Source: an uncultured Ruminococcus sp.
GTDB lineage: Bacteria; Bacillota; Clostridia; Oscillospirales; Acutalibacteraceae
Length of the DNA stretch: 53,889 nucleotides
Reading direction: 5' to 3'
Assembly (NCBI GenBank): GCA_902776185.1
Contig: CACYPH010000010.1
Location: forward strand, 1-53,889
The notes under the pieces are model-generated. The model did no database searches, was not told the DNA's origin, and worked only from the letters and a program-made list of their open reading frames with translations. Made by a program: the position numbers and the translations under genes. Of this stretch, positions 1-53,889 are shown piece after piece. How positions within the stretch are numbered: position 1 is the stretch's first letter; every line of letters starts with the position of its first letter.

Positions 1-208
1 TATCCGGGCTAAAGCCGAAGCATTCCAGTATTTCTTTATTTAACGACTTACCTCCAAAACAAAGGATAGCTTTAACGACTGAAGAAAAATCAACTTTTCG
101 ATGTCTTGTGAAATCTTTATTTGGATTCAAGCAATATTCACCACGGTTAGCAGCAATACTTTCAATACACTTATTCAGTGACTTTTTAAGATTGGACACG
201 TAACTCAT
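1..208 (-). mobile_element. IS4-like transposase, N-terminal fragment (cut by window edge)
   Basis: A reading frame starts at an ATG at 206-208 on the minus strand and runs open off the left edge, giving 69 residues beginning MSYVSNLKKSLNK. An AAGGAG ribosome binding site lies 7 bases upstream. The residues DFTRHRKVDF, then CFGGKSLNKEILECFGF, resemble the N-terminus of IS4-family transposases of Clostridia (FTRxRKL, then GGNSLNKEL). The catalytic DDE domain is outside the window, so whether the gene is intact cannot be judged. It is more A+T-rich than the pullulanase gene beside it, as expected for a mobile gene. Confidence 0.65.
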
Positions 209-254
209 TTGATTTCTCCTTGTAATTAAGATTGGATTTACTCCTAATTACAAG

Positions 255-290
255 GGCTGATTTTGTTCGTTTCGTCGAACAAAATCAGCC
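255..290. repeat. Perfect 15-bp inverted repeat upstream of the transposase
   Basis: GGCTGATTTTGTTCG (255-269) and its exact complement (276-290) are separated by six bases. The hairpin sits just upstream of the transposase start. It could be an element end or a structure that blocks read-through transcription into the transposase. There is no T-run directly after either arm, so a simple terminator is less likely. Confidence 0.6.
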
Positions 291-339
291 GCACATTTTT
301 GCTTATTTGTCAAGCCTTTTTTTGAAAAAATATTCAAAA

Positions 340-375
340 AAATACCCCGTACCCTTATTTGAGTACGAGGTATTT
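340..375 (-). terminator. Rho-independent terminator of the pullulanase gene
   Basis: On the minus strand, AAATACCTCGTAC pairs with GTACGGGGTATTT and is followed by a run of T. It lies about 70 bases after the pullulanase stop codon. Confidence 0.8.
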
Positions 376-447
376 CTTATTGTCGTATTAACTTAATGAT
401 ATTGTGCCGAAGCAGGGCTCTTGAATTATGTTTGATTGGCGATGGGA

Positions 448-3400
448 TCAGCCTTGTTCCCAACCGTTGATGGTATAAGTGCCGCCGTCCTCGATCGAAA
501 GATCTGCGGTCTGGTTCCACTTATTATCCCATGTGTTCTCGGTAGTAGCGCCGTTCATACGGACAAAGATGATGTTGCTGTAGCCGTCGGGAATGTCTAC
601 GGAGTAGAGGTTCTCACCGGCATACTTCATGTTTGCCCATTGATAGCTATCGCCCTCGAAGAAGTATGCGGCAAAGCGAGCGCCGTCGGACTTCCACTCG
701 GTAGACGGTACCATGTACATCTTACCGCCGCCGGGCTGAGGTCCGGGACCGGGGCCGGGATCGTCGGGATTGTAGGTCCACTCGCCATAGAGGTAGTGTC
801 CGCTTTCGTCCATCTCGTCGAGGCAGTAGATCGCGTTTTCAAACAGGTCGCTGACTCTGATGTCGGTGGTCTGACCGGTGTCGTTGCCGTCGTTGAAGAT
901 AACGTTTGCGGTAGAGCTGAGGGTTACCTCATAGATATCCTGACCGTACTCGTTGGAACCGATCGCATAGAGCGGATCGCCCGGCCAGTAGCCTTCACCG
1001 CCGTCTTCCCAGATGTAGGCATAGACGGAATCCCAATACTTATTATTGGTGAAGTAAATGGTGACTTCATCACCGATGGGCGGATCGGTCGGATAATAAG
1101 GCGGATCTGTCGGAGGCACGTACGGAGGATCGGTCGGGTCAGGTGTCGTCGGAGTGACAGGACCGGTCGTCGGATTGACCGGGTCGCTCTGTACGCGGAC
1201 ATTGATCTTATAGGTATCGGGGACCTTGATACCCGCCATGTATCTCTGGATCACGGTTGCATCAAGGATGGTAACCTTGCCGTCCTGATCGACGTCGCCG
1301 ACGATATCATAGAACTCGCTCTTCTTGTTCAGATCGGCAAGCACGCGCTGGATGCGGGTCGCATCAAGTACGGTGACCTTGTCATCGTCATCTGCGTCGC
1401 CCATCAGCTTGCCTGAGCCGGGAGCGGGTGTCGGAGGCTGTGTCGGCGGATCGGTGGGCTTTTCGCCTGCTTCTTCATAGAGGTAAACGACGTTGGTAAC
1501 GCCTGCTTCATAGAAACCGGAAGCGTTCGCCGGAGCGATATACTCGCGGTTCAGCGTTGTCACCGGCGAGGTGGTATACGTCATAGTGGTATTCACGTTG
1601 TCACTCTGCTTGCTGACGTCGGCTGATACCTGCTTACCGGTCTTGAGATCGATATGAGAGGTAACGATCCTATTGCTGAAAGATACGACGCCTGCTTTAA
1701 TCCATGCTTCACCGGATACGACATAGCCGGGCTCGCCTTGATCGGGAAGCTGATCTGAGCCATAGTGGAACATAACATAGCAGGATGATGTAGGTACATC
1801 AATATAAACCCAGCCGGTACCCATCGAGGTATCATTCTTCATACCGGCAGTACCCTTTGTCTGATCCGACCATGCGCCGAGTGCCTCATTTCCGTCATCA
1901 TCATACGCGTAGCAGAGAATTGTCATAGTATTGGCAAACTTTGTTCCGGTTTTGTAGAAGTGGACGCGGGTGGTAGTATTGGTCAGCTTCTTATAATAGA
2001 AGTTGAAGGTTACAGGATGGTCTGCGTCGAAGGTGCCGCGGGTCATCGCCGGATAACGGGTAGTATCCAGCTCGTAGCCCATGACCTTAGTCGCGGGAAC
2101 GGCGTAGGGATCGCCCTGGCGCATACGGAACTTCAGCGGGGTCTTGATGCGCGCACCGCCGGAGGTATTGAGGAAGTTGACGGTCAGGTAACCCGACTTG
2201 GTGTTGCGGGTGTAGTAGAACTTGACGGTCGTGGTAGTGCCTGCGGTAACGGAGCCGTAGGTCGCGTTGCCGGCAGCGGTGGACTCTGCCTTATCAAAGT
2301 TATGGTCAAAGAGCAGGCTCAGATTCTTGGAAGCACGCCATGTCTGACCTTCCTTATATTTCGCGGTTTCTGTCTTGACCTTGGTATAGGAACCGGTCGC
2401 GGAGTCGCGGGTATAATGCTCGGTGATGACGGTAGAGGTGCCGGGGTTCGGCTGCTTATAGTTGCCGAAGGAAGCGGAGTCTACCAGTACAACGCCGGAG
2501 TAAGCGGGAACGCTGTAGGAACCGGAAGCAGTAGCAAGCGCAGTGGTGCCGGACTTGGTACCGTTCGCAACGACAGTCCAGCTGCCGGAGCAGGTGATCG
2601 ATTTCGCGGCTGAGGTATTGTTCAGCGCGACGATGATCTTGCTCCACTGACCGGAGGCGCTGTTGCTGATCTGCCATGCAGTACAGCCGTTGACAGTCGT
2701 GGTCGCAACCGAGGTATTGTTTGTGAACGCATTAAACGCCTTACGGATCGCGATCAGACCGGCATAGTAATTGGCGACCTCTGAATAGGTAGAGGCACGG
2801 TTCCAGTCGATGGCATTCAACTGATCAGCAGAACGGTAGGAGTTCTTGTCGCCGTACTTGGTGCGGCAGAACTCGGTACCCGCTACGGTGAACGGAATAC
2901 CCTGAGAGGTCAACGCCGAGGTCAGCGCCAGCTTCATCTGCGAGAGCACCTTGGCGCCAGGGTTATTGACAGCGTTCTTGTTGACCGTATACAGATCTCT
3001 GGTGCCCGCCTTACCGTCTTCACCAACGCTGAATCCGGAGGTACCGTTTGAGGCGAGAATCTTATCGAAAAGTGTCAGGTTATCGTGGTTATCCGTATAG
3101 TTGATAAACTGATTGACCTTTGCGCCGGGGAAGTAGGTTGCCTGACCGGCGCCTGCCTTTTTAATCTCTGAATCGGATTGACCCTGCAGGAAGCCTGCGC
3201 CGTCGGTGTTATTCTTCTCGTGATTACCCTTGAGGGCATCGGAATAGGTCTGGTTGAACGCACCGACGCGAGTCAGCTGAGAAAGCGATCCCGGAGAAAC
3301 GCCGTTAGAGATACCGTTATCGGAGCCGCCCGCCCAAGGTTCGCCGTACATCAGGACGCGCTGGTCGATTTGATCGAGAGCAGAGCGCCATTTCTTGACA

Positions 3401-4542
3401 TTAGGTACATCGTGGCAGCCCATCAGGTCGAAGCGGAAGCCGTCGATGTGGTATTCATTGACCCAGTAGCAGAGTGAATCAGATATATATTTGGAGGTCA
3501 TCGCCTTCTCGGAGGACAGAACGCTGCCGAGACCCGAACCGTTGTAATAGCTGTTTGCACCGCTCTTACGGTAGTAATAGTTCGGAGTTGTCAGGTTAAG
3601 GCAGGAGCCGTCGCGAACAAAGGTATGGTTGTAAACGACGTCCATGACGACAGCGATACCGCGGTCATGCAGCGCCTGAACCAGCATCTTGAACTCTGTG
3701 ATACGGGTGTTGCCGTTATAAGGATCAGAGGAGTAGGAGCCTTCGGGAACGTTATAGTTCTTGGGATCGTAACCCCAGTTGCGGCGGACAGCATCGTCGG
3801 TCTCGTCGATGGATGCAAAGTCCTCGATCGGCATGAGCTGTACACAGTTGACGTTATGCTCAACAAGATAGTCTACGCAGGAGGCTACCTTGCCCGCACC
3901 GTTAACAGTCGTGTTGCCCTCAGTAAATGCAAGATACTTACCCTTGTTTGCGTCGCTGACGCCGGAGGAAACATCGATTGAGAAATCACGAACATGGATT
4001 TCCCAGACGACAGCTTCGCCGGGGTTGTCAAAGAACACGTGCTTATCGTTATTCCAACCCTCGGGATCGGTGGAATCGAGGTCACAGATCATGGAACGGT
4101 TGCCGTTTGCGCCCGCAGCCTTGGCATAGGGGTCCTGTGTCTCGTTGAGAACGCCGCTGCGGTTGACGATGTAGGTGTAATACTCGTTCTTGTGGTCGCC
4201 GGACAGTGTCAGCGTCCAGTTACCGGTGGAGCTGTTGTAGTTCATCTTGGTAGTGCCTAATACAGCCGCGCCCGACTCGGCGTCGGTACCGGTAGTATAG
4301 CGCTTGACCTCAACAGAGGTCGCCTCGGGAGCCCATACCTTGAAGGTAGTGGACGCCTTAGTGTAGGTGCAGCCGTAGCCGTTCTCTGCGGCAGCCTTGG
4401 TTGCATAATTCTCATAGGTCGTCTGATTGTAATACGCGCCGGTCTCCGCCAAATCAGCATCGTATGCCTGAGCGACGATACTGACGGTGGAAATCAGCAG
4501 CATGACAGTCAGCAGAACTGAGATGATCCTGCGTGATTTCAT
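448..4542 (-). CDS. Secreted type I pullulanase (GH13) with internal dockerin and starch-binding modules
   Basis: 1364 residues. It should cleave alpha-1,6 branch points of pullulan and amylopectin outside the cell. Order: signal peptide (1-26, cleavage after AQA), CBM48-like N-terminal region (about 55-150), and a GH13 barrel with the pullulanase motif NWGYDP (255-260), DVVYNH (301-306), nucleophile D372 in GFRFDLMG, acid/base E401 in YGEPW and D487 in TDNHDN. Then come a MucBP-like repeat region (about 705-850), an unassigned beta-rich region, and a type I dockerin (about 1046-1105) with two calcium-loop repeats (GDADDDDKVTVLDAT and GDVDQDGKVTILDAT). A Pro/Thr linker, a CBM26-like module (about 1158-1256), a Gly/Pro linker and a last aromatic-rich carbohydrate-binding-like module (about 1275-1364) follow. 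The dockerin implies attachment to a cohesin scaffold, as in the Ruminococcus bromii amylosome. It is internal rather than terminal. No scaffoldin is in the window. The start follows an AAGGAG site. Confidence 0.93.
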   Translation of the reverse strand: MKSRRIISVLLTVMLLISTVSIVAQAYDADLAETGAYYNQTTYENYATKAAAENGYGCTYTKASTTFKVWAPEATSVEVKRYTTGTDAESGAAVLGTTKMNYNSSTGNWTLTLSGDHKNEYYTYIVNRSGVLNETQDPYAKAAGANGNRSMICDLDSTDPEGWNNDKHVFFDNPGEAVVWEIHVRDFSIDVSSGVSDANKGKYLAFTEGNTTVNGAGKVASCVDYLVEHNVNCVQLMPIEDFASIDETDDAVRRNWGYDPKNYNVPEGSYSSDPYNGNTRITEFKMLVQALHDRGIAVVMDVVYNHTFVRDGSCLNLTTPNYYYRKSGANSYYNGSGLGSVLSSEKAMTSKYISDSLCYWVNEYHIDGFRFDLMGCHDVPNVKKWRSALDQIDQRVLMYGEPWAGGSDNGISNGVSPGSLSQLTRVGAFNQTYSDALKGNHEKNNTDGAGFLQGQSDSEIKKAGAGQATYFPGAKVNQFINYTDNHDNLTLFDKILASNGTSGFSVGEDGKAGTRDLYTVNKNAVNNPGAKVLSQMKLALTSALTSQGIPFTVAGTEFCRTKYGDKNSYRSADQLNAIDWNRASTYSEVANYYAGLIAIRKAFNAFTNNTSVATTTVNGCTAWQISNSASGQWSKIIVALNNTSAAKSITCSGSWTVVANGTKSGTTALATASGSYSVPAYSGVVLVDSASFGNYKQPNPGTSTVITEHYTRDSATGSYTKVKTETAKYKEGQTWRASKNLSLLFDHNFDKAESTAAGNATYGSVTAGTTTTVKFYYTRNTKSGYLTVNFLNTSGGARIKTPLKFRMRQGDPYAVPATKVMGYELDTTRYPAMTRGTFDADHPVTFNFYYKKLTNTTTRVHFYKTGTKFANTMTILCYAYDDDGNEALGAWSDQTKGTAGMKNDTSMGTGWVYIDVPTSSCYVMFHYGSDQLPDQGEPGYVVSGEAWIKAGVVSFSNRIVTSHIDLKTGKQVSADVSKQSDNVNTTMTYTTSPVTTLNREYIAPANASGFYEAGVTNVVYLYEEAGEKPTDPPTQPPTPAPGSGKLMGDADDDDKVTVLDATRIQRVLADLNKKSEFYDIVGDVDQDGKVTILDATVIQRYMAGIKVPDTYKINVRVQSDPVNPTTGPVTPTTPDPTDPPYVPPTDPPYYPTDPPIGDEVTIYFTNNKYWDSVYAYIWEDGGEGYWPGDPLYAIGSNEYGQDIYEVTLSSTANVIFNDGNDTGQTTDIRVSDLFENAIYCLDEMDESGHYLYGEWTYNPDDPGPGPGPQPGGGKMYMVPSTEWKSDGARFAAYFFEGDSYQWANMKYAGENLYSVDIPDGYSNIIFVRMNGATTENTWDNKWNQTADLSIEDGGTYTINGWEQG

Positions 4543-4595
4543 AAAATCCTCTCCTTAATGAATAGAGTTAAAATAACCGAATTCCAGTTATATTC

Positions 4596-4624
4596 ATTAT
4601 AGCATATTGGAGAAAAAGAATAAA
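4596..4624 (-). promoter_or_regulatory. Putative promoter of the pullulanase gene
   Basis: The minus strand has a perfect -10 TATAAT (4596-4601) with a weak -35 (TTTATT, 4619-4624) at 17-bp spacing. The predicted 5' leader is about 45 bases. The weak -35 would fit a regulated promoter, but no operator is obvious. Confidence 0.5.
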
Positions 4625-4734
4625 TGAAAAACTGCCGATTTTCCGACAGATTATTGCACAATCTTTTTTTGCTCAATTTGGTCAATTCCAACAAAGCAAG
4701 GGAAATATTTCACAAAATTGCCGACAAAATGAAA

Positions 4735-4756
4735 CGGCCGCGTCAGTACGCAGCCG
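4735..4756 (-). terminator. Terminator after the ABC/ASKHA operon
   Basis: CGGCTGCGT pairs with ACGCGGCCG (one mismatch) on the minus strand and is followed by TTTCATTTT. It lies 25 bases after the stop codon of the kinase-fold gene and separates that operon from the pullulanase promoter. Confidence 0.6.
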
Positions 4757-4780
4757 CTTACCGGATCGTAGTCCGTTCGT

Positions 4781-5872
4781 TTATAGAATAATCTCGGGGA
4801 ATCCGACGCCGAAGCCCGTTCCGAGCGTAATACAGACAGAATCCGGCACATCGGAGAAATACAGCGCAGTCGCCGTCGCGTCGTGCACCAGACGCACCTC
4901 GATATTGCGCCTTAACTCTCCCGAGAGCTGTTCATTCAGCAGGTCGGCATAGTTCTCTCCCATCAGGCTGAGCTTTGCATAGCCGCCGCGGATCGGGTTA
5001 AGAATGCCGGAATGGGTGTAATTCGCAATGCTGATAAGAATCTGATCGCTCAGCTGTGCTGACTGGGACGCCTCTTTATAGGTGCTGGACACGATGTTGA
5101 GGATGTAGTTATGCAGGTCGTAGGCAAAGGCAAGCTTGTCGCCCTCGTCCTCAAAATCGATTTTCATATAGCGTGACGGCAAGCTGTCAAGCGTATTGAT
5201 CGCGCTGATGATCCCGCCGGATTTTTTCAGAACGGCACGTTTGAAATAGGTCTGCCCCATATCGAAAATCAGCGATGTGGTATCGTCCTCCATCATTCGC
5301 TGACCCAGTCCCATCACGCCGAGGTAAGCGCCGTTTTCGAACAAAACGATATTGTACGGCTTGACGCCGGCGTGATCAAAGACGTTCTGCACCTGCTCCT
5401 TGAAACGTCTTCCGAGCCGCGAGCTGGCAAGTCCGCCGAGCAGGATCACGGTGTCGAGGTTTTTCCAACAATCCCAGCAGGCATCGTCCCAATCACTGCG
5501 CGCAGCGCGATTCTCAGGAAGTCCGGTTTTCAGCGTCAGCAGCAGCAGTCCCAAGCGGTTGCCGAATTTTTGCGTGACGCGCTCCGCCATCTGGCGATAG
5601 CGGACATCCTCGGATTTGAGCGCCTTGTCAAGCTCTTTCGGCAGCAGAAAATCCGGCAAATGTGAGTAATCCACTCCGTAATAGCGCGATACGCGGCGCA
5701 TCTCAGCGACGATAGATTCCGGCGAGAACAGGTCTTTGAAGCGCTTGCCATCAAGCCCTTCCTCGATTCCGTCGGTCGGACATTTCGCCATCACTGCTCG
5801 GTTGAGCGATACGCGCGGCGTCAGATATTCGGTTTTGTCGGTTTCGGATACATACAAAAACGGATTGGACAT
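4781..5872 (-). CDS. Sugar-kinase-fold (ASKHA) protein with circularly permuted motif order
   Basis: 363 residues, function unknown. Three actin/hexokinase-superfamily signatures can be seen. An adenosine-type motif, LLGGLAS, is at 144-150, with ENGAYLGVMGLG at 179-190 resembling the segment that ends ROK kinases. A phosphate-1 type motif, FDMGQTYFK, is at 203-211. HDATATAL (330-337) and the phosphate-2 motif LGTGFGVGF (350-358) are at the very C-terminus. Normal family order is phosphate-1, phosphate-2, adenosine, so the chain looks rotated, with new termini between phosphate-2 and adenosine. The gene starts 15 bp after the second permease and is the last gene of the ABC operon. It may be a carbohydrate kinase or a regulatory ATP-binding protein. 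The fold call is fairly secure; substrate and activity are open. Confidence 0.6.
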   Translation of the reverse strand: MSNPFLYVSETDKTEYLTPRVSLNRAVMAKCPTDGIEEGLDGKRFKDLFSPESIVAEMRRVSRYYGVDYSHLPDFLLPKELDKALKSEDVRYRQMAERVTQKFGNRLGLLLLTLKTGLPENRAARSDWDDACWDCWKNLDTVILLGGLASSRLGRRFKEQVQNVFDHAGVKPYNIVLFENGAYLGVMGLGQRMMEDDTTSLIFDMGQTYFKRAVLKKSGGIISAINTLDSLPSRYMKIDFEDEGDKLAFAYDLHNYILNIVSSTYKEASQSAQLSDQILISIANYTHSGILNPIRGGYAKLSLMGENYADLLNEQLSGELRRNIEVRLVHDATATALYFSDVPDSVCITLGTGFGVGFPEIIL

Positions 5873-5887
5873 AGGTGATTTACCTCA

Positions 5888-6679
5888 TTATGAACCGGCG
5901 GATTCGTAAGCATTGACGCCTCTGTGCCACACAAAGAGTGCGATCGTCATCAGCACTGTACCGGCGATCACCGTGCCGCCGATGCAAAACAGCGGGTCGC
6001 TGTCGGTCAAAAAATAGCTCGCCGGAAAATACGCGGTGAAAGCAAACGGGATCACATAGGTGATGATCGCCTGTACCGCCTTATTATAAATGGAAACGGG
6101 ATATTTTGAAAAATCGTTGGTCATATACAGCATATGCGTGATATGACCGCTCTGCTTCGTCCAGAACGAGATCGCAGAGGTCATAATCTTCAGCGCTGTA
6201 TAGATCATTGTCGCAAATACCACAACGACCAGCAGCAGCGGGATCGTATACCAGTGGAACGGCAGGCTCAGCCGCGGGATCGCATACCCCAGCAGCAGGA
6301 TACAGGTCAGCATCTCGCCGAATGCATCGACGCAGAAATTCTCGACCAGCACATGATAGAGGCTGTTGATCGGGCGGGTGAGGTATTTATCGAACTCGCC
6401 CTTGCGAATGATGCGGTAGCCGACCATCCAGAGATTATCGAAGAACAGGTGATCGACGGATTTCGGGATCAGCGAAAAGCCGTAGATGAACAGGATCTCC
6501 TCAAAAGACCATCCCTGCAGCTTCGGGATCTGGCTGAAAATGATGCCGATAAACAGGATCTGGATCGCCTGTGCGATCACCAGTCCGATCGCGCCGAGGA
6601 GAAAGTCGACCTTGTACTCCATCAGCCGCTTGAGATACTGAACAACGAAAATGCGGTGGAGACGAAAATAACGTTTCAT
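5888..6679 (-). CDS. ABC-2 type transporter permease
   Basis: 263 residues from the ATG at 6677-6679, chosen because GGGAGG lies about 8 bases upstream; the longer frame to 6718 would overlap the preceding gene and has no good site. About six hydrophobic segments are visible, starting with FLLGAIGLVIAQAIQILFIGIIF. It resembles the DUF990/ABC2_membrane_6 permeases, which occur as two paired permeases with one ATPase. Together with the next gene upstream and the ATPase at 7508-8524 it should form one exporter. The substrate is not evident. The gene follows the other permease by only 4 bp. Confidence 0.8.
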   Translation of the reverse strand: MKRYFRLHRIFVVQYLKRLMEYKVDFLLGAIGLVIAQAIQILFIGIIFSQIPKLQGWSFEEILFIYGFSLIPKSVDHLFFDNLWMVGYRIIRKGEFDKYLTRPINSLYHVLVENFCVDAFGEMLTCILLLGYAIPRLSLPFHWYTIPLLLVVVVFATMIYTALKIMTSAISFWTKQSGHITHMLYMTNDFSKYPVSIYNKAVQAIITYVIPFAFTAYFPASYFLTDSDPLFCIGGTVIAGTVLMTIALFVWHRGVNAYESAGS

Positions 6680-6683
6680 ATCT

Positions 6684-7511
6684 TCAACCTCCCTGTATCG
6701 ACAGATGCTTGACCGCACTGTGCCAGACGAGCTTTGACAGACCCATCATCACCAGCAGCCAGAATACCTGCAGCGCCATATAGCCGAAGATCTCGCCGAT
6801 CGAATACATCCCCATGTAGATCATGACGGGCGTATATGCCAGCGATGCGAACGGCAGAAAATTCAGCACCGTTGCCAGTCCTGCGGGCAGGAATGCAAGC
6901 GGGATCGTACCGCCGGACAGGAATCCGACGACCGTTTCTTTGATCAGCGATGTACCCCACAGATTCTTGAAAAAGAACGCCATGAAGCCGTAAATCACGT
7001 TGAAATAGAACGAGATCATATAGGCGATGACCGTGCTGACGATATAAAAGCCGAAGTACATCAGGTTGAACCTGACCTCGCCTGTGACGGCATAGCGGTA
7101 CACCTCGACCCCCAGTACCATCGGGACAAAGATCAGCGCGATACTGATGATGCGGTTGCCGATCTCCTTGAACAAAAAGCACATCTCAAAGGAACAGGGA
7201 CGGATCATGCGGATCGCGATCGAGCCGTCGATGATCTCCTCTCCCACGGCGAACGCACCGTCGGAATAGGTCATATACCCGGTCAGAAAGACGATAAACA
7301 GGTAAACCGTCATATCCTCCATCGTAAATCCCATGAAGGTGTCGCTGTCGGAGCTGAGGAAAACCGCCTTCCAGACAAAGTACATGATGAACGCCGAGAT
7401 GATCTCGCCGAGGAAAAAGCAGATGAAATTCGCGCGGTAGGCGATCAGCTCCTGCATCCCGGAGCGGGTAAAAGGTGTGTAGGTACGGAAAAAGCGTTTT
7501 ACTCTGCTCAT
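6684..7511 (-). CDS. ABC-2 type transporter permease
   Basis: 275 residues, beginning MSRVKRFFRTYTPFTRSGMQ, with about six membrane spans (for example IISAFIMYFVWKAVF, YLFIVFLTGYMTY and SIALIFVPMVLGV). It is the first of two paired permeases. Its start codon overlaps the stop of the ATPase gene by 4 bp (ATGA), which implies translational coupling and one complex. Cargo is unknown; related three-gene systems are often linked to drug or envelope functions, but nothing here decides it. Confidence 0.82.
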   Translation of the reverse strand: MSRVKRFFRTYTPFTRSGMQELIAYRANFICFFLGEIISAFIMYFVWKAVFLSSDSDTFMGFTMEDMTVYLFIVFLTGYMTYSDGAFAVGEEIIDGSIAIRMIRPCSFEMCFLFKEIGNRIISIALIFVPMVLGVEVYRYAVTGEVRFNLMYFGFYIVSTVIAYMISFYFNVIYGFMAFFFKNLWGTSLIKETVVGFLSGGTIPLAFLPAGLATVLNFLPFASLAYTPVMIYMGMYSIGEIFGYMALQVFWLLVMMGLSKLVWHSAVKHLSIQGG

Positions 7512-8524
7512 ACATCCACCCCTTTGAGATACAGTCGCTTGATGATATCCTCGATGTCAACATCCTTGACCTGCATATCGGTGATATGTACCTTAGAAAG
7601 GGTATAAGCGATAATATCTTCTATATTGACCTTATCGGCGTTAAACTTGATGGTTACTGAGTTTTTGTCACGTTCAACGGTGATATCATCATCGGATAGT
7701 CTGTACTGCATTCTATAATCCAGTTTACCAAAATCTGCGGCATTGACCAACTCAAAAGCAAAGGTGCGGACGTTGCCGAAATTGCGTTTGAGTGCGGCGA
7801 TCTCGCCGTCAAAGACCTTTTTGCCCTTGTCGATCATGACGATTCGGTTGCACAGCAGCTCGATATCGCTCAGATCATGGGTCGTCAGGATGACTGTCGT
7901 CCCCTCTTCCTCGTTGATCTTTTTGATCGCGTTGCGGATATTCTCCTTGACCACGACGTCCAGTCCGATGGTCGGCTCGTCGAGAAACAGTACCTTCGGA
8001 GAGTGCAGCAGCGACGCCGCGATATCGGCGCGCATCCGCTGACCGAGCGACAAGGTGCGCACAGGGCTGGTGATAAAGCTCTCCAGCTCCAGCACTTCGT
8101 TAAGAAATTCCATGCGCTGCTTGTATTTTTCGTCAGGCACGTCGTAGATCTCTTTTAAGACGGAATAGGTTTCTCTTAATGCCAGATCCCACCACAGCTG
8201 CGTCCGCTGACCGAAGACGACGCCGATCTCTTTGACATAGTTCTTGCGGTTCTCCTGAGGGATCTGTCCATTGATGACACATTTTCCGGAGGTGGGCATG
8301 AGGATACCGGTCAACATTTTGATGACCGTGCTCTTGCCTGCACCGTTCGGACCGATAAAGCCGAGGATCTCGCCTTTCGGCACGTTGAACGAAATCCCGT
8401 CAACCGCCTTGACGATCTCCTTGTTCGGCTTGAAAAGCGCTTTGACCGAGCCTTTGAAGCCCGGTTCTTTAATAATTTTCTTAAATTCTTTTCGTAGATT
8501 CTCTACATAGATCATATTTTCCAT
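7508..8524 (-). CDS. ABC transporter ATP-binding protein
   Basis: 338 residues. Walker A is GPNGAGKST (about 59-67), the Q-loop region is VVFGQRTQLWWDLA, the signature is the variant LSLGQRMRAD in place of LSGGQ, Walker B is VLFLDEPTIGLD, and the H-loop is LTTHD. The LSLGQ variant and a C-terminal extension of about 90 residues are usual for the ATPases paired with DUF990-like permeases. It is the first gene of a four-gene minus-strand operon (ATPase, permease, permease, kinase-fold protein) and is preceded by a long leader. Confidence 0.9.
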   Translation of the reverse strand: MENMIYVENLRKEFKKIIKEPGFKGSVKALFKPNKEIVKAVDGISFNVPKGEILGFIGPNGAGKSTVIKMLTGILMPTSGKCVINGQIPQENRKNYVKEIGVVFGQRTQLWWDLALRETYSVLKEIYDVPDEKYKQRMEFLNEVLELESFITSPVRTLSLGQRMRADIAASLLHSPKVLFLDEPTIGLDVVVKENIRNAIKKINEEEGTTVILTTHDLSDIELLCNRIVMIDKGKKVFDGEIAALKRNFGNVRTFAFELVNAADFGKLDYRMQYRLSDDDITVERDKNSVTIKFNADKVNIEDIIAYTLSKVHITDMQVKDVDIEDIIKRLYLKGVDV

Positions 8525-8749
8525 AAATTTTACCTAAACCATAATTACATATTCGTTGCCGCGGTAATAATCAGCGAGCCTGTCTGTGACTGCAAAAACA
8601 TAGCATGCCGCGGTAGATAATGCTATATGCTTTTGTTGTCATTTTCAGGGATTCGCGCCGCTGTCGGCGTCACATCAACGATTGCAAAAGGGGTCACGGG
8701 TCAGCAGTCGCATTCGCTTGGAACTCCCGACAGCGTTTTAGGTTTTCGG
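8525..8749 (-). promoter_or_regulatory. Long structured 5' leader of the ABC operon
   Basis: This gene-free stretch would be the first 225 bases of the ABC operon mRNA. GCTGTCGG and CCGACAGC form a perfect 8-bp closing stem around about 70 bases. Inside it CGAATGC pairs with GCAATCG (one A-A mismatch). Further down, two copies of TACCGCGGCA about 45 bases apart could pair through CCGCGG. GGAGTTCC occurs twice near the 5' end. The layout suggests a cis-regulatory RNA, but the core did not match any riboswitch consensus I could recall. The start of the leader is inferred from the promoter. Confidence 0.4.
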
Positions 8750-8755
8750 AACTCC

Positions 8756-8784
8756 ATCATAGCACAGAATAAGCGGATTTTCAA
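8756..8784 (-). promoter_or_regulatory. Putative sigma-A promoter of the ABC/ASKHA operon
   Basis: The minus strand carries TTGAAA (8779-8784), 17 bp, then TATGAT (8756-8761). Transcription would begin near 8749. Confidence 0.6.
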
Positions 8785-8866
8785 TAACTTTCCCCCGATT
8801 CAGCGCAGAATATTTGATACCATTTTGACGAATTCTGTAATGATGATTACACTTTTGTAGAAATGC

Positions 8867-8895
8867 TTGCAATCCTTCAAAATAGGTGATATTAT
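8867..8895 (+). promoter_or_regulatory. Putative promoter for the DUF6514-like gene
   Basis: TTGCAA (8867-8872), 17 bp, then TATTAT (8890-8895). It lies about 40 bases before the start codon at 8935 and could also serve the radical SAM gene downstream. Confidence 0.6.
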
Positions 8896-8934
8896 TTCAC
8901 TGTACTTGTGATATATTTTCACAGAGGTGGGTAT

Positions 8935-9168
8935 ATGAAAGAATACAGGCTGTTTGTGCAGACCATGTATGACCGCAGTGTCGGTTTCTATGAAACATAC
9001 GGCGTCGCGGTATTTGACGATGGTGAAATGTCACGCGTCGTGCGGGATGTGTCTGTAGAACGCGACAAGGTTGAGGCGCTGGTCGCACGCTTTAATCGCG
9101 AGCATTTAGAGCCGGAGCATCTGGGGCAGGCGATCGAGGAGTTCCTCTTTGACTTTGAAGTTACATAG
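8935..9168 (+). CDS. Small DUF6514-like protein
   Basis: 77 residues from the ATG at 8935, which follows GAGGTGG; a start further upstream would bury that site. The protein begins MKEYRLFVQTMYDR and contains YGVAVFDDGE, VSVERDKVEALVARFN and LEPEHLGQAIEEFL. This layout (YGI-type strand, then 'dis.dr..Ve.lv..fN...l.peHl.d.ve.fl') is how I remember the DUF6514 family of Clostridia. No function is known for the family. The gene has no membrane segment or signal peptide and lies 63 bp before the radical SAM gene. Confidence 0.6.
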   Translation: MKEYRLFVQTMYDRSVGFYETYGVAVFDDGEMSRVVRDVSVERDKVEALVARFNREHLEPEHLGQAIEEFLFDFEVT

Positions 9169-9231
9169 ATACGCAGCTACTTGGCAATTCGCCGCTTTTA
9201 TGATATTATAAGCATGAAAGGCGGTGACGGT

Positions 9232-10092
9232 ATGCTGTGTGATCTCTGCCCGCGCAACTGCAATATCGAGAGAACCGAATATGAAGGCGGCTTCTGCGGC
9301 GTCGGCAGTCTGCCGAAGATCGCGCGGATCGCGCCGCATTATGATGAGGAGCCGATACTCAGCGGTACCGGCGGCGCCGGAACGATTTTCTTTTCCGGAT
9401 GCTCGCTGAGATGTGTCTACTGCCAGAACTACGCGATCTCGTCGCAGGATACCGGCAGGTATATCACGCCCTATCAGCTCAGCGAGGAATACCGACGCTT
9501 GGAAGCGATGGGCGTACATAATATTGAATTTGTCACCCCGACACATTATGTCGACGCGATTCTCGAGAGCCTCAGCTATTATCATCCGAAGCTTCCGCTG
9601 ATCTACAACTCCTCAGGCTATGACAAGGTCGAAAGTCTGAGAAAGCTCGACGGGATCATCGACGTCTATCTGCCGGACTTCAAGTACAGCGACAATGCGC
9701 TTGCAAACCAGCTCTCCGCCTGCAGCGATTATGTGGAGACCGCGACCGCTGCGATCGGCGAAATGCTCCGCCAAACGGGAGATTGCATCATTGAGGACGG
9801 TTTACTGAAAAAAGGCGTGATGATACGCCATCTGGTACTGCCGTCGCACACCAAAAACAGCATCGGCGTTTTGGAAATCATCAAACAAAATTGGAACAAT
9901 AAGACCCCGGTGAGCCTGATGAGCCAGTATTTTCCCGCGGGAAAAGCGTCGGATTACCCCGATATCAATCGACGCGTGACAGCGCGCGAATATCAAAAGG
10001 TGCTGGACAAGCTGTACGAGCTCGAACTGGACGGATTCGCCCAGGAGCTGTCAAGCGCAGACAAAAAATACGTGCCGGTTTGGGATTACTGA
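9232..10092 (+). CDS. Radical SAM protein, PflX-like (COG1313 type)
   Basis: 286 residues from the ATG at 9232, preceded by AAAGGCGG; a TTG at 9181 is in frame but has no site. An N-terminal cysteine cluster (LCDLCPRNCNIER, then GGFCGVG) precedes the radical SAM signature CSLRCVYC (CX3CX2C). Later motifs include EFVTPTHY, YLPDFKYSD and MSQYFPAGKA. These match the proteins annotated as homologs of pyruvate formate-lyase activating enzyme (PflX). They bind a [4Fe-4S] cluster and should cleave S-adenosylmethionine; the target is not known. No glycyl radical enzyme gene is adjacent. Confidence 0.85.
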   Translation: MLCDLCPRNCNIERTEYEGGFCGVGSLPKIARIAPHYDEEPILSGTGGAGTIFFSGCSLRCVYCQNYAISSQDTGRYITPYQLSEEYRRLEAMGVHNIEFVTPTHYVDAILESLSYYHPKLPLIYNSSGYDKVESLRKLDGIIDVYLPDFKYSDNALANQLSACSDYVETATAAIGEMLRQTGDCIIEDGLLKKGVMIRHLVLPSHTKNSIGVLEIIKQNWNNKTPVSLMSQYFPAGKASDYPDINRRVTAREYQKVLDKLYELELDGFAQELSSADKKYVPVWDY

Positions 10093-10123
10093 TATAATAT
10101 ATCATTCAGTTACTAACAAGTAA

Positions 10124-10155
10124 AAAACACCGCTTCATGTTTGAAGCGGTGTTTT
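10124..10155. terminator. Bidirectional terminator between the radical SAM gene and rny
   Basis: AAAACACCGCTTCA (10124-10137) pairs with TGAAGCGGTGTTTT (10142-10155) around a four-base loop. A and T tracts on either side let it act on both strands, between convergent genes. Confidence 0.85.
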
Positions 10156-10158
10156 GTC

Positions 10159-11709
10159 TTACTTTGCGTAATCGATCGCGCGGGATTCGCGGATGATATT
10201 GACCTTGATCTGACCGGGATACTCGAGATCCTCTTCGATCTTCTTGCAGATATCGCGCGCCAGCGAAGCCATGGAATCATCCTTGACCTGCTCGGGCTTG
10301 ACCATGATTCGGATCTCACGACCCGCCTGAATGGCAAAGGAGGTTTCGACGCCCTTGAAGGACGAAGCGACTTCCTCAAGCTTTTGCAGACGCTTGATAT
10401 AGTTTTCAAGGTTCTCGCGGCGAGCGCCGGGACGAGCGGCTGAGATCGCGTCGGCTGCCTGAACGATACAGGCGACGACCGTTTTCGCTTCAACATCGCC
10501 GTGGTGCGCCTGGATCGCGTGGATGACAGCGTCGCTCTCTTTATACTTGCGGGCGACGTCTACGCCGATCTCAACGTGGCTGCCCTCGATCTCGTGGTCG
10601 AGCGCCTTGCCGATATCGTGCAGTAGACCCGCGCGCTTTGCAACGGTGGGATCCAGCCCCAGCTCAGAGGCGATGATACCGGACAGGTAGCAGACCTCGA
10701 GCGAATGATTGAGCACGTTTTGACCGTAGCTGGTACGGTATTTCAGTCTGCCTAAGATCTTGACAAGCTCCGGATGCAGACCGTTGACGCCGGCGTCAAG
10801 CACCGCGCGTTCGCCTGCCTGCTTGATGCTGTTCTCGACCTCGCGGCGGGCTTTTTCGACCATCTCTTCAACCCTCGCGGGATGGATACGGCCGTCGGAA
10901 ATGAGCTTTTCGAGGGAGATACGGGCGATCTCTCTGCGGACCGGCTCAAAGGATGATAAGGTGATCGCCTCGGGCGTATCGTCGATGATGAGGTCTACGC
11001 CGGTGAGCGTTTCGATCGCGCGGATGTTGCGGCCCTCGCGGCCGATGATGCGTCCTTTCATCTCGTCATTGGGCAGCGGTACGACCGATACGGTCGCTTC
11101 GGCTACCTGATCAGCGGCACAGCGCTGGATCGCGAGCGAGATAATATTGCGGGCGCGCTTGTCGGATTCGTCCTTAAGCTGCTGCTCATATTCCATGATC
11201 TTGAGCGACTTTTCGTGGGACAATTCCTTTTCCAGTTCGTTGAGCAAATAAGACTTTGCCTGATCGACTGTGTAGCCCGAGATCCTCTCGAGCATTTCAA
11301 ACTGGCTCTTCTTGATTGTTTCCACCTCGGCGAGCCTTGCCTCGGCGTCTTTCATCTTTTTGGCAACCCTGTCTTCCTTCTTCTCGACATTGTCGAGCTT
11401 TCGGTCGAGGGTCTCTTCCTTTTGCTGGATGCGGCGTTCCTGACGCTGGACCTCCTTGCGGCGGTCGGAAAGCTCTTTTTCGCTCTCGTTGCGCAGGCGA
11501 TGGACCTCGTCCTTACCTTCGAGGATCGCTTCCTTCTTCTTCGCCTCAGCCGTCTTCATCGCGTCCGCGACAATGCGCTTAGCTTCCTGTTCGGCGCTGC
11601 CGATCTCAGCCTCGGCGACCTTCTTGCGGTACAGGTTGCCGACGATAATGCCGACGCCTGCACCGACGATCAGCGCGACCACGATGAGGATGATGCTTAA
11701 TACATCCAT
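10159..11709 (-). CDS. rny: Ribonuclease Y
   Basis: 516 residues, the usual length. RNase Y is the membrane-anchored endoribonuclease that starts mRNA decay in many Gram-positive bacteria. Visible parts: N-terminal membrane anchor (about 4-24), a long charged coiled coil (about 30-190), a KH domain with [12 protein letters not shown] (219-230), and an HD domain with the metal-binding pair H364-D365 in [13 protein letters not shown] strong RBS (AAGGAGG) precedes the ATG. The gene stands alone on the minus strand with its own promoter and a leader of about 300 bases rich in hairpins. Confidence 0.97.
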
Positions 11710-12006
11710 ACATTGACACCTCCTTGATTTGATATTGAATCAAACTCAACTCACGGTGCCGTTACTCAGATATTCAATTTTGTATCACCAAATGTACGGG
11801 TCCGATAGCGGTTGCCGAAAAGCTCGGCATATCTCGGGTAGCCGTACCGTAAATCAGTAGCATCCGTAACAAACGGATTGGCAATAGGAATAAAAAATAT
11901 CTATATATAACGGCTCTCTGAAGAGAGTCTAATACGAAAGTACGAATCCGTCTTCCACGCGGATTCGGTATGTCATAACTGTCATACTGATACTATTATG
12001 ACATCA
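11710..12006 (-). promoter_or_regulatory. Hairpin-rich 5' leader of rny
   Basis: This gene-free stretch would be the untranslated leader of rny. It holds four short perfect or near-perfect hairpins: CGAATCCG/CGGATTCG (11943-11967), CTCTC/GAGAG (11914-11927), ATCCGT/ACGGAT (11862-11878) and TGCCGA/TCGGCA (11813-11829). None is followed by a clear T-run. It may be a target for control by RNase Y itself or another RNase; that is inference. Confidence 0.45.
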
Positions 12007-12012
12007 TAGCTT

Positions 12013-12041
12013 ATCATAATATACAATCGCCGAAATGTCAA
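12013..12041 (-). promoter_or_regulatory. Strong putative promoter of rny
   Basis: Minus strand TTGACA (12036-12041), 17 bp, TATGAT (12013-12018). It lies about 300 bases before the rny start codon. Confidence 0.7.
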
Positions 12042-12061
12042 GTGCTATTTTTCTATAACAG

Positions 12062-12093
12062 AAAATACTGCACATATCACCATGTGCAGTACT
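12062..12093 (-). terminator. Terminator of the zinc-ribbon protein gene
   Basis: TACTGCACAT (minus strand, 91-82 side) pairs with ATGTGCAGTA and is followed by TTTTC. It lies about 20 bases past the stop codon at 12113. Confidence 0.8.
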
Positions 12094-12112
12094 CTCAATC
12101 ATCAAGATTCAG

Positions 12113-13486
12113 TTATCCATTGATATCGAACGGCTCGAACACGTAAGGCACGTCGTCGCTGTGATACAGCATCGTCCAATATTCCTTGCCGTCGATGGAT
12201 TTTTTCTCGAGAACCATATAGTGGGAAGCGATCTCTTTCCCCTTCTGGGTCATATCCTGCGCGTTCATCTCATAAACGGTGTAATCGACATGATAATAGA
12301 CGCCGTCGGTCTGGAATCGGTTGATCCCGGTCAGCGCCATGGGATCGCCCTTGCCAAGTCCTAAGATATAGTAGTAATCGTCGTCGCGCCACATTTTCTG
12401 TTCGTCGTACGCTTTCTGATAGAAGGTATCGATCGCGCTTTCGGGCAGGTGGAAAATATTGGTGCAGATCCATTCGACCTCCTGACGGTCAAAGGTCCAT
12501 GCACCCGTCCCGTGAGAATCCCACGGACACGACTTCACGGCTTCATCCGGTGAAAAGCTCGTCGTCACGCCCTCGCCGGGATAGAGATTATTACCGCTCA
12601 TCATCTCCACACAGGAGTGCAGGTTCACGATATAGGACAGGATATTTTGGTCGTTCTCTACAGCATGGCGGCAATCGTAATCCTTCGCGCAGTACAGGCC
12701 GTAGCGATTGACAAAGCTCTCAAGATCCTCGGGGATTTCGGGGATCGCCTGCGGCTCATGCTGACCGCCCGTTGTCGCCGCCTGCGTCTCAGGAGCGGAA
12801 GTCGCTTCTGTATGATCCGACGGGATCACTCTGCCGATACCGAAGCGTTGGGTCTCCTTCTGCGCCTCGGGTTCGGCGCTGTCGCCGGAAGAATGGATAT
12901 ACTTCTCCGGTAAACGGACATAGTAGCCGTCGACGGGTCGGAACACATCCGGCTCTGTGATGCGGCTGTACTCGATCTTTTCGGTTTTGATCACGTGCTT
13001 TTTAAAGGTCGTTTCAAGGGTCAGGATCTCGGACAGATCATCATACCCGTAATTCACCTCATACGCCTTGCCGTTGACCTCATAAGCACAGCTCGCGATG
13101 CGGGATTCACCGTCAAAAGTGAATTTGATCTGCTCGTTGGAGGGATCGTCGAGCGAGGTATCGATCTCGAACGCCTCTGCAGGCGGAACAAACTGCTTTT
13201 TCGCCTCTTCCAGCTCAGCGGCGCTGACGGTATCTCTGTTGAAAAACAGGATCAGTCCTGTCACGATCGCCGCGATCAGGATCACTGCGATCACGGAGAT
13301 CACGATCGCCTTCGTCTTTTTCTTCTTCTTGGGCTGATCAGGCTGCGGCTGCTGTAAATAGCCGCTGTTCGGCTGCGGCAGATTTGCAGCGGTCTGATTC
13401 GGCTGAACGTTCATGACCGGCGTACCGCAAACACCGCAGAACTTGGCTGCATCGTTCAGCTCTGCGCCGCACTTTTGACACTTCAT
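12113..13486 (-). CDS. Zinc-ribbon membrane protein of unknown function
   Basis: 457 residues. The N-terminus is a zinc ribbon with C3-x2-C6-x10-C17-x2-C20 (MKCQKCG, then KFCGVCGTP). A Pro/Gln-rich linker, a run of five lysines and one membrane span (about 60-82) follow, so the zinc ribbon should be inside and about 370 residues outside the cell. The outer part has no motif I recognise. It is acidic, has a Thr/Ala/Gln-rich stretch near 235-250, and ends with a beta-rich region (YWTMLYHSDDVPYVFEP). Proteins with this layout are common in Firmicutes and are often annotated only as zinc-ribbon domain-containing. It is a single-gene unit with its own terminator and diverges from the glycogen operon. 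Confidence 0.75.
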   Translation of the reverse strand: MKCQKCGAELNDAAKFCGVCGTPVMNVQPNQTAANLPQPNSGYLQQPQPDQPKKKKKTKAIVISVIAVILIAAIVTGLILFFNRDTVSAAELEEAKKQFVPPAEAFEIDTSLDDPSNEQIKFTFDGESRIASCAYEVNGKAYEVNYGYDDLSEILTLETTFKKHVIKTEKIEYSRITEPDVFRPVDGYYVRLPEKYIHSSGDSAEPEAQKETQRFGIGRVIPSDHTEATSAPETQAATTGGQHEPQAIPEIPEDLESFVNRYGLYCAKDYDCRHAVENDQNILSYIVNLHSCVEMMSGNNLYPGEGVTTSFSPDEAVKSCPWDSHGTGAWTFDRQEVEWICTNIFHLPESAIDTFYQKAYDEQKMWRDDDYYYILGLGKGDPMALTGINRFQTDGVYYHVDYTVYEMNAQDMTQKGKEIASHYMVLEKKSIDGKEYWTMLYHSDDVPYVFEPFDING

Positions 13487-13785
13487 ATAAACACTCCTTG
13501 CAGTCCGGAAAAGGACTTTTCAAAACCCGGACCGTTAAAAGCATAACATTAATCAATCCTGCTATTTTTCTTTGAAAGAAGTACGCCGGATATTATTTAT
13601 TTTGTACAAAAATCACTGTCTTTCCGATCGTCCTCGTAAAAGTATGGGGTGATACAAGCCTCGTAAAAACAAAATTTTGTGAATAACTGATGATTTTATC
13701 GTATCATGTTGTGTATATTGACCAGTGAATTGACAAATTTTATAAAAAATGCACTAAAAATTTGGAGTGGAATTTCTGTTTTTAC

Positions 13786-13814
13786 TTGAAATTAACTGAA
13801 ATGTTTGCTATTAT
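13786..13814 (+). promoter_or_regulatory. Putative promoter of the glycogen operon
   Basis: TTGAAA (13786-13791), 17 bp, TATTAT (13809-13814). Transcription would start near 13821, about 50 bases before glgB. The gap 13487-13785 is A+T-rich and shows no gene. Confidence 0.65.
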
Positions 13815-13873
13815 ATCTTTGTATAGTTATGTGCGATTACTATGCACGAATCTTATAAAAGGAGAATCAGATT

Positions 13874-16000
13874 ATGAATTATGTTTTAAACGACGAGAGA
13901 TATCCTCTTGATCTGTTCCACGGCGGCGACGCTGTACGCGCTTATGACTTCTTAGGCGCGCACGACTACTGGATGGACGGCGTTCAGGGTACCATGTTCC
14001 GTGTATGGGCGCCCAACGCGCTGACCGTATCCGTTGTCGGCGATTTCAACGGCTGGGATCAAATGGCAAATCATATGCACAAGATCTCAGAAGGCGGCGT
14101 GTGGGAATGCTGGATCCCCAACCTCGGCGAGACTGCGATCTACAAGTATTGCGTAGAGACCCCGTGGTTTGAGAAGATCCTCAAATCCGACCCGTTCGCG
14201 TTCCATACCCAGACCCGTCCCGACAACGCTTCCATCATCTACAACTACAACAAGTATCAGTGGAATGATGAAGCGTGGTACAAGTACAAGATGGAACACA
14301 ACCATTTTGAGAACCCCATCAACATCTATGAGGTTCACGCAGGCTCTTGGAGAAAGTATGCCGACGGCAACACCTTCTCCTATGACAAGCTCGCCGAAGA
14401 GCTGATCCCCTATGTCAAGCAGATGGGCTACACCCATATCGAGTTCATGCCGATGACCGAGTATCCCTTTGACGGCAGCTGGGGCTATCAGGTAACCGGT
14501 TACTATGCTCCCACCTCCCGCTACGGCTCTCCCGATATGTTCATGGCGTTCATCGACAAGTGCCACCAGGAAGGCATCGGCGTTATCCTTGACTGGGTAC
14601 CCGCTCACTTCCCCAAGGACGCGCACGGTCTGGGCCGCTTTGACGGCATCCACTGCTATGAATATGAAGACAGCCGCAAGGGTGAGCATAAGGAATGGGG
14701 CACCTATGTCTTCGACTATGCCCGCTACGAAGTCATCTCCTTCCTCGTATCCTCCGCGATGTTCTGGCTGGATAAGTATCACGTAGACGGCATCCGTGTC
14801 GACGCGGTCGCATCCATGCTCTACCTCGACTACAACCGCAGAGACGGCGAGTGGGTCGCCAACAAGTACGGCGGTCATGAGCACCTCGAGGCGGTAGAAT
14901 TCATCCAGAGACTGAACACCGCTGTTCATCTGCATCATCCGACCGTTATGATGATCGCTGAGGAATCCACCTCATGGCCGATGGTATCCCGTCCCGTTTC
15001 CGACGGCGGACTGGGCTTCGACTATAAGTGGAACATGGGCTGGATGAACGATATGCTCTCCTATATGTCCCTCGATCCGCTGTGGAGACCCTATCATCAC
15101 AACAGCATCACCTTCTCCTTCCTCTATGCGTTCTCCGAGAACTTCCTCCTCCCCATCTCTCACGATGAGGTCGTTTACGGCAAGGGCTCGCTGATCAACA
15201 AGATGCCCGGCGATTACGATATGAAGTTTGCGGGCGTTCGCGTATTTATGTCCTACATGATGGCGCATCCCGGCAAGAAGCTCACCTTCATGGGCGCCGA
15301 GATCGGTCAGTTCGACGAGTGGAACTCCACCGAAGAACTGCAGTGGGGTCTGCTCGAATTCGAGAAGCATAAGAAGCTCAACGACTTCTTCCGCGCTTTG
15401 AATGAGTTCTATAAAGAGAACTCGTGTATGTATCAGGTCGACTTTACATGGGAAGGCTTCAACTGGATCCACCATGACGACTATCAGCAGAGCGTTATCG
15501 CGTTCCGCCGTATCGACAAGGAAGGCAACAACGTCATCGTTGTCTGCAACTTCCAGCCGATGTACCGCGAGAACTACGGTATCGGCGTTCCGGACTTCGG
15601 CGTATATGCAGAGGTATTCAACTCCGACGACGAGCAGTACGGCGGTACCGGCAAGACAAACGGCACCGAGATCCGCACTGTTGACGAAGCGATGCACGGC
15701 TTTGATCAGAGCATCTATCTCAACCTGCCGCCTATGAGCGCGATCTACCTCAAGTGCGTCGCTAAGGAAAAGAGCCCGAAGGAGATCAAGGCTGAGGAAG
15801 CTGCTGCAAAGCGTAAGGAAGCCGCCAAGAAAGCTGCCGCTACCCGCGCTGCCAAAAAGGCCGCTAAGGAAGCTGAAGCAAAGAAAGCGGAAAAAGCGCC
15901 TGCAAAGAAAGCAGCCGCCGCTAAGAAGCCTGCTGCCAAGAAAGCGCCCGCTAAGAAACCCGCCGCGAAAAAGGCAACTGCTAAAAAAGAAGAAAAATAA
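13874..16000 (+). CDS. glgB: 1,4-alpha-glucan branching enzyme with a Lys/Ala-rich C-terminal tail
   Basis: 708 residues. It makes alpha-1,6 branches during glycogen synthesis. An N-terminal CBM48-like domain (about 35-130, with FRVWAPNA and VVGDFNGWD) precedes the GH13 barrel with nucleophile D310 (GIRVDAV), acid/base E363 (MIAEES) and the H430-D431 pair (ISHDEV). The family fold ends near LPPMSAIYLK (619-627). The remaining 80 residues (629-708) are a low-complexity tail of Lys, Ala, Pro and Glu with AAKKPAAKKAPAKK-type repeats, like histone H1 tails. The tail is in frame and the stop is just before the next gene, so it is not a frameshift artefact. First gene of glgBCDA. RBS AAAGGAG. Confidence 0.96.
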   Translation: MNYVLNDERYPLDLFHGGDAVRAYDFLGAHDYWMDGVQGTMFRVWAPNALTVSVVGDFNGWDQMANHMHKISEGGVWECWIPNLGETAIYKYCVETPWFEKILKSDPFAFHTQTRPDNASIIYNYNKYQWNDEAWYKYKMEHNHFENPINIYEVHAGSWRKYADGNTFSYDKLAEELIPYVKQMGYTHIEFMPMTEYPFDGSWGYQVTGYYAPTSRYGSPDMFMAFIDKCHQEGIGVILDWVPAHFPKDAHGLGRFDGIHCYEYEDSRKGEHKEWGTYVFDYARYEVISFLVSSAMFWLDKYHVDGIRVDAVASMLYLDYNRRDGEWVANKYGGHEHLEAVEFIQRLNTAVHLHHPTVMMIAEESTSWPMVSRPVSDGGLGFDYKWNMGWMNDMLSYMSLDPLWRPYHHNSITFSFLYAFSENFLLPISHDEVVYGKGSLINKMPGDYDMKFAGVRVFMSYMMAHPGKKLTFMGAEIGQFDEWNSTEELQWGLLEFEKHKKLNDFFRALNEFYKENSCMYQVDFTWEGFNWIHHDDYQQSVIAFRRIDKEGNNVIVVCNFQPMYRENYGIGVPDFGVYAEVFNSDDEQYGGTGKTNGTEIRTVDEAMHGFDQSIYLNLPPMSAIYLKCVAKEKSPKEIKAEEAAAKRKEAAKKAAATRAAKKAAKEAEAKKAEKAPAKKAAAAKKPAAKKAPAKKPAAKKATAKKEEK

Positions 16001-16027
16001 TTCTTTAAACGAATAAAGTAAGGTGCT

Positions 16028-16049
16028 GAGCCCCGGTCATCCGGGGTTC
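16028..16049 (+). promoter_or_regulatory. GC-rich hairpin between glgB and glgC
   Basis: GAGCCCCGG pairs with CCGGGGTTC around TCAT. It is not followed by a T-run, so it is more likely an mRNA-stabilising or processing structure within the operon than a terminator. It lies about 25 bases before the glgC start. Confidence 0.5.
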
Positions 16050-16072
16050 GGCAAGCAATATTGGAGGATATA

Positions 16073-17269
16073 ATGGTACCTAAGAAAGAAGTAGTAGCGA
16101 TGCTGCTTGCCGGCGGTCAGGGTTCGCGTCTCGGCGTTCTCACCAAGAAAATCGCAAAGCCCGCCGTACCCTTCGGAGGTAAATACAGGATCATCGACTT
16201 TCCTCTCTCCAACTGCATCAATTCCGGCATCGAGGCTGTCGGCGTGCTGACACAGTATCAGCCGCTCGAGCTCAACGAGTATGTCGGCAACGGTCAGCCG
16301 TGGGATCTCGACGGTATGCATTCAGGCGTCACCTGCCTGCAGCCGTATGAGAGCAAGGAAGGTTCCGACTGGTACTCCGGCACCGCAAACGCTATTTATC
16401 AGAATATCGGTTTCGTCGATCGCTACGATCCCGATTACATTGTTGTTTTATCCGGCGACCACATCTACAAGATGGATTACGCCGATATGATCGAGTTCCA
16501 TAAGGAGAACAACGCGGCATGCACCATCGCCGCGATGGATGTTCCGATGGAGGAAGCCTCACGCTTCGGTATTCTCAATACCAACCCCGACAACTCGATC
16601 TATGAATTTGAAGAAAAGCCCGCTCATCCCAAGAGCACCAACGCCTCGATGGGCATCTATGTCTTTACATGGAAAACCATCCGCGAGTATCTGATCAAGG
16701 ACGCGCAGAATCCCGATTCTCACAACGACTTCGGCAAGGACGTCCTGCCGCTGATGCTCGAGAGCGGCGAGAAGATGGTCGCCTATCCCTTTGAAGGCTA
16801 CTGGAAGGACGTCGGCACGATCGACAGCCTTTGGGAAGCAAACATGGATCTGCTCGATCCGAAGCTCCAGCTCGACCTCAAGAACATCTACTCCCGCAAT
16901 CCCATGATGCCGCCCCACCATGTCGGCGACACCGCGAATATCCAGAACTCGCTGATCTCCGACGGCTGCAACGTTGACGGCAATCTCGAATTCTCCATCA
17001 TCTTCTCCGGCGTTCAGATCGGTAAGGATGCGACCGTTAACTCGTCGATCATCATGCCCGGCGCGATCATCGAGGAAGGCGCGAACGTTCAGTTCTCCAT
17101 CGTCTGTGAGAATTCCGTCATCGGCAAGAATGCCAAGGTCGGCGCAAATCCCACCGAGATGGAAAACCGCGACGACTGGGGCATTACCGTCGTCGGCGAA
17201 AACGTCAAGATCGGCGAGGGCGTTACCGTACCGGTAAAGGCGATGATCGATCAGGATATGGAGGTGTAA
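16073..17269 (+). CDS. glgC: Glucose-1-phosphate adenylyltransferase, catalytic subunit
   Basis: 398 residues from the ATG at 16073, which has GGAGG five bases upstream; a TTG at 16061 lies on the ribosome binding site and is rejected. It makes ADP-glucose from ATP and glucose-1-phosphate, the first committed step of glycogen synthesis. The nucleotidyltransferase signature [12 protein letters not shown] and the motif [15 protein letters not shown] are intact, followed by [10 protein letters not shown] and a C-terminal left-handed beta-helix ([14 protein letters not shown]). It probably acts with GlgD, encoded 3 bp downstream. Confidence 0.97.
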
Positions 17270-17272
17270 GTT

Positions 17273-18385
17273 ATGGCAAGCAATAAAATATTAGGCCTCA
17301 TTTTTGCGAATACTAATGAAAAGAACTTGCCGGAGCTCACCGCCTATCGCACCACCGGCTCGGTTCCCTTCGGCGGAAAGTACCGTTTGATCGACTTCCC
17401 GCTGTCCAATATGTCCAACTCGGGCGTCAACAACATCGGCATCGTGACGAAATCCAACTTCCAGTCGCTGATGGATCACGTCGGTTCGGGTTCTGCTTGG
17501 GATCTCGCCCGCAGAAGAAGCGGTCTTTCGATCCTGCCGCCCTACGGCGAACACAGCTTTGCGAGCGTTGTCGAGACGATCTTCAACCTGCACGGCTACA
17601 TCGAACACGGCGACGAAGAGTATGTGCTGATCTCCCCCTCCGACTGTGTTTACAACATGGATTACTCAAAGGTTCTGTCCTTTGCGGAGAAGAGCTACGC
17701 TGACATCACCTTCGTCTATGTCAAGCGTCCCGTCAAGGTGATTACCGACGACTTCCGCTGCATCCTCGACGTTGACGATGCCGGCAAGGTCTCCCGCATC
17801 ATGGCGTCGCCGGTCGACGACCGCGTATGCAACCTCAATATCGGCGTCATCTTGGTACGCAAGAATGTCCTTATGGGTCTTGTGCGTCAGGCGATGTCCG
17901 AATCCAAATACAGCTTTGTCCGCGACGTCCTGCAGAAGTCGCTCGACAGATACAGAGTTTTCGCCTATGAGCTGACCGGCTACTGCGAGATCATCGGCTC
18001 CGTCAAGGAGTACTATGACGCAAACATGAAGCTCATGGACCGCGATACCCGCTATCGCCTGTTCAACTACAAGCGCCCGATCTACACCAAGGTCAGGGAC
18101 GACGCTCCGTCACGCTACGGTCTGAACTGCTCGGTCAAGGGCTCGCTGATCGCACAGGGCTGTGTGATCAACGGAACGGTCGAAAACTCGATCATTTCCA
18201 AGGGTGTACAGATCGGCGAAGGCGCCGTCATCAAGAACTGCATCATCATGCAGGACAGCGTCATCGGCGACGAAGCAGAGCTTATCAACATCGTTGTCGA
18301 TAAGGACGTCAGCGTCAGCCGCGGCTCGAAGCTGCAGGGCACGCTGAATTACCCGATGTACATCGCCAAGAAATCCATCGTATAG
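17273..18385 (+). CDS. glgD: GlgD, second subunit of ADP-glucose pyrophosphorylase
   Basis: 370 residues, paralogous to GlgC. It keeps [16 protein letters not shown] and the C-terminal beta-helix (GSLIAQGCVINGTVENS) but lacks the glycine-rich GGxGxRL nucleotide loop: the N-terminus reads ILGLIFANTNEKNLPELTAY. It is therefore expected to be a non-catalytic or regulatory partner, as known for GlgD of Bacillus and other Firmicutes, which raises GlgC activity. It starts 3 bp after glgC stops. Confidence 0.95.
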   Translation: MASNKILGLIFANTNEKNLPELTAYRTTGSVPFGGKYRLIDFPLSNMSNSGVNNIGIVTKSNFQSLMDHVGSGSAWDLARRRSGLSILPPYGEHSFASVVETIFNLHGYIEHGDEEYVLISPSDCVYNMDYSKVLSFAEKSYADITFVYVKRPVKVITDDFRCILDVDDAGKVSRIMASPVDDRVCNLNIGVILVRKNVLMGLVRQAMSESKYSFVRDVLQKSLDRYRVFAYELTGYCEIIGSVKEYYDANMKLMDRDTRYRLFNYKRPIYTKVRDDAPSRYGLNCSVKGSLIAQGCVINGTVENSIISKGVQIGEGAVIKNCIIMQDSVIGDEAELINIVVDKDVSVSRGSKLQGTLNYPMYIAKKSIV

Positions 18386-18402
18386 ATACAGGAGGTATAG
18401 AT

Positions 18403-19830
18403 ATGAAAATTCTTTACTGCGCGAGTGAAGCGAACCCCTTCGCGGGCAGCGGCGGACTCGCAGATGTGGCAGGTTCTCTGCCCCACACCATATGTCGCAA
18501 GGGACATGACTGCAGGATCGTTATGCCGCTCTACGGCACCATCCCGTATGAGCTGAAATGTCAGATGAATTTCATCACCAACTTCACCGTTCCGGTTGCG
18601 TGGAGACACCAGTACTGCGGTCTCTTCTGGGCTCGCTGGAATGACTGCACCTATTATTTTATCGACAACGAGTATTATTTCAAGCGCGACAAGCTGTACG
18701 GCTTCTATGACGACGCCGAGCGCTATGCGTTCTTCTCGCGCGCGATCCTCGAGATGCTCCCCTACATCGACTTCCATCCCGACCTCATCCACACCAACGA
18801 CTGGCAGACAGCGCTGGTTCCCGTATACTACTATCTGTTCTATTCCAAGAACCCGTGGTATCACAACATCAAATCCCTCTTCACCATCCACAACATCCAG
18901 TATCAGGGCAAATACGGTTGGGAAGTCAACACCGAGTGCGTCGGTATTCCGCCTACAGAGACTAAGATCCTCGAGATGGACGGAAAGCTGAACATGATGA
19001 AGGGTGCGATCTACTGCTCCACTCGCGTCAACACCGTCTCCCCCAGCTATGCGCTGGAGATCAAAGATCCGTGGTACAGCCACGGTCTGCATCACGCGCT
19101 GATCAATAACCACTACAAGCTCTGCGGTATCCTCAACGGTATCGACAACGCAAGCTATGACCCCGCCACCGACTATCAGCTCTACTGCAACTATACCAAG
19201 GAAGATATGCGCGGCAAGGGCGAGTGTAAACGCCGCCTGCAGGAGCGCTTAGGCCTTGAGCAGAGCTGGGATACCCCGATCGTCGCGATGGTCACCCGTA
19301 TGGTCGAGCACAAGGGTCTCGATCTTGTTCGCGGCGGACTGCCGGATCTTCTCAATAACAACAAGATGCAGTTCGTCATCCTCGGCTCCGGCGATGAAGA
19401 GTACGAGAATTTCTTCCGCGATATGCAGTGGTTCTATCCGGGCCGCGTCTGCACCTGCCACGGCTTCGTTCCCGAGCTTGCCCGCAAGATCTACTCCGGC
19501 GCGGACATCTTCCTGATGCCCTCTAAGCAGGAGCCCTGCGGTCTTTCCCAGATGATCGCGCTTCGCTACGGCACGATCCCCGTCGTCCGCGAGGTCGGCG
19601 GTCTGAAGGACAGTGTATTTGACAGCGCCGATCACTACGGCAACGGCTTCACCTTCAAGAACTATGATATCGCCGATATGTGCAACGCCGTCAAGAGAGC
19701 CCTTGCAGGCATCTATGACGACCAGGGCTGGCATCAGCTGATGTGGCGCGCGATGATGAGCGACAACAGCTGGGAGCGCAGCGCACAGGATTATATCAAT
19801 GTTTACGAAGACACCATGCACTGGCTGTAA
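18403..19830 (+). CDS. glgA: Glycogen synthase (ADP-glucose type, GT5)
   Basis: 475 residues. It transfers glucose from ADP-glucose to the growing alpha-1,4 chain. The N-terminus MKILYCASEANPFAGSGGLADV is close to the bacterial KxGGLADV substrate loop, but the lysine position reads Ser-Gly (GSGGLADV). Other family marks are HTNDWQTA, FTIHNIQYQG, MVTRMVEHKGLDL and the C-terminal PSKQEPCGLSQMIALRYG, with the usual Glu of the E-x7-E motif. RBS AGGAGG. Last gene of glgBCDA; no glycogen phosphorylase is in the window. Confidence 0.96.
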   Translation: MKILYCASEANPFAGSGGLADVAGSLPHTICRKGHDCRIVMPLYGTIPYELKCQMNFITNFTVPVAWRHQYCGLFWARWNDCTYYFIDNEYYFKRDKLYGFYDDAERYAFFSRAILEMLPYIDFHPDLIHTNDWQTALVPVYYYLFYSKNPWYHNIKSLFTIHNIQYQGKYGWEVNTECVGIPPTETKILEMDGKLNMMKGAIYCSTRVNTVSPSYALEIKDPWYSHGLHHALINNHYKLCGILNGIDNASYDPATDYQLYCNYTKEDMRGKGECKRRLQERLGLEQSWDTPIVAMVTRMVEHKGLDLVRGGLPDLLNNNKMQFVILGSGDEEYENFFRDMQWFYPGRVCTCHGFVPELARKIYSGADIFLMPSKQEPCGLSQMIALRYGTIPVVREVGGLKDSVFDSADHYGNGFTFKNYDIADMCNAVKRALAGIYDDQGWHQLMWRAMMSDNSWERSAQDYINVYEDTMHWL

Positions 19831-19866
19831 TCACATCAACATTCACTAATTCATAATCTCAACATA

Positions 19867-19906
19867 AAACCCCGCCGCTTCGGATCATACCGAGGCGGCG
19901 GGGTTT
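19867..19906 (+). terminator. Strong terminator of the glg operon
   Basis: A stem of about 17 bp, built from AAACCCCGCCGC plus TTCGG and its complement around ATCATA, ends in TTTT. It lies 36 bases past the glgA stop. Confidence 0.88.
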
Positions 19907-19910
19907 TCAT

Positions 19911-20116
19911 TAGGCTTCCCCTCGGGGGGAAGCTGTCAGGCAAAGCCTGACTGATGAGGGGCTAGCCTTTCTTCTGATAATCAATTCATCAAAGGACGTC
20001 CCTGTTATAAAAGTTATTGGAAGGGCATAAGCCTCACTGAATTCGGGGTAATTGTGGAAAAGCCTGCCCCTCATCCACCACTTCGTGGTCCCCCTTCCCC
20101 CCTAGGGGAAGGCTTA
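19911..20116. repeat. MITE-like element with terminal inverted repeats
   Basis: The left end reads TTAGGCTTCCCCTCGGGGGG and the right end is its near complement, ending in GGGGAAGGCTTAA. Inner matching blocks TGATGAGGGGC and GCCCCTCATCC extend the pairing. The middle (about 100 bases) has no open frame. Similar 'AGCCTTCCCCTAGGGGGGAAGG' elements are dispersed in many Ruminococcaceae genomes, as I recall. It sits between the glg terminator and the XRE gene, abutting the XRE stop codon. Confidence 0.65.
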
Positions 20117-20117
20117 A

Positions 20118-20336
20118 CTATTCGTCTGCGTTCGGATCATACTCGAGGATATCCCCCGGCTGACAGTGGAGCGCTTCGCAGATCGCGCTGAGGGTGGAAA
20201 ATCGCACGGCGCTGATCCTGCCGTTTTTCAGCTTCGATAGATTCACATTGGCGATGCCGACCATCTCGGACAACTCGTTGAGCCCGATCTTTCTATCCGC
20301 CATCACGCGGTCAAGACGTAAGATGATTTTTCCCAT
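20118..20336 (-). CDS. XRE-family small HTH regulator (YozG-like)
   Basis: 72 residues, a single Cro/C1-type helix-turn-helix: LRLDRVMADRKIGLNELSEMVG, then NVNLSKLKNGR and FSTLSAICEALHCQPGDIL. Such short regulators are typically found directly after a DUF2975 membrane protein, as here (12 bp downstream of it), and are thought to repress their own operon. Two matching palindromes flank the shared promoter at 21066-21139. The stop codon borders the repeat element at 19911-20116. Confidence 0.88.
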   Translation of the reverse strand: MGKIILRLDRVMADRKIGLNELSEMVGIANVNLSKLKNGRISAVRFSTLSAICEALHCQPGDILEYDPNADE

Positions 20337-20348
20337 ACTCTCACCTGC

Positions 20349-21038
20349 TTACAATGTTTCGTCGGATTCTTTTTGGAGCTGTGCGCCGTAACGGAACACG
20401 GTCGCCAGCACAAAGATGATTACAGCTGTGATGATCGAACCGAAGTTAAAATTGAACGCAAAGGTAGTTCCTGCCGAAAGGATCGCCGACATGACTGCAT
20501 TCGCAATAGAAGTCGCAACTGAAGCGGCAAGGATCGCGATCGCAAAGTACTTCATCTTCTTAACGACTTCCTCGGTAAAGGGCGACTGTGCGATCGACAG
20601 CTCCTTCATCAGTCCCTTGAAGAAGAACGCGCAGACGATGAACGCAACACAGTTGAACAACGCGATCCAGATCGCCGGCACAAGCGTGCTGAAATCAAAA
20701 TGGAACCGGTCGGCGCTGACAAGAAGCACGGCGTCGCCGTCAACTTTTTCAGCTTGGACATTGTAGATCACAGAACCGGTATCATAAACCGAGTTAGCTT
20801 GATCGTTGACGTTTTTGACGATCGTATCGCTTACATCCTTGAACACCTTGTCACTGAGCTCAACATAAGCCTGTGTTGAGATATGTGCTGTGATCGTGTC
20901 CTCCGGCAAAACAGAAACGAATACTGCACACGCCGTCATCGCAACCGATGCAATGATTGCCAGAACGATAACGACGATGGTGATGATCTTGCCGACCTTG
21001 CCGACCGTATTCATACGTTTCACTAATTGATTGTTCAT
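20349..21038 (-). CDS. DUF2975 family membrane protein
   Basis: 229 residues with four hydrophobic segments: near 18-42, 118-138 (VPAIWIALFNCVAFIVCAFF), 165-185 and 195-215. SPFTEEVVKKMKYFAI and the end FVLATVFRYGAQLQKESDETL match the DUF2975 pattern ('SPFtee.v..lr...', 'vFryGaeLQ.esDeTl'). An extracytoplasmic loop of about 70 residues sits between the first two spans. Function is unknown; the family is nearly always paired with a YozG-like HTH protein. RBS GGAGG. Confidence 0.82.
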   Translation of the reverse strand: MNNQLVKRMNTVGKVGKIITIVVIVLAIIASVAMTACAVFVSVLPEDTITAHISTQAYVELSDKVFKDVSDTIVKNVNDQANSVYDTGSVIYNVQAEKVDGDAVLLVSADRFHFDFSTLVPAIWIALFNCVAFIVCAFFFKGLMKELSIAQSPFTEEVVKKMKYFAIAILAASVATSIANAVMSAILSAGTTFAFNFNFGSIITAVIIFVLATVFRYGAQLQKESDETL

Positions 21039-21065
21039 GGTATTACCTCCGAAAAAATTAATTAT

Positions 21066-21139
21066 TTAACGTTTGTCGTTAACTGGATAATACCACATCA
21101 AAGTACGTTTGTCAATAGTTTTTTAACGTTTTTCGTTAA
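21066..21139 (-). promoter_or_regulatory. Promoter flanked by two TTAACG-N5-CGTTAA operators
   Basis: On the minus strand TTGACA (21110-21115), 17 bp and TATTAT (21087-21092) form a near-consensus promoter for the DUF2975/XRE pair. A perfect palindrome TTAACG-N5-CGTTAA lies upstream of the -35 (21123-21139) and another just downstream of the -10 (21066-21082). A degenerate third copy (GTACGTTTGTCAA) covers the -35. The spacing suggests a repressor bound at both sites, most simply the XRE protein itself. Confidence 0.75.
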
Positions 21140-21200
21140 TTTTTTTATTTTTCAAAGAAATACCGCCCCTTAATGCGGAGCGGCTGATATGATCTATTGT

Positions 21201-21746
21201 TTATATAATATACCCTACAATAAAGCGGAGATTGCTGATCTCACTGAACTGCGTCTGCTTGAAATCTGTCCCGCCGGGAGAATAAAAGTTTGCGGTATAG
21301 TAAGCATTCTCCTCGGGCGCATAATACACGCAGTAAAAATGCATCCCGTTAAAGCGCTTGTTCCATGTGCAGACGATGCCGATTTGGTGCGTCAGCAGGG
21401 CAGCTTTGAAATCGACAGGCGAGCTATATTTCCAAAAAGGAATTTTATGCTTCGTAAAATATCTGCCCAACGACCGCGGCTTTGTGCCGAATTTTGCGCC
21501 CAACCACGGCATCCGCAGTTCCTCCATATTGCGGAGAACATCGCAGAAAGCCTGCTCTTTACCGATGAACTTCATCACATTATGGACAGCGACTGCGCCG
21601 CAGCCCTCTCTGCCGATATGACCGCGCTTGCCGTAGCTCAGGTCCGCGACCTTGGAATTCCACTGATAAAAGATGTAATCCCGATAGTCCGGCAGGCGGC
21701 TGAGGTTCTCGCGATAACGCGCCTCGATCTGTTCACGCTGTTTCAT
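21201..21746 (-). CDS. Papain-like (C39-type) cysteine peptidase-like protein, putative
   Basis: 181 residues. GREGCGAVAVHNVMKFIG (about 46-63) looks like the catalytic cysteine helix of C39-type papain-fold proteins (C-G-x-x-A-x-x-N), and GMHFYCVYYAPEENAYYTANFYSPGG (about 133 on) supplies a candidate catalytic histidine followed by the usual Asn/Asp region. There is no signal peptide or membrane span, so it should be cytoplasmic. Its start overlaps the end of the thioesterase gene by 14 bp, so the two are probably translated together. No peptide substrate or exporter is nearby. The fold assignment is tentative. Confidence 0.5.
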   Translation of the reverse strand: MKQREQIEARYRENLSRLPDYRDYIFYQWNSKVADLSYGKRGHIGREGCGAVAVHNVMKFIGKEQAFCDVLRNMEELRMPWLGAKFGTKPRSLGRYFTKHKIPFWKYSSPVDFKAALLTHQIGIVCTWNKRFNGMHFYCVYYAPEENAYYTANFYSPGGTDFKQTQFSEISNLRFIVGYII

Positions 21747-22473
21747 AGGGTTTTACCTTGATGATACACGCGGCGGCGACCGCATCATCTTGATTGAACG
21801 CAAAGAGGCGGTATTCGTCCCCGATCCGCTCACAATAGATGCGCAGCTCCTCGTGATAATACGCCTGATTGATGTAGTGGATCTCAAAATCGGTGATGAA
21901 AAAGCGATCATAGAAATCGAGATCAAAGGCGTTCATGAACATATCGATGTAATGCAGGTTGTTCATGTGTCGGCTCAGGTCGATATCGGTATACTCGATC
22001 GTATGGGTATAGCGGTACTCCAAATTCTCCGACGGTTTTAACCTGCGGGTGAACGGCTCGACAGAGGTCGGATTTCCCTCAGCCAGATCATCCGGCAGTT
22101 CAATGCGGGCGAGCCGCTCGATCTTCTTGTGCTTCATATCAACGACACAGCTCTCAAGGCGCCCTTCACATAGAAGCTCCTCTCCCCTTGTGATCCGCAT
22201 CTCCTGAAGCGACCGCACCGCATCGAGCTTGGATACCCATGTCGCGATATGGATCATATGGTCAAAGTCGGTTTTCTCGTAGATTTTCAGCTTATACTTG
22301 GAATATACCCACGACACGCCGTATTTCTGCGGCAGTTTATTATTGCCCTTGCCCATCTCATGGTACAGGCCCGCGGCGATATCCTGAAAATAATAAAAGT
22401 ATCCCTTGGTAGAAACTAAGCCGTCCGCCTCGCTCTCGCGAAAGCGCGGCAAATAATCGATCTCGTACATCAT
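21733..22473 (-). CDS. Acyl-ACP thioesterase (FatA/FatB-like)
   Basis: 246 residues, two hot-dog domains. It should hydrolyse fatty acyl-ACP to free fatty acids. FQDIAAGLYHEMGKGNN and GVSWVYSKYKLKIYE belong to the first domain. YTDIDLSRHMNNLHYIDMFMNAF in the second has the conserved Asp, Asn and His (D-x-N-x-H-type catalytic region, HMNN) of bacterial acyl-ACP thioesterases. The ATG follows GAGGTGAT; a second ATG one codon on is an equal candidate. Runs with the C39-like gene downstream. Confidence 0.88.
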   Translation of the reverse strand: MMYEIDYLPRFRESEADGLVSTKGYFYYFQDIAAGLYHEMGKGNNKLPQKYGVSWVYSKYKLKIYEKTDFDHMIHIATWVSKLDAVRSLQEMRITRGEELLCEGRLESCVVDMKHKKIERLARIELPDDLAEGNPTSVEPFTRRLKPSENLEYRYTHTIEYTDIDLSRHMNNLHYIDMFMNAFDLDFYDRFFITDFEIHYINQAYYHEELRIYCERIGDEYRLFAFNQDDAVAAACIIKVKPYETA

Positions 22474-22500
22474 ATCACCTCAACAATTCTATCCCGAGTA

Positions 22501-23184
22501 TCAAAAGGTTGTGGGTGTAGATTCATTCGATGCTTCATAACAGTTCCCCAAAAATTCGATCGCTTCATTCAGGCTCGGCAGGACGACCTGTGCCAAACCG
22601 CGAATCTCGTCATCCGGCTGCAGGATATCCGGGACCATGACCGGGTGCATCCCGGCGTTATGGGCACAGCGGATTCCGTTGAAGCTGTCCTCGATCACAT
22701 AGCAGTTCTCCGGTGCGACGCCTAGTTTTTCAGCCGCTGTCAAAAAGATCTCCGGGTGCGGCTTGCTGTGCGTCACCATGTCGCCGCAGACGATCACATC
22801 AAACGTAGTGAGCATCCCTTCCTCGCTGAGCATCCGCATGACAGAATTCTTGCTGGTCGAGGATGCAAGCGCGATCGGGATATCGCGCTCTTCTAAAAAT
22901 TCAAAGATCTCATGCACGCCGGGCTTTAAGTCAAATTGCAGAGTACCTAATCTCTTGCGCACTAAATCGTAGTAGTGCGGAAAATCGAAGTCCTCGCCGT
23001 AGGCTTCCTCAAAAATCACCTTACTGCGGTTCCAGTTTGCGCCGATGCAGTCGATGCACGCCTGCTCGATGAACGGGATCCCCTCTTCCTCACAGATCAC
23101 GCGGAACGAATCGATATAAGCGCGCTCGGAATCAAATATCACGCCGTCCATATCAAAGATAACGGCAAAATCAGTTGTTTTCAT
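22501..23184 (-). CDS. HAD-superfamily hydrolase, beta-phosphoglucomutase-like
   Basis: 227 residues from the ATG at 23182-23184, six bases after GGAGG; the frame extends to 23205 without a site. HAD motif I is FDMDGVIFDSE, motif II is ALASSTSK, the motif III lysine is in SKPHPEIFL, and motif IV is VIEDSFNGI. The alpha-helical cap makes it subfamily IA. Members are sugar-phosphate phosphatases or phosphoglucomutases; the substrate cannot be told. It is monocistronic or the first gene of the minus-strand group running to 21201 (27-bp gap). Confidence 0.88.
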   Translation of the reverse strand: MKTTDFAVIFDMDGVIFDSERAYIDSFRVICEEEGIPFIEQACIDCIGANWNRSKVIFEEAYGEDFDFPHYYDLVRKRLGTLQFDLKPGVHEIFEFLEERDIPIALASSTSKNSVMRMLSEEGMLTTFDVIVCGDMVTHSKPHPEIFLTAAEKLGVAPENCYVIEDSFNGIRCAHNAGMHPVMVPDILQPDDEIRGLAQVVLPSLNEAIEFLGNCYEASNESTPTTF

Positions 23185-23247
23185 ATGATACCTCCAAATC
23201 AACACACATTATATACCAACTTTTCCGATTTTTCAATGCCTAACCCC

Positions 23248-23303
23248 TTGACATATGATAAAGAAAGGTATAATATAATAATAACACATGAATGTTTGTT
23301 CAT
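23248..23303 (+). promoter_or_regulatory. Promoter and ArsR-type operator of the metal efflux unit
   Basis: TTGACA (23248-23253) with TATAAT at 15-bp spacing (23269-23274) or TAATAT at 17 bp. Just downstream, ATGAA-N6-TTCAT (23288-23303) is an inverted repeat of the kind bound by metal-sensing ArsR/SmtB repressors, and TTCAT/TTCAA half sites continue to 23320. Confidence 0.65.
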
Positions 23304-23335
23304 ATGTTCATTTGTTCAATATACAGGAGGTCACT

Positions 23336-23668
23336 ATGGCTCACGATGATCATAAAACACTGGTAGAGACCACAAAGGCAAAAATGCCCGAAACAGATAC
23401 GCTCTTTGAACTGGCGGATTTTTTCAAGGTGTTCGGAGATTCCACCCGCATCCGCATCATGTGCGCCCTGTTCGAGCAGGAGCTGAATGTCTGCTGTATC
23501 GCGGACATCGTCGGCATGGAGCAGAGCACCGTATCCCATCAGCTCCGCGTCCTGCGGCAGGAAAATCTCGTCAAGGTTCGCCGCGACGGCAAGCAGAGTT
23601 ACTATTCGCTCGAGGATGAACACATCCAAAAGATCTTTGAGATGGGCTTAGAGCATATATTAGAGTAA
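23336..23668 (+). CDS. ArsR/SmtB-family metal-responsive repressor
   Basis: 110 residues from the ATG at 23336, which follows CAGGAGG; the frame opens earlier but without a site. The winged helix is clear: VFGDSTRIRIMCALFEQELNVCCIADIVGM, then STVSHQLRVLRQENLVKVRRDGKQSYYSL. The pair ELNVCCI matches the ELCVCD-type metal site of CadC/SmtB-like sensors in helix 3, and HIQKIFEMGLEHI matches the C-terminal alpha-5 metal site. It probably releases its operator when Zn, Cd or a similar ion is bound. It precedes the P-type ATPase by 39 bp. Confidence 0.9.
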   Translation: MAHDDHKTLVETTKAKMPETDTLFELADFFKVFGDSTRIRIMCALFEQELNVCCIADIVGMEQSTVSHQLRVLRQENLVKVRRDGKQSYYSLEDEHIQKIFEMGLEHILE

Positions 23669-23707
23669 TGATCGGCGATATACGATCATGATAGGTGGTG
23701 TGAGTTT

Positions 23708-25747
23708 ATGAAACACGAATTGGTTTTGGAAGGGCTGAACTGTGCGCACTGTGCGGCGAAGATCGAGCAGAAGCTCAACGATACGTCCGAATACAGCGAC
23801 GTCAGGTTCTCCTTTGCGACGAAAGAATTGTCGTTAAATTGCGATAAAAGAAATATAATCGACGATGTCCAGACACTCGTCGACAGCATCGAGGACGGTG
23901 TGACCGTCAAGCCCGCAGAGGAAGCCGAAGAAGACGACGATGAGGAAGAGATCAGCAAGCTCAAGATCGTCCTGTTGGTTCTCTCCGCGGGTCTGTTCAT
24001 CGCGGCATTCGTTCTGCACTTCTTTGAGGGAAACGAGCTGATCTGCGCGATACTGTCCGTGATCTCGGCGATCCTGTCGGGATATGAGGTCGTGATCGAG
24101 GGCGTCAAATCCGTATTGAAGCTGCGCATCGACGAAACGACCCTGATGACGGTTGCGGTCATCGCGGCGATGGTACTCGGCGAATTTGTCGAGGCGGCGG
24201 CGGTCACGGTGCTGTTCGGGATCGGCGAACTGCTCGAGGATAAGGCAGTGGAAAAATCCCGCCGCGATATCCGCAAGCTTGCAGACATCCGCCCCGATAC
24301 CGCCTATGTTATCGATAATTCCGGCACGCACGAAGTCCCCGCAAAGGATGTTGCGCTGGGGACGATCCTCGAGATCCCGCCCCACACCCGCGTTCCGCTC
24401 GACGGCGTCGTCATCGACGGCGAAACGACCGTTGACGCATCGTCGCTGACCGGTGAATCCGTCCCCGTTGAGATCACTGTCGGGTCTGAGCTGCTCAGCG
24501 GTATGATGAACAACGACCGAACCGTGCAGATCAAAACGACCAAGGTCTATGCCGACAGCGCGGCGACGCGCATCGTCAAGCTGGTCGAGGAAAGCTCAAA
24601 AAACAAGGGCGACCGCGAAAAGCTGATCTCACGCTTTGCGCGCATCTACACGCCCGTTGTGATCCTAATCGGCGTGCTGATCGCTGTGATCCCGTCGCTG
24701 ATTACCGGCGACTGGGCGACATGGATCCACCGCGCGCTGGTATGCCTGGTCGCGTCCTGTCCCTGCTCGATCGTCATCTCAGTCCCTCTCGCCTACTTTG
24801 CGGGCATCGGCGCGGCGTCAAAGGCAGGCGTGCTGATCAAGGGTGGCAGATTTGTCGAAGCGTTATCGACCGCGACCTGCTTTGCATTTGACAAAACCGG
24901 TACGCTGACAGATCATCATATTTCTGTTAAAGAAATTAAATCTACTTCGAATTATTCTGAAAAAGAAATATTAAAGCTCGCCTATTCGGTAGAAGCCCAC
25001 TCCGCTCACCCGATCGCCGCGGCGATACGCGCGTATGCAGAGGCTCAGAATATTTCTATAATCGAATTAAAAAATCATACAGAGATCTCCGGTCAGGGTG
25101 TTTCAGCAGAGGATGCGCATCACACCTACGCTGTTACAAAATCCGCTGACCATAATGCGACTGCTGTCACCATGGACGGTGAGGTGATCGGACTGATCAC
25201 GATTGCGGAACAGCCGCGCACCGAGGCAAAAGGCGTTCTGAATAAGCTGAAGGCGCTCGGCATCGGCAAGCTCGTCATGCTGTCAGGCGACAAGCGATCC
25301 GCTTGCGAGAAGGTTGCGGATGATCTCGATATCGACGAGATCCATGCCGAACTGCTCCCCGAGGACAAGGTCGCCTGTGTAGAAAGCCTGATCAAGGATA
25401 ACGGCAGCTGCTGTTTTGTCGGCGACGGCATCAACGACGCGCCGGTCCTGACGCGCTCCGACTGCGGTATCGCGATGGGACTGGGTTCCGATGCGGCGAT
25501 CGAATCCGCCGACATGGTACTCTCCGCAGAAAACCTGACCGCATTGCCCAAGGCTGTGCGCATCTGCCGCAAAACGATGCGAACCGTCCGCGGAAATATC
25601 GCGTTCTCACTGGCGGTCAAGGTGCTGGTCATCACGCTTGCGGCATTCGGCTTCGCCCCGCTGTGGCTCGCGGTCGTTGCGGATACCGGCGTCTGTCTCT
25701 TATGCGTTCTCAACTCCGTGCGGCTGATCAAACAGAAAACAGTGTAA
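23708..25747 (+). CDS. P1B-type ATPase, Zn/Cd/Pb-type efflux pump
   Basis: 679 residues. An N-terminal HMA domain has the metal pair C12/C15 in LNCAHCAAK, followed by an acidic stretch (EEAEEDDDEEE, about 76-86). Membrane metal site CPCS lies in SCPCSIVISVP (about 350), the phosphorylation motif DKTGTLT near 395, and GDGINDAP further on. CPC with following SVP/PLAYFAGIGAASKAG is typical of CadA/ZntA-type pumps rather than copper pumps. It exports toxic divalent metal from the cytoplasm and is presumably induced through the ArsR regulator before it. RBS AGGTGG. Confidence 0.93.
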   Translation: MKHELVLEGLNCAHCAAKIEQKLNDTSEYSDVRFSFATKELSLNCDKRNIIDDVQTLVDSIEDGVTVKPAEEAEEDDDEEEISKLKIVLLVLSAGLFIAAFVLHFFEGNELICAILSVISAILSGYEVVIEGVKSVLKLRIDETTLMTVAVIAAMVLGEFVEAAAVTVLFGIGELLEDKAVEKSRRDIRKLADIRPDTAYVIDNSGTHEVPAKDVALGTILEIPPHTRVPLDGVVIDGETTVDASSLTGESVPVEITVGSELLSGMMNNDRTVQIKTTKVYADSAATRIVKLVEESSKNKGDREKLISRFARIYTPVVILIGVLIAVIPSLITGDWATWIHRALVCLVASCPCSIVISVPLAYFAGIGAASKAGVLIKGGRFVEALSTATCFAFDKTGTLTDHHISVKEIKSTSNYSEKEILKLAYSVEAHSAHPIAAAIRAYAEAQNISIIELKNHTEISGQGVSAEDAHHTYAVTKSADHNATAVTMDGEVIGLITIAEQPRTEAKGVLNKLKALGIGKLVMLSGDKRSACEKVADDLDIDEIHAELLPEDKVACVESLIKDNGSCCFVGDGINDAPVLTRSDCGIAMGLGSDAAIESADMVLSAENLTALPKAVRICRKTMRTVRGNIAFSLAVKVLVITLAAFGFAPLWLAVVADTGVCLLCVLNSVRLIKQKTV

Positions 25748-25761
25748 TATTGATTATAAAA

Positions 25762-25796
25762 GAACACGGCTGCTCCATTTGGAACAACCGTGTTTT
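25762..25796. terminator. Bidirectional terminator between convergent operons
   Basis: GAACACGGCTGCTCC pairs with GGAACAACCGTGTTTT (two mismatches), with A and T tracts on both sides. It serves the P-type ATPase gene (+) and the ABC efflux genes (-). Confidence 0.8.
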
Positions 25797-25809
25797 GCTA
25801 TGTACGCAA

Positions 25810-26559
25810 TTATTTTTCGCGCATTTTCGAGGTGAACAGTACGACCGCAAGGACGCACAGGACAACGGTATATCCGAGAACGACCCAGAGGTGACCCTCA
25901 ATAAAAATGCCGCTGTAGTTACCGTGCAGGATCGCCTTCTGCATTTCTACCGCGTGGTAGAACGGCAGGATCTGACCGATCGTCTTGAATGCGCCCCCGA
26001 CCATATCGAGGCTGAACCATGCGCCGGACAGCCATGCGGTGAGGTTCGTGACCAATGCGCCGCAGATGCCGCCGACCTGCTTTTCATTCAGGATCGTGCC
26101 GAGCAAGAGCCCGAGCGAGGTGAACAACAGCGCGGGGATCATCGAGATCAGGATCGCCAAAAAGATGTTCGCGGTAAAGGACAGTCCGAGGATCAACGCA
26201 AATCCATAGCAGACGACGCCCTGCAGCAGTGCGATCGGGATCAGCGGAACCATATAGCCGATGATGTAATCCACCGCGGTCAGCGGGGTCGTCAGCAAGC
26301 GTTGTAAGAGCGACGAACCTCTGTCCTTTGCGAGCAGCAGACCTGCCATCAGGGTGAGGAACGACATCGCGAATACATTGATACCCGGCGTCAGATTCTC
26401 AATCTTGAAGTTAGAGGGACCGTAGCCCTCGGGGATTCCGCTGTTGATCGCGGATAAAAGCAGTAACAATGCCACCGGCATTCCAAGTCCGAATGCGATC
26501 GTCAACGGATCAAGGATGATCTCCTTGGCGGTACGCTTTGTAAACGCTAACCATCTCAT
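25810..26559 (-). CDS. ABC-2 type efflux permease
   Basis: 249 residues with about six membrane spans, for example LTIAFGLGMPVALLLLLSAI, GINVFAMSFLTLMAGLLLA and YTVVLCVLAVVLFTS. The segment AKDRGSSLLQRLLTTPLTAVDYIIGY is the usual ABC-2 permease coupling region. It overlaps the ATPase gene by 4 bp and is the last gene of a TetR-ATPase-permease operon, a common drug-efflux layout. The substrate is unknown. Confidence 0.88.
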   Translation of the reverse strand: MRWLAFTKRTAKEIILDPLTIAFGLGMPVALLLLLSAINSGIPEGYGPSNFKIENLTPGINVFAMSFLTLMAGLLLAKDRGSSLLQRLLTTPLTAVDYIIGYMVPLIPIALLQGVVCYGFALILGLSFTANIFLAILISMIPALLFTSLGLLLGTILNEKQVGGICGALVTNLTAWLSGAWFSLDMVGGAFKTIGQILPFYHAVEMQKAILHGNYSGIFIEGHLWVVLGYTVVLCVLAVVLFTSKMREK

Positions 26560-27284
26560 GAGCGTCCCTCCTTTACCAGCTTGACGAAAGCGGCTTCGAA
26601 ATCATCAACATCCGCTTCTTTCATGATTTCATCGGCAGTGCCGACCGTGATCAGCTTGCCGTCCTTCATCACGGCAAGGCGGTCGCACATCTCCTGTGCT
26701 TCCTCCAGATAGTGGGTGGTCAGGATGATTGTCAGCTCGCCCTTGATCGCCTTGATCGCCTCCCACAGCTCAGCTCTGGCGATCACATCCAGACCGAGGG
26801 TCGGCTCGTCGAGGAACAGTACGCTCGGCGAATTGATCAGCGCCATCGCGATCGAGACCCTGCGCTTGTAGCCGCCGGAGAGCTTCTTGAGCCGCTTATC
26901 CATAACTTTACCGAGGCTCAGCGCGTCGCGCAGCTCGACGATCTTCTTCTCGGCGGCGTCCTTATCCATGCCGTAGATACCCGCCATCATCTTGAGGTTC
27001 TCGCGGGCAGTGAGGTTTTCGGCGACCGCGGTCTCCTGCGGAGAGATCGCGATGCGCTCGCGGATCTTCTGCTTATCGCCTAGGATGCTGAACCCCGCGA
27101 TCTCTGCGTCGCCCGAGGTGGGCGCGGTCAGGGTAGACAGCATCTTAATGGTCGTTGTTTTTCCGGCGCCGTTCACGCCGAGCAGTCCGAACAGCTCGCC
27201 TTTTTCGATCTCAAGGCTGAGCGAGTCGACTGCGGTAATGTCTTTGTAGCGTTTTGTCAATGACGACAGCTTGATTTCAGTCAT
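26556..27284 (-). CDS. ABC transporter ATP-binding protein (drug-efflux type)
   Basis: 242 residues. Walker A is GVNGAGKTT, the signature LSGGYKRRVSIA, Walker B VLFLDEPTLGLD and the H-loop LTTHYLEEA. These are typical of DrrA/CcmA-like ATPases that pair with one ABC-2 permease. Its ends overlap both neighbours by 4 bp, so TetR regulator, ATPase and permease are translationally coupled. Confidence 0.92.
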   Translation of the reverse strand: MTEIKLSSLTKRYKDITAVDSLSLEIEKGELFGLLGVNGAGKTTTIKMLSTLTAPTSGDAEIAGFSILGDKQKIRERIAISPQETAVAENLTARENLKMMAGIYGMDKDAAEKKIVELRDALSLGKVMDKRLKKLSGGYKRRVSIAMALINSPSVLFLDEPTLGLDVIARAELWEAIKAIKGELTIILTTHYLEEAQEMCDRLAVMKDGKLITVGTADEIMKEADVDDFEAAFVKLVKEGRS

Positions 27285-27856
27285 TTGACCACTCCTTCCT
27301 TATTCTGAAAGCGACCGAGTAACCCGAGGTAAGCATCCGTCAGTATTTCGCTCGCTTCATCTGCTTTGTATTCTTGAAAACCCGTCGCATACATGACGGC
27401 AAGTCCGTGTACCAGCACCCACAGCACAGTATGTAACTGCCGTGCCTGATCGTATGACAGACCGTTTCTTTCCCGCATCACGGCGATGATCTTTTCGCTT
27501 TCGGCGGTATCATCATTCTTTTCTTTGCCGGTACGGTCGCGCATATAGAGCAGCTTGAACAACTGCGGCTCTTCGACCGCAAACTCGATATACGCCATGC
27601 CGCTCGCCTTATAGGGCGGGTATTTTCCGGACTGCATCGACGCAAAGGTCCGCTCGGCATACAGCTCATAAGCCTTGTCAAAAACAATCTTTTTGAGCGA
27701 TTCCATATTCGGAAAATTCGAAAAGATCGGCTGTGTCGAACAATTCAGCTTTTTCGCCAGCGCGCGGGTCGTCAGACCCTCTGTCCCCTGCTCGCGCACC
27801 AGATCCATCGAGGCGGTGATGATATCTTCGCGGGTGATTTTGATTGACGGAGGCAT
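27281..27856 (-). CDS. TetR/AcrR-family repressor of the ABC efflux operon
   Basis: 191 residues. The N-terminal helix-turn-helix is REDIITASMDLVREQGTEGLTTRALAKKLNCSTQPIFSNFPNM, and the C-terminal ligand domain has a TetR_C-like pattern. It is the first gene of the operon and overlaps the ATPase by 4 bp. A perfect 18-bp palindrome overlaps the promoter -10 right in front of the gene, so it most likely represses itself and the pump until an inducer binds. Confidence 0.9.
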   Translation of the reverse strand: MPPSIKITREDIITASMDLVREQGTEGLTTRALAKKLNCSTQPIFSNFPNMESLKKIVFDKAYELYAERTFASMQSGKYPPYKASGMAYIEFAVEEPQLFKLLYMRDRTGKEKNDDTAESEKIIAVMRERNGLSYDQARQLHTVLWVLVHGLAVMYATGFQEYKADEASEILTDAYLGLLGRFQNKEGVVK

Positions 27857-27870
27857 AACGCTCCTCCTTT

Positions 27871-27915
27871 ATATAACACTTGTTATATTATAGAGCAGAC
27901 GTCCTCGATTGTCAA
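27871..27915 (-). promoter_or_regulatory. Promoter with TetR-type palindromic operator
   Basis: Minus strand TTGACA (27910-27915), 17 bp, TATAAT (27887-27892). The perfect palindrome ATATAACA-CT-TGTTATAT (27871-27888) overlaps the last bases of the -10 and covers the start site. This is the expected operator of the TetR regulator at 27281-27856. Confidence 0.82.
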
Positions 27916-27931
27916 TACCCAAAGGCAGTTA

Positions 27932-27960
27932 TTGACACCGCTGACGATTTGTTTTACAAT
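27932..27960 (+). promoter_or_regulatory. Promoter of the O-antigen-ligase-like gene
   Basis: TTGACA (27932-27937), 17 bp, TACAAT (27955-27960). It is divergent from the TetR promoter; the two -35 boxes are 16 bp apart. Confidence 0.7.
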
Positions 27961-27989
27961 GGATACATATCATTCAAAGGACTGCGTTT

Positions 27990-29621
27990 ATGGCTAACAA
28001 GCAACAAAATCGTCAGAAAAGCGCTCAGTATCGCCCGAGCACGATGCCCGGATTTCTGATCAATCTCTACCTGATACTGATGTTCAGCTTCTTCCCCCTA
28101 TTCCTCACTCAGCAATTCGTCCGCGCGCGCAGGGATAAATACACCCTCTATCTGATCCTGTCAGGCGTGCTGATCCTCTCGGTCGTCATCGTGTCGCTGA
28201 TGGATTATTTCGAAGCAAAGCGGCATCAAAAAGCCGATCTGCATATCAAGCCGATCAGCTGTGCGGACATTTCCTTTTTATGCTTCTTCGGATTTGCGGC
28301 GATCTCCACGCTCCTCTCCAAATATCCCGCCGAATCCTTCCTCGGCGTATTTCCAAACGGAGGCAGAAATAACGGCCTGCTGCTGATGACGGTCTACCTC
28401 TTGGTCTATCTCGTCATCACACGGCGGTATCACTTCAAGGATTATGTGATCGCAGTTTATCTGGTCTTTTCATCTGTCGTCGCATTTCTTGCGATCGTCA
28501 ACTTCTTCTACATCGATCTGATCCGTGTGTATGACGGCTATATCGACCTTTGGAAGCTCTTTGAAGACACATCGAACGCAAATACGAATGTCCTGCTCAA
28601 CTTCGGCAGTACCCTCGGCAACAAGAATCTGATCGCGGCATTTATGTGTCTGTTTCTGCCAATCGCGGTGATGACCTTTGTAATCACCGAAAAGCGGTAT
28701 CTGCGGATCATCAGCGGGATCGCGGCAGCTTTCGCCTACTGCGGTCTGCTGTGCGCCGACTCCACCTCTGCTATCCTCGGTCTGGTGATCGCTGTCGCGG
28801 TGATGGCGATCTTCTCGGCACGCCGCTATGATTATCTAAAGCGCTATTTACTGGCGCTTGCGATCATGCTTGCCGCGTCAAAGCTGCTGCGGCTGTTCTC
28901 CTATATCATGGGCGATATCAGCAAGGGCTTTGAATTCATTCAGACCTTCCTGATCTACAGCAGAGCGGTGTATATCCCGCTTGCCGTATGCGCCGTACTG
29001 TTCATCCTGATGCAGGTGTTTGAGAAAAAGCTCGCGCCGCATTACCCGAAAAAAGCGGTCGTGATCACCCTGATCGCACTGACCGTCGGCGGGATCTGTG
29101 CGGGGATCTGGGCAGTTGTCTATTACTCCTGTATCGCTCCCGAAGCTCAGCTCAGCGAAGACCTCAGCGGACTGCTCCGCTTCGACGAAAAGTGGGGTAC
29201 GCATCGCGGCTACTACTGGATCAAAAGCCTTGATGAATACAAGGATTTTGATATCCTCCGCAAGCTGTTCGGTTACGGTCCTGACAGCGCAGTCGTCGTC
29301 ATGGAGCCGTACTTCCCCGAGATGCTCACCAAATTCAATGAGACCTCGACCGATACGGTGCATAACGAGTTTCTCAACTACTTCATCACACAGGGTGCGC
29401 TGGGACTGCTCAGCTATCTCATGATTCTCGGCACGATTACGGTGCGTGCGATCCGCCGCGCGAAAAACGATCCTATCATCCTGATCTTCCTGTCGGCTGT
29501 CATCTGCTGTGCCGCCCAGTCGGTCGTCAACCTCTATCAGCCGATCACCACGCCGATCTTCTTTATCTTCCTGTCGATCACTGAAGCGCTGAATCGACAA
29601 ACCGATCTCAAACGAGCATGA
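27990..29621 (+). CDS. O-antigen-ligase-like (Wzy/WaaL) polytopic membrane protein
   Basis: 543 residues with about ten to twelve membrane spans. Motifs of the O-antigen ligase/polymerase family are visible: the stretch FGSTLGNKNLIAAFMCLFLPIAV (about 210-230), and the large C-terminal loop with LFGYGPDSA and STDTVHNEFLNYFITQGALGLLSYL, which carries the HNxxL-like catalytic His. In Gram-positives such proteins polymerise or ligate lipid-linked surface glycans. No glycosyltransferases flank it, so the target glycan is unknown. The ATG follows AAAGGA at longer than ideal spacing. It is a single-gene unit between a promoter and a terminator. Confidence 0.8.
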   Translation: MANKQQNRQKSAQYRPSTMPGFLINLYLILMFSFFPLFLTQQFVRARRDKYTLYLILSGVLILSVVIVSLMDYFEAKRHQKADLHIKPISCADISFLCFFGFAAISTLLSKYPAESFLGVFPNGGRNNGLLLMTVYLLVYLVITRRYHFKDYVIAVYLVFSSVVAFLAIVNFFYIDLIRVYDGYIDLWKLFEDTSNANTNVLLNFGSTLGNKNLIAAFMCLFLPIAVMTFVITEKRYLRIISGIAAAFAYCGLLCADSTSAILGLVIAVAVMAIFSARRYDYLKRYLLALAIMLAASKLLRLFSYIMGDISKGFEFIQTFLIYSRAVYIPLAVCAVLFILMQVFEKKLAPHYPKKAVVITLIALTVGGICAGIWAVVYYSCIAPEAQLSEDLSGLLRFDEKWGTHRGYYWIKSLDEYKDFDILRKLFGYGPDSAVVVMEPYFPEMLTKFNETSTDTVHNEFLNYFITQGALGLLSYLMILGTITVRAIRRAKNDPIILIFLSAVICCAAQSVVNLYQPITTPIFFIFLSITEALNRQTDLKRA

Positions 29622-29628
29622 TACAACA

Positions 29629-29661
29629 ATCCCCATCTTATCATCATGATAGGATGGGGAT
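29629..29661. terminator. Bidirectional terminator after the ligase-like gene
   Basis: ATCCCCATCTTATCAT pairs with ATGATAGGATGGGGAT around one base (one G-T pair). It separates the plus-strand gene from the convergent eight-gene operon. Confidence 0.8.
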
Positions 29662-29665
29662 ATCT

Positions 29666-29917
29666 TTATTTCTTATGCTTCCCTGCTTCCATCGCCTCTT
29701 TAAGCGATTTGACCGTGCCGTCGGGGTAGCGGACGTCCATATTGTCAAGCCTCTGTTTGAAATTTTTGCGGAAGCCCTTTAAATATACAGCGTAAAGCTC
29801 CTTTTGGCGCTTCTGTTCCTCGTCCGTCAAGCCCTGCTCCTTCTTCTTTTTGGCGAGGGCGTTGATCTCTGCGAGTAACGCCTCTGTGCTGAGTTCTTCT
29901 GCCTTCATATATCTCAT
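29666..29917 (-). CDS. DUF896 (YnzC-like) small protein
   Basis: 83 residues. The core LSTEALLAEINALAKKKKEQGLTDEEQKRQKELYAVYLKGFRKNFKQRLDNMDV matches the DUF896/YnzC family: two helices, then a short tail. YnzC of Bacillus is a small helical cytoplasmic protein without a settled function. Two starts are possible. The first ATG overlaps the ruvX stop (ATGA), suggesting coupling; the ATG three codons later has AAAGGA at better spacing. Last gene of the minus-strand operon. Confidence 0.88.
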   Translation of the reverse strand: MRYMKAEELSTEALLAEINALAKKKKEQGLTDEEQKRQKELYAVYLKGFRKNFKQRLDNMDVRYPDGTVKSLKEAMEAGKHKK

Positions 29918-30327
29918 CCTTTCTGACTGTCTAAGTAATCCTGCAGAATGATCGACGCCGCTACAGCGTCCACCTGCTTTTTGCGTTTCTTTCCGTATAC
30001 CTCTTTCGCGCTGAGATAGGCGTGGGCGGTGATGGTCGTGCCGCGCTCATCCTGCATGACGTACGGCACATCGGCAAGATCGCCGATCTTCTGTGCGAGT
30101 TCTCTTGCACGGGTCGCGCTCTCGCCCTCGGAACCGTCCATATTCTTCGGCAGTCCGACGACGACCCTCTCAGCCTTGTTTTCTTTGATTTTATCGGTGA
30201 TCTTCTGTACCAGCCGATCGTCGTTATGCTCCTCTATCACGCACAGCGACGAGGCGAGGAATCCGCTTTTATCGCTGATTGCCAGACCTGTTCGCGCATG
30301 ACCGAGGTCAACTGAAATAATGATCAT
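29914..30327 (-). CDS. ruvX: RuvX/YqgF, putative pre-16S rRNA nuclease
   Basis: 137 residues, the normal length. MIIISVDLGHARTGLAISD carries the first catalytic Asp (DxGxxRxGxA pattern), ERVVVGLPKNMDGSEGESATRARELAQKI the central VGLPxxMxG motif, and VDAVAASIILQDYLD the last acidic residues. The protein finishes the 5' end of 16S rRNA and was earlier called a Holliday junction resolvase-like protein. RBS AGGAAGGG. It lies 10 bp after the transglutaminase lipoprotein gene. Confidence 0.95.
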   Translation of the reverse strand: MIIISVDLGHARTGLAISDKSGFLASSLCVIEEHNDDRLVQKITDKIKENKAERVVVGLPKNMDGSEGESATRARELAQKIGDLADVPYVMQDERGTTITAHAYLSAKEVYGKKRKKQVDAVAASIILQDYLDSQKG

Positions 30328-30337
30328 AATACCCTTC

Positions 30338-31705
30338 CTAATAATAATTGAGCATCACGGTGACCGCGCTGCGATCCTCGTTGGGATAGTAGCTCATGTT
30401 GCTGTTATCGATCTCGTAATCGCTGAGCCATTCGTTGACCGCCTCTGCGTACTGAAAGAAATACTGCGGCGATTCCTTGAACATCACATCGATCGTTTCG
30501 TCATAATCGAGCGTTTCGGGATCGATATAAAAGGTGAAATATTCCTGCTGTTCCAACGCCGCAAGGTACAACCCCTCTTTGACCTCTGTCCCGTCATAGT
30601 CGGTCAAATGCGGACACTCATAGCGGTAGTAGGCATAAGCGGTCGCGGTGCATTCCGGCAAAAAAAGATTCAGCGCGACGGAATCGAAGTTCGTATCGTC
30701 GTCCAGATCCTCTTCGCTGAAATCAGCCAGCGCGGGAGAGCACTCGTGATCCTTTGCCAATGTGCTTTCATCCAGATTGAAATACTGATAGCGGCGGTAA
30801 TCGTAAAGCTGGTCGTCCCAGGTGGGATCGACATAATACCAGTCGTCGTCAAGGCTGACGGCGTTCCACATATGCAGGTCGTTGGAGCCGTCGCTGTCGT
30901 AACCGATGCCGGTGATCCCGACACAGTCGACGCCGACGCCGCAAAGCAGGAGCTGCATCGTACGGGCATAGCCCTCACAGACTGCCTGACCCTTGACCAA
31001 CGCCCCGTAAACGATGTAGGCTTCCTCTACCCTGTCATCGGAATTATGCACTTTTGCTGCCTCTTTATCATACTCACAAAGCCCGGCGATATAGTCATGG
31101 GCATATTTTTCGCGATCATAGGGAGAGAGACCGGCAGGGATCTTCGCATAAAAGGTGTTGGCGGCGAGATTGATTGCTTCCTGCATCGATTTTATTTCCT
31201 CAGGAGAATAAATCGACCGCATCTGCACCGCGGTATAATCCTCGTATTGATTCGTCAGCTGATAGACCGTGCCGGATAACCAGAACAGATCCGGATTATC
31301 GTCATACAGCGCCTTTGCCGCGATGCGGATATCCGCCGTCGAGAGCACATATCCGTCGACGATCGCCTGTCGGGTCTTATACAGCTCGTCATCGGAATCC
31401 TCGTCGCTGTCGGGATAGACGTCGCGCACGTTGTTATAGAGCGCGTCATACAACGCCTGCTGACCCTCGCTGAGCATATCGTAGGAATGGTTGGGCTTGA
31501 CGGGCGCGTAATAGGACGAATAGACATACTCGGTGGAATCCAGCGTCACATATTCCAGATCGTTATCCTCGGGGATCCCGCGGACAGTATCGGTTTTCGG
31601 AGAAAAATGCTGTCGTACTCTGTCGAGCAGATCACAGGACGTCAATGCCGACGCCATCATCATCAGGCTCAACAGGAGTGCAGTCATCCTCAGTAATCGG
31701 GTCAT
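30338..31705 (-). CDS. Transglutaminase-like lipoprotein
   Basis: 455 residues. A lipoprotein signal peptide ends in ALTSC (Cys about residue 24), so the protein should be anchored to the outer face of the membrane. The transglutaminase-like core has the full triad: Cys in GQAVCEGYARTMQLLL, His in NDLHMWNAV and Asp in YYVDPTWDD. Family members include cysteine peptidases and amidases acting on the cell surface. The C-terminal 150 residues contain a strand-rich region without a recognised motif. It lies 8 bp after tsaD within a housekeeping operon. Confidence 0.85.
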   Translation of the reverse strand: MTRLLRMTALLLSLMMMASALTSCDLLDRVRQHFSPKTDTVRGIPEDNDLEYVTLDSTEYVYSSYYAPVKPNHSYDMLSEGQQALYDALYNNVRDVYPDSDEDSDDELYKTRQAIVDGYVLSTADIRIAAKALYDDNPDLFWLSGTVYQLTNQYEDYTAVQMRSIYSPEEIKSMQEAINLAANTFYAKIPAGLSPYDREKYAHDYIAGLCEYDKEAAKVHNSDDRVEEAYIVYGALVKGQAVCEGYARTMQLLLCGVGVDCVGITGIGYDSDGSNDLHMWNAVSLDDDWYYVDPTWDDQLYDYRRYQYFNLDESTLAKDHECSPALADFSEEDLDDDTNFDSVALNLFLPECTATAYAYYRYECPHLTDYDGTEVKEGLYLAALEQQEYFTFYIDPETLDYDETIDVMFKESPQYFFQYAEAVNEWLSDYEIDNSNMSYYPNEDRSAVTVMLNYY

Positions 31706-31713
31706 GTGTACCT

Positions 31714-32727
31714 CTAAAAACAGTTTTCGCTGATGGGCAGGGTCGCGACGGCGTTGAGGTCGGACTTTGCGAGATGTCCCGCAAGATATTCATAGTATGC
31801 CTGCGCGCCGACCATCGCGCCGTTATCACCGCAAAGGGATTTTTCCGGCATATACAGGTCATATTTGCCCTGACAGCGACTTTGCAGCTCGCGGCGCAAG
31901 AGAGAATTTGCCGATACGCCGCCTGCAATCACTAGGGTAGTATACCCCAGATCCTCTGCCACAAGCAGAAAATTGTCCGCAAGACAGCCTACCACCGCTT
32001 TTCTGTAGGATGCACAGACGTCGGGAACGTTGATCTGCTCGCCCTTCTGCGCCTTGTTATGGATCAGGTTGATGACGGCGGTTTTGAGCCCCGAGAACGA
32101 GAAATCATAGGGAGAGCCGTCCACCTTCGGGCGCGGCATGGGATAGGCGCTGTCGTCGCCGCCCTCGGCGATCTTATCCAGTTCTACGCCGCCGGGATAA
32201 GGAATGCCCATCGCGCGTGCTGCCTTATCAAAGGCTTCGCCCGCGGCGTCGTCACGGGTGCGGCCGATGACCTTCATGTCGGTATAGTCGCGCACCTCGA
32301 CGATGTGACTGTGACCGCCGGATACAACTAAGCATAAAAACGGCGGTTTTAATTCTTTGTGAGAAATATAATTAGACGCGATATGCGAACGCAGATGATG
32401 CACGGGGATCAGCGGCTTATTGGTTGCAAGCGCAAAGCCTTTCGCAAAATTCACGCCCACCAGTAATGCGCCGATCAATCCGGGCGCGTAGGTGACCGCC
32501 ACCGCGTCGATGTTATCGAGCGTACAGCCGGCAGCCTTGATCGCTTCATCGACCACGCCGACGATCGCTTCTGCATGACGGCGGGAGGCGATCTCCGGCA
32601 CTACGCCGCCGTAGAGCTTGTGCTCCTCTACCTGAGAAGCGACAATATTCGAGAGGATGTTTCTGCCGTCCTCCACCACAGCCGCGGCGGTCTCGTCACA
32701 GCTGCTTTCTATCGCCAGAATCTTCAT
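31714..32727 (-). CDS. tsaD: tRNA N6-adenosine threonylcarbamoyltransferase
   Basis: 337 residues. It transfers the threonylcarbamoyl group to A37 of tRNAs reading ANN codons, together with TsaB and TsaE (not in the window). MKILAIESSCDETAAAVV is the usual N-terminus, VHHLRSHIAS carries the two metal-binding histidines, and VIAGGVSANSLLR with the C-terminal CGDNGAMVG completes the ASKHA fold. Its start overlaps the rimI stop by 4 bp. Confidence 0.97.
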   Translation of the reverse strand: MKILAIESSCDETAAAVVEDGRNILSNIVASQVEEHKLYGGVVPEIASRRHAEAIVGVVDEAIKAAGCTLDNIDAVAVTYAPGLIGALLVGVNFAKGFALATNKPLIPVHHLRSHIASNYISHKELKPPFLCLVVSGGHSHIVEVRDYTDMKVIGRTRDDAAGEAFDKAARAMGIPYPGGVELDKIAEGGDDSAYPMPRPKVDGSPYDFSFSGLKTAVINLIHNKAQKGEQINVPDVCASYRKAVVGCLADNFLLVAEDLGYTTLVIAGGVSANSLLRRELQSRCQGKYDLYMPEKSLCGDNGAMVGAQAYYEYLAGHLAKSDLNAVATLPISENCF

Positions 32728-33161
32728 TCCGATACCTTCTTTATCATAATCACCGCATCCTCACGCGGATCGTCATAGTAATTTTTCCGGATCGTGACCG
32801 GTTCAAAGTCGAACGCTTCGTACAGCGCCTTGGCGGGCGTATTGGACGCACGTACCTCAAGGCAGATGGTCCTGACCCCGCTGCAGGAGGTCAGCATCAG
32901 CTCGACGAGTTTTCTGCCCATGCCCTTGCGCCGATATTCCGGGTTGACCGCTAATTCAACGATACTGCCCTCGTCGGCGATCGCTTCGAACGCGATATAC
33001 CCGACGACTTTTTCATCATCCACCGCGACCGCGCAGTAGGAGTCGGCTTTATCCAGCTGGGAGGCGATGCTTTCCATGCTCCATGCACTCTCGCCGAAGC
33101 AGTCGTCCAGCAGTTCCTTGACGCCCGCAATATGCCCGGGCTGCATTTTTTGCAGGATCAT
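32724..33161 (-). CDS. rimI: Ribosomal-protein-alanine N-acetyltransferase RimI
   Basis: 145 residues from the ATG at 33159-33161, which overlaps the stop of the phosphatase gene (ATGA); the open frame reaches 33209 but has no better start. GNAT fold: EYRRKGMGRKLVELML is the acetyl-CoA loop (RxxGxG), VRASNTPAKALYEAFDFEPV the conserved motif B region. A rimI next to tsaD is a very common bacterial pairing. Confidence 0.92.
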   Translation of the reverse strand: MILQKMQPGHIAGVKELLDDCFGESAWSMESIASQLDKADSYCAVAVDDEKVVGYIAFEAIADEGSIVELAVNPEYRRKGMGRKLVELMLTSCSGVRTICLEVRASNTPAKALYEAFDFEPVTIRKNYYDDPREDAVIMIKKVSE

Positions 33162-33613
33162 AGCGTTGTAATCAGCAGCTTGACCGCGCCGATGATCTCG
33201 TCGCGGCACTTGCGGTAAGCGTTCAGATCGCCGCCGTAAGGATCGACGATTCCTTGTCTGAGATCATAGATATCGTCCACGTTGGGCGCGCGGCGCAAAA
33301 GGCGGAGCATATTCTCGGGGATGCCGATCGAGCGCAGGATCGCGTAATGCTCGTCGTTCAATGCGACAAACAGGCTGAATTCATTCAGATCGAGCGCCGG
33401 CAGAAATCGGGTACGGTGCATGGATAGGTCAAGACCGATCTCCGCGACCGCTTTCACCGCGTTTTCGGAAGCGGGTCTGTCCCCTACCGCGGCGACTCCC
33501 GCAGATTCAGCGACGTAGTCAAGCCCGCTCTGTGCGGCTAATTGATTGAAAATCACCGCCGCCATCGGACTGCGGCAGGTGTTGCCGGTACAAACAAATA
33601 ATATCTTTTTCAT
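33158..33613 (-). CDS. Low-molecular-weight protein phosphatase, YwlE-like (arginine phosphatase type)
   Basis: 151 residues from the ATG at 33611-33613, preceded by GGGAG; the frame runs to 33640 without support. The P-loop is CTGNTCRSPMA near the N-terminus and the general acid is the Asp in VDPYGGD. The Thr after Asn in CTGNTCRS matches Bacillus YwlE, where this Thr makes the enzyme specific for phosphoarginine; tyrosine-specific relatives usually have Ile there. No McsB arginine kinase is in the window. Confidence 0.88.
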   Translation of the reverse strand: MKKILFVCTGNTCRSPMAAVIFNQLAAQSGLDYVAESAGVAAVGDRPASENAVKAVAEIGLDLSMHRTRFLPALDLNEFSLFVALNDEHYAILRSIGIPENMLRLLRRAPNVDDIYDLRQGIVDPYGGDLNAYRKCRDEIIGAVKLLITTL

Positions 33614-33623
33614 AGGTTTCTCC

Positions 33624-36173
33624 CTAGCCTTTCGCATCATACCATGTCTCGCCCATCGCGGCTTCGGCGGTAAGCGGGACGCTCAGATGGACGGCGTTTT
33701 CCATTTCCTCCTGCAGGATCATCGCGACCTGCATCATCTCATAGGCGGGCGCTTCGACGATCAGTTCATCGTGTACCTGTAAGATCAGGCGCGCAGACAA
33801 GCCCTCTTTGCTCAGTCGCTCGTCGACGTGGATCATCGCGATCTTGATGATATCCGCGGCAGTCCCCTGGATCGGCGCGTTGCGCGCGACACGCTCGCCG
33901 AATGCGCGGGTGTTGCGGTTGGAAGCGGCAAGCTCCGGCAGATATCTGCGCCTGCCCTCGAGCGTTTCGACATAGCCGTCGATCTTTGCCTTCTCGATGA
34001 CCTCTTTCATATAGCGGTCGATCGAGCTGAAATGTGCAAGATACGATTCGATATATTTCTGCGCCTCGCGCATACTGACGCCGATATCCTTGGACAGCGA
34101 GAATGCGCCGATGCCGTAGACGATGCCGAAGTTGACCGCCTTTGCACGCGAACGCATCAGCGGCGTGACCTGATCGATCGGCACCTTGAACACCTCGGAG
34201 GCGGTAACGGTATGGATGTCGATATTGTCGCGGAATGCTTTTTGCATATTTTCGTCGCCGGAGATATGCGCCAGCACTCTTAATTCTATTTGAGAATAAT
34301 CCGCGTCGACCAGCACACAGCCGTCCTTGGCTCTGAAAAAGCGTCGGAATTCTCTGCCGCGCTCGGTACGGACGGGGATGTTCTGCAGGTTCGGCTCGGT
34401 GGAGCTGATACGTCCGGTGCGGGTCTCGGTCTGATTGAACGACGAGTGGATGCGTCCGTCGGCGGCGACCTTGTCGATCAGCGAGTCACAGTAGGTGGAT
34501 TTCAGCTTTGCTACGGTGCGATATTCGAGGATCTTCGCGATCACGGGGTGGAAACCGATCAGACTTTCCAGCACCTCGGCATTCGTGGAATAACCGCTCT
34601 TGGTCTTCTTGCGCGGCGGAAGATTCAGTTCCTCAAAGAGCGCTGTGGCGAGCTGTTTCGGCGAATTGATGTTGAACTCATAGCCGACGTCGTCATAGAT
34701 GGACTGCTGCAGCTCCTTGACCTCAGTTTCGAGCTGCTCGCCGTAAGCGCGAATACCCTCGACATTGACCTCAAAGCCGATGTTTTCCATACGCGCCAAC
34801 ACCTTGGCAAGCGGGATCTCGATCTCGTAGAGCAGTTTATCCGCCCCGATACTGTGGATATCGTCGGCAAGGCGCTTACACAATGCGGGTAACGCGTGGT
34901 AGTAGGCACAGTTTTCGTCAGCTTCTCCCTCGCATTTTGCGACAGGGATACTGTAGCCCGCACACAGGCGGTCGAGCTCGTAGCCTGAGGACGACGGATT
35001 GAGCAGATACGCCGCGAGACTGGTATCAAAGGCGATCTCACAGTCGATCCCCATCGTATCGCAATAAGCGAAAATCGGTTTTGCGTTATCGGTATAGAGC
35101 TTTTTCCCGGAGGTGAGGATGGTTTTGAGGGCTTCTTCCCCCTCTGCAATATACAATAATTCTTCTGTAGAAATATAAGTCTTGTTTTCCGCAAAATCGA
35201 TATGCAGATACAGGTCTTTGCTGTCATCAAGCACGGTTTTCAGCTCAGCATCGTCAAGAGCTTTAAGGTGGAATACACGTTCTTCCTCCTGCTGAACCTC
35301 GGCAGTCTCGGTGATCTCCAGACCGAATTTTTCGATCAGCTTGAACAGTTCGAGCCGCGCCATGAGCCGTGCCGCGGCAGCCTTGTCACCCTCGCCGACC
35401 GCATAAACGGAGAGGTCGGTATCGACGGGTGCGGTCAGGCAGATCTCGCCCAGCTTGCGGCTGAGGAACGCGTTGTCCTTCGACTTTTCGAGCTTTGCGC
35501 GCATACCGGGTTTGATATCCAGCTCGTCGAGATGGTCGTAGATATAGTCGATATTGTCGTACTTTTGGATAAGCTCGGTCGCGCCCTTGAGTCCGATTCC
35601 TGCCACGCCGGGGATATTATCGGAGCTGTCGCCCTGGATCGCCTTGATCTCGATCAGCTTCTTGGGCGGGACGCCGTATTCTTCCTCAACCACAGCGGGG
35701 GTGTACATCATCGTGCCGTTGAGGTTCTTCGAGAGCCGCACGGATACGCTGTCATTCACGAGCTGCAGGCTGTCGCGGTCACCGGTCGCGATAACACAGG
35801 TGTTGCCGGTATCGGCACAGGCTTTCGACAGCGTGCCGAGGATATCGTCGGCTTCGTACCCCTCGCAGGTGACGATGCGGTAGCCCAGATCGCCGAGCAG
35901 CTCCTTGAGCGGCGCCATCTGCTGGTGCAGCTCCTCAGGCATCCCCTTGCGGTTCGCCTTGTATTGATCGTACATTTTATGACGGAAGGTCTTGGCTTTC
36001 AGATCGAATGCGATCGCAACCGCGTCGGGATGGACGTCCGCTTTCATGCGCTCGAACATCGTCAAAAAGCCGTAGATCGCGTTGGTAAACTGACCGTCCT
36101 TGGTGGTCAGCGGCTTGATGCCGTAGAACGCGCGGTTGAGTATGCTGTTTCCGTCAACTACTAATAGCTTCAT
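33624..36173 (-). CDS. polA: DNA polymerase I
   Basis: 849 residues. The N-terminal 5'-3' exonuclease domain (MKLLVVDGNSILNRAFYG, then GYEADDILGTL and IKAIQGDSSDNIPGV) is intact. The middle domain (about 295-460) aligns in place with the 3'-5' exonuclease, but the DxE residues are missing: the stretch reads LYLHIDFAENKTYI. Proofreading is therefore probably lost, as in Bacillus polymerase I. The polymerase domain has DADYSQIELR (about 622), KAVNFGIVYG in the O-helix and VHDELIVE (about 800). Second gene of the operon, 15 bp after alr. Confidence 0.97.
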   Translation of the reverse strand: MKLLVVDGNSILNRAFYGIKPLTTKDGQFTNAIYGFLTMFERMKADVHPDAVAIAFDLKAKTFRHKMYDQYKANRKGMPEELHQQMAPLKELLGDLGYRIVTCEGYEADDILGTLSKACADTGNTCVIATGDRDSLQLVNDSVSVRLSKNLNGTMMYTPAVVEEEYGVPPKKLIEIKAIQGDSSDNIPGVAGIGLKGATELIQKYDNIDYIYDHLDELDIKPGMRAKLEKSKDNAFLSRKLGEICLTAPVDTDLSVYAVGEGDKAAAARLMARLELFKLIEKFGLEITETAEVQQEEERVFHLKALDDAELKTVLDDSKDLYLHIDFAENKTYISTEELLYIAEGEEALKTILTSGKKLYTDNAKPIFAYCDTMGIDCEIAFDTSLAAYLLNPSSSGYELDRLCAGYSIPVAKCEGEADENCAYYHALPALCKRLADDIHSIGADKLLYEIEIPLAKVLARMENIGFEVNVEGIRAYGEQLETEVKELQQSIYDDVGYEFNINSPKQLATALFEELNLPPRKKTKSGYSTNAEVLESLIGFHPVIAKILEYRTVAKLKSTYCDSLIDKVAADGRIHSSFNQTETRTGRISSTEPNLQNIPVRTERGREFRRFFRAKDGCVLVDADYSQIELRVLAHISGDENMQKAFRDNIDIHTVTASEVFKVPIDQVTPLMRSRAKAVNFGIVYGIGAFSLSKDIGVSMREAQKYIESYLAHFSSIDRYMKEVIEKAKIDGYVETLEGRRRYLPELAASNRNTRAFGERVARNAPIQGTAADIIKIAMIHVDERLSKEGLSARLILQVHDELIVEAPAYEMMQVAMILQEEMENAVHLSVPLTAEAAMGETWYDAKG

Positions 36174-36188
36174 ATGCTTGCCTCTAAG

Positions 36189-37406
36189 TTATAATTTATA
36201 CACGACGCTGCCGGTGATCCAGTTGGTGCGGTACAGGCGCGGAACGCGCTTTGACACGGCGCAGAGCACCTCGTAGCTGATGGTATCGCCCCAGCGTGCG
36301 ACGTCCTCGGCGGTCGGCTCGCCGTCCTTGCCGTTGCCGAATACGACGACGACGTTGCCGATCTCGGCTTCCGGGAAGTCGGTGACGTCCAGCATGGTCT
36401 GATCCATGCAGATCCTGCCGATGATCTTGCAGTTTTTGCCGAACTTCTTGGTCTTGTCCCAGACGAACATATAGCCGTCCTTGGCGTAGGCGCGGATAAA
36501 GCCGTCTGCATAGCCGACCGGAACGGTAGCGATCCGCATATCGCGCTCGGCGGTAAAGGTTCTTCCATAGCTGACGGTCGCACCGGCTTTGACAGTCTTG
36601 ATGTGAGAAATCAGGGTTTTCAAGCGCATCGCAGGCTGTAATTGCAGATCGGATGCGACCTTATCGCTCGGGGCGTAGCCGTAGAGAATGATACCCGCGC
36701 GTACCATATCGAGCCGCAAAGCAGGGTAATCCATGATCGCGCCGGAATTGGAACAATGCCGGATATCAAAATGAACGCCGCATTTTTCCAGCTCTGCCAC
36801 GGTGTGGGTAAAGCAATCGAACTGCTGCTGTGTAAAGTCCGCACCGTCCACGCCGTCGTCGGCGACGGCAAAGTGGGTGAACATGCCCTCGGCGATCAAA
36901 TGCGGTAGGTTACAAGCTTCTTTTATTTCTAAAATAGAATTATCATCCCGCGGGAATTCCTGACAAATGAATCCGATGCGGCTCATGCCGGTATCCAGCT
37001 TGATGTGGATCTTCACCTCTGCACCGAACTTTTCACACTCGCCGCTGAGTCTGCGGGCATAATCGAGGCTGTAGACCGCCTGACGGATCTCCCCCTGAGC
37101 CAGATCCTTACATCTGTCGGGCGGGGTATAGCCGAGGATCAAGATCGGTTCTTCGATGCCCGCATCGCGGATCTCCAAGGCTTCATCAAGATTGGAAACC
37201 GCAAAAAAGTCCGCGCCGAGCTTGTGGTACAGTCTGCTCAGCTCGACCGCACCGTGGCCGTAGGCGTCCGCCTTGACAACACAGCAGAGCTTGACCTCGT
37301 CGCCGATCACATTCCGGATCGCCCTGTAATTCGCCTCGACGGCATTCATATTGATCTCCGCCCACAGTCGGCGGGTAAAAATCAATTTATCTTCTTTCTT
37401 TTCCAT
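36189..37406 (-). CDS. alr: Alanine racemase
   Basis: 405 residues from the ATG at 37404-37406. The frame extends to a TTG at 37457, but the promoter -10 lies inside that extension, so the shorter start is right. It makes D-alanine for peptidoglycan. The PLP lysine is in VVKADAYGHGAVE, LDTGMSRIGF is the conserved core, and RICMDQTMLDVTDF is followed by the C-terminal domain; the catalytic Tyr is in DTISYEVLCAVSKRVPR. The ribosome binding site is weak. First gene of the eight-gene operon. Confidence 0.95.
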   Translation of the reverse strand: MEKKEDKLIFTRRLWAEINMNAVEANYRAIRNVIGDEVKLCCVVKADAYGHGAVELSRLYHKLGADFFAVSNLDEALEIRDAGIEEPILILGYTPPDRCKDLAQGEIRQAVYSLDYARRLSGECEKFGAEVKIHIKLDTGMSRIGFICQEFPRDDNSILEIKEACNLPHLIAEGMFTHFAVADDGVDGADFTQQQFDCFTHTVAELEKCGVHFDIRHCSNSGAIMDYPALRLDMVRAGIILYGYAPSDKVASDLQLQPAMRLKTLISHIKTVKAGATVSYGRTFTAERDMRIATVPVGYADGFIRAYAKDGYMFVWDKTKKFGKNCKIIGRICMDQTMLDVTDFPEAEIGNVVVVFGNGKDGEPTAEDVARWGDTISYEVLCAVSKRVPRLYRTNWITGSVVYKL

Positions 37407-37445
37407 AGTAGCAAGCACCAGATTTCTGCATAGTAATCTATGGTA

Positions 37446-37474
37446 ATTATAGTACAAACCTGATCCTTTTACAA
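37446..37474 (-). promoter_or_regulatory. Promoter of the alr-polA-tsaD-ruvX operon
   Basis: Minus strand TTGTAA (37469-37474), 17 bp, TATAAT (37446-37451). The predicted start site is about 32 bases before the alr ATG. Confidence 0.72.
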
Positions 37475-37525
37475 TAATATAAGAGAAAATTCATAAAAAC
37501 ATCACATTTTTCCATATACTTTCCA

Positions 37526-37554
37526 TTGACAAATAGTAGAACGAAGTATAGAAT
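37526..37554 (+). promoter_or_regulatory. Promoter of the TetR-family regulator gene
   Basis: TTGACA (37526-37531), 17 bp, TAGAAT (37549-37554), about 40 bases before the start at 37595. Confidence 0.7.
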
Positions 37555-37594
37555 ATAGACAGAATCAACACAATACCGACAGGATGTGACAAAT

Positions 37595-38212
37595 ATGAAA
37601 AGAGCGAACAGCCCGACAAAAAGCAAGATCGTCAGCGCGGCTTGGAAGCTGTTTTATGAAAACGGCTTTGAAAACACGACTGTAGACGAAATAGTAGAAT
37701 TATCCGGAACATCAAAAGGATCGTTCTATCACTACTTCGAGAGCAAGGACAGTCTGGTCGGATCTCTCGCCTATCTCTTCGACGAAAAGTATCAGGCGCT
37801 GGAAAAAGAGATCGAATACCGCCAAAGCGCCCTCGATACCATGCTGTATTTGACAAAGGAGCTTTGTCTGATGATCGAGAACAACATCGATATCGACCTG
37901 CTGTCACGCCTGTACGCCCAACAGCTGACCAAGCGCGGCAAAAAGGAGCTGCTCGACCAGAACCGCGACTACTACCGCCTGCTTAAAAAGATCGTGCAGA
38001 AGGGACAGGAAAGCGGCGAGATCACCCGCGATAAATCCGCCGCGGAGATCGTCAGATTATACGCGATCGCGGAGCGTGCGCTCCTCTATGACTGGTGTCT
38101 GCACGGCGGTGAATATTCTTTGACAGAATATTCCCAGACATTTATGCCGTTGTTCCTGAACAATCTCAAACGCATCAAGGATAAGCAGAACTCCTACCTC
38201 TCCCAGTATTAA
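37595..38212 (+). CDS. TetR/AcrR-family regulator
   Basis: 205 residues from the ATG at 37595, with AGGATGTG upstream; a GTG three codons earlier is on the binding site. Helix-turn-helix: SKIVSAAWKLFYENGFENTTVDEIVELSG, then GSFYHYFESKDSL. The C-terminal domain is helical with a hydrophobic pocket pattern. It sits 190 bp before putP on the same strand but is separated from it by a terminator-like hairpin and a second promoter, so control of putP is possible but not shown. Confidence 0.88.
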   Translation: MKRANSPTKSKIVSAAWKLFYENGFENTTVDEIVELSGTSKGSFYHYFESKDSLVGSLAYLFDEKYQALEKEIEYRQSALDTMLYLTKELCLMIENNIDIDLLSRLYAQQLTKRGKKELLDQNRDYYRLLKKIVQKGQESGEITRDKSAAEIVRLYAIAERALLYDWCLHGGEYSLTEYSQTFMPLFLNNLKRIKDKQNSYLSQY

Positions 38213-38255
38213 ATTTTTTAGTCTACTTTTTATTCTGCTATACAGTCTAATGAAT

Positions 38256-38304
38256 AAACTCAGTATTTATGCGATATTTTGTCGTATTTTGATACTGAGT
38301 TTTT
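38256..38304 (+). terminator. Terminator after the TetR-family gene
   Basis: AAACTCAGTAT (38256-38266) pairs with ATACTGAGTTT (38292-38302) and is followed by a T-run. Two copies of a TTTAGTCTA...TATTCTG repeat (38215-38237 and 38308-38329) flank the hairpin. Confidence 0.6.
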
Positions 38305-38330
38305 CTATTTAGTCTATACTTTATTCTGTA

Positions 38331-38359
38331 TTGATTTTTCGGTTTCGACATGATAGTAT
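38331..38359 (+). promoter_or_regulatory. Promoter of putP
   Basis: TTGATT (38331-38336), 17 bp, TAGTAT (38354-38359), 45 bases before the putP start. Confidence 0.6.
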
Positions 38360-38403
38360 ATATAGGTATTGGATAAACCCAATAAAATCTAGGAGGAATA
38401 TGA

Positions 38404-39966
38404 ATGTCAACCAACACAATTATCATCTTGGTCGCGTTTGTCATCTACATGGGTATGATGATCCTGATCGGCGCGCTGAACTCCAAGAACAAGAACAATG
38501 AGGACTACTTCCTCGGCGGCAGAGGACTCAGTTCATGGACCGCTGCGCTCTCTGCTCAGGCTTCCGATATGAGCGGATGGCTGTTGATGGGTCTGCCCGG
38601 CGCGATCTATCTTGCCGGCTCGGGCGAGATGTGGATCGCTATCGGTCTTCTGATCGGCACGATCCTCAACTGGATGCTGGTCGCTCGCAGACTGCGCAAG
38701 TACACTATCGTTGCGAACAACTCGCTGACCATCCCCAGCTTCTTTGAGAACCGCTTCAAGGACAACAAGGGCGTCCTCAAGATCGTTTCGTCCATCGTCA
38801 TCATCGTTTTCTTTGCGGTCTATACCGCTTCTGCTTTCTCCGCAGGCGCGAAACTCTTTGCGAACGTCTTCGGCAAAGGCGCTGACGATAACACCGCTTA
38901 CATGGTCGGTCTGATCGTTGCGGCAGTCGTTATTTTAGTATACACCCTGCTCGGCGGCTTTAGAGCGGTCTGCTACACCGACTTTATTCAGGGTATGCTG
39001 ATGCTGGTCGCGATCCTTGCGGTTCCGATCCTCGCATACTTTATCACCATCCACGGCACCGAAGCTCACTCTGTCACCGGTAATCTGGCGCAGCACGGCG
39101 TCAGCGATCCTGCAGGCTTCTTGAGCCTGATGAAGGACGGGAACGGCGATCCGATCACCTGGCAGTCCGTCGTATCGGGACTTGGCTGGGGACTCGGCTA
39201 CTTCGGTATGCCCCATATCCTGGTTCGCTTCATGGCAATCAAGAGCGACAAGGAAGTCAAAAAATCCCGCGTTATCGCGATCGTATGGGTCATCCTGTCA
39301 CTGGGCGCTGCGTGTCTGCTGGGTCTGATCGCAAGAGGTTTCCTCAGCGATACCCTCACCGACAAGAACAGCGAGACCGTCTTTATCAAGGCAATCCAGC
39401 AGCTCTTTGACGGCAACTGGATCCTGATCTTCGTCGGCGGCGTATTCCTGTGCGGCATCCTCGCGGCAATCATGAGTACCGCTGACAGCCAGCTGCTCGT
39501 CACCGCTTCGTCCGTATCCGAGGACATGTACAAGGGCGTTATCAAGAAGGATGCTTCTGAGAAGAACGCTCTTCTGGTCGGCAGAATCGCAGTCGTTGTC
39601 ACTGCGGTCATCGCATTTATCATCGCAATCAACCCGGAGTCTTCTGTCATGAAACTCGTTTCCGACGCATGGGCAGGTTTCGGCGCAGCATTCGGTCCTG
39701 CAATCCTGCTCAGCCTGTTCTGGAAGCGCTTCAACCTCACCGGCGCAGTTTCGGGTATGATCACCGGCTTCCTCACCATCATCATCTGGGACTACATCCC
39801 CTTCTTTGAAGGGGGCGCTACCATCGGCGCAAAGACCGGCGTTTACTCCCTGGTCATCGGCTTCGCGCTGGCGCTGATCGTTTCCATCATCGTGACCCTC
39901 GTCACCAAGGCGCCCTCTAAGGAGATCACCAAGGAATTTGAGAAGGTCAGCAAGGTCGAAATCTAA
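38404..39966 (+). CDS. putP: Sodium/proline symporter
   Basis: 520 residues, with 13 membrane spans expected for the sodium:solute symporter family. LGGRGLSSWTAALSAQASDMSGWLLMGLPGAIY near the N-terminus is the PutP signature and holds Na+ and proline contacts (Ala-x-x-SDMSGW). RYxxxKSDKEVKKSR and the late GILAAIMSTADSQLLVTASSVSEDMY are also characteristic. It imports proline driven by sodium. RBS AGGAGG at ideal spacing. Single-gene unit. Confidence 0.94.
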   Translation: MSTNTIIILVAFVIYMGMMILIGALNSKNKNNEDYFLGGRGLSSWTAALSAQASDMSGWLLMGLPGAIYLAGSGEMWIAIGLLIGTILNWMLVARRLRKYTIVANNSLTIPSFFENRFKDNKGVLKIVSSIVIIVFFAVYTASAFSAGAKLFANVFGKGADDNTAYMVGLIVAAVVILVYTLLGGFRAVCYTDFIQGMLMLVAILAVPILAYFITIHGTEAHSVTGNLAQHGVSDPAGFLSLMKDGNGDPITWQSVVSGLGWGLGYFGMPHILVRFMAIKSDKEVKKSRVIAIVWVILSLGAACLLGLIARGFLSDTLTDKNSETVFIKAIQQLFDGNWILIFVGGVFLCGILAAIMSTADSQLLVTASSVSEDMYKGVIKKDASEKNALLVGRIAVVVTAVIAFIIAINPESSVMKLVSDAWAGFGAAFGPAILLSLFWKRFNLTGAVSGMITGFLTIIIWDYIPFFEGGATIGAKTGVYSLVIGFALALIVSIIVTLVTKAPSKEITKEFEKVSKVEI

Positions 39967-40005
39967 TTATCTACTGCTTTTTAATATAATAATCGTATAA
40001 ACAGC

Positions 40006-40039
40006 AGCGCTCCCGGCAAAAATGTCGGGAGCGCTTTTT
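40006..40039. terminator. Bidirectional terminator after putP
   Basis: AGCGCTCCCG (40006-40015) pairs with CGGGAGCGCT (40026-40035) and is followed by TTTT. On the other strand it can end the sigma/anti-sigma-like operon. Confidence 0.85.
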
Positions 40040-40053
40040 CATTGATTGCGAGT

Positions 40054-40965
40054 TTATTCCTCTATCTTCGCGGTCAGCATATAGTGCGGGAGATAATCCT
40101 CTTCGTCGGATTCCTTCTCGACCAGTTCGAACACCAGTTTCTTTGACAGCGTTGTGCCGTCCTCATAATGCGCGGTGATCAAAAGGTATCTGTCGGCGGC
40201 GTTCTCGTTGAACAGTTCGCGGTATACTTCGCCGTATTTCGGCATGATGTAGCGATTGCCGTCCTCGTCAACGCCCTGATCGCCGCCCATCATCTCGCGG
40301 TATTTGCCGGTATCGTCGCTGTAGCCGAACGCGATGAACGCCTTGTATTCTTCGTCCGTCAAAGTGAAACGACTGCTGTCATCATCGACGATCAGTTGCA
40401 GTGACATTCCATTGTCGGCGTCGGGATCGCTGATTGCTCGCAGCACCTCGCCGGTTCTGCCGTCCATGATAAAATATCCTCCGTGAACGGTATAGGTGAA
40501 GTAGTCGACCCCTTCCCCGCTGCACCTGAGATGATCAATAGTATATGCGATAGTCGCGGACATTTTGGTATAATACAAAAACGGATTGCCATCGGTATCG
40601 ACGTCCTCATCCCATTCTGCGCCCCAGCTCGCGCCGTCCTGCTTCATCTCGCCAATCTCCACATAATAATCGGGGTTCACCTCGGCGGCGCCTGCTTTGA
40701 TGATAAAGCTGTGCTCGCTGTTACCGGCAATTTGCGGAGCACTGCTCTGTCTGATAGCAAATACAGCCGTGAATGCGACCGCCAGCACCAGTACCGCCGC
40801 GACCGCTGTTATCCATCTAAACCTCGGTTTGGATTTATTTTCTGTAAAAGAAATATTATCTTCTTTGATCTCTGCCGAACGGACTGCATTCAGTGTCCGC
40901 TGTATCGCTTCATGCGGCGCGGTCAAGCCGTCCATTGTTCGCTGATAATCCTGCTGTTTCATCAT
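40054..40965 (-). CDS. Membrane protein following an ECF sigma gene, anti-sigma-like
   Basis: 304 residues from the ATG pair at 40960-40965, which follows AGGAGG; the open frame starts earlier inside the sigma gene. A cytoplasmic N-terminus of about 55 residues (MMKQQDYQRTMDGLTAPHEAIQRTLNAV) is followed by one membrane span (ITAVAAVLVLAVAFTAVFAI) and about 220 residues outside. This is the layout of DUF4179-type and other ECF anti-sigma factors, and the gene starts 9 bp after the sigma gene. The outer domain has no recognised motif. Role as anti-sigma factor is inferred from position and topology. Confidence 0.65.
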   Translation of the reverse strand: MMKQQDYQRTMDGLTAPHEAIQRTLNAVRSAEIKEDNISFTENKSKPRFRWITAVAAVLVLAVAFTAVFAIRQSSAPQIAGNSEHSFIIKAGAAEVNPDYYVEIGEMKQDGASWGAEWDEDVDTDGNPFLYYTKMSATIAYTIDHLRCSGEGVDYFTYTVHGGYFIMDGRTGEVLRAISDPDADNGMSLQLIVDDDSSRFTLTDEEYKAFIAFGYSDDTGKYREMMGGDQGVDEDGNRYIMPKYGEVYRELFNENAADRYLLITAHYEDGTTLSKKLVFELVEKESDEEDYLPHYMLTAKIEE

Positions 40966-40973
40966 TGATCCTC

Positions 40974-41444
40974 CTATTCTTCCAGTATCAGGCGCAGTCG
41001 CTTTCGCCCGCGGCTGAGCCATGAGCCTACGGTATTGGGCTTGACCCGCATGAGGTCGGCGATCTCTGCGATCGTATAACCCTCGTAGTAATGGAGATAG
41101 ATGACGCTGCGATATTTCGGCGGCAGCTGCATGACGTCGCTGAGGATGCTTTCATTCTCCGGCGCATACAGGTGCAGCGCTTCATCAAGCGGTACACTGC
41201 GCCTACGCCGCGCTGTCGTCATCAGGTTGTGACAGCGGTTCAGCGTCACCCTCACCAGCCAATAGCGGATATGCACGTCGTCATCGAGCGGCGCATCCTT
41301 TGTCAGCAGTGACAAAAACACCTCCTGCATCACATCCTCGGCGTCGGACGTCGAGCCGGTATTCTGGTACGCCAAGCGGTACACCATATCACCGTAGCGC
41401 AGGACCAGCTCCTCTACCCGCTGCCTGCGTTCGCTGTCGGTCAT
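40974..41444 (-). CDS. ECF-type RNA polymerase sigma factor
   Basis: 156 residues. Region 2 is visible in RYGDMVYRLAYQNTGSTSDAEDVMQEVFLSLL, and region 4 in MQLPPKYRSVIYLHYYEGYTIAEIADLMRVKPNTVGSWLSRGRKRLRLIL. It directs RNA polymerase to a small regulon, probably in response to a signal relayed by the membrane protein encoded next. RBS AAGGAGGGG. A perfect AAACCGGTTT palindrome lies at about 41472-41481 upstream and might be part of its control region. Confidence 0.93.
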   Translation of the reverse strand: MTDSERRQRVEELVLRYGDMVYRLAYQNTGSTSDAEDVMQEVFLSLLTKDAPLDDDVHIRYWLVRVTLNRCHNLMTTARRRRSVPLDEALHLYAPENESILSDVMQLPPKYRSVIYLHYYEGYTIAEIADLMRVKPNTVGSWLSRGRKRLRLILEE

Positions 41445-41612
41445 TCTCTCCCCTCCTTTACATCTTTGATAAAACCGGTTTCACTGATAATACAGTTCAG
41501 AACGGCGGATTTTTGCATCGGTGCTATTGTATCACGGAAATCTCGCCTATTTTTCCCCTCCGAAATTAACCGTTACACACATCTTACATCTTGTTACAGG
41601 AAAGTTACAAAC

Positions 41613-41631
41613 CACAAGATATAGTGTTTAG
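41613..41631 (+). promoter_or_regulatory. Distal NrdR-box-like repeat
   Basis: CACAAGATATAGTGTTTAG. It resembles NrdR boxes (ACACwATATAwwGTGT-type) and is nearly identical to the site at 41788, 175 bp downstream. Such boxes normally occur as pairs about 15 bp apart, so the wide spacing is odd. Confidence 0.45.
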
Positions 41632-41737
41632 CAAAAATTCCCACTCAATACTTTGTTATAATTCCTTTTTTGATATCATTTTGGTTTTTGTTAACAAAAT
41701 CACCAAAGAAATATTTTTTTCTCGTTCATTTTAACGA

Positions 41738-41766
41738 TTGATTTTGCAAAGCTTTTCTGCTATATT
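41738..41766 (+). promoter_or_regulatory. Putative promoter of nrdDG
   Basis: TTGATT (41738-41743), 17 bp, TATATT (41761-41766). The predicted leader is about 105 bases and contains the proximal NrdR-box-like site. The rest of the gap 41445-41876 is A+T-rich and holds no gene. Confidence 0.55.
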
Positions 41767-41787
41767 ATGACAAGATTTGCGCCCGAT

Positions 41788-41806
41788 CACAAGATGTTGT
41801 GTTTAG
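41788..41806 (+). promoter_or_regulatory. Proximal NrdR-box-like repeat
   Basis: CACAAGATGTTGTGTTTAG, containing the palindrome CACAA-N4-TTGTG. It lies about 15-30 bases past the predicted start site, a place where a bound NrdR repressor would block nrdDG. Confidence 0.5.
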
Positions 41807-41876
41807 GGAATTAACCATTACAAAACAGTTACAACAAATCATCTCAATAAGACAGAAATCAATCAGGAGGATTAAC

Positions 41877-44228
41877 ATGATCAGTAAAATCGTAAAGCGC
41901 GACGGCCGCGCAGTCGAGTTCGATCTCGAGAAAATCACACAGGCGATCTATAAGGCGGCTCACGCCATCGGCGGCAACGACTATGCCGCTGCAGAACAGC
42001 TCGCCGACAAAGTCAGAGAATACCTTGAAGCAGAGGATAACGATACCCCCAGCGTAGAGCACGTACAGGATACCGTTGAAAAGATCCTGATCGAGAACGG
42101 TCACGCGAGAACCGCGAAGGAATTCATCCTTTATCGTGCAGAGCGTACACGCGTTCGCGAGATGAACACCAAGCTGATGAAGATCTACGAGGATCTGACC
42201 TTCAAGTCGGCGAAGGATAACGACGTCAAGCGTGAGAACGCCAACATCGACGGCGATACCGCGATGGGCACCATGCTCAAATACGGTTCCGAGGGCGCGA
42301 AGGAATTCTACCAGATGTATATCCTCAACCCCAAGCACGCCAAGGCGCACCGCGAGGGCGACATCCACATCCATGACCTCGACTTCCTCACCCTGACCAC
42401 CACCTGCTGCCAGATCGACCTGATCAAGCTGTTCAAGGGCGGCTTCTCCACCGGTCACGGCTTCATCCGTGAACCCAACGACATCTCCACCTACGGCGCG
42501 CTGGCTTGCATCGCGATCCAGTCTAACCAGAACGACCAGCACGGCGGTCAGTCCATACCGAACTTCGACTACGGTATGGCTCCCGGCGTTCAAAAGACCT
42601 ACAACAAGCGTTATCGCATGAACCTTGCTCGCGGCGCGGAGCTTCTCTGTGACGATGAGAACGCCAAGGAGGATATCGACGCGATCTGTGACGCGGCAGA
42701 GGAAGCGACCGGCGGCGCTGCAAGCCTCGAATCTCCCGAGGATTACATCAAGAAAGAAAACGAGCTGCTGACAGAAAAGTACGGCGAAAAGCTCGCCGGC
42801 AAGCTGCAGCGCTTTGCGAAAAAGCACGCTGAGGCAGAGACTGACCGCGCTACCTTCCAGGCGATGGAAGCGGTCGTCCACAACCTCAACACCATGCACT
42901 CCCGCGCGGGCGCGCAGGTACCTTTCTCCTCCATCAACTACGGTACCGATACCAGCCCCGAGGGCAGAATGGTCATCAAAAACATCCTGCTCGCTACCGA
43001 GAAAGGTCTGGGCAACGGCGAGACGCCGATCTTCCCCGTACATATCTTCAAGGTCAAGGAAGGCGTCAACTACAATCCCGGAGACCCCAACTACGACCTC
43101 TTCAAGCTCAGCTTCCGCGTTTCCGCGAAGCGCCTCTTCCCCAACTACGCGTTCATCGACGCGCCGTACAACCTCGCTTACTACAAGCCCGGTCATCCCG
43201 AGACTGAAGTCTCCTACATGGGCTGCCGTACCCGCGTCATCGGTAATAAATACGATCCGTCCCGCGAGATCACCTTCGGCAGAGGCAACCTCAGCTTTAC
43301 CTCCATCAACCTGCCCCGTCTCGCGATCCTCGCCAACAAGAACATCGACTTCTTCTTTGAGCAGCTCGACAGAATGCTCGACCTGTGCATCGAACAGCTC
43401 CTCGAGCGTTTCGAGATCCAGTGCCAGAAGTGCGTCCGTAACTATCCGTTCCTGATGGGTCAGGGCGTATGGATCGATTCCGAAAAGCTCTCTATCGATG
43501 ATGAAGTTCGCGAGGTACTCAAGCACGGCACCCTCTCCATCGGCTTCATCGGTCTGGCAGAAACCTTAGTTGCGCTGATCGGTAAGCACCACGGCGAGAG
43601 CGAGGAAGCCCAGCGTCTGGGTCTTGAGATCGTCTCCTTCATGCGCAAGAAGCTCGACAGAAAGAGCGACGAGATGAAGCTCAACTTCACCTGCCTTGCG
43701 ACTCCCGCAGAGGGTCTGTCCGGCAGATTTGTCCGCCTGGACAAAGAGCGCTTCGGCGTCATCAAGGGTGTTACCGACCGCGAATACTATACAAACTCCT
43801 TCCATATCCCGGTTTACTATCCGATCAACGCCTTTGATAAAATCAAGCTCGAGGCGCCCTATCACGCACTCACCAACGCGGGTCATATCTCCTATATCGA
43901 GCTCGACGGCGATCCCACCGAGAACCTTGAGGCATTCGAGCAGGTCGTCCGCTGCATGAAAGAGGAAGGCATCGGCTACGGCTCGATCAACCATCCCGTC
44001 GACCGCGATCCCGTCTGCGGCTATACCGGCATCATCGGCGACTACTGCCCGAAGTGCGGCAGAAAGATCATCAAGAACGGCATGCAGGTAGAGCGCATCC
44101 GCCGCATCACCGGCTATCTGGTCGGCACCCTCGACCGCTTCAATAACGCAAAACGCGCTGAGGAGAGAGATCGCGTCAAACATGAGATCATCCTCGACGA
44201 GTGCGGCTGTGAGTGCGAGTCCGCATGA
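41877..44228 (+). CDS. nrdD: Anaerobic (class III) ribonucleoside-triphosphate reductase
   Basis: 783 residues from the ATG at 41877, which follows CAGGAGG; the frame opens earlier but without a site. It reduces NTPs to dNTPs with an oxygen-sensitive glycyl radical. An N-terminal ATP cone (VKRDGRAVEFDLEKITQAIYKA) allows allosteric control. The core motifs include HIHDLDFLT and the C-terminal zinc site (Cys in PVCGYTG and CPKCGR, about 713-728). The glycyl radical site is G746 in RRITGYL, close to the end. Overlaps nrdG by 4 bp. Confidence 0.97.
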   Translation: MISKIVKRDGRAVEFDLEKITQAIYKAAHAIGGNDYAAAEQLADKVREYLEAEDNDTPSVEHVQDTVEKILIENGHARTAKEFILYRAERTRVREMNTKLMKIYEDLTFKSAKDNDVKRENANIDGDTAMGTMLKYGSEGAKEFYQMYILNPKHAKAHREGDIHIHDLDFLTLTTTCCQIDLIKLFKGGFSTGHGFIREPNDISTYGALACIAIQSNQNDQHGGQSIPNFDYGMAPGVQKTYNKRYRMNLARGAELLCDDENAKEDIDAICDAAEEATGGAASLESPEDYIKKENELLTEKYGEKLAGKLQRFAKKHAEAETDRATFQAMEAVVHNLNTMHSRAGAQVPFSSINYGTDTSPEGRMVIKNILLATEKGLGNGETPIFPVHIFKVKEGVNYNPGDPNYDLFKLSFRVSAKRLFPNYAFIDAPYNLAYYKPGHPETEVSYMGCRTRVIGNKYDPSREITFGRGNLSFTSINLPRLAILANKNIDFFFEQLDRMLDLCIEQLLERFEIQCQKCVRNYPFLMGQGVWIDSEKLSIDDEVREVLKHGTLSIGFIGLAETLVALIGKHHGESEEAQRLGLEIVSFMRKKLDRKSDEMKLNFTCLATPAEGLSGRFVRLDKERFGVIKGVTDREYYTNSFHIPVYYPINAFDKIKLEAPYHALTNAGHISYIELDGDPTENLEAFEQVVRCMKEEGIGYGSINHPVDRDPVCGYTGIIGDYCPKCGRKIIKNGMQVERIRRITGYLVGTLDRFNNAKRAEERDRVKHEIILDECGCECESA

Positions 44229-44746
44229 ATGAACCCAGAACCAAACTGAAACTCGCCGGCGTCGTCCGCGAGAGCATCGTTGACGGACCGGGCATCCGCA
44301 TGACCGTGTTCGTACAGGGCTGTCCGCACCACTGCAAGGGCTGTCACAATGAGCATACATGGGATTTTGAGGGCGGCTACACATCCTCGGTCGAGAGGAT
44401 CTTGGAGGAAGCCGCAAAGGATAAGCTGTTAAAAGGCGTCACCCTCAGCGGCGGCGAACCGTTCTGTCAGGCGCACGCATTGGCAGTACTGGCGAAAAAA
44501 GCCCATGCCATGGGTCTCAACGTCTTCTGCTACACCGGCTACACCTTTGAGTATCTGTACGCACATTTTGACGAGCATCCCGAGTACCGGGAACTGCTCG
44601 AAGAATGTGACTGGCTGGTAGACGGACCGTTCATCGAAGAACAGATGAGCCTGATGCTGCATTTTCGAGGCAGCCGCAACCAGCGCATCCTGAACGTCAC
44701 GGAGTCGCTCGAAAAAGGCGAGGCGGTCTTGTCGGAGATCAATTGA
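44225..44746 (+). CDS. nrdG: Anaerobic ribonucleotide reductase activating protein
   Basis: 173 residues from the ATG at 44225, which overlaps the nrdD stop (ATGA). A radical SAM enzyme that installs the glycyl radical in NrdD. The cluster motif is CPHHCKGC (CX3CX2C), the SAM-binding GGE motif is in TLSGGEPFCQ, and YTGYTFEYL and WLVDGPFIEEQ are typical of NrdG. No terminator with a clean T-run follows; the next 427 bases hold repeats only. Confidence 0.96.
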   Translation: MNEPRTKLKLAGVVRESIVDGPGIRMTVFVQGCPHHCKGCHNEHTWDFEGGYTSSVERILEEAAKDKLLKGVTLSGGEPFCQAHALAVLAKKAHAMGLNVFCYTGYTFEYLYAHFDEHPEYRELLEECDWLVDGPFIEEQMSLMLHFRGSRNQRILNVTESLEKGEAVLSEIN

Positions 44747-44825
44747 GTAAAACAGAAACCTATCATAGAGAAGCGTCGGAGCAATCGCCACGGCGCTTTC
44801 GCTATATGATACGCCCGTCATTCCC

Positions 44826-44899
44826 GGTACGTCATAAATGCCGTACCCTACAGGATAAAGCTGATTCGCTCCGTAGGGTACGGCGCTTGCCGACGTACC
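44826..44899. repeat. Nested inverted repeat after nrdG
   Basis: GGTACGTC (44826-44833) pairs with GACGTACC (44892-44899), and inside it GCCGTACCCTAC (44840-44851) pairs with GTAGGGTACGGC (44873-44884). This makes a long imperfect cruciform of about 74 bases. It could be a small mobile repeat or a read-through barrier after nrdG. Confidence 0.65.
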
Positions 44900-44960
44900 G
44901 CATGGCTAGAGTTCTGTTCCTATCAAATGCTTTCGACACCAGCTACGCCCGACATTCTTC

Positions 44961-44979
44961 GGACGACCGATGGTCGTCC
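44961..44979. repeat. Perfect palindrome GGACGACC-GAT-GGTCGTCC
   Basis: An 8-bp perfect inverted repeat with a three-base loop, directly before the heptamer array at 44986. No T-run follows. Confidence 0.6.
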
Positions 44980-44985
44980 CTACAC

Positions 44986-45020
44986 CTAACTCCTAACTCC
45001 TAACTCCTCACTCCTAATTA
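44986..45020. repeat. Heptamer tandem array, CTAACTC unit
   Basis: Three exact CTAACTC units are followed by CTCACTC and CTAATTA, all in 7-bp register. The same heptamer (as GTTAGGA, the other strand) recurs at 53639-53666. Confidence 0.8.
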
Positions 45021-45079
45021 CCGCCCGCCAACTACATAATTACCAAAAAAGCGAAATGATTTTTACCGCATTTGCCATG

Positions 45080-45108
45080 TTGTGCAGGTGCGGATTTTAT
45101 GGTATAAT
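45080..45108 (+). promoter_or_regulatory. Promoter of the DRTGG/RsbW-like genes
   Basis: TTGTGC (45080-45085), 17 bp, TATAAT (45103-45108), about 65 bases before the start at 45174. A similar stretch, ATGGTATCATAAATTGAATAT, lies before the second SGNH gene at about 50868. Confidence 0.6.
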
Positions 45109-45173
45109 GAATTGAATATAGCGTGATCGCCCCTAATAGCGCGCGCACAGCTTACAACGAAAGGATGTAACAC

Positions 45174-45521
45174 ATGATTGTTAAGGACATTATCGACATA
45201 CTCGACGGAGAAATCATCTGTGAGGGCGACCTCAATCAGGAGATCAAAACCGCCTGCGGTTCGGATATGATGAGCGACGTTCTGGCGTTCGTCAAAGACC
45301 AGAGCGTCCTGCTGACGGGGCTTGTCAACCCGCAGGTCGTCCGCACCGCCGAAATGATGGACATGGCGTGTATCGTATTCGTGCGCGGCAAAATGCCCGA
45401 CCAGGGGATCATCAGCCTTGCCGAAAGCCGCGACATCACGCTGATCAAAACCCGCTACAGAATGTTTACCGCCTGCGGCAAGCTGTATGAGGGCGGGCTT
45501 TCCGGAGGTACCGCGGTATGA
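45174..45521 (+). CDS. DRTGG-domain protein (first copy)
   Basis: 115 residues. MIVKDIIDILDGEIICEGD, then CGSDMMSDVLAFVKDQSVLLTGLVNPQVVRTAEMMDMACIVFVRGK and TLIKTRYRMFTACGKLYEGGL fit the DRTGG domain, a CBS-associated small fold of unknown function found in clostridial hydrogenase operons. A second copy is at 48109-48435. Its end overlaps the RsbW-like gene by 4 bp. RBS GAAAGGATG. It probably senses or binds a small ligand; this is inference. Confidence 0.75.
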   Translation: MIVKDIIDILDGEIICEGDLNQEIKTACGSDMMSDVLAFVKDQSVLLTGLVNPQVVRTAEMMDMACIVFVRGKMPDQGIISLAESRDITLIKTRYRMFTACGKLYEGGLSGGTAV

Positions 45522-45943
45522 GCAGCATCCACCTCCACTATGACGTATCCGGCGAGGACTTCACCCGCGCGGGCGAAGCATCCGGCTCGGTCAAAAAACG
45601 CCTCAAGGCGCTCGGCTATAACACCGACGCTATCCGCAGGGTCGCGATCGCGATGTACGAGGCTGAGATCAACATGGTCATCCATGCCGACGGCGGCTTT
45701 GTCGACGTAGACATCTACCCCGACCACGTAGACATCCTGCTGTCCGATAAAGGTCCCGGCATCCCCGATGTTGACAAGGCGATGCAGGAGGGCTTTTCCA
45801 CCGCGCCCGACAACGTCCGCAACCTCGGCTTCGGCGCAGGCATGGGACTCCCGAATATCAAGAAATACACCGACGATATGCGCATCGAAACCAAGATCGG
45901 CGTCGGTACAGACCTGTATCTGACGGTAAGGGTCAATCAGTAA
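45518..45943 (+). CDS. RsbW-like serine/threonine kinase or anti-sigma ATPase
   Basis: 141 residues, a GHKL/HATPase fold. The N-box is EAEINMVIHADGG, the G1 box DKGPGI and the G2 box GFGAGMGLPNIKKY. The fold belongs to RsbW/SpoIIAB-like proteins that bind a sigma factor or phosphorylate an anti-sigma-factor antagonist. It overlaps the DRTGG gene by 4 bp. No partner STAS or sigma gene is next to it. In clostridial hydrogenase clusters such ATPases are common companions of DRTGG and PHP proteins. Confidence 0.85.
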   Translation: MSSIHLHYDVSGEDFTRAGEASGSVKKRLKALGYNTDAIRRVAIAMYEAEINMVIHADGGFVDVDIYPDHVDILLSDKGPGIPDVDKAMQEGFSTAPDNVRNLGFGAGMGLPNIKKYTDDMRIETKIGVGTDLYLTVRVNQ

Positions 45944-46084
45944 AATACGGTTAACGGATATCGGTTAACAGTTGCAAGAAAGCGCGCACCCGGCGCGTCC
46001 GCTTTCGCATACCCATCGCTCATGCGCGCAGCGTGCAACTGAGCGGGGATTATAAATTGTTTCAGACTGTAGAAAAACCTATGG
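45944..46084. other. Gene-free gap between the RsbW-like and hydrogenase-like genes (first part)
   Basis: No gene is visible. A duplicated CGGTTAAC block lies at 45953-45976, and GAAAGCGCGC with GCGTCCGCTTTC makes an imperfect hairpin at about 45979-46009. The rest of the gap up to 46417 holds the two repeats listed next. Confidence 0.4.
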
Positions 46085-46212
46085 CTGTCATTCTGAGGCT
46101 TTAGCCGAAGAATCTGAAAGCGCTCACATTTCCGTCAGATTGCACATGATAGGTGTAAGATAAGCGGAGAGATTGCACTATAAGATCCTTCGCCTCCGGC
46201 TCAGGATGACAG
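46085..46212. repeat. Inverted-repeat element (CTGTCATTCTGAG ends)
   Basis: The left end CTGTCATTCTGAG...GAAGAATCT is mirrored at the right end (complement CTGTCATCCTGAG...GAAGGATCT). The middle is about 60 bases with no frame. It looks like a MITE-type element. A degenerate copy is at 53686-53756. It interrupts the gap between the two halves of the signalling cluster. Confidence 0.65.
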
Positions 46213-46314
46213 AAGGAAAAGTATCGTCATACTTTTTTGACACGCTGAAGCGCTGACACAAGTGTCCGCATTTTGGACTCCTATTATTCGGGTGCGGGCT
46301 GTGCCTCTCATAAC

Positions 46315-46375
46315 CATTATCCATTTTCCATTATCCATTTTCCATTATCCATTTTCCATTATCCGTTATCCATTC
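46315..46375. repeat. Tandem array of 14-bp unit (two heptamers)
   Basis: Three exact copies of CATTATCCATTTTC (46315-46356), followed by a degenerate copy. Each unit is a pair of related heptamers, CATTATC and CATTTTC, so the basic period is 7 bp. It ends about 40 bases before the hydrogenase-like gene. Confidence 0.8.
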
Positions 46376-46417
46376 ACCAATCCCAAACTCTCTGCATACA
46401 TGATAGGTTAGATAAAC

Positions 46418-47692
46418 ATGAAACAATACTTCCACTCTGTCGAGCTGGACGCGGATAAGTGCTGCGGCTGTACCAACTGTCTCAAGCGCTGCCCCACCGA
46501 GGCGATCCGTATCCATAACGGAAAGGCGCACATCCTCTCTGAGAGATGTATCGACTGCGGCGAATGTATCCGCATCTGTCCGCATCACGCCAAGCGCGCA
46601 CGCTCCAACCAGCTCGAGGATATCGAACAATATAAAATCAAGGTCGCTCTCCCTGCCCCTGCGCTGTTCGGTCAGTTCAACAATCTGGACGACATCGACA
46701 TCGTGCTGACGGGACTGAGGGCTGTGGGCTTTGACTTCATCTACGAGGTCAGCCGCGGTGCGGAGCTGGTCAGCGAGCTGACCCGCAACATGATCCGCGA
46801 CAATCAGCTGAACAAACCGATCATCAGCTCGGCGTGTCCTGCAGTCGTACGACTGATCAAGATCCGCTTCCCGGAGCTGTGCGACAACGTCATGCCCTTA
46901 CTCGCACCCATGGAGGTCGCCGCAAAAATGGCGCGCCGCGAGGTGCGCGGGATGACGGGACTTTCCGACGAGGACATCGGGGTTTTCTTTATCACGCCCT
47001 GTCCCGCAAAGGTCACCGAGATCAACTCGCCGAATCATGCGGATCATTCTGCAGTGAACGGTGCGATCGCGATCTCTCAGCTCTACCCTGCTCTGACCCA
47101 CGCCATGGATCATCTGACCACCGTGGAAAGCATCGCGAAATCCGGTCTGATCGGCGTCGGCTGGGCAACCTCCGGCGGTGAAGCGGCAGCGATGCTGGGC
47201 GAAAAATACTTAGCAGCGGACGGTATTGAAAACGTCATCCGCGTGCTCGAAGAGCTCGAGGACGATCATATCCGCGACGTAGATTTTATCGAGCTGAACG
47301 CCTGCTCCGGCGGTTGTGTCGGCGGCGTACTGACGGTCGAGAATCCCTATGTCGCGCAGGCGCGCATCCACAACCTGCGCAAATATATGCCCGTATCCCT
47401 GAATCATCTGGACGAAAAAGACGTCGACGCCATGAAATGGGAGAACAAGCTGACCTATAACGCAGAGAGCTTTGCCCTCTCGGACGACATCATGGAAGCG
47501 ATGGAAATGATGGACAAGATGGAGAAGATCTGTCAGGATCTGCCGGGGCTGGACTGCGGCTCCTGCGGCGCGCCGACCTGCCGCGCGATGGCGGAGGATA
47601 TCGTCAAGGGCGTCGCCAAGGAAACCGACTGTATCCACAAGCTCAAGGCGAAGATCCAGTCCGTCTATGACCAGCTGAGTTCAACGTTATGA
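46418..47692 (+). CDS. [FeFe]-hydrogenase-like protein, sensory-type H-cluster site
   Basis: 424 residues. Two ferredoxin [4Fe-4S] sites (C15/18/21/25 and C44/47/50/54) precede an H-cluster-type domain. All four cluster ligands are present: C140 in SSACP (L1), C195 in TPCPAKVTE (L2, with K198 and E201), and C296 and C300 in NACSGGCVGG (L3). The proton-transfer cysteine before C140 is replaced by Ala139, and both methionines of L2 and L3 are replaced by Thr193 and Asn294. A C-terminal Fe-S domain has Cx2Cx4Cx16C (C380, C383, C388, C405). These changes match group C/D putative sensory hydrogenases rather than catabolic ones. There is no PAS domain. The next gene overlaps by 4 bp. Confidence 0.85.
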   Translation: MKQYFHSVELDADKCCGCTNCLKRCPTEAIRIHNGKAHILSERCIDCGECIRICPHHAKRARSNQLEDIEQYKIKVALPAPALFGQFNNLDDIDIVLTGLRAVGFDFIYEVSRGAELVSELTRNMIRDNQLNKPIISSACPAVVRLIKIRFPELCDNVMPLLAPMEVAAKMARREVRGMTGLSDEDIGVFFITPCPAKVTEINSPNHADHSAVNGAIAISQLYPALTHAMDHLTTVESIAKSGLIGVGWATSGGEAAAMLGEKYLAADGIENVIRVLEELEDDHIRDVDFIELNACSGGCVGGVLTVENPYVAQARIHNLRKYMPVSLNHLDEKDVDAMKWENKLTYNAESFALSDDIMEAMEMMDKMEKICQDLPGLDCGSCGAPTCRAMAEDIVKGVAKETDCIHKLKAKIQSVYDQLSSTL

Positions 47693-48048
47693 GCAAGGTC
47701 GAATTGACCGTCCGCGAGCGGGAATACATTGACTGCGAAGTCCCGATGCTGTCGGGCGGCACCGCCGCGACGAGGATCATCGGCGCATTTTTTGCCTCGA
47801 TCGGTCAGGCGTTCCTGCCCGGACTGAACAAATCGGAAAGCAAGCTGGTCCGCACCGTCCGCGAGATCCGCTATACCAACTATAAAAAAGCCGTCCTACG
47901 TAAGCTGGAAAACACGCCGAAGAAGGGCGACGATAAGCGCCTGAGAAAGCTCAACAAAAGCGATTTTGTCCTCTCGTTCGAGACCTACGACCCGGATGAA
48001 TTCGCAGAGAAGCTGTATGAGGAATACATGGATAGAACTAAGAATTAG
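47689..48048 (+). CDS. Unknown small protein of the hydrogenase-like cluster
   Basis: 119 residues, not recognised. It starts at an ATG that overlaps the hydrogenase-like stop (ATGA), so it is translationally coupled to it. The N-terminus is acidic (MSKVELTVREREYIDCEVPML), a Gly/Ala/Phe-rich stretch follows (GGTAATRIIGAFFASIGQAFLPGL, about 24-47) that could be a buried helix but is too short and polar for a sure membrane span, and the C-terminal half is highly charged (KKGDDKRLRKLNK). Only one Cys is present, so it is not itself an Fe-S protein. The position suggests a partner of the hydrogenase-like protein. Confidence 0.75.
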   Translation: MSKVELTVREREYIDCEVPMLSGGTAATRIIGAFFASIGQAFLPGLNKSESKLVRTVREIRYTNYKKAVLRKLENTPKKGDDKRLRKLNKSDFVLSFETYDPDEFAEKLYEEYMDRTKN

Positions 48049-48074
48049 GATCTAAGATCTAGGATCTAAGATCT
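48047..48074. repeat. Tandem repeat of 14-bp unit AGGATCTAAGATCT
   Basis: Two exact copies plus a partial third. Each unit is two related heptamers (AGGATCT, AAGATCT), so again the period is 7 bp. It starts at the stop codon of the 119-aa gene and fills most of the gap before the second DRTGG gene. Confidence 0.75.
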
Positions 48075-48108
48075 AAGCTCTAAAGCTCTTCACTCGAAAG
48101 GATTAACT

Positions 48109-48435
48109 ATGACCGTTAAAGAATTAGCTCAGAGGCTCGAACTGAGAACTCTAGTTGAAGACGACTTTGACCGCGAGGTCGAGGACTGCTACGTCGGCGA
48201 CCTGCTCTCGTGGGTCATGGGACGCGCTCCCGCCGACAGCGCATGGCTGACCGTCATGGGCAACATCAACTCGATCGCTGTCGCGACCCTAGCGGACGTC
48301 AGCTGCATCATCCTTGTCGAGAATGCGGCGCTTGACGCGGACGCAAAGGCAAAAGCTGAGATGCACGGCGTGAATATCCTGATCACCGAGAAAAACAGCT
48401 ATCACCTTGCTGTCGAGATCAGCAAACTGCTTTGA
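48109..48435 (+). CDS. DRTGG-domain protein (second copy)
   Basis: 108 residues. MTVKELAQRLELRTLVEDD, then CYVGDLLSWVMGRAPADSAWLTVMGNINSIAVATLADVSCIILVENA and GVNILITEKNSYHLAVEI. It has the same fold pattern as 45174-45521 but clearly diverged (the first has CGSDMMSDVL, this one CYVGDLLSWVM). RBS GAAAGGA. The PHP gene begins one base after its stop codon, so the two are likely coupled. Confidence 0.75.
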   Translation: MTVKELAQRLELRTLVEDDFDREVEDCYVGDLLSWVMGRAPADSAWLTVMGNINSIAVATLADVSCIILVENAALDADAKAKAEMHGVNILITEKNSYHLAVEISKLL

Positions 48436-48436
48436 T

Positions 48437-49147
48437 ATGAAATACTACTACGACCTGCATCTGCACTCGTGCCTGTCGCCGTGCGGAGATATGGATATGA
48501 CGCCCAACAACCTTGTCAACATGGCAAAGCTGCTGGGGCTGGATGTCATCGCCCTGACCGACCACAACACCTCGCTCAACTGTGAGGCGGCGATGAAGGT
48601 CGGCGAGGCGGTCGGCATACTGGTCATCCCCGGAATGGAGCTGACCACCGCCGAGGATATCCACGCGGTGTGCCTCTTCCCCACGCTCGAAAAGGCGCTC
48701 GCATTCAGCGAATATGTGGATAACAACCGCATCAAAATCAAGAATAAAACACAGATCTACGGACGTCAGGTCATCATGAACGAGGACGACGAGGAAGTCG
48801 GCGAGATCGAGCATCTGCTCCTGCCTGCGAGCTTCATCACCATCACCGAAGCCTATGAGAAAGCGAAGGAATTCGGCGGCATCTGCTATCCTGCACACAT
48901 CGACCGTGACAGCCTGTCGATCCTGTCCGTGCTGGGCGAGATCGATCCCGCCTGCGGCTTCAAGACTGCAGAGCTTGCAGATCTCTCAAAGCTCGACACT
49001 CTCAAAGAACAGCATCCGATCCTCAGCGATCTGCACATCGTCAACTGTTCGGACGCGCATTACCTCGAGAATATGCGCGAGGCGCAGAATACCCTTGAGC
49101 TGCCCGCGCTGACAAGAGAAGCGGTACTCGCCGCACTCGACTCTTAG
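48437..49147 (+). CDS. PHP-domain metal-dependent phosphoesterase
   Basis: 236 residues from the ATG at 48437, one base after the preceding stop; no ribosome binding site is visible, so translation may depend on coupling. Four PHP metal motifs are in order: DLHLHSCLSPCG (HxH), ALTDHNTS, the PAHIDR histidine, and NCSDAHY. PHP proteins hydrolyse phosphoesters, often of nucleotides; here it may turn over a small nucleotide signal of the module, which is speculation. PHP genes are frequent in clostridial [FeFe]-hydrogenase operons. Last gene before the secreted FN3-SGNH pair. Confidence 0.9.
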   Translation: MKYYYDLHLHSCLSPCGDMDMTPNNLVNMAKLLGLDVIALTDHNTSLNCEAAMKVGEAVGILVIPGMELTTAEDIHAVCLFPTLEKALAFSEYVDNNRIKIKNKTQIYGRQVIMNEDDEEVGEIEHLLLPASFITITEAYEKAKEFGGICYPAHIDRDSLSILSVLGEIDPACGFKTAELADLSKLDTLKEQHPILSDLHIVNCSDAHYLENMREAQNTLELPALTREAVLAALDS

Positions 49148-49171
49148 CAAATACCCATCAGGAGTAACTTT

Positions 49172-50776
49172 ATGAAAGCAACCATCAAAAAACTAACGAC
49201 CCTGCTGCCGATCGCAGTAGTCATCCTGCTGACCGTATTCCTGTCATCTCCTGCGGCGTCGGCAGCCGCGCAGCTGAAAACACCCGTACTCAAAGCGCCT
49301 GTCATCACAGTATCCGGCGTCAAGGTCAGCTGGAACAAGGTTTCGGGAGCGGCGAAATACCGCATCTTCGTCAAGACGGGGTCATCGTCATGGAGGAAGC
49401 TTGCCGATACCACCGCGACCTCGTATCTGCACAGGGCGGTCAAATCCGGTGTCAGCTACACCTACACCGTGCGATGCATTTCGAAGGACGGCAAGCGCTA
49501 TACCAGCAGCTTTAACCGCAGGGGCAAAACCATCATCTTTGTCAAGGCGCCGACCATCTCGTCCTTTGTCAACACCGCGAGAGGTCCTATCCTCAGCTGG
49601 AGCGCCTGCAAGGGCGCGGCAAAGTACCGCATTTATATCAGCACCGCATCGGGCTGGAAGAAGCTCGCGACCGTATCTACCACTAATTACCTGCATCTTG
49701 CCGCCCGCAATAACACCACCTACGCCTACCGCATCCAGTGTCTGAACCGCAGCGGCTATCCCGCCAGTGCAACGAGCGCCAAGGTGTTCCGCAACTATTA
49801 TTCCTATACCCTGCCCTCCGGCAAGATTACCAATATCATGTTCGCCGCCGACGTCTACCGCGCGCTCGGCAAAAACGTCAGGATCCCCGCAAAGCCCAAC
49901 GCTGCGCTGAACCGCAAGACCGCCGCGTCGATTCTCTGCCCGGCGCTCGGATACACCTCCCGCGCCGCTTATGTCAGTCTGAAGGATACCGACAGTGCGG
50001 CGATGAAAACACTCGCATTCTACGGCTACTTCTATCCGGACGACACCGATAAGATCTATCCTGCGGCGCTGGTCACCGCGGATGAATACCGTTCGCTGCT
50101 CAGCGAGGTCGGCAATTACAAAAAGCTGCACGGCAAACGCGCGCTTGCGTTCGGCGACAGCATCATGTACGGCATGGGCAACAACAATTACGGCTTCGGA
50201 CGCATGACAGCGGAAAAGTACGGAATGTCCTATAACGCCTCCTACGCCAGCAACGGCGCGACCTTCAGCACCATCAATAACGGCCGCGTGCATATCGTAG
50301 ACAGGATCAAAAGCGCGATCACGGCTGACTGCAAGGCGGACGTCATCTTCCTCAACGGCGGCACCAACGACATCAAGCTGTCTGCACTCTCCTCCGAGCC
50401 CGACAGCTTCGACTTTGATCATCCCGAGAAAAGCAACTTTGCGCTGGGCTTCCATCAGGCGATGAAGCTGATCAAAGGCAAATGGGGCAACACCCCTGTC
50501 ATCTATGTCCGCGCACACAACATGAGCGCTTGTCAGGACACCTACGAGATCGCGATGGGCGAATACGGTCTGAGGATCGCGAGGACTTACCGCGCGTATA
50601 CCGTCGATCTCTTTACGAATACCACCTTCAACACCTCTAAAGCCGCGCTCAGAGACCGCTACACCATGTACAGAACGGATCTGGGACGCCACGACGGCAC
50701 CCATCCGACGTATCTGGGCTACACCACCTTCTATCTGCCGCTGTTTTCACAGCAGCTGACGGCGCTTTCCCTGTAA
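49172..50776 (+). CDS. Secreted SGNH-hydrolase with two FN3-like repeats (first paralog)
   Basis: 534 residues. Signal peptide about 1-31 (ILLTVFLSSPAASAAA). Two FN3-like beta-sandwich repeats, each with a VKVSWNKVSGAAKYRIF-type core and ending in YTYTVRCISKDGK, occupy about 35-215. A linking helical domain of about 100 residues precedes the SGNH-type esterase: block I GDSIMYG (about 329), block III GGTND (about 397) and block V DGTHPTYLGY (about 508). SGNH enzymes remove acyl or acetyl groups from glycans or other esters. The Ser, Asp and His are all present. RBS AGGAG. A close paralog follows 144 bp downstream. Confidence 0.88.
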   Translation: MKATIKKLTTLLPIAVVILLTVFLSSPAASAAAQLKTPVLKAPVITVSGVKVSWNKVSGAAKYRIFVKTGSSSWRKLADTTATSYLHRAVKSGVSYTYTVRCISKDGKRYTSSFNRRGKTIIFVKAPTISSFVNTARGPILSWSACKGAAKYRIYISTASGWKKLATVSTTNYLHLAARNNTTYAYRIQCLNRSGYPASATSAKVFRNYYSYTLPSGKITNIMFAADVYRALGKNVRIPAKPNAALNRKTAASILCPALGYTSRAAYVSLKDTDSAAMKTLAFYGYFYPDDTDKIYPAALVTADEYRSLLSEVGNYKKLHGKRALAFGDSIMYGMGNNNYGFGRMTAEKYGMSYNASYASNGATFSTINNGRVHIVDRIKSAITADCKADVIFLNGGTNDIKLSALSSEPDSFDFDHPEKSNFALGFHQAMKLIKGKWGNTPVIYVRAHNMSACQDTYEIAMGEYGLRIARTYRAYTVDLFTNTTFNTSKAALRDRYTMYRTDLGRHDGTHPTYLGYTTFYLPLFSQQLTALSL

Positions 50777-50793
50777 AGATTTAGCACGAATAT

Positions 50794-50820
50794 AACCGCT
50801 TCCCTACGGAGGCGGTTTTT
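50794..50820 (+). terminator. Terminator of the first SGNH gene
   Basis: AACCGCTTCC pairs with GGAGGCGGTT around CTAC (one mismatch), followed by seven T, 17 bases past the stop. Confidence 0.88.
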
Positions 50821-50920
50821 TTATTCCGCTATAATTCCCGCGGGATATAGACACGAAACTCAAATTATGGTATCATAAATTGAATATGTGTCAGCGGAAT
50901 GCTCCGCAGAAAGGATCGGT

Positions 50921-53581
50921 ATGAAACAGTCGCTCAGAAAAATTGCATATTGTCTGCCTGTTCTGGTCGTACTGCTGGTGACCGTCTTTTTCGCCGTACC
51001 CTCCGCTCAGGCGGCAGGGCTGAAAACGCCCGTCCTCAATGCGCCAGTGAGCACCGTCTCCGGCGTCAAAATGAGCTGGAACAAGGTCCCCGGAGCGGCG
51101 AAATACCGCGTGTATGTCAAGACGGGCTCATCCTCATGGAGAAAGCTCGCCGATACCGCTAACACCTATTTTCTGCACAAAAATACCGCGTCCGGCACGA
51201 CCTATACCTACACGGTGCGCTGTATCTCCAAGGACGGCAAGCAGGTATTGAGCGGCTTCAATCTGATCGGCAAAAAGGTCACCTATATCAAAGCGCCGGT
51301 GATTTCTGCGCTGACCAACACGGCAAAAGGTCCGAGCCTGACATGGGGCGCTGTCAAAGGCGCGGCGCGATACCGCGTTTTCGTCAAAACCGGTTCGTCT
51401 GCATGGAAAAAGCTCACCGATACCGCCGCACGCAGTTATGTGCATCAGAATGCAGTTCCCGGCACAAAGTACACCTATACCGTCCGCTGTCTTTCTTTGG
51501 ACGGAAAGCGGTTTATCAGCGATTTCAGCACATCAGGCAAAGCTATCACCTATATCACGCCGCCGAAGCTTACTTTGTCTAACGACGCCGGCGGGATCCG
51601 CGTGAGCTGGAACCGTCCGAGCGGCGCGGCAAGATTCCGCGTGATGCTCTATCACAACGGCGCATGGGCAAAGCTCAGCGATACTTCCGACACTTCCTAC
51701 CTATACCCCGCATCCACATCAAACAAAGCATACACCTTTACCGTCCGCTGTCTATCTGCAGCATCAAACACCTTTACCAGCGTTGCCGCTGACAAGCAGA
51801 CGATCACCTACTGTGCCGCCCCGAGGATCACCAGCGCGACCAATGAATCGGACGGCACGCGGATCACATGGAACGCCGTCAACGGCGCAAAGAAATACCG
51901 CGTCATGCTCTATGAAAACGACGCATGGCGCACCCTGACGCAGACAGACGCGCTCTCTTATACCCATGATACGGAGCACGGCGTCTACTACACCTATGCG
52001 GTCTGCTGTCTGGACGAGCGCGATAATGTCATCAGCGGCTTTTATGCCGACGGCTACACCCATCAGTACATGATTCCCGCCGACCTCGATACCCCCGTGA
52101 TCAGCGGGCATGAGAATCTCGATACGGGTCTGCTGCTGAAATGGTCGCCCGTCAGAGGCGCTGAACGCTACCGCGTCATGGTATCCGAAAACGGCAGATG
52201 GAGCATTCTCGGCGAAACGACAGCCGCCGAATTCCTCGATACTGCAGTGATGAGCGGCGTCGAGAAAACCTATACTGTCTGCTGTGTAACTGCCGACAGC
52301 AAAACCTACACCAGCGCCTACGATACCGCCGGCACTGCGTTCGTCTATTACGCCGCACCCCGGCTCACCGCTGCCAATACCTCTGCGGGTCTGCTGCTCA
52401 GCATCGATCCGTCCGATCATGCCGCCGGATACCGCCTGTTCATCAAAAAAGGCAGTTTATGGAAGGAGTTGGACGACACGGCTGAGAACACCTATCTGTA
52501 CTCCCCCGCCGTCAGCGGCACGGAATACCGCTTTACGGCGTGCTGTATCGATGAAAACGGTCAGCCCGTCAGCACGTACAATGACGCAGGCGTTTCACTG
52601 AGCTATCAGCCGAATCCCGATCAGCGCGTCTTTACCAAAGCGCAGTTCGCCGCTGACATCTGCCGTGCGCTGAACCAAAGCGCCGTTATCCCCGCTGACC
52701 CGAATGCCGTACTGAATCGCCGCAGCGCTTCCGAGATCCTCTGCGACTTCCTCGGCTATTCCTACCACACCAAGGACATTTCCTTCATCGACAGCGAGAG
52801 CGACGCACTGAAAACCACCGTCTTTTTCGGCTATTTTTATCCGAACGAAAGCGACAGGATCTATCCCGAGGCGCAGATCACCGACGTTGAATATAACGCA
52901 CTGCTGACCGAGGTCGACAGATATCATCAGCTCAAAGGCAAAAAAGCCCTTGCCTTCGGCGACAGCATCATGTACGGCTACGGCAACAACGGCTACGGCT
53001 CCTGCCGCATCATCTGTGAAAAATACGGGATGCAGTTCATCAACTACTCCTACTGCGGCGCGACCATGAGCACCTGTAATAACGGACGCGTCCATATCCC
53101 CGACAGGATCAAGGCGGCGCACGACGCAGGCTACACCGCGGACATCATCTTCCTCAACGGCGGCACCAACGATCTGACGCTGATCAGAAAGGGGCAGACG
53201 CCCGATACCTTTGACCCTGCCGCTCCGCAGAACAGCACCTTCTCTCAGGGGCTCGACTACGCGATGATGCTCATCCGCTACTACTGGGGCAACACCCCCG
53301 TGCTGTACACCCGCAACCACAATATGGTCGTCAGCACCGAGGAGCTGGAACAGCAGCTCGGCGAATACGGCTTGCTGATCGCGAACAAGTACTACGCCCA
53401 CACCGTGGATATCTATGCCGACACAGGGCTTGATACAGAGATCCCTCAGCAGAGAGACCGCTACACCATGTACCGCTCCGACCTCGGACGATCTGACGGT
53501 ATCCACCCGAACTATCTGGGCTACACTACCTACTATCTGCCGCTGGAGACCAACGCGATCCTCTCGATCCTGCTGCCTTAA
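50921..53581 (+). CDS. Secreted SGNH-hydrolase with six FN3-like repeats (second paralog)
   Basis: 886 residues from the ATG at 50921, which follows AAAGGATCGG; the longer frame from 50888 has no site. A signal peptide (about 1-31, ending SAQAAG) is followed by six FN3-like repeats of about 90 residues, each with a W-x-x-(V/P)-x-GAAxYRV-type core, filling about 32-590. After a helical segment comes the same SGNH domain as in the first paralog: GDSIMYG (about 680), GGTNDLTL (about 747), DGIHPNYLGY (about 860). The two proteins differ mainly in repeat number (six against two). The repeats may hold the enzyme to a surface or glycan. Ends in its own terminator. Confidence 0.88.
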   Translation: MKQSLRKIAYCLPVLVVLLVTVFFAVPSAQAAGLKTPVLNAPVSTVSGVKMSWNKVPGAAKYRVYVKTGSSSWRKLADTANTYFLHKNTASGTTYTYTVRCISKDGKQVLSGFNLIGKKVTYIKAPVISALTNTAKGPSLTWGAVKGAARYRVFVKTGSSAWKKLTDTAARSYVHQNAVPGTKYTYTVRCLSLDGKRFISDFSTSGKAITYITPPKLTLSNDAGGIRVSWNRPSGAARFRVMLYHNGAWAKLSDTSDTSYLYPASTSNKAYTFTVRCLSAASNTFTSVAADKQTITYCAAPRITSATNESDGTRITWNAVNGAKKYRVMLYENDAWRTLTQTDALSYTHDTEHGVYYTYAVCCLDERDNVISGFYADGYTHQYMIPADLDTPVISGHENLDTGLLLKWSPVRGAERYRVMVSENGRWSILGETTAAEFLDTAVMSGVEKTYTVCCVTADSKTYTSAYDTAGTAFVYYAAPRLTAANTSAGLLLSIDPSDHAAGYRLFIKKGSLWKELDDTAENTYLYSPAVSGTEYRFTACCIDENGQPVSTYNDAGVSLSYQPNPDQRVFTKAQFAADICRALNQSAVIPADPNAVLNRRSASEILCDFLGYSYHTKDISFIDSESDALKTTVFFGYFYPNESDRIYPEAQITDVEYNALLTEVDRYHQLKGKKALAFGDSIMYGYGNNGYGSCRIICEKYGMQFINYSYCGATMSTCNNGRVHIPDRIKAAHDAGYTADIIFLNGGTNDLTLIRKGQTPDTFDPAAPQNSTFSQGLDYAMMLIRYYWGNTPVLYTRNHNMVVSTEELEQQLGEYGLLIANKYYAHTVDIYADTGLDTEIPQQRDRYTMYRSDLGRSDGIHPNYLGYTTYYLPLETNAILSILLP

Positions 53582-53593
53582 ATCAAAGATTAT

Positions 53594-53637
53594 GACCATA
53601 CCGCTGATACCAAATCGGCAGTGTGGTCTTTCTTTTT
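53594..53637 (+). terminator. Terminator of the second SGNH gene
   Basis: GACCATACCGCTGAT pairs with ATCGGCAGTGTGGTC (two G-T pairs, one mismatch), followed by TTTCTTTTT. Confidence 0.8.
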
Positions 53638-53638
53638 G

Positions 53639-53666
53639 GTTAGGAGTTAGGAGTTAGGAGTTAGGA
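53639..53666. repeat. Heptamer tandem array, GTTAGGA unit
   Basis: Four exact GTTAGGA units in tandem. This is the complement of the CTAACTC array at 44986-45020, in opposite orientation. It follows directly on the SGNH terminator. Confidence 0.85.
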
Positions 53667-53685
53667 GTCGCACAGGATGGTAAGG

Positions 53686-53756
53686 CTGTCATCCTGCGCA
53701 AACACGTATATTCAGAAAGGATCATAAGGATTCTTCGAGCAAGCTCTCAGAATGAT
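53686..53756. repeat. Degenerate inverted-repeat element, copy of 46085-46212
   Basis: CTGTCATCCTG at the left and the complement of CATTCTGAGAGC...GAAGAATCC at the right match the ends of the element at 46085-46212. This copy is shorter (about 71 bases) and diverged. Confidence 0.5.
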
Positions 53757-53842
53757 ATCTCGTACATAACTTTTTATTCTTAAACTATCACGCAAATTGC
53801 AATAGCAAGTTGCAACAATTCTTAAGTCTGTAGTAGATTGCC

Positions 53843-53889
53843 GCGAGTTTTTCGAGGGAGGAGCGTAGCGACGAGCGAGGAAAACTCGC
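53843..53889. repeat. Inverted repeat at the right window edge
   Basis: GCGAGTTTTTC (53843-53853) is mirrored by GAAAACTCGC at 53880-53889, with a GC-rich stretch (GAGCGTAGCGACGAGC) between. It probably continues as part of a dispersed repeat or a structured end beyond the window. The stretch 53757-53842 is A+T-rich and shows no gene. Confidence 0.5.

Follow-up and report, generated by a model that had tools for sequence, protein, structure and literature searches.

We propose that a six-gene cluster at the end of a metagenomic contig (Table 1) is most likely the leading part of a group D HydS-HydABC locus in a Ruminococcus-type metagenome-assembled genome, a type of hydrogen-sensing cluster already known from gut Clostridia, and that the bifurcating half, beyond two GDSL-lipase genes, was lost where the assembly broke at a repeat. 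The window, that is, the whole stretch of 53,889 nucleotides analysed here, is the entire contig (G000:C10) and ends at position 53889. In a first-pass annotation the cluster was seen as a signalling module devoid of hydrogenase subunits and of electron-transfer partners (NuoE/NuoF-like, PAS, histidine kinase). NuoE, NuoF and HydA are indeed missing from the window, but it is not supported that the cluster lacks them in this genome: the contig breaks off inside a dispersed repeat, short of the point at which the close relatives G023 and G094 carry NuoE, so the lack is most likely an effect of assembly. This calls for caution when the make-up of operons is read from metagenome-assembled genomes.

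Table 1. Features of the window, with the evidence for each.
Feature	Position	Strand	Evidence
DRTGG protein 1, 115 aa	45174..45521	+	PF07085, 1.9e-8
SpoIIAB/RsbW-like HATPase, 141 aa	45518..45943	+	PF02518 (HATPase_c), 9e-9
Group D (M2e) [FeFe] hydrogenase, putative H2 sensor HydS, 424 aa	46418..47692	+	Fe_hyd_lg_C, 8.1e-31; residues; tree
119-aa protein, no family match	47689..48048	+	No Pfam/NCBIfam match
DRTGG protein 2, 108 aa	48109..48435	+	PF07085, 7.4e-6
PHP-domain protein, 236 aa, probable metallo-phosphoesterase	48437..49147	+	PF02811, 1.2-1.3e-9
Two fn3/GDSL-lipase genes, between PHP and contig end	49172..53581	+	Pfam; gene order in kin
Dispersed repeat where contig breaks	53791..53889	+	Copies on C48 and in C15

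The cluster stands downstream of nrdD-nrdG. All six plus-strand genes named in the first-pass annotation (DRTGG, RsbW-like ATPase, hydrogenase-like, unknown, DRTGG and PHP) were recovered as open reading frames with the expected Pfam identities, the small protein having no family. The first gene starts at 45174 and not at 45080, and the 4-bp overlaps ascribed to several of these supposedly adjacent genes occur at two junctions only (45518-45521 and 47689-47692); between the ATPase and hydrogenase genes lies a 474-bp gap that carries a repeat. An Rfam scan of the whole window gave no match, and a promoter and terminator scan returned consensus matches only, somewhat more than in shuffled sequence.

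By its architecture, residues and position in a tree, HydS is a group D (M2e, TamHydS-type) hydrogenase and a putative H2 sensor. Pfam places two N-terminal [4Fe-4S] sites before the H-domain and one [4Fe-4S] site at the C-terminus; the same scan found no PAS domain, which sets the protein apart from group C HydS. Every residue singled out earlier (C140, C195, C296, C300, K198, E201, Ala139, Thr193 and Asn294) is as claimed. Across 81 aligned sequences, from the window and 80 named loci, the four H-cluster cysteines, K198, A139 and N294 are invariant (81/81), T193 occurs in 61/81 and E201 in only 35/81. The N-terminal cluster cysteines (C15-C25 and C44-C54) are present in 81/81 and those of the C-terminal cluster (C380, C383, C388 and C405) in 80/80 aligned sequences. 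Four residues of the group D proton path, S249, E252, D265 and E289 in TamHydS numbering (PMC10407848), have likely equivalents in S252 (74/81) and E255, D268 and E292 (81/81 each), matched to the published positions by a constant offset of 3 and not by alignment to TamHydS.

The protein fits neither catalytic group A nor the monomeric group B1. Against the group A model TIGR02512 the protein scores 97.6 bits (cut-off 406), it carries Ala139, Thr193 and Asn294, and it lies outside group A in the tree; the group B1 monomeric model TIGR04105 is its best NCBIfam match, but at 159.4 bits against a cut-off of 450, and here too the tree places it elsewhere. In this tree of 31 rows, whose A, B and C labels derive from Pfam/NCBIfam or, in six rows and some more, solely from the strength of the PF02906 match or from position, the group D clade has support of 100/99 and includes the window protein. 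Groups C and D are joined at 84/76, with group D a separate clade next to group C; TamHydS itself was not among the rows, L172 and L195 were left out, and the program cautioned that long branches come together here, those of C and D. The phylogeny against HydA groups and the search for maturases, both proposed as checks in the first-pass annotation, support its view of a sensory-type hydrogenase accompanied by DRTGG, RsbW-like and PHP proteins, now specified as group D and not group A: HydE (on contig C48), HydF and HydG (both on C58) are all encoded in the same genome.

The group D gene upstream of a bifurcating HydABC is an arrangement already published, one that is common in this group though not required. 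The TamHydS gene of Thermoanaerobacter mathranii lies upstream of a bifurcating group A hydrogenase and is flanked by an HK-like ATPase (PMC8163306), and M2e genes precede trimeric bifurcating hydrogenases in Caldicellulosiruptor, C. thermocellum, C. phytofermentans, Caldanaerobacter and Thermoanaerobacter (PMC3561251, which makes the same regulatory proposal for these genes and cites Calusinska et al. 2010). Like TamHydS, the window protein lacks a PAS domain and has [4Fe-4S] sites at both ends (two N-terminal, one C-terminal), Ala in place of Cys299 (PMC8163306, PMC10407848, PMC13104023) and the proton-path equivalents given above; unlike TamHydS, for which Ser and Leu are reported, it has Thr and Asn in place of Met353 and Met497. 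The neighbours described for TamHydS are the HK-like ATPase and an AraC-type regulator, whereas the window has DRTGG and PHP genes, which are not named in the available parts of those accounts. In the M2e loci of PMC3561251 the group D gene lies a few locus tags from HydABC with kinases nearby; in the window, by contrast, HydABC would lie past the contig end, and the GDSL genes and the 119-aa protein are additions. Our literature search yielded no paper that connects group D hydrogenases with DRTGG or PHP genes, and the link is not made in the available parts of PMC10102598 or PMC5886521. The group C (M2f, PAS) HydS of R. albus is also a putative sensor (PMC11837493). The window protein resembles it and that of T. 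maritima as a putative sensory [FeFe] hydrogenase of the sister clade, but it lacks PAS and is accompanied by a SpoIIAB-like ATPase, DRTGG and PHP proteins instead of a SpoIIE-type phosphatase; in the relative G099 (L199), a group C HydS occurs with a SpoIIE-type phosphatase and a group B hydrogenase.

The nature of the break and the gene order in close relatives suggest what lies beyond the contig end. Over 99 bases the end of the window matches the end of contig C48 at 97% identity, down to the same final base, and a further copy (91%) is internal to contig C15, the pattern expected of a break caused by a repeat. The contig ends 308 bp past the second GDSL gene; where the window has two such genes, G023, G094 and L091 have one. 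The intergenic stretch at the contig end had no blastn match in L064, L065, L088, L090 or L091, a point against the proposed continuation. In G023 (92% identical) the order is DRTGG-HATP-HydD-u119-DRTGG-PHP-GDSL-NuoE-HATP2-Trx-NuoF-HydA, and G094 (94% identical) has the same order up to a contig end inside HydA. Thirty-two named loci share at least 70% identity; among those with at least 2.3 kb of downstream sequence NuoE follows in 20/21, and HydA is present in 12/12 of those with at least 7 kb. Within this close clade the homologs are linked to NuoE/NuoF and HydA, one of the outcomes that the first-pass annotation named as refuting its reading. The NuoE-HATPase2-Trx-NuoF-HydA set, the catalytic electron-bifurcating half, would accordingly be expected after the GDSL genes of the window. 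Neither a NuoF ortholog (best 56%) nor a group A HydA was found in the 86%-complete G000 assembly, so this continuation is not directly seen. A NuoF/HydA-like set at 72-77 kb of G000:C1 was considered as the missing operon and rejected: it consists of NuoE, NuoF (56% to the Hyd NuoF) and a GltD-like protein without an H-domain.

In the genus sample a group D gene occurs in 73/99 other genomes. A HydA match shares its contig in 36/73, and in 35 of these it follows the group D gene in the same orientation, at 5.4-9.4 kb. For 33 of the 37 remaining genomes the locus was read (G028 and the partial hits G011, G049 and G052 being left out), and in 31/33 the contig ends within the locus, at most 7.5 kb downstream. 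Twelve of the 99 have a group D gene and no HydA match above 300 bits; as candidates for sensor-only genomes they were rejected, all 12 contigs being cut within the locus, five still showing NuoE or more and G094 the start of HydA. The catalytic hydrogenase might nonetheless have been lost from G000, leaving it no [FeFe] hydrogenase but the group D protein, a sensor of foreign H2 or a slow catalyst. HydS is the sole PF02906 match in an assembly that encodes all three maturases, and the 97%-complete G221 likewise has a group D match only, with NuoE/NuoF and Rnf-like genes alongside; yet the incompleteness of the G000 assembly, the cut contigs of those 12 relatives and the pairing of group D with HydA in 84/85 near-complete genomes speak against such a loss, which we consider very unlikely.

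It is also conceivable, if unlikely, that the module truly stands alone in G000, as it does in G055, G307 and G141. It would then work in trans on a HydA that is encoded elsewhere and that the assembly has missed. The module and HydA are separated in two relatives from the genus: G087, where the split falls after the hydrogenase gene, and G055, where the hyd operon directly follows nrdD-nrdG on one contig and the module lies elsewhere. Farther afield, the neighbourhoods agree with the first-pass annotation to the extent that the NuoE/NuoF and HydA linkage of the close clade does not hold in distant Clostridia: the module is unlinked to HydA in 18/43 named loci with at least 7 kb downstream, and it also stands alone in single-contig genomes and complete chromosomes (G307, G141). 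The window module, however, still follows nrdD-nrdG, the position from which hyd genes continue after the module in G023, G094, G042 and G037, and in G023 and G094 NuoE follows the GDSL gene at the same place, which speaks against a stand-alone module here.

Elsewhere, DRTGG-ATPase-HydS-DRTGG-PHP is a near-invariant five-gene module. DRTGG protein 1 is present in 75/75 named loci with at least 1 kb upstream of the hydrogenase gene, the HATPase in 78/78 with at least 600 b upstream, DRTGG protein 2 in 72/72 with at least 1 kb downstream and PHP in 64/64 with at least 2 kb downstream. The 119-aa protein occurs in only 10/80, in the sub-clade of the window and weakly in G039, and its AlphaFold model is poor and all-helical (mean pLDDT 62). 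Among near-complete Clostridia, a HydA of group A strength is found in 84/85 genomes that have a group D gene, against 80/108 that lack one (tallied per genome from tables, ignoring relatedness). As lower bounds for linkage, HydA follows the group D gene in the same orientation, no more than 12 kb away, in at least 36/85 group D genomes, lies within 12 kb in some other arrangement in at least 4 more and, among the matches listed, farther off on the same contig in at least 7/85; among the matches listed (to E of about 1.5e-98), 31/85 have HydA only on other contigs and 7/85 have no HydA match.

The module is thus often unlinked from HydA, yet its genomes almost always encode one, which suggests a portable unit of H2/redox signalling that acts on the catalytic hydrogenase, sometimes in trans, by a chemistry we can only infer. 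More tentatively, it is possible that these five genes form a self-contained unit, transferred as one block, in which the group D sensor is coupled to a SpoIIAB-like switch kinase, the two DRTGG proteins and a PHP phosphoesterase, and which governs catalytic hydrogenases encoded nearby (in cis) or at a distance (in trans); if so, its members would supply the signalling partners of group D hydrogenases. The strong one-way co-occurrence with HydA could instead mean that the group D protein is no sensor but serves HydABC/NuoEF as a partner in assembly or electron transfer, and in G199 and G221 the stretch read does show the gene next to NuoE/NuoF with no HydA adjoining it. This we consider very unlikely: HydA occurs without group D in those 80/108 genomes, the module is often unlinked from HydA, and the ATPase, DRTGG and PHP proteins look like signalling parts.

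How group D hydrogenases relay an H2 signal is the question to which this comparison brings four candidate partners. A 2026 study of TamHydS reports that H2 does not reduce the C-terminal cluster, which counts against the scheme set out below, and calls the identification of interaction partners critical (PMC13104023). Since the four candidates occur in every named locus with enough sequence and the block is unlinked from HydA in many genomes, the question becomes directly testable. In a signalling HydS-HydABC locus, the group D protein would bind H2 at its matured H-cluster, and its reduced state or conformation might be read by the co-encoded SpoIIAB-like ATPase; the two DRTGG proteins could be binding or effector partners, PHP may be a phosphoesterase that generates the signal or resets it, and the output would tune the expression or activity of the catalytic HydABC.

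The closest PDB chains of the HATPase are SpoIIAB (1.8e-8), although it falls below the curated anti-sigma kinase cut-offs (TIGR01925, 51.7 of 135 bits; RsbW, 29.4 of 155), and a scan of the six cluster proteins found no match to STAS or sigma families. Its residues E48, N52, D77, G79, G81, G104, G106, G108 and G110 are conserved and presumably bind ATP. In the PHP protein H8, H10, D42, H43, E68, H76, H154, D206 and H208 are conserved, which we take to be metal ligands. We place the start of the PHP gene at the ATG at 48437; the list of open reading frames gives a TTG at 48407.

Six plus-strand open reading frames encode a DRTGG protein, a HATPase, an [FeFe]-hydrogenase-like protein, a 119-aa protein without a family match in Pfam or NCBIfam, a second DRTGG protein and a PHP protein (Pfam, NCBIfam). 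The hydrogenase-like protein combines N-terminal 4Fe-4S sites, an H-domain and a C-terminal FeS domain, with no PAS domain in a Pfam scan. It has the H-cluster cysteines C140, C195, C296 and C300, with Ala139 in place of the proton-transfer Cys and Thr193 and Asn294 in place of two methionines. Excerpts of PMC10407848 report an alternative proton path for group D enzymes, formed in TamHydS of Thermoanaerobacter mathranii by S249, E252, D265 and E289, which correspond at an offset of 3 to S252, E255, D268 and E292 here. Across 81 sequences (80 named loci and the window), all four H-cluster cysteines, A139, E255, D268 and E292 are invariant and S252 occurs in 74; the C-terminal cluster cysteines are present in 80/80. 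E201, which the first-pass annotation listed beside the four cysteines, is found in only 35/81. The best NCBIfam match, a group B1 model, reaches 159 of 450 bits, far under the cut-off. In a 31-row tree, flagged by the tool for long branches between groups C and D, group D rows form a single clade (100/99) that includes the window protein and lies beside group C (84/76). By domain architecture, residues and tree position, the protein is thus a group D (M2e) hydrogenase, putatively sensory, which bears out the type first proposed.

The first-pass annotation had also treated the absence of NuoE, NuoF and hydrogenase partners as the oddity of this module, a view that comparison with its close kin does not support. 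Of the named loci, 32 are at least 70% identical. Among these, NuoE lies downstream in 20 of the 21 with at least 2.3 kb of downstream sequence (the exception being L091) and HydA in all 12 with at least 7 kb; the window contig ends first. The order in G023 (92% identical) is nrdD-nrdG-DRTGG-HATPase-HydD-119aa-DRTGG-PHP-GDSL-NuoE-HATPase2-Trx-NuoF-HydA, and is the same in G094 (94%), where the contig stops inside HydA; the contigs of L091 (91%) and L089 (94%) stop past the GDSL gene and inside PHP, respectively. One fn3/GDSL gene occupies the equivalent place in G023, G094 and L091, and none was seen there in the remaining kin loci read. The window, the entire contig C10 of its assembly (G000; 1.88 Mb, 74 contigs, 86% complete), ends 308 bp past its second GDSL gene within a dispersed repeat; the end of contig C48 falls at the identical base of this repeat, of which another copy is internal to C15. 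This end looks like a repeat-caused assembly break. Neither HydA nor an orthologous NuoF was found in the 86% complete assembly, and the contig-end intergenic stretch had no match in five kin loci, so the downstream catalytic half is something we can only infer. The maturases on which the first reading depended, HydE, HydF and HydG, are all encoded in this genome. The nearest named records come from MAGs assigned to uncultured Ruminococcus or Clostridiales, and many of them bear isolate names that point to ruminants.

Coordinates of features in the window, its assembly and a related locus
Feature	Position	Remark
nrdD and nrdG	41799-44746	before module; named from resemblance
Six-gene module	45174-49147	plus strand
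HATPase/group D gene gap	45944-46417	474 bp
Group D gene	46418-47692
119-aa gene	47689-48048
Two fn3/GDSL-lipase genes	49172-53581	between module and contig end (Pfam)
Dispersed repeat	53791-53889; G000:C48:10114-10212; G000:C15:1048-1165
NuoE, NuoF-like, GltD-like set (L203)	G000:C1:72238-76689	resembles non-hydrogenase bifurcating complexes
Group C HydS cluster (L199, in G099)	1470-5759

The gap ahead of the group D gene holds three 14-bp-spaced copies of TTTTCCATTATCCATT, one mismatched; in G047, G023 and G094 it measures only about 25-55 bp. The 119-aa protein, found only in the window's kin, evolves fast (42-76%, against 82-94% for the group D protein at the same loci; 33% in G039), and its model is all-helical at low confidence.

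A group D gene was present in 73/99 other genomes sampled from the genus. A HydA match lay on the same contig in 36 of these (in 35 on the same strand, 5.4-9.4 kb downstream; in one, G021, divergent) and on another contig in 25, while 12 had none above 300 bits among the matches listed. We read 33 loci from the 37 genomes without same-contig HydA: the contig stops inside the locus in 31, 30 within 5.3 kb downstream and G094 at 7.5 kb inside HydA. In the remaining two, G055 and G087, module and HydA are apart, whether genuinely or only in appearance. G055 (L224, L225) carries the module alone on one contig and NuoE-HydA right after nrdD-nrdG on another, the module's place in kin, as though the block had been moved out from its normal location. 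In G087 (L213, L255), DRTGG1-HATPase-group D gene precede 15 kb of unrelated genes, and PHP-like, Trx, NuoF and HydA genes lie on another contig, reflecting either rearrangement or assembly error. A variant order occurs at L082 (G020), with NuoE ahead of DRTGG1 and HATPase2-Trx-NuoF behind PHP.

Among the 80 named loci, wherever sequence sufficed, the module was constant (DRTGG1 75/75, HATPase 78/78, DRTGG2 72/72, PHP 64/64). HydA lay downstream in 25 of the 43 with at least 7 kb; the 18 without it are all below 70% identity, a set in which 13/31 have HydA. The hyd operon is divergent at L145 and L167. We searched 20 genomes with no hyd genes seen beside the module (three more in the same search were linked ones), and in 18 a group A-strength HydA match (E <=1e-90) turned up elsewhere; the matches in G110 were of group B and group C strength, and in G119 (1.4 Mb) the group D gene was the only one. 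In the single-contig genomes G307, G141 and G255 (no DRTGG2 ORF picked in the last), unrelated genes flank the module in the 20 kb read, and HydA lies 0.3-1.9 Mb away, among the matches listed. In a set of 194 Clostridia, made up of genomes at least 97% complete and the window's own assembly, group D (E <=1e-60) occurred in 85 others, and PF02906 (E <=1e-80) in 84 of these versus 80/108 without group D (Fisher 2.7e-7, taking no account of relatedness). In the exception, G221, NuoE-HATPase2-Trx-NuoF adjoin the module on a 12.5-kb contig, with what we take from the sequences to be an Rnf operon. HydA lay within 12 kb in at least 40/85, at least 36 of those downstream on the same strand. Both G221 (L258) and G199 (L261) have the module and NuoE-HATPase2-Trx-NuoF beside an apparent Rnf operon, with no adjacent HydA.

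Composition, conservation and linkage are what the comparison establishes. Most likely, the group D protein would be matured by HydEFG and sense H2, and PHP would make or remove a phospho-signal whose target would be the catalytic HydABC. Conserved His/Asp/Glu motifs suggest that PHP is an active metallo-phosphoesterase. The Pfam and NCBIfam matches of the six proteins include neither a STAS partner nor a sigma factor, which leaves a classical partner switch unsupported. Excerpts of a 2012 survey record, for several genera, M2e genes that lie upstream of HydABC, and the survey already terms them sensory owing to nearby kinases (PMC3561251); the window locus is therefore an example of a type already described in print. 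In the literature searched, most subscription papers lying outside it, no account was found that treats the five genes as a portable unit or notes that they can occur unlinked. According to excerpts of PMC6163223, a group C1 sensory hydrogenase neighbours Rnf in a Vallitalea genome. A second sensory system occurs in kin of the window: in L199 one cluster combines a PAS-containing group C HydS with a SpoIIE-type phosphatase and a group B hydrogenase, and this phosphatase and the kinase-like ATPase encoded in the group D module might complement each other.
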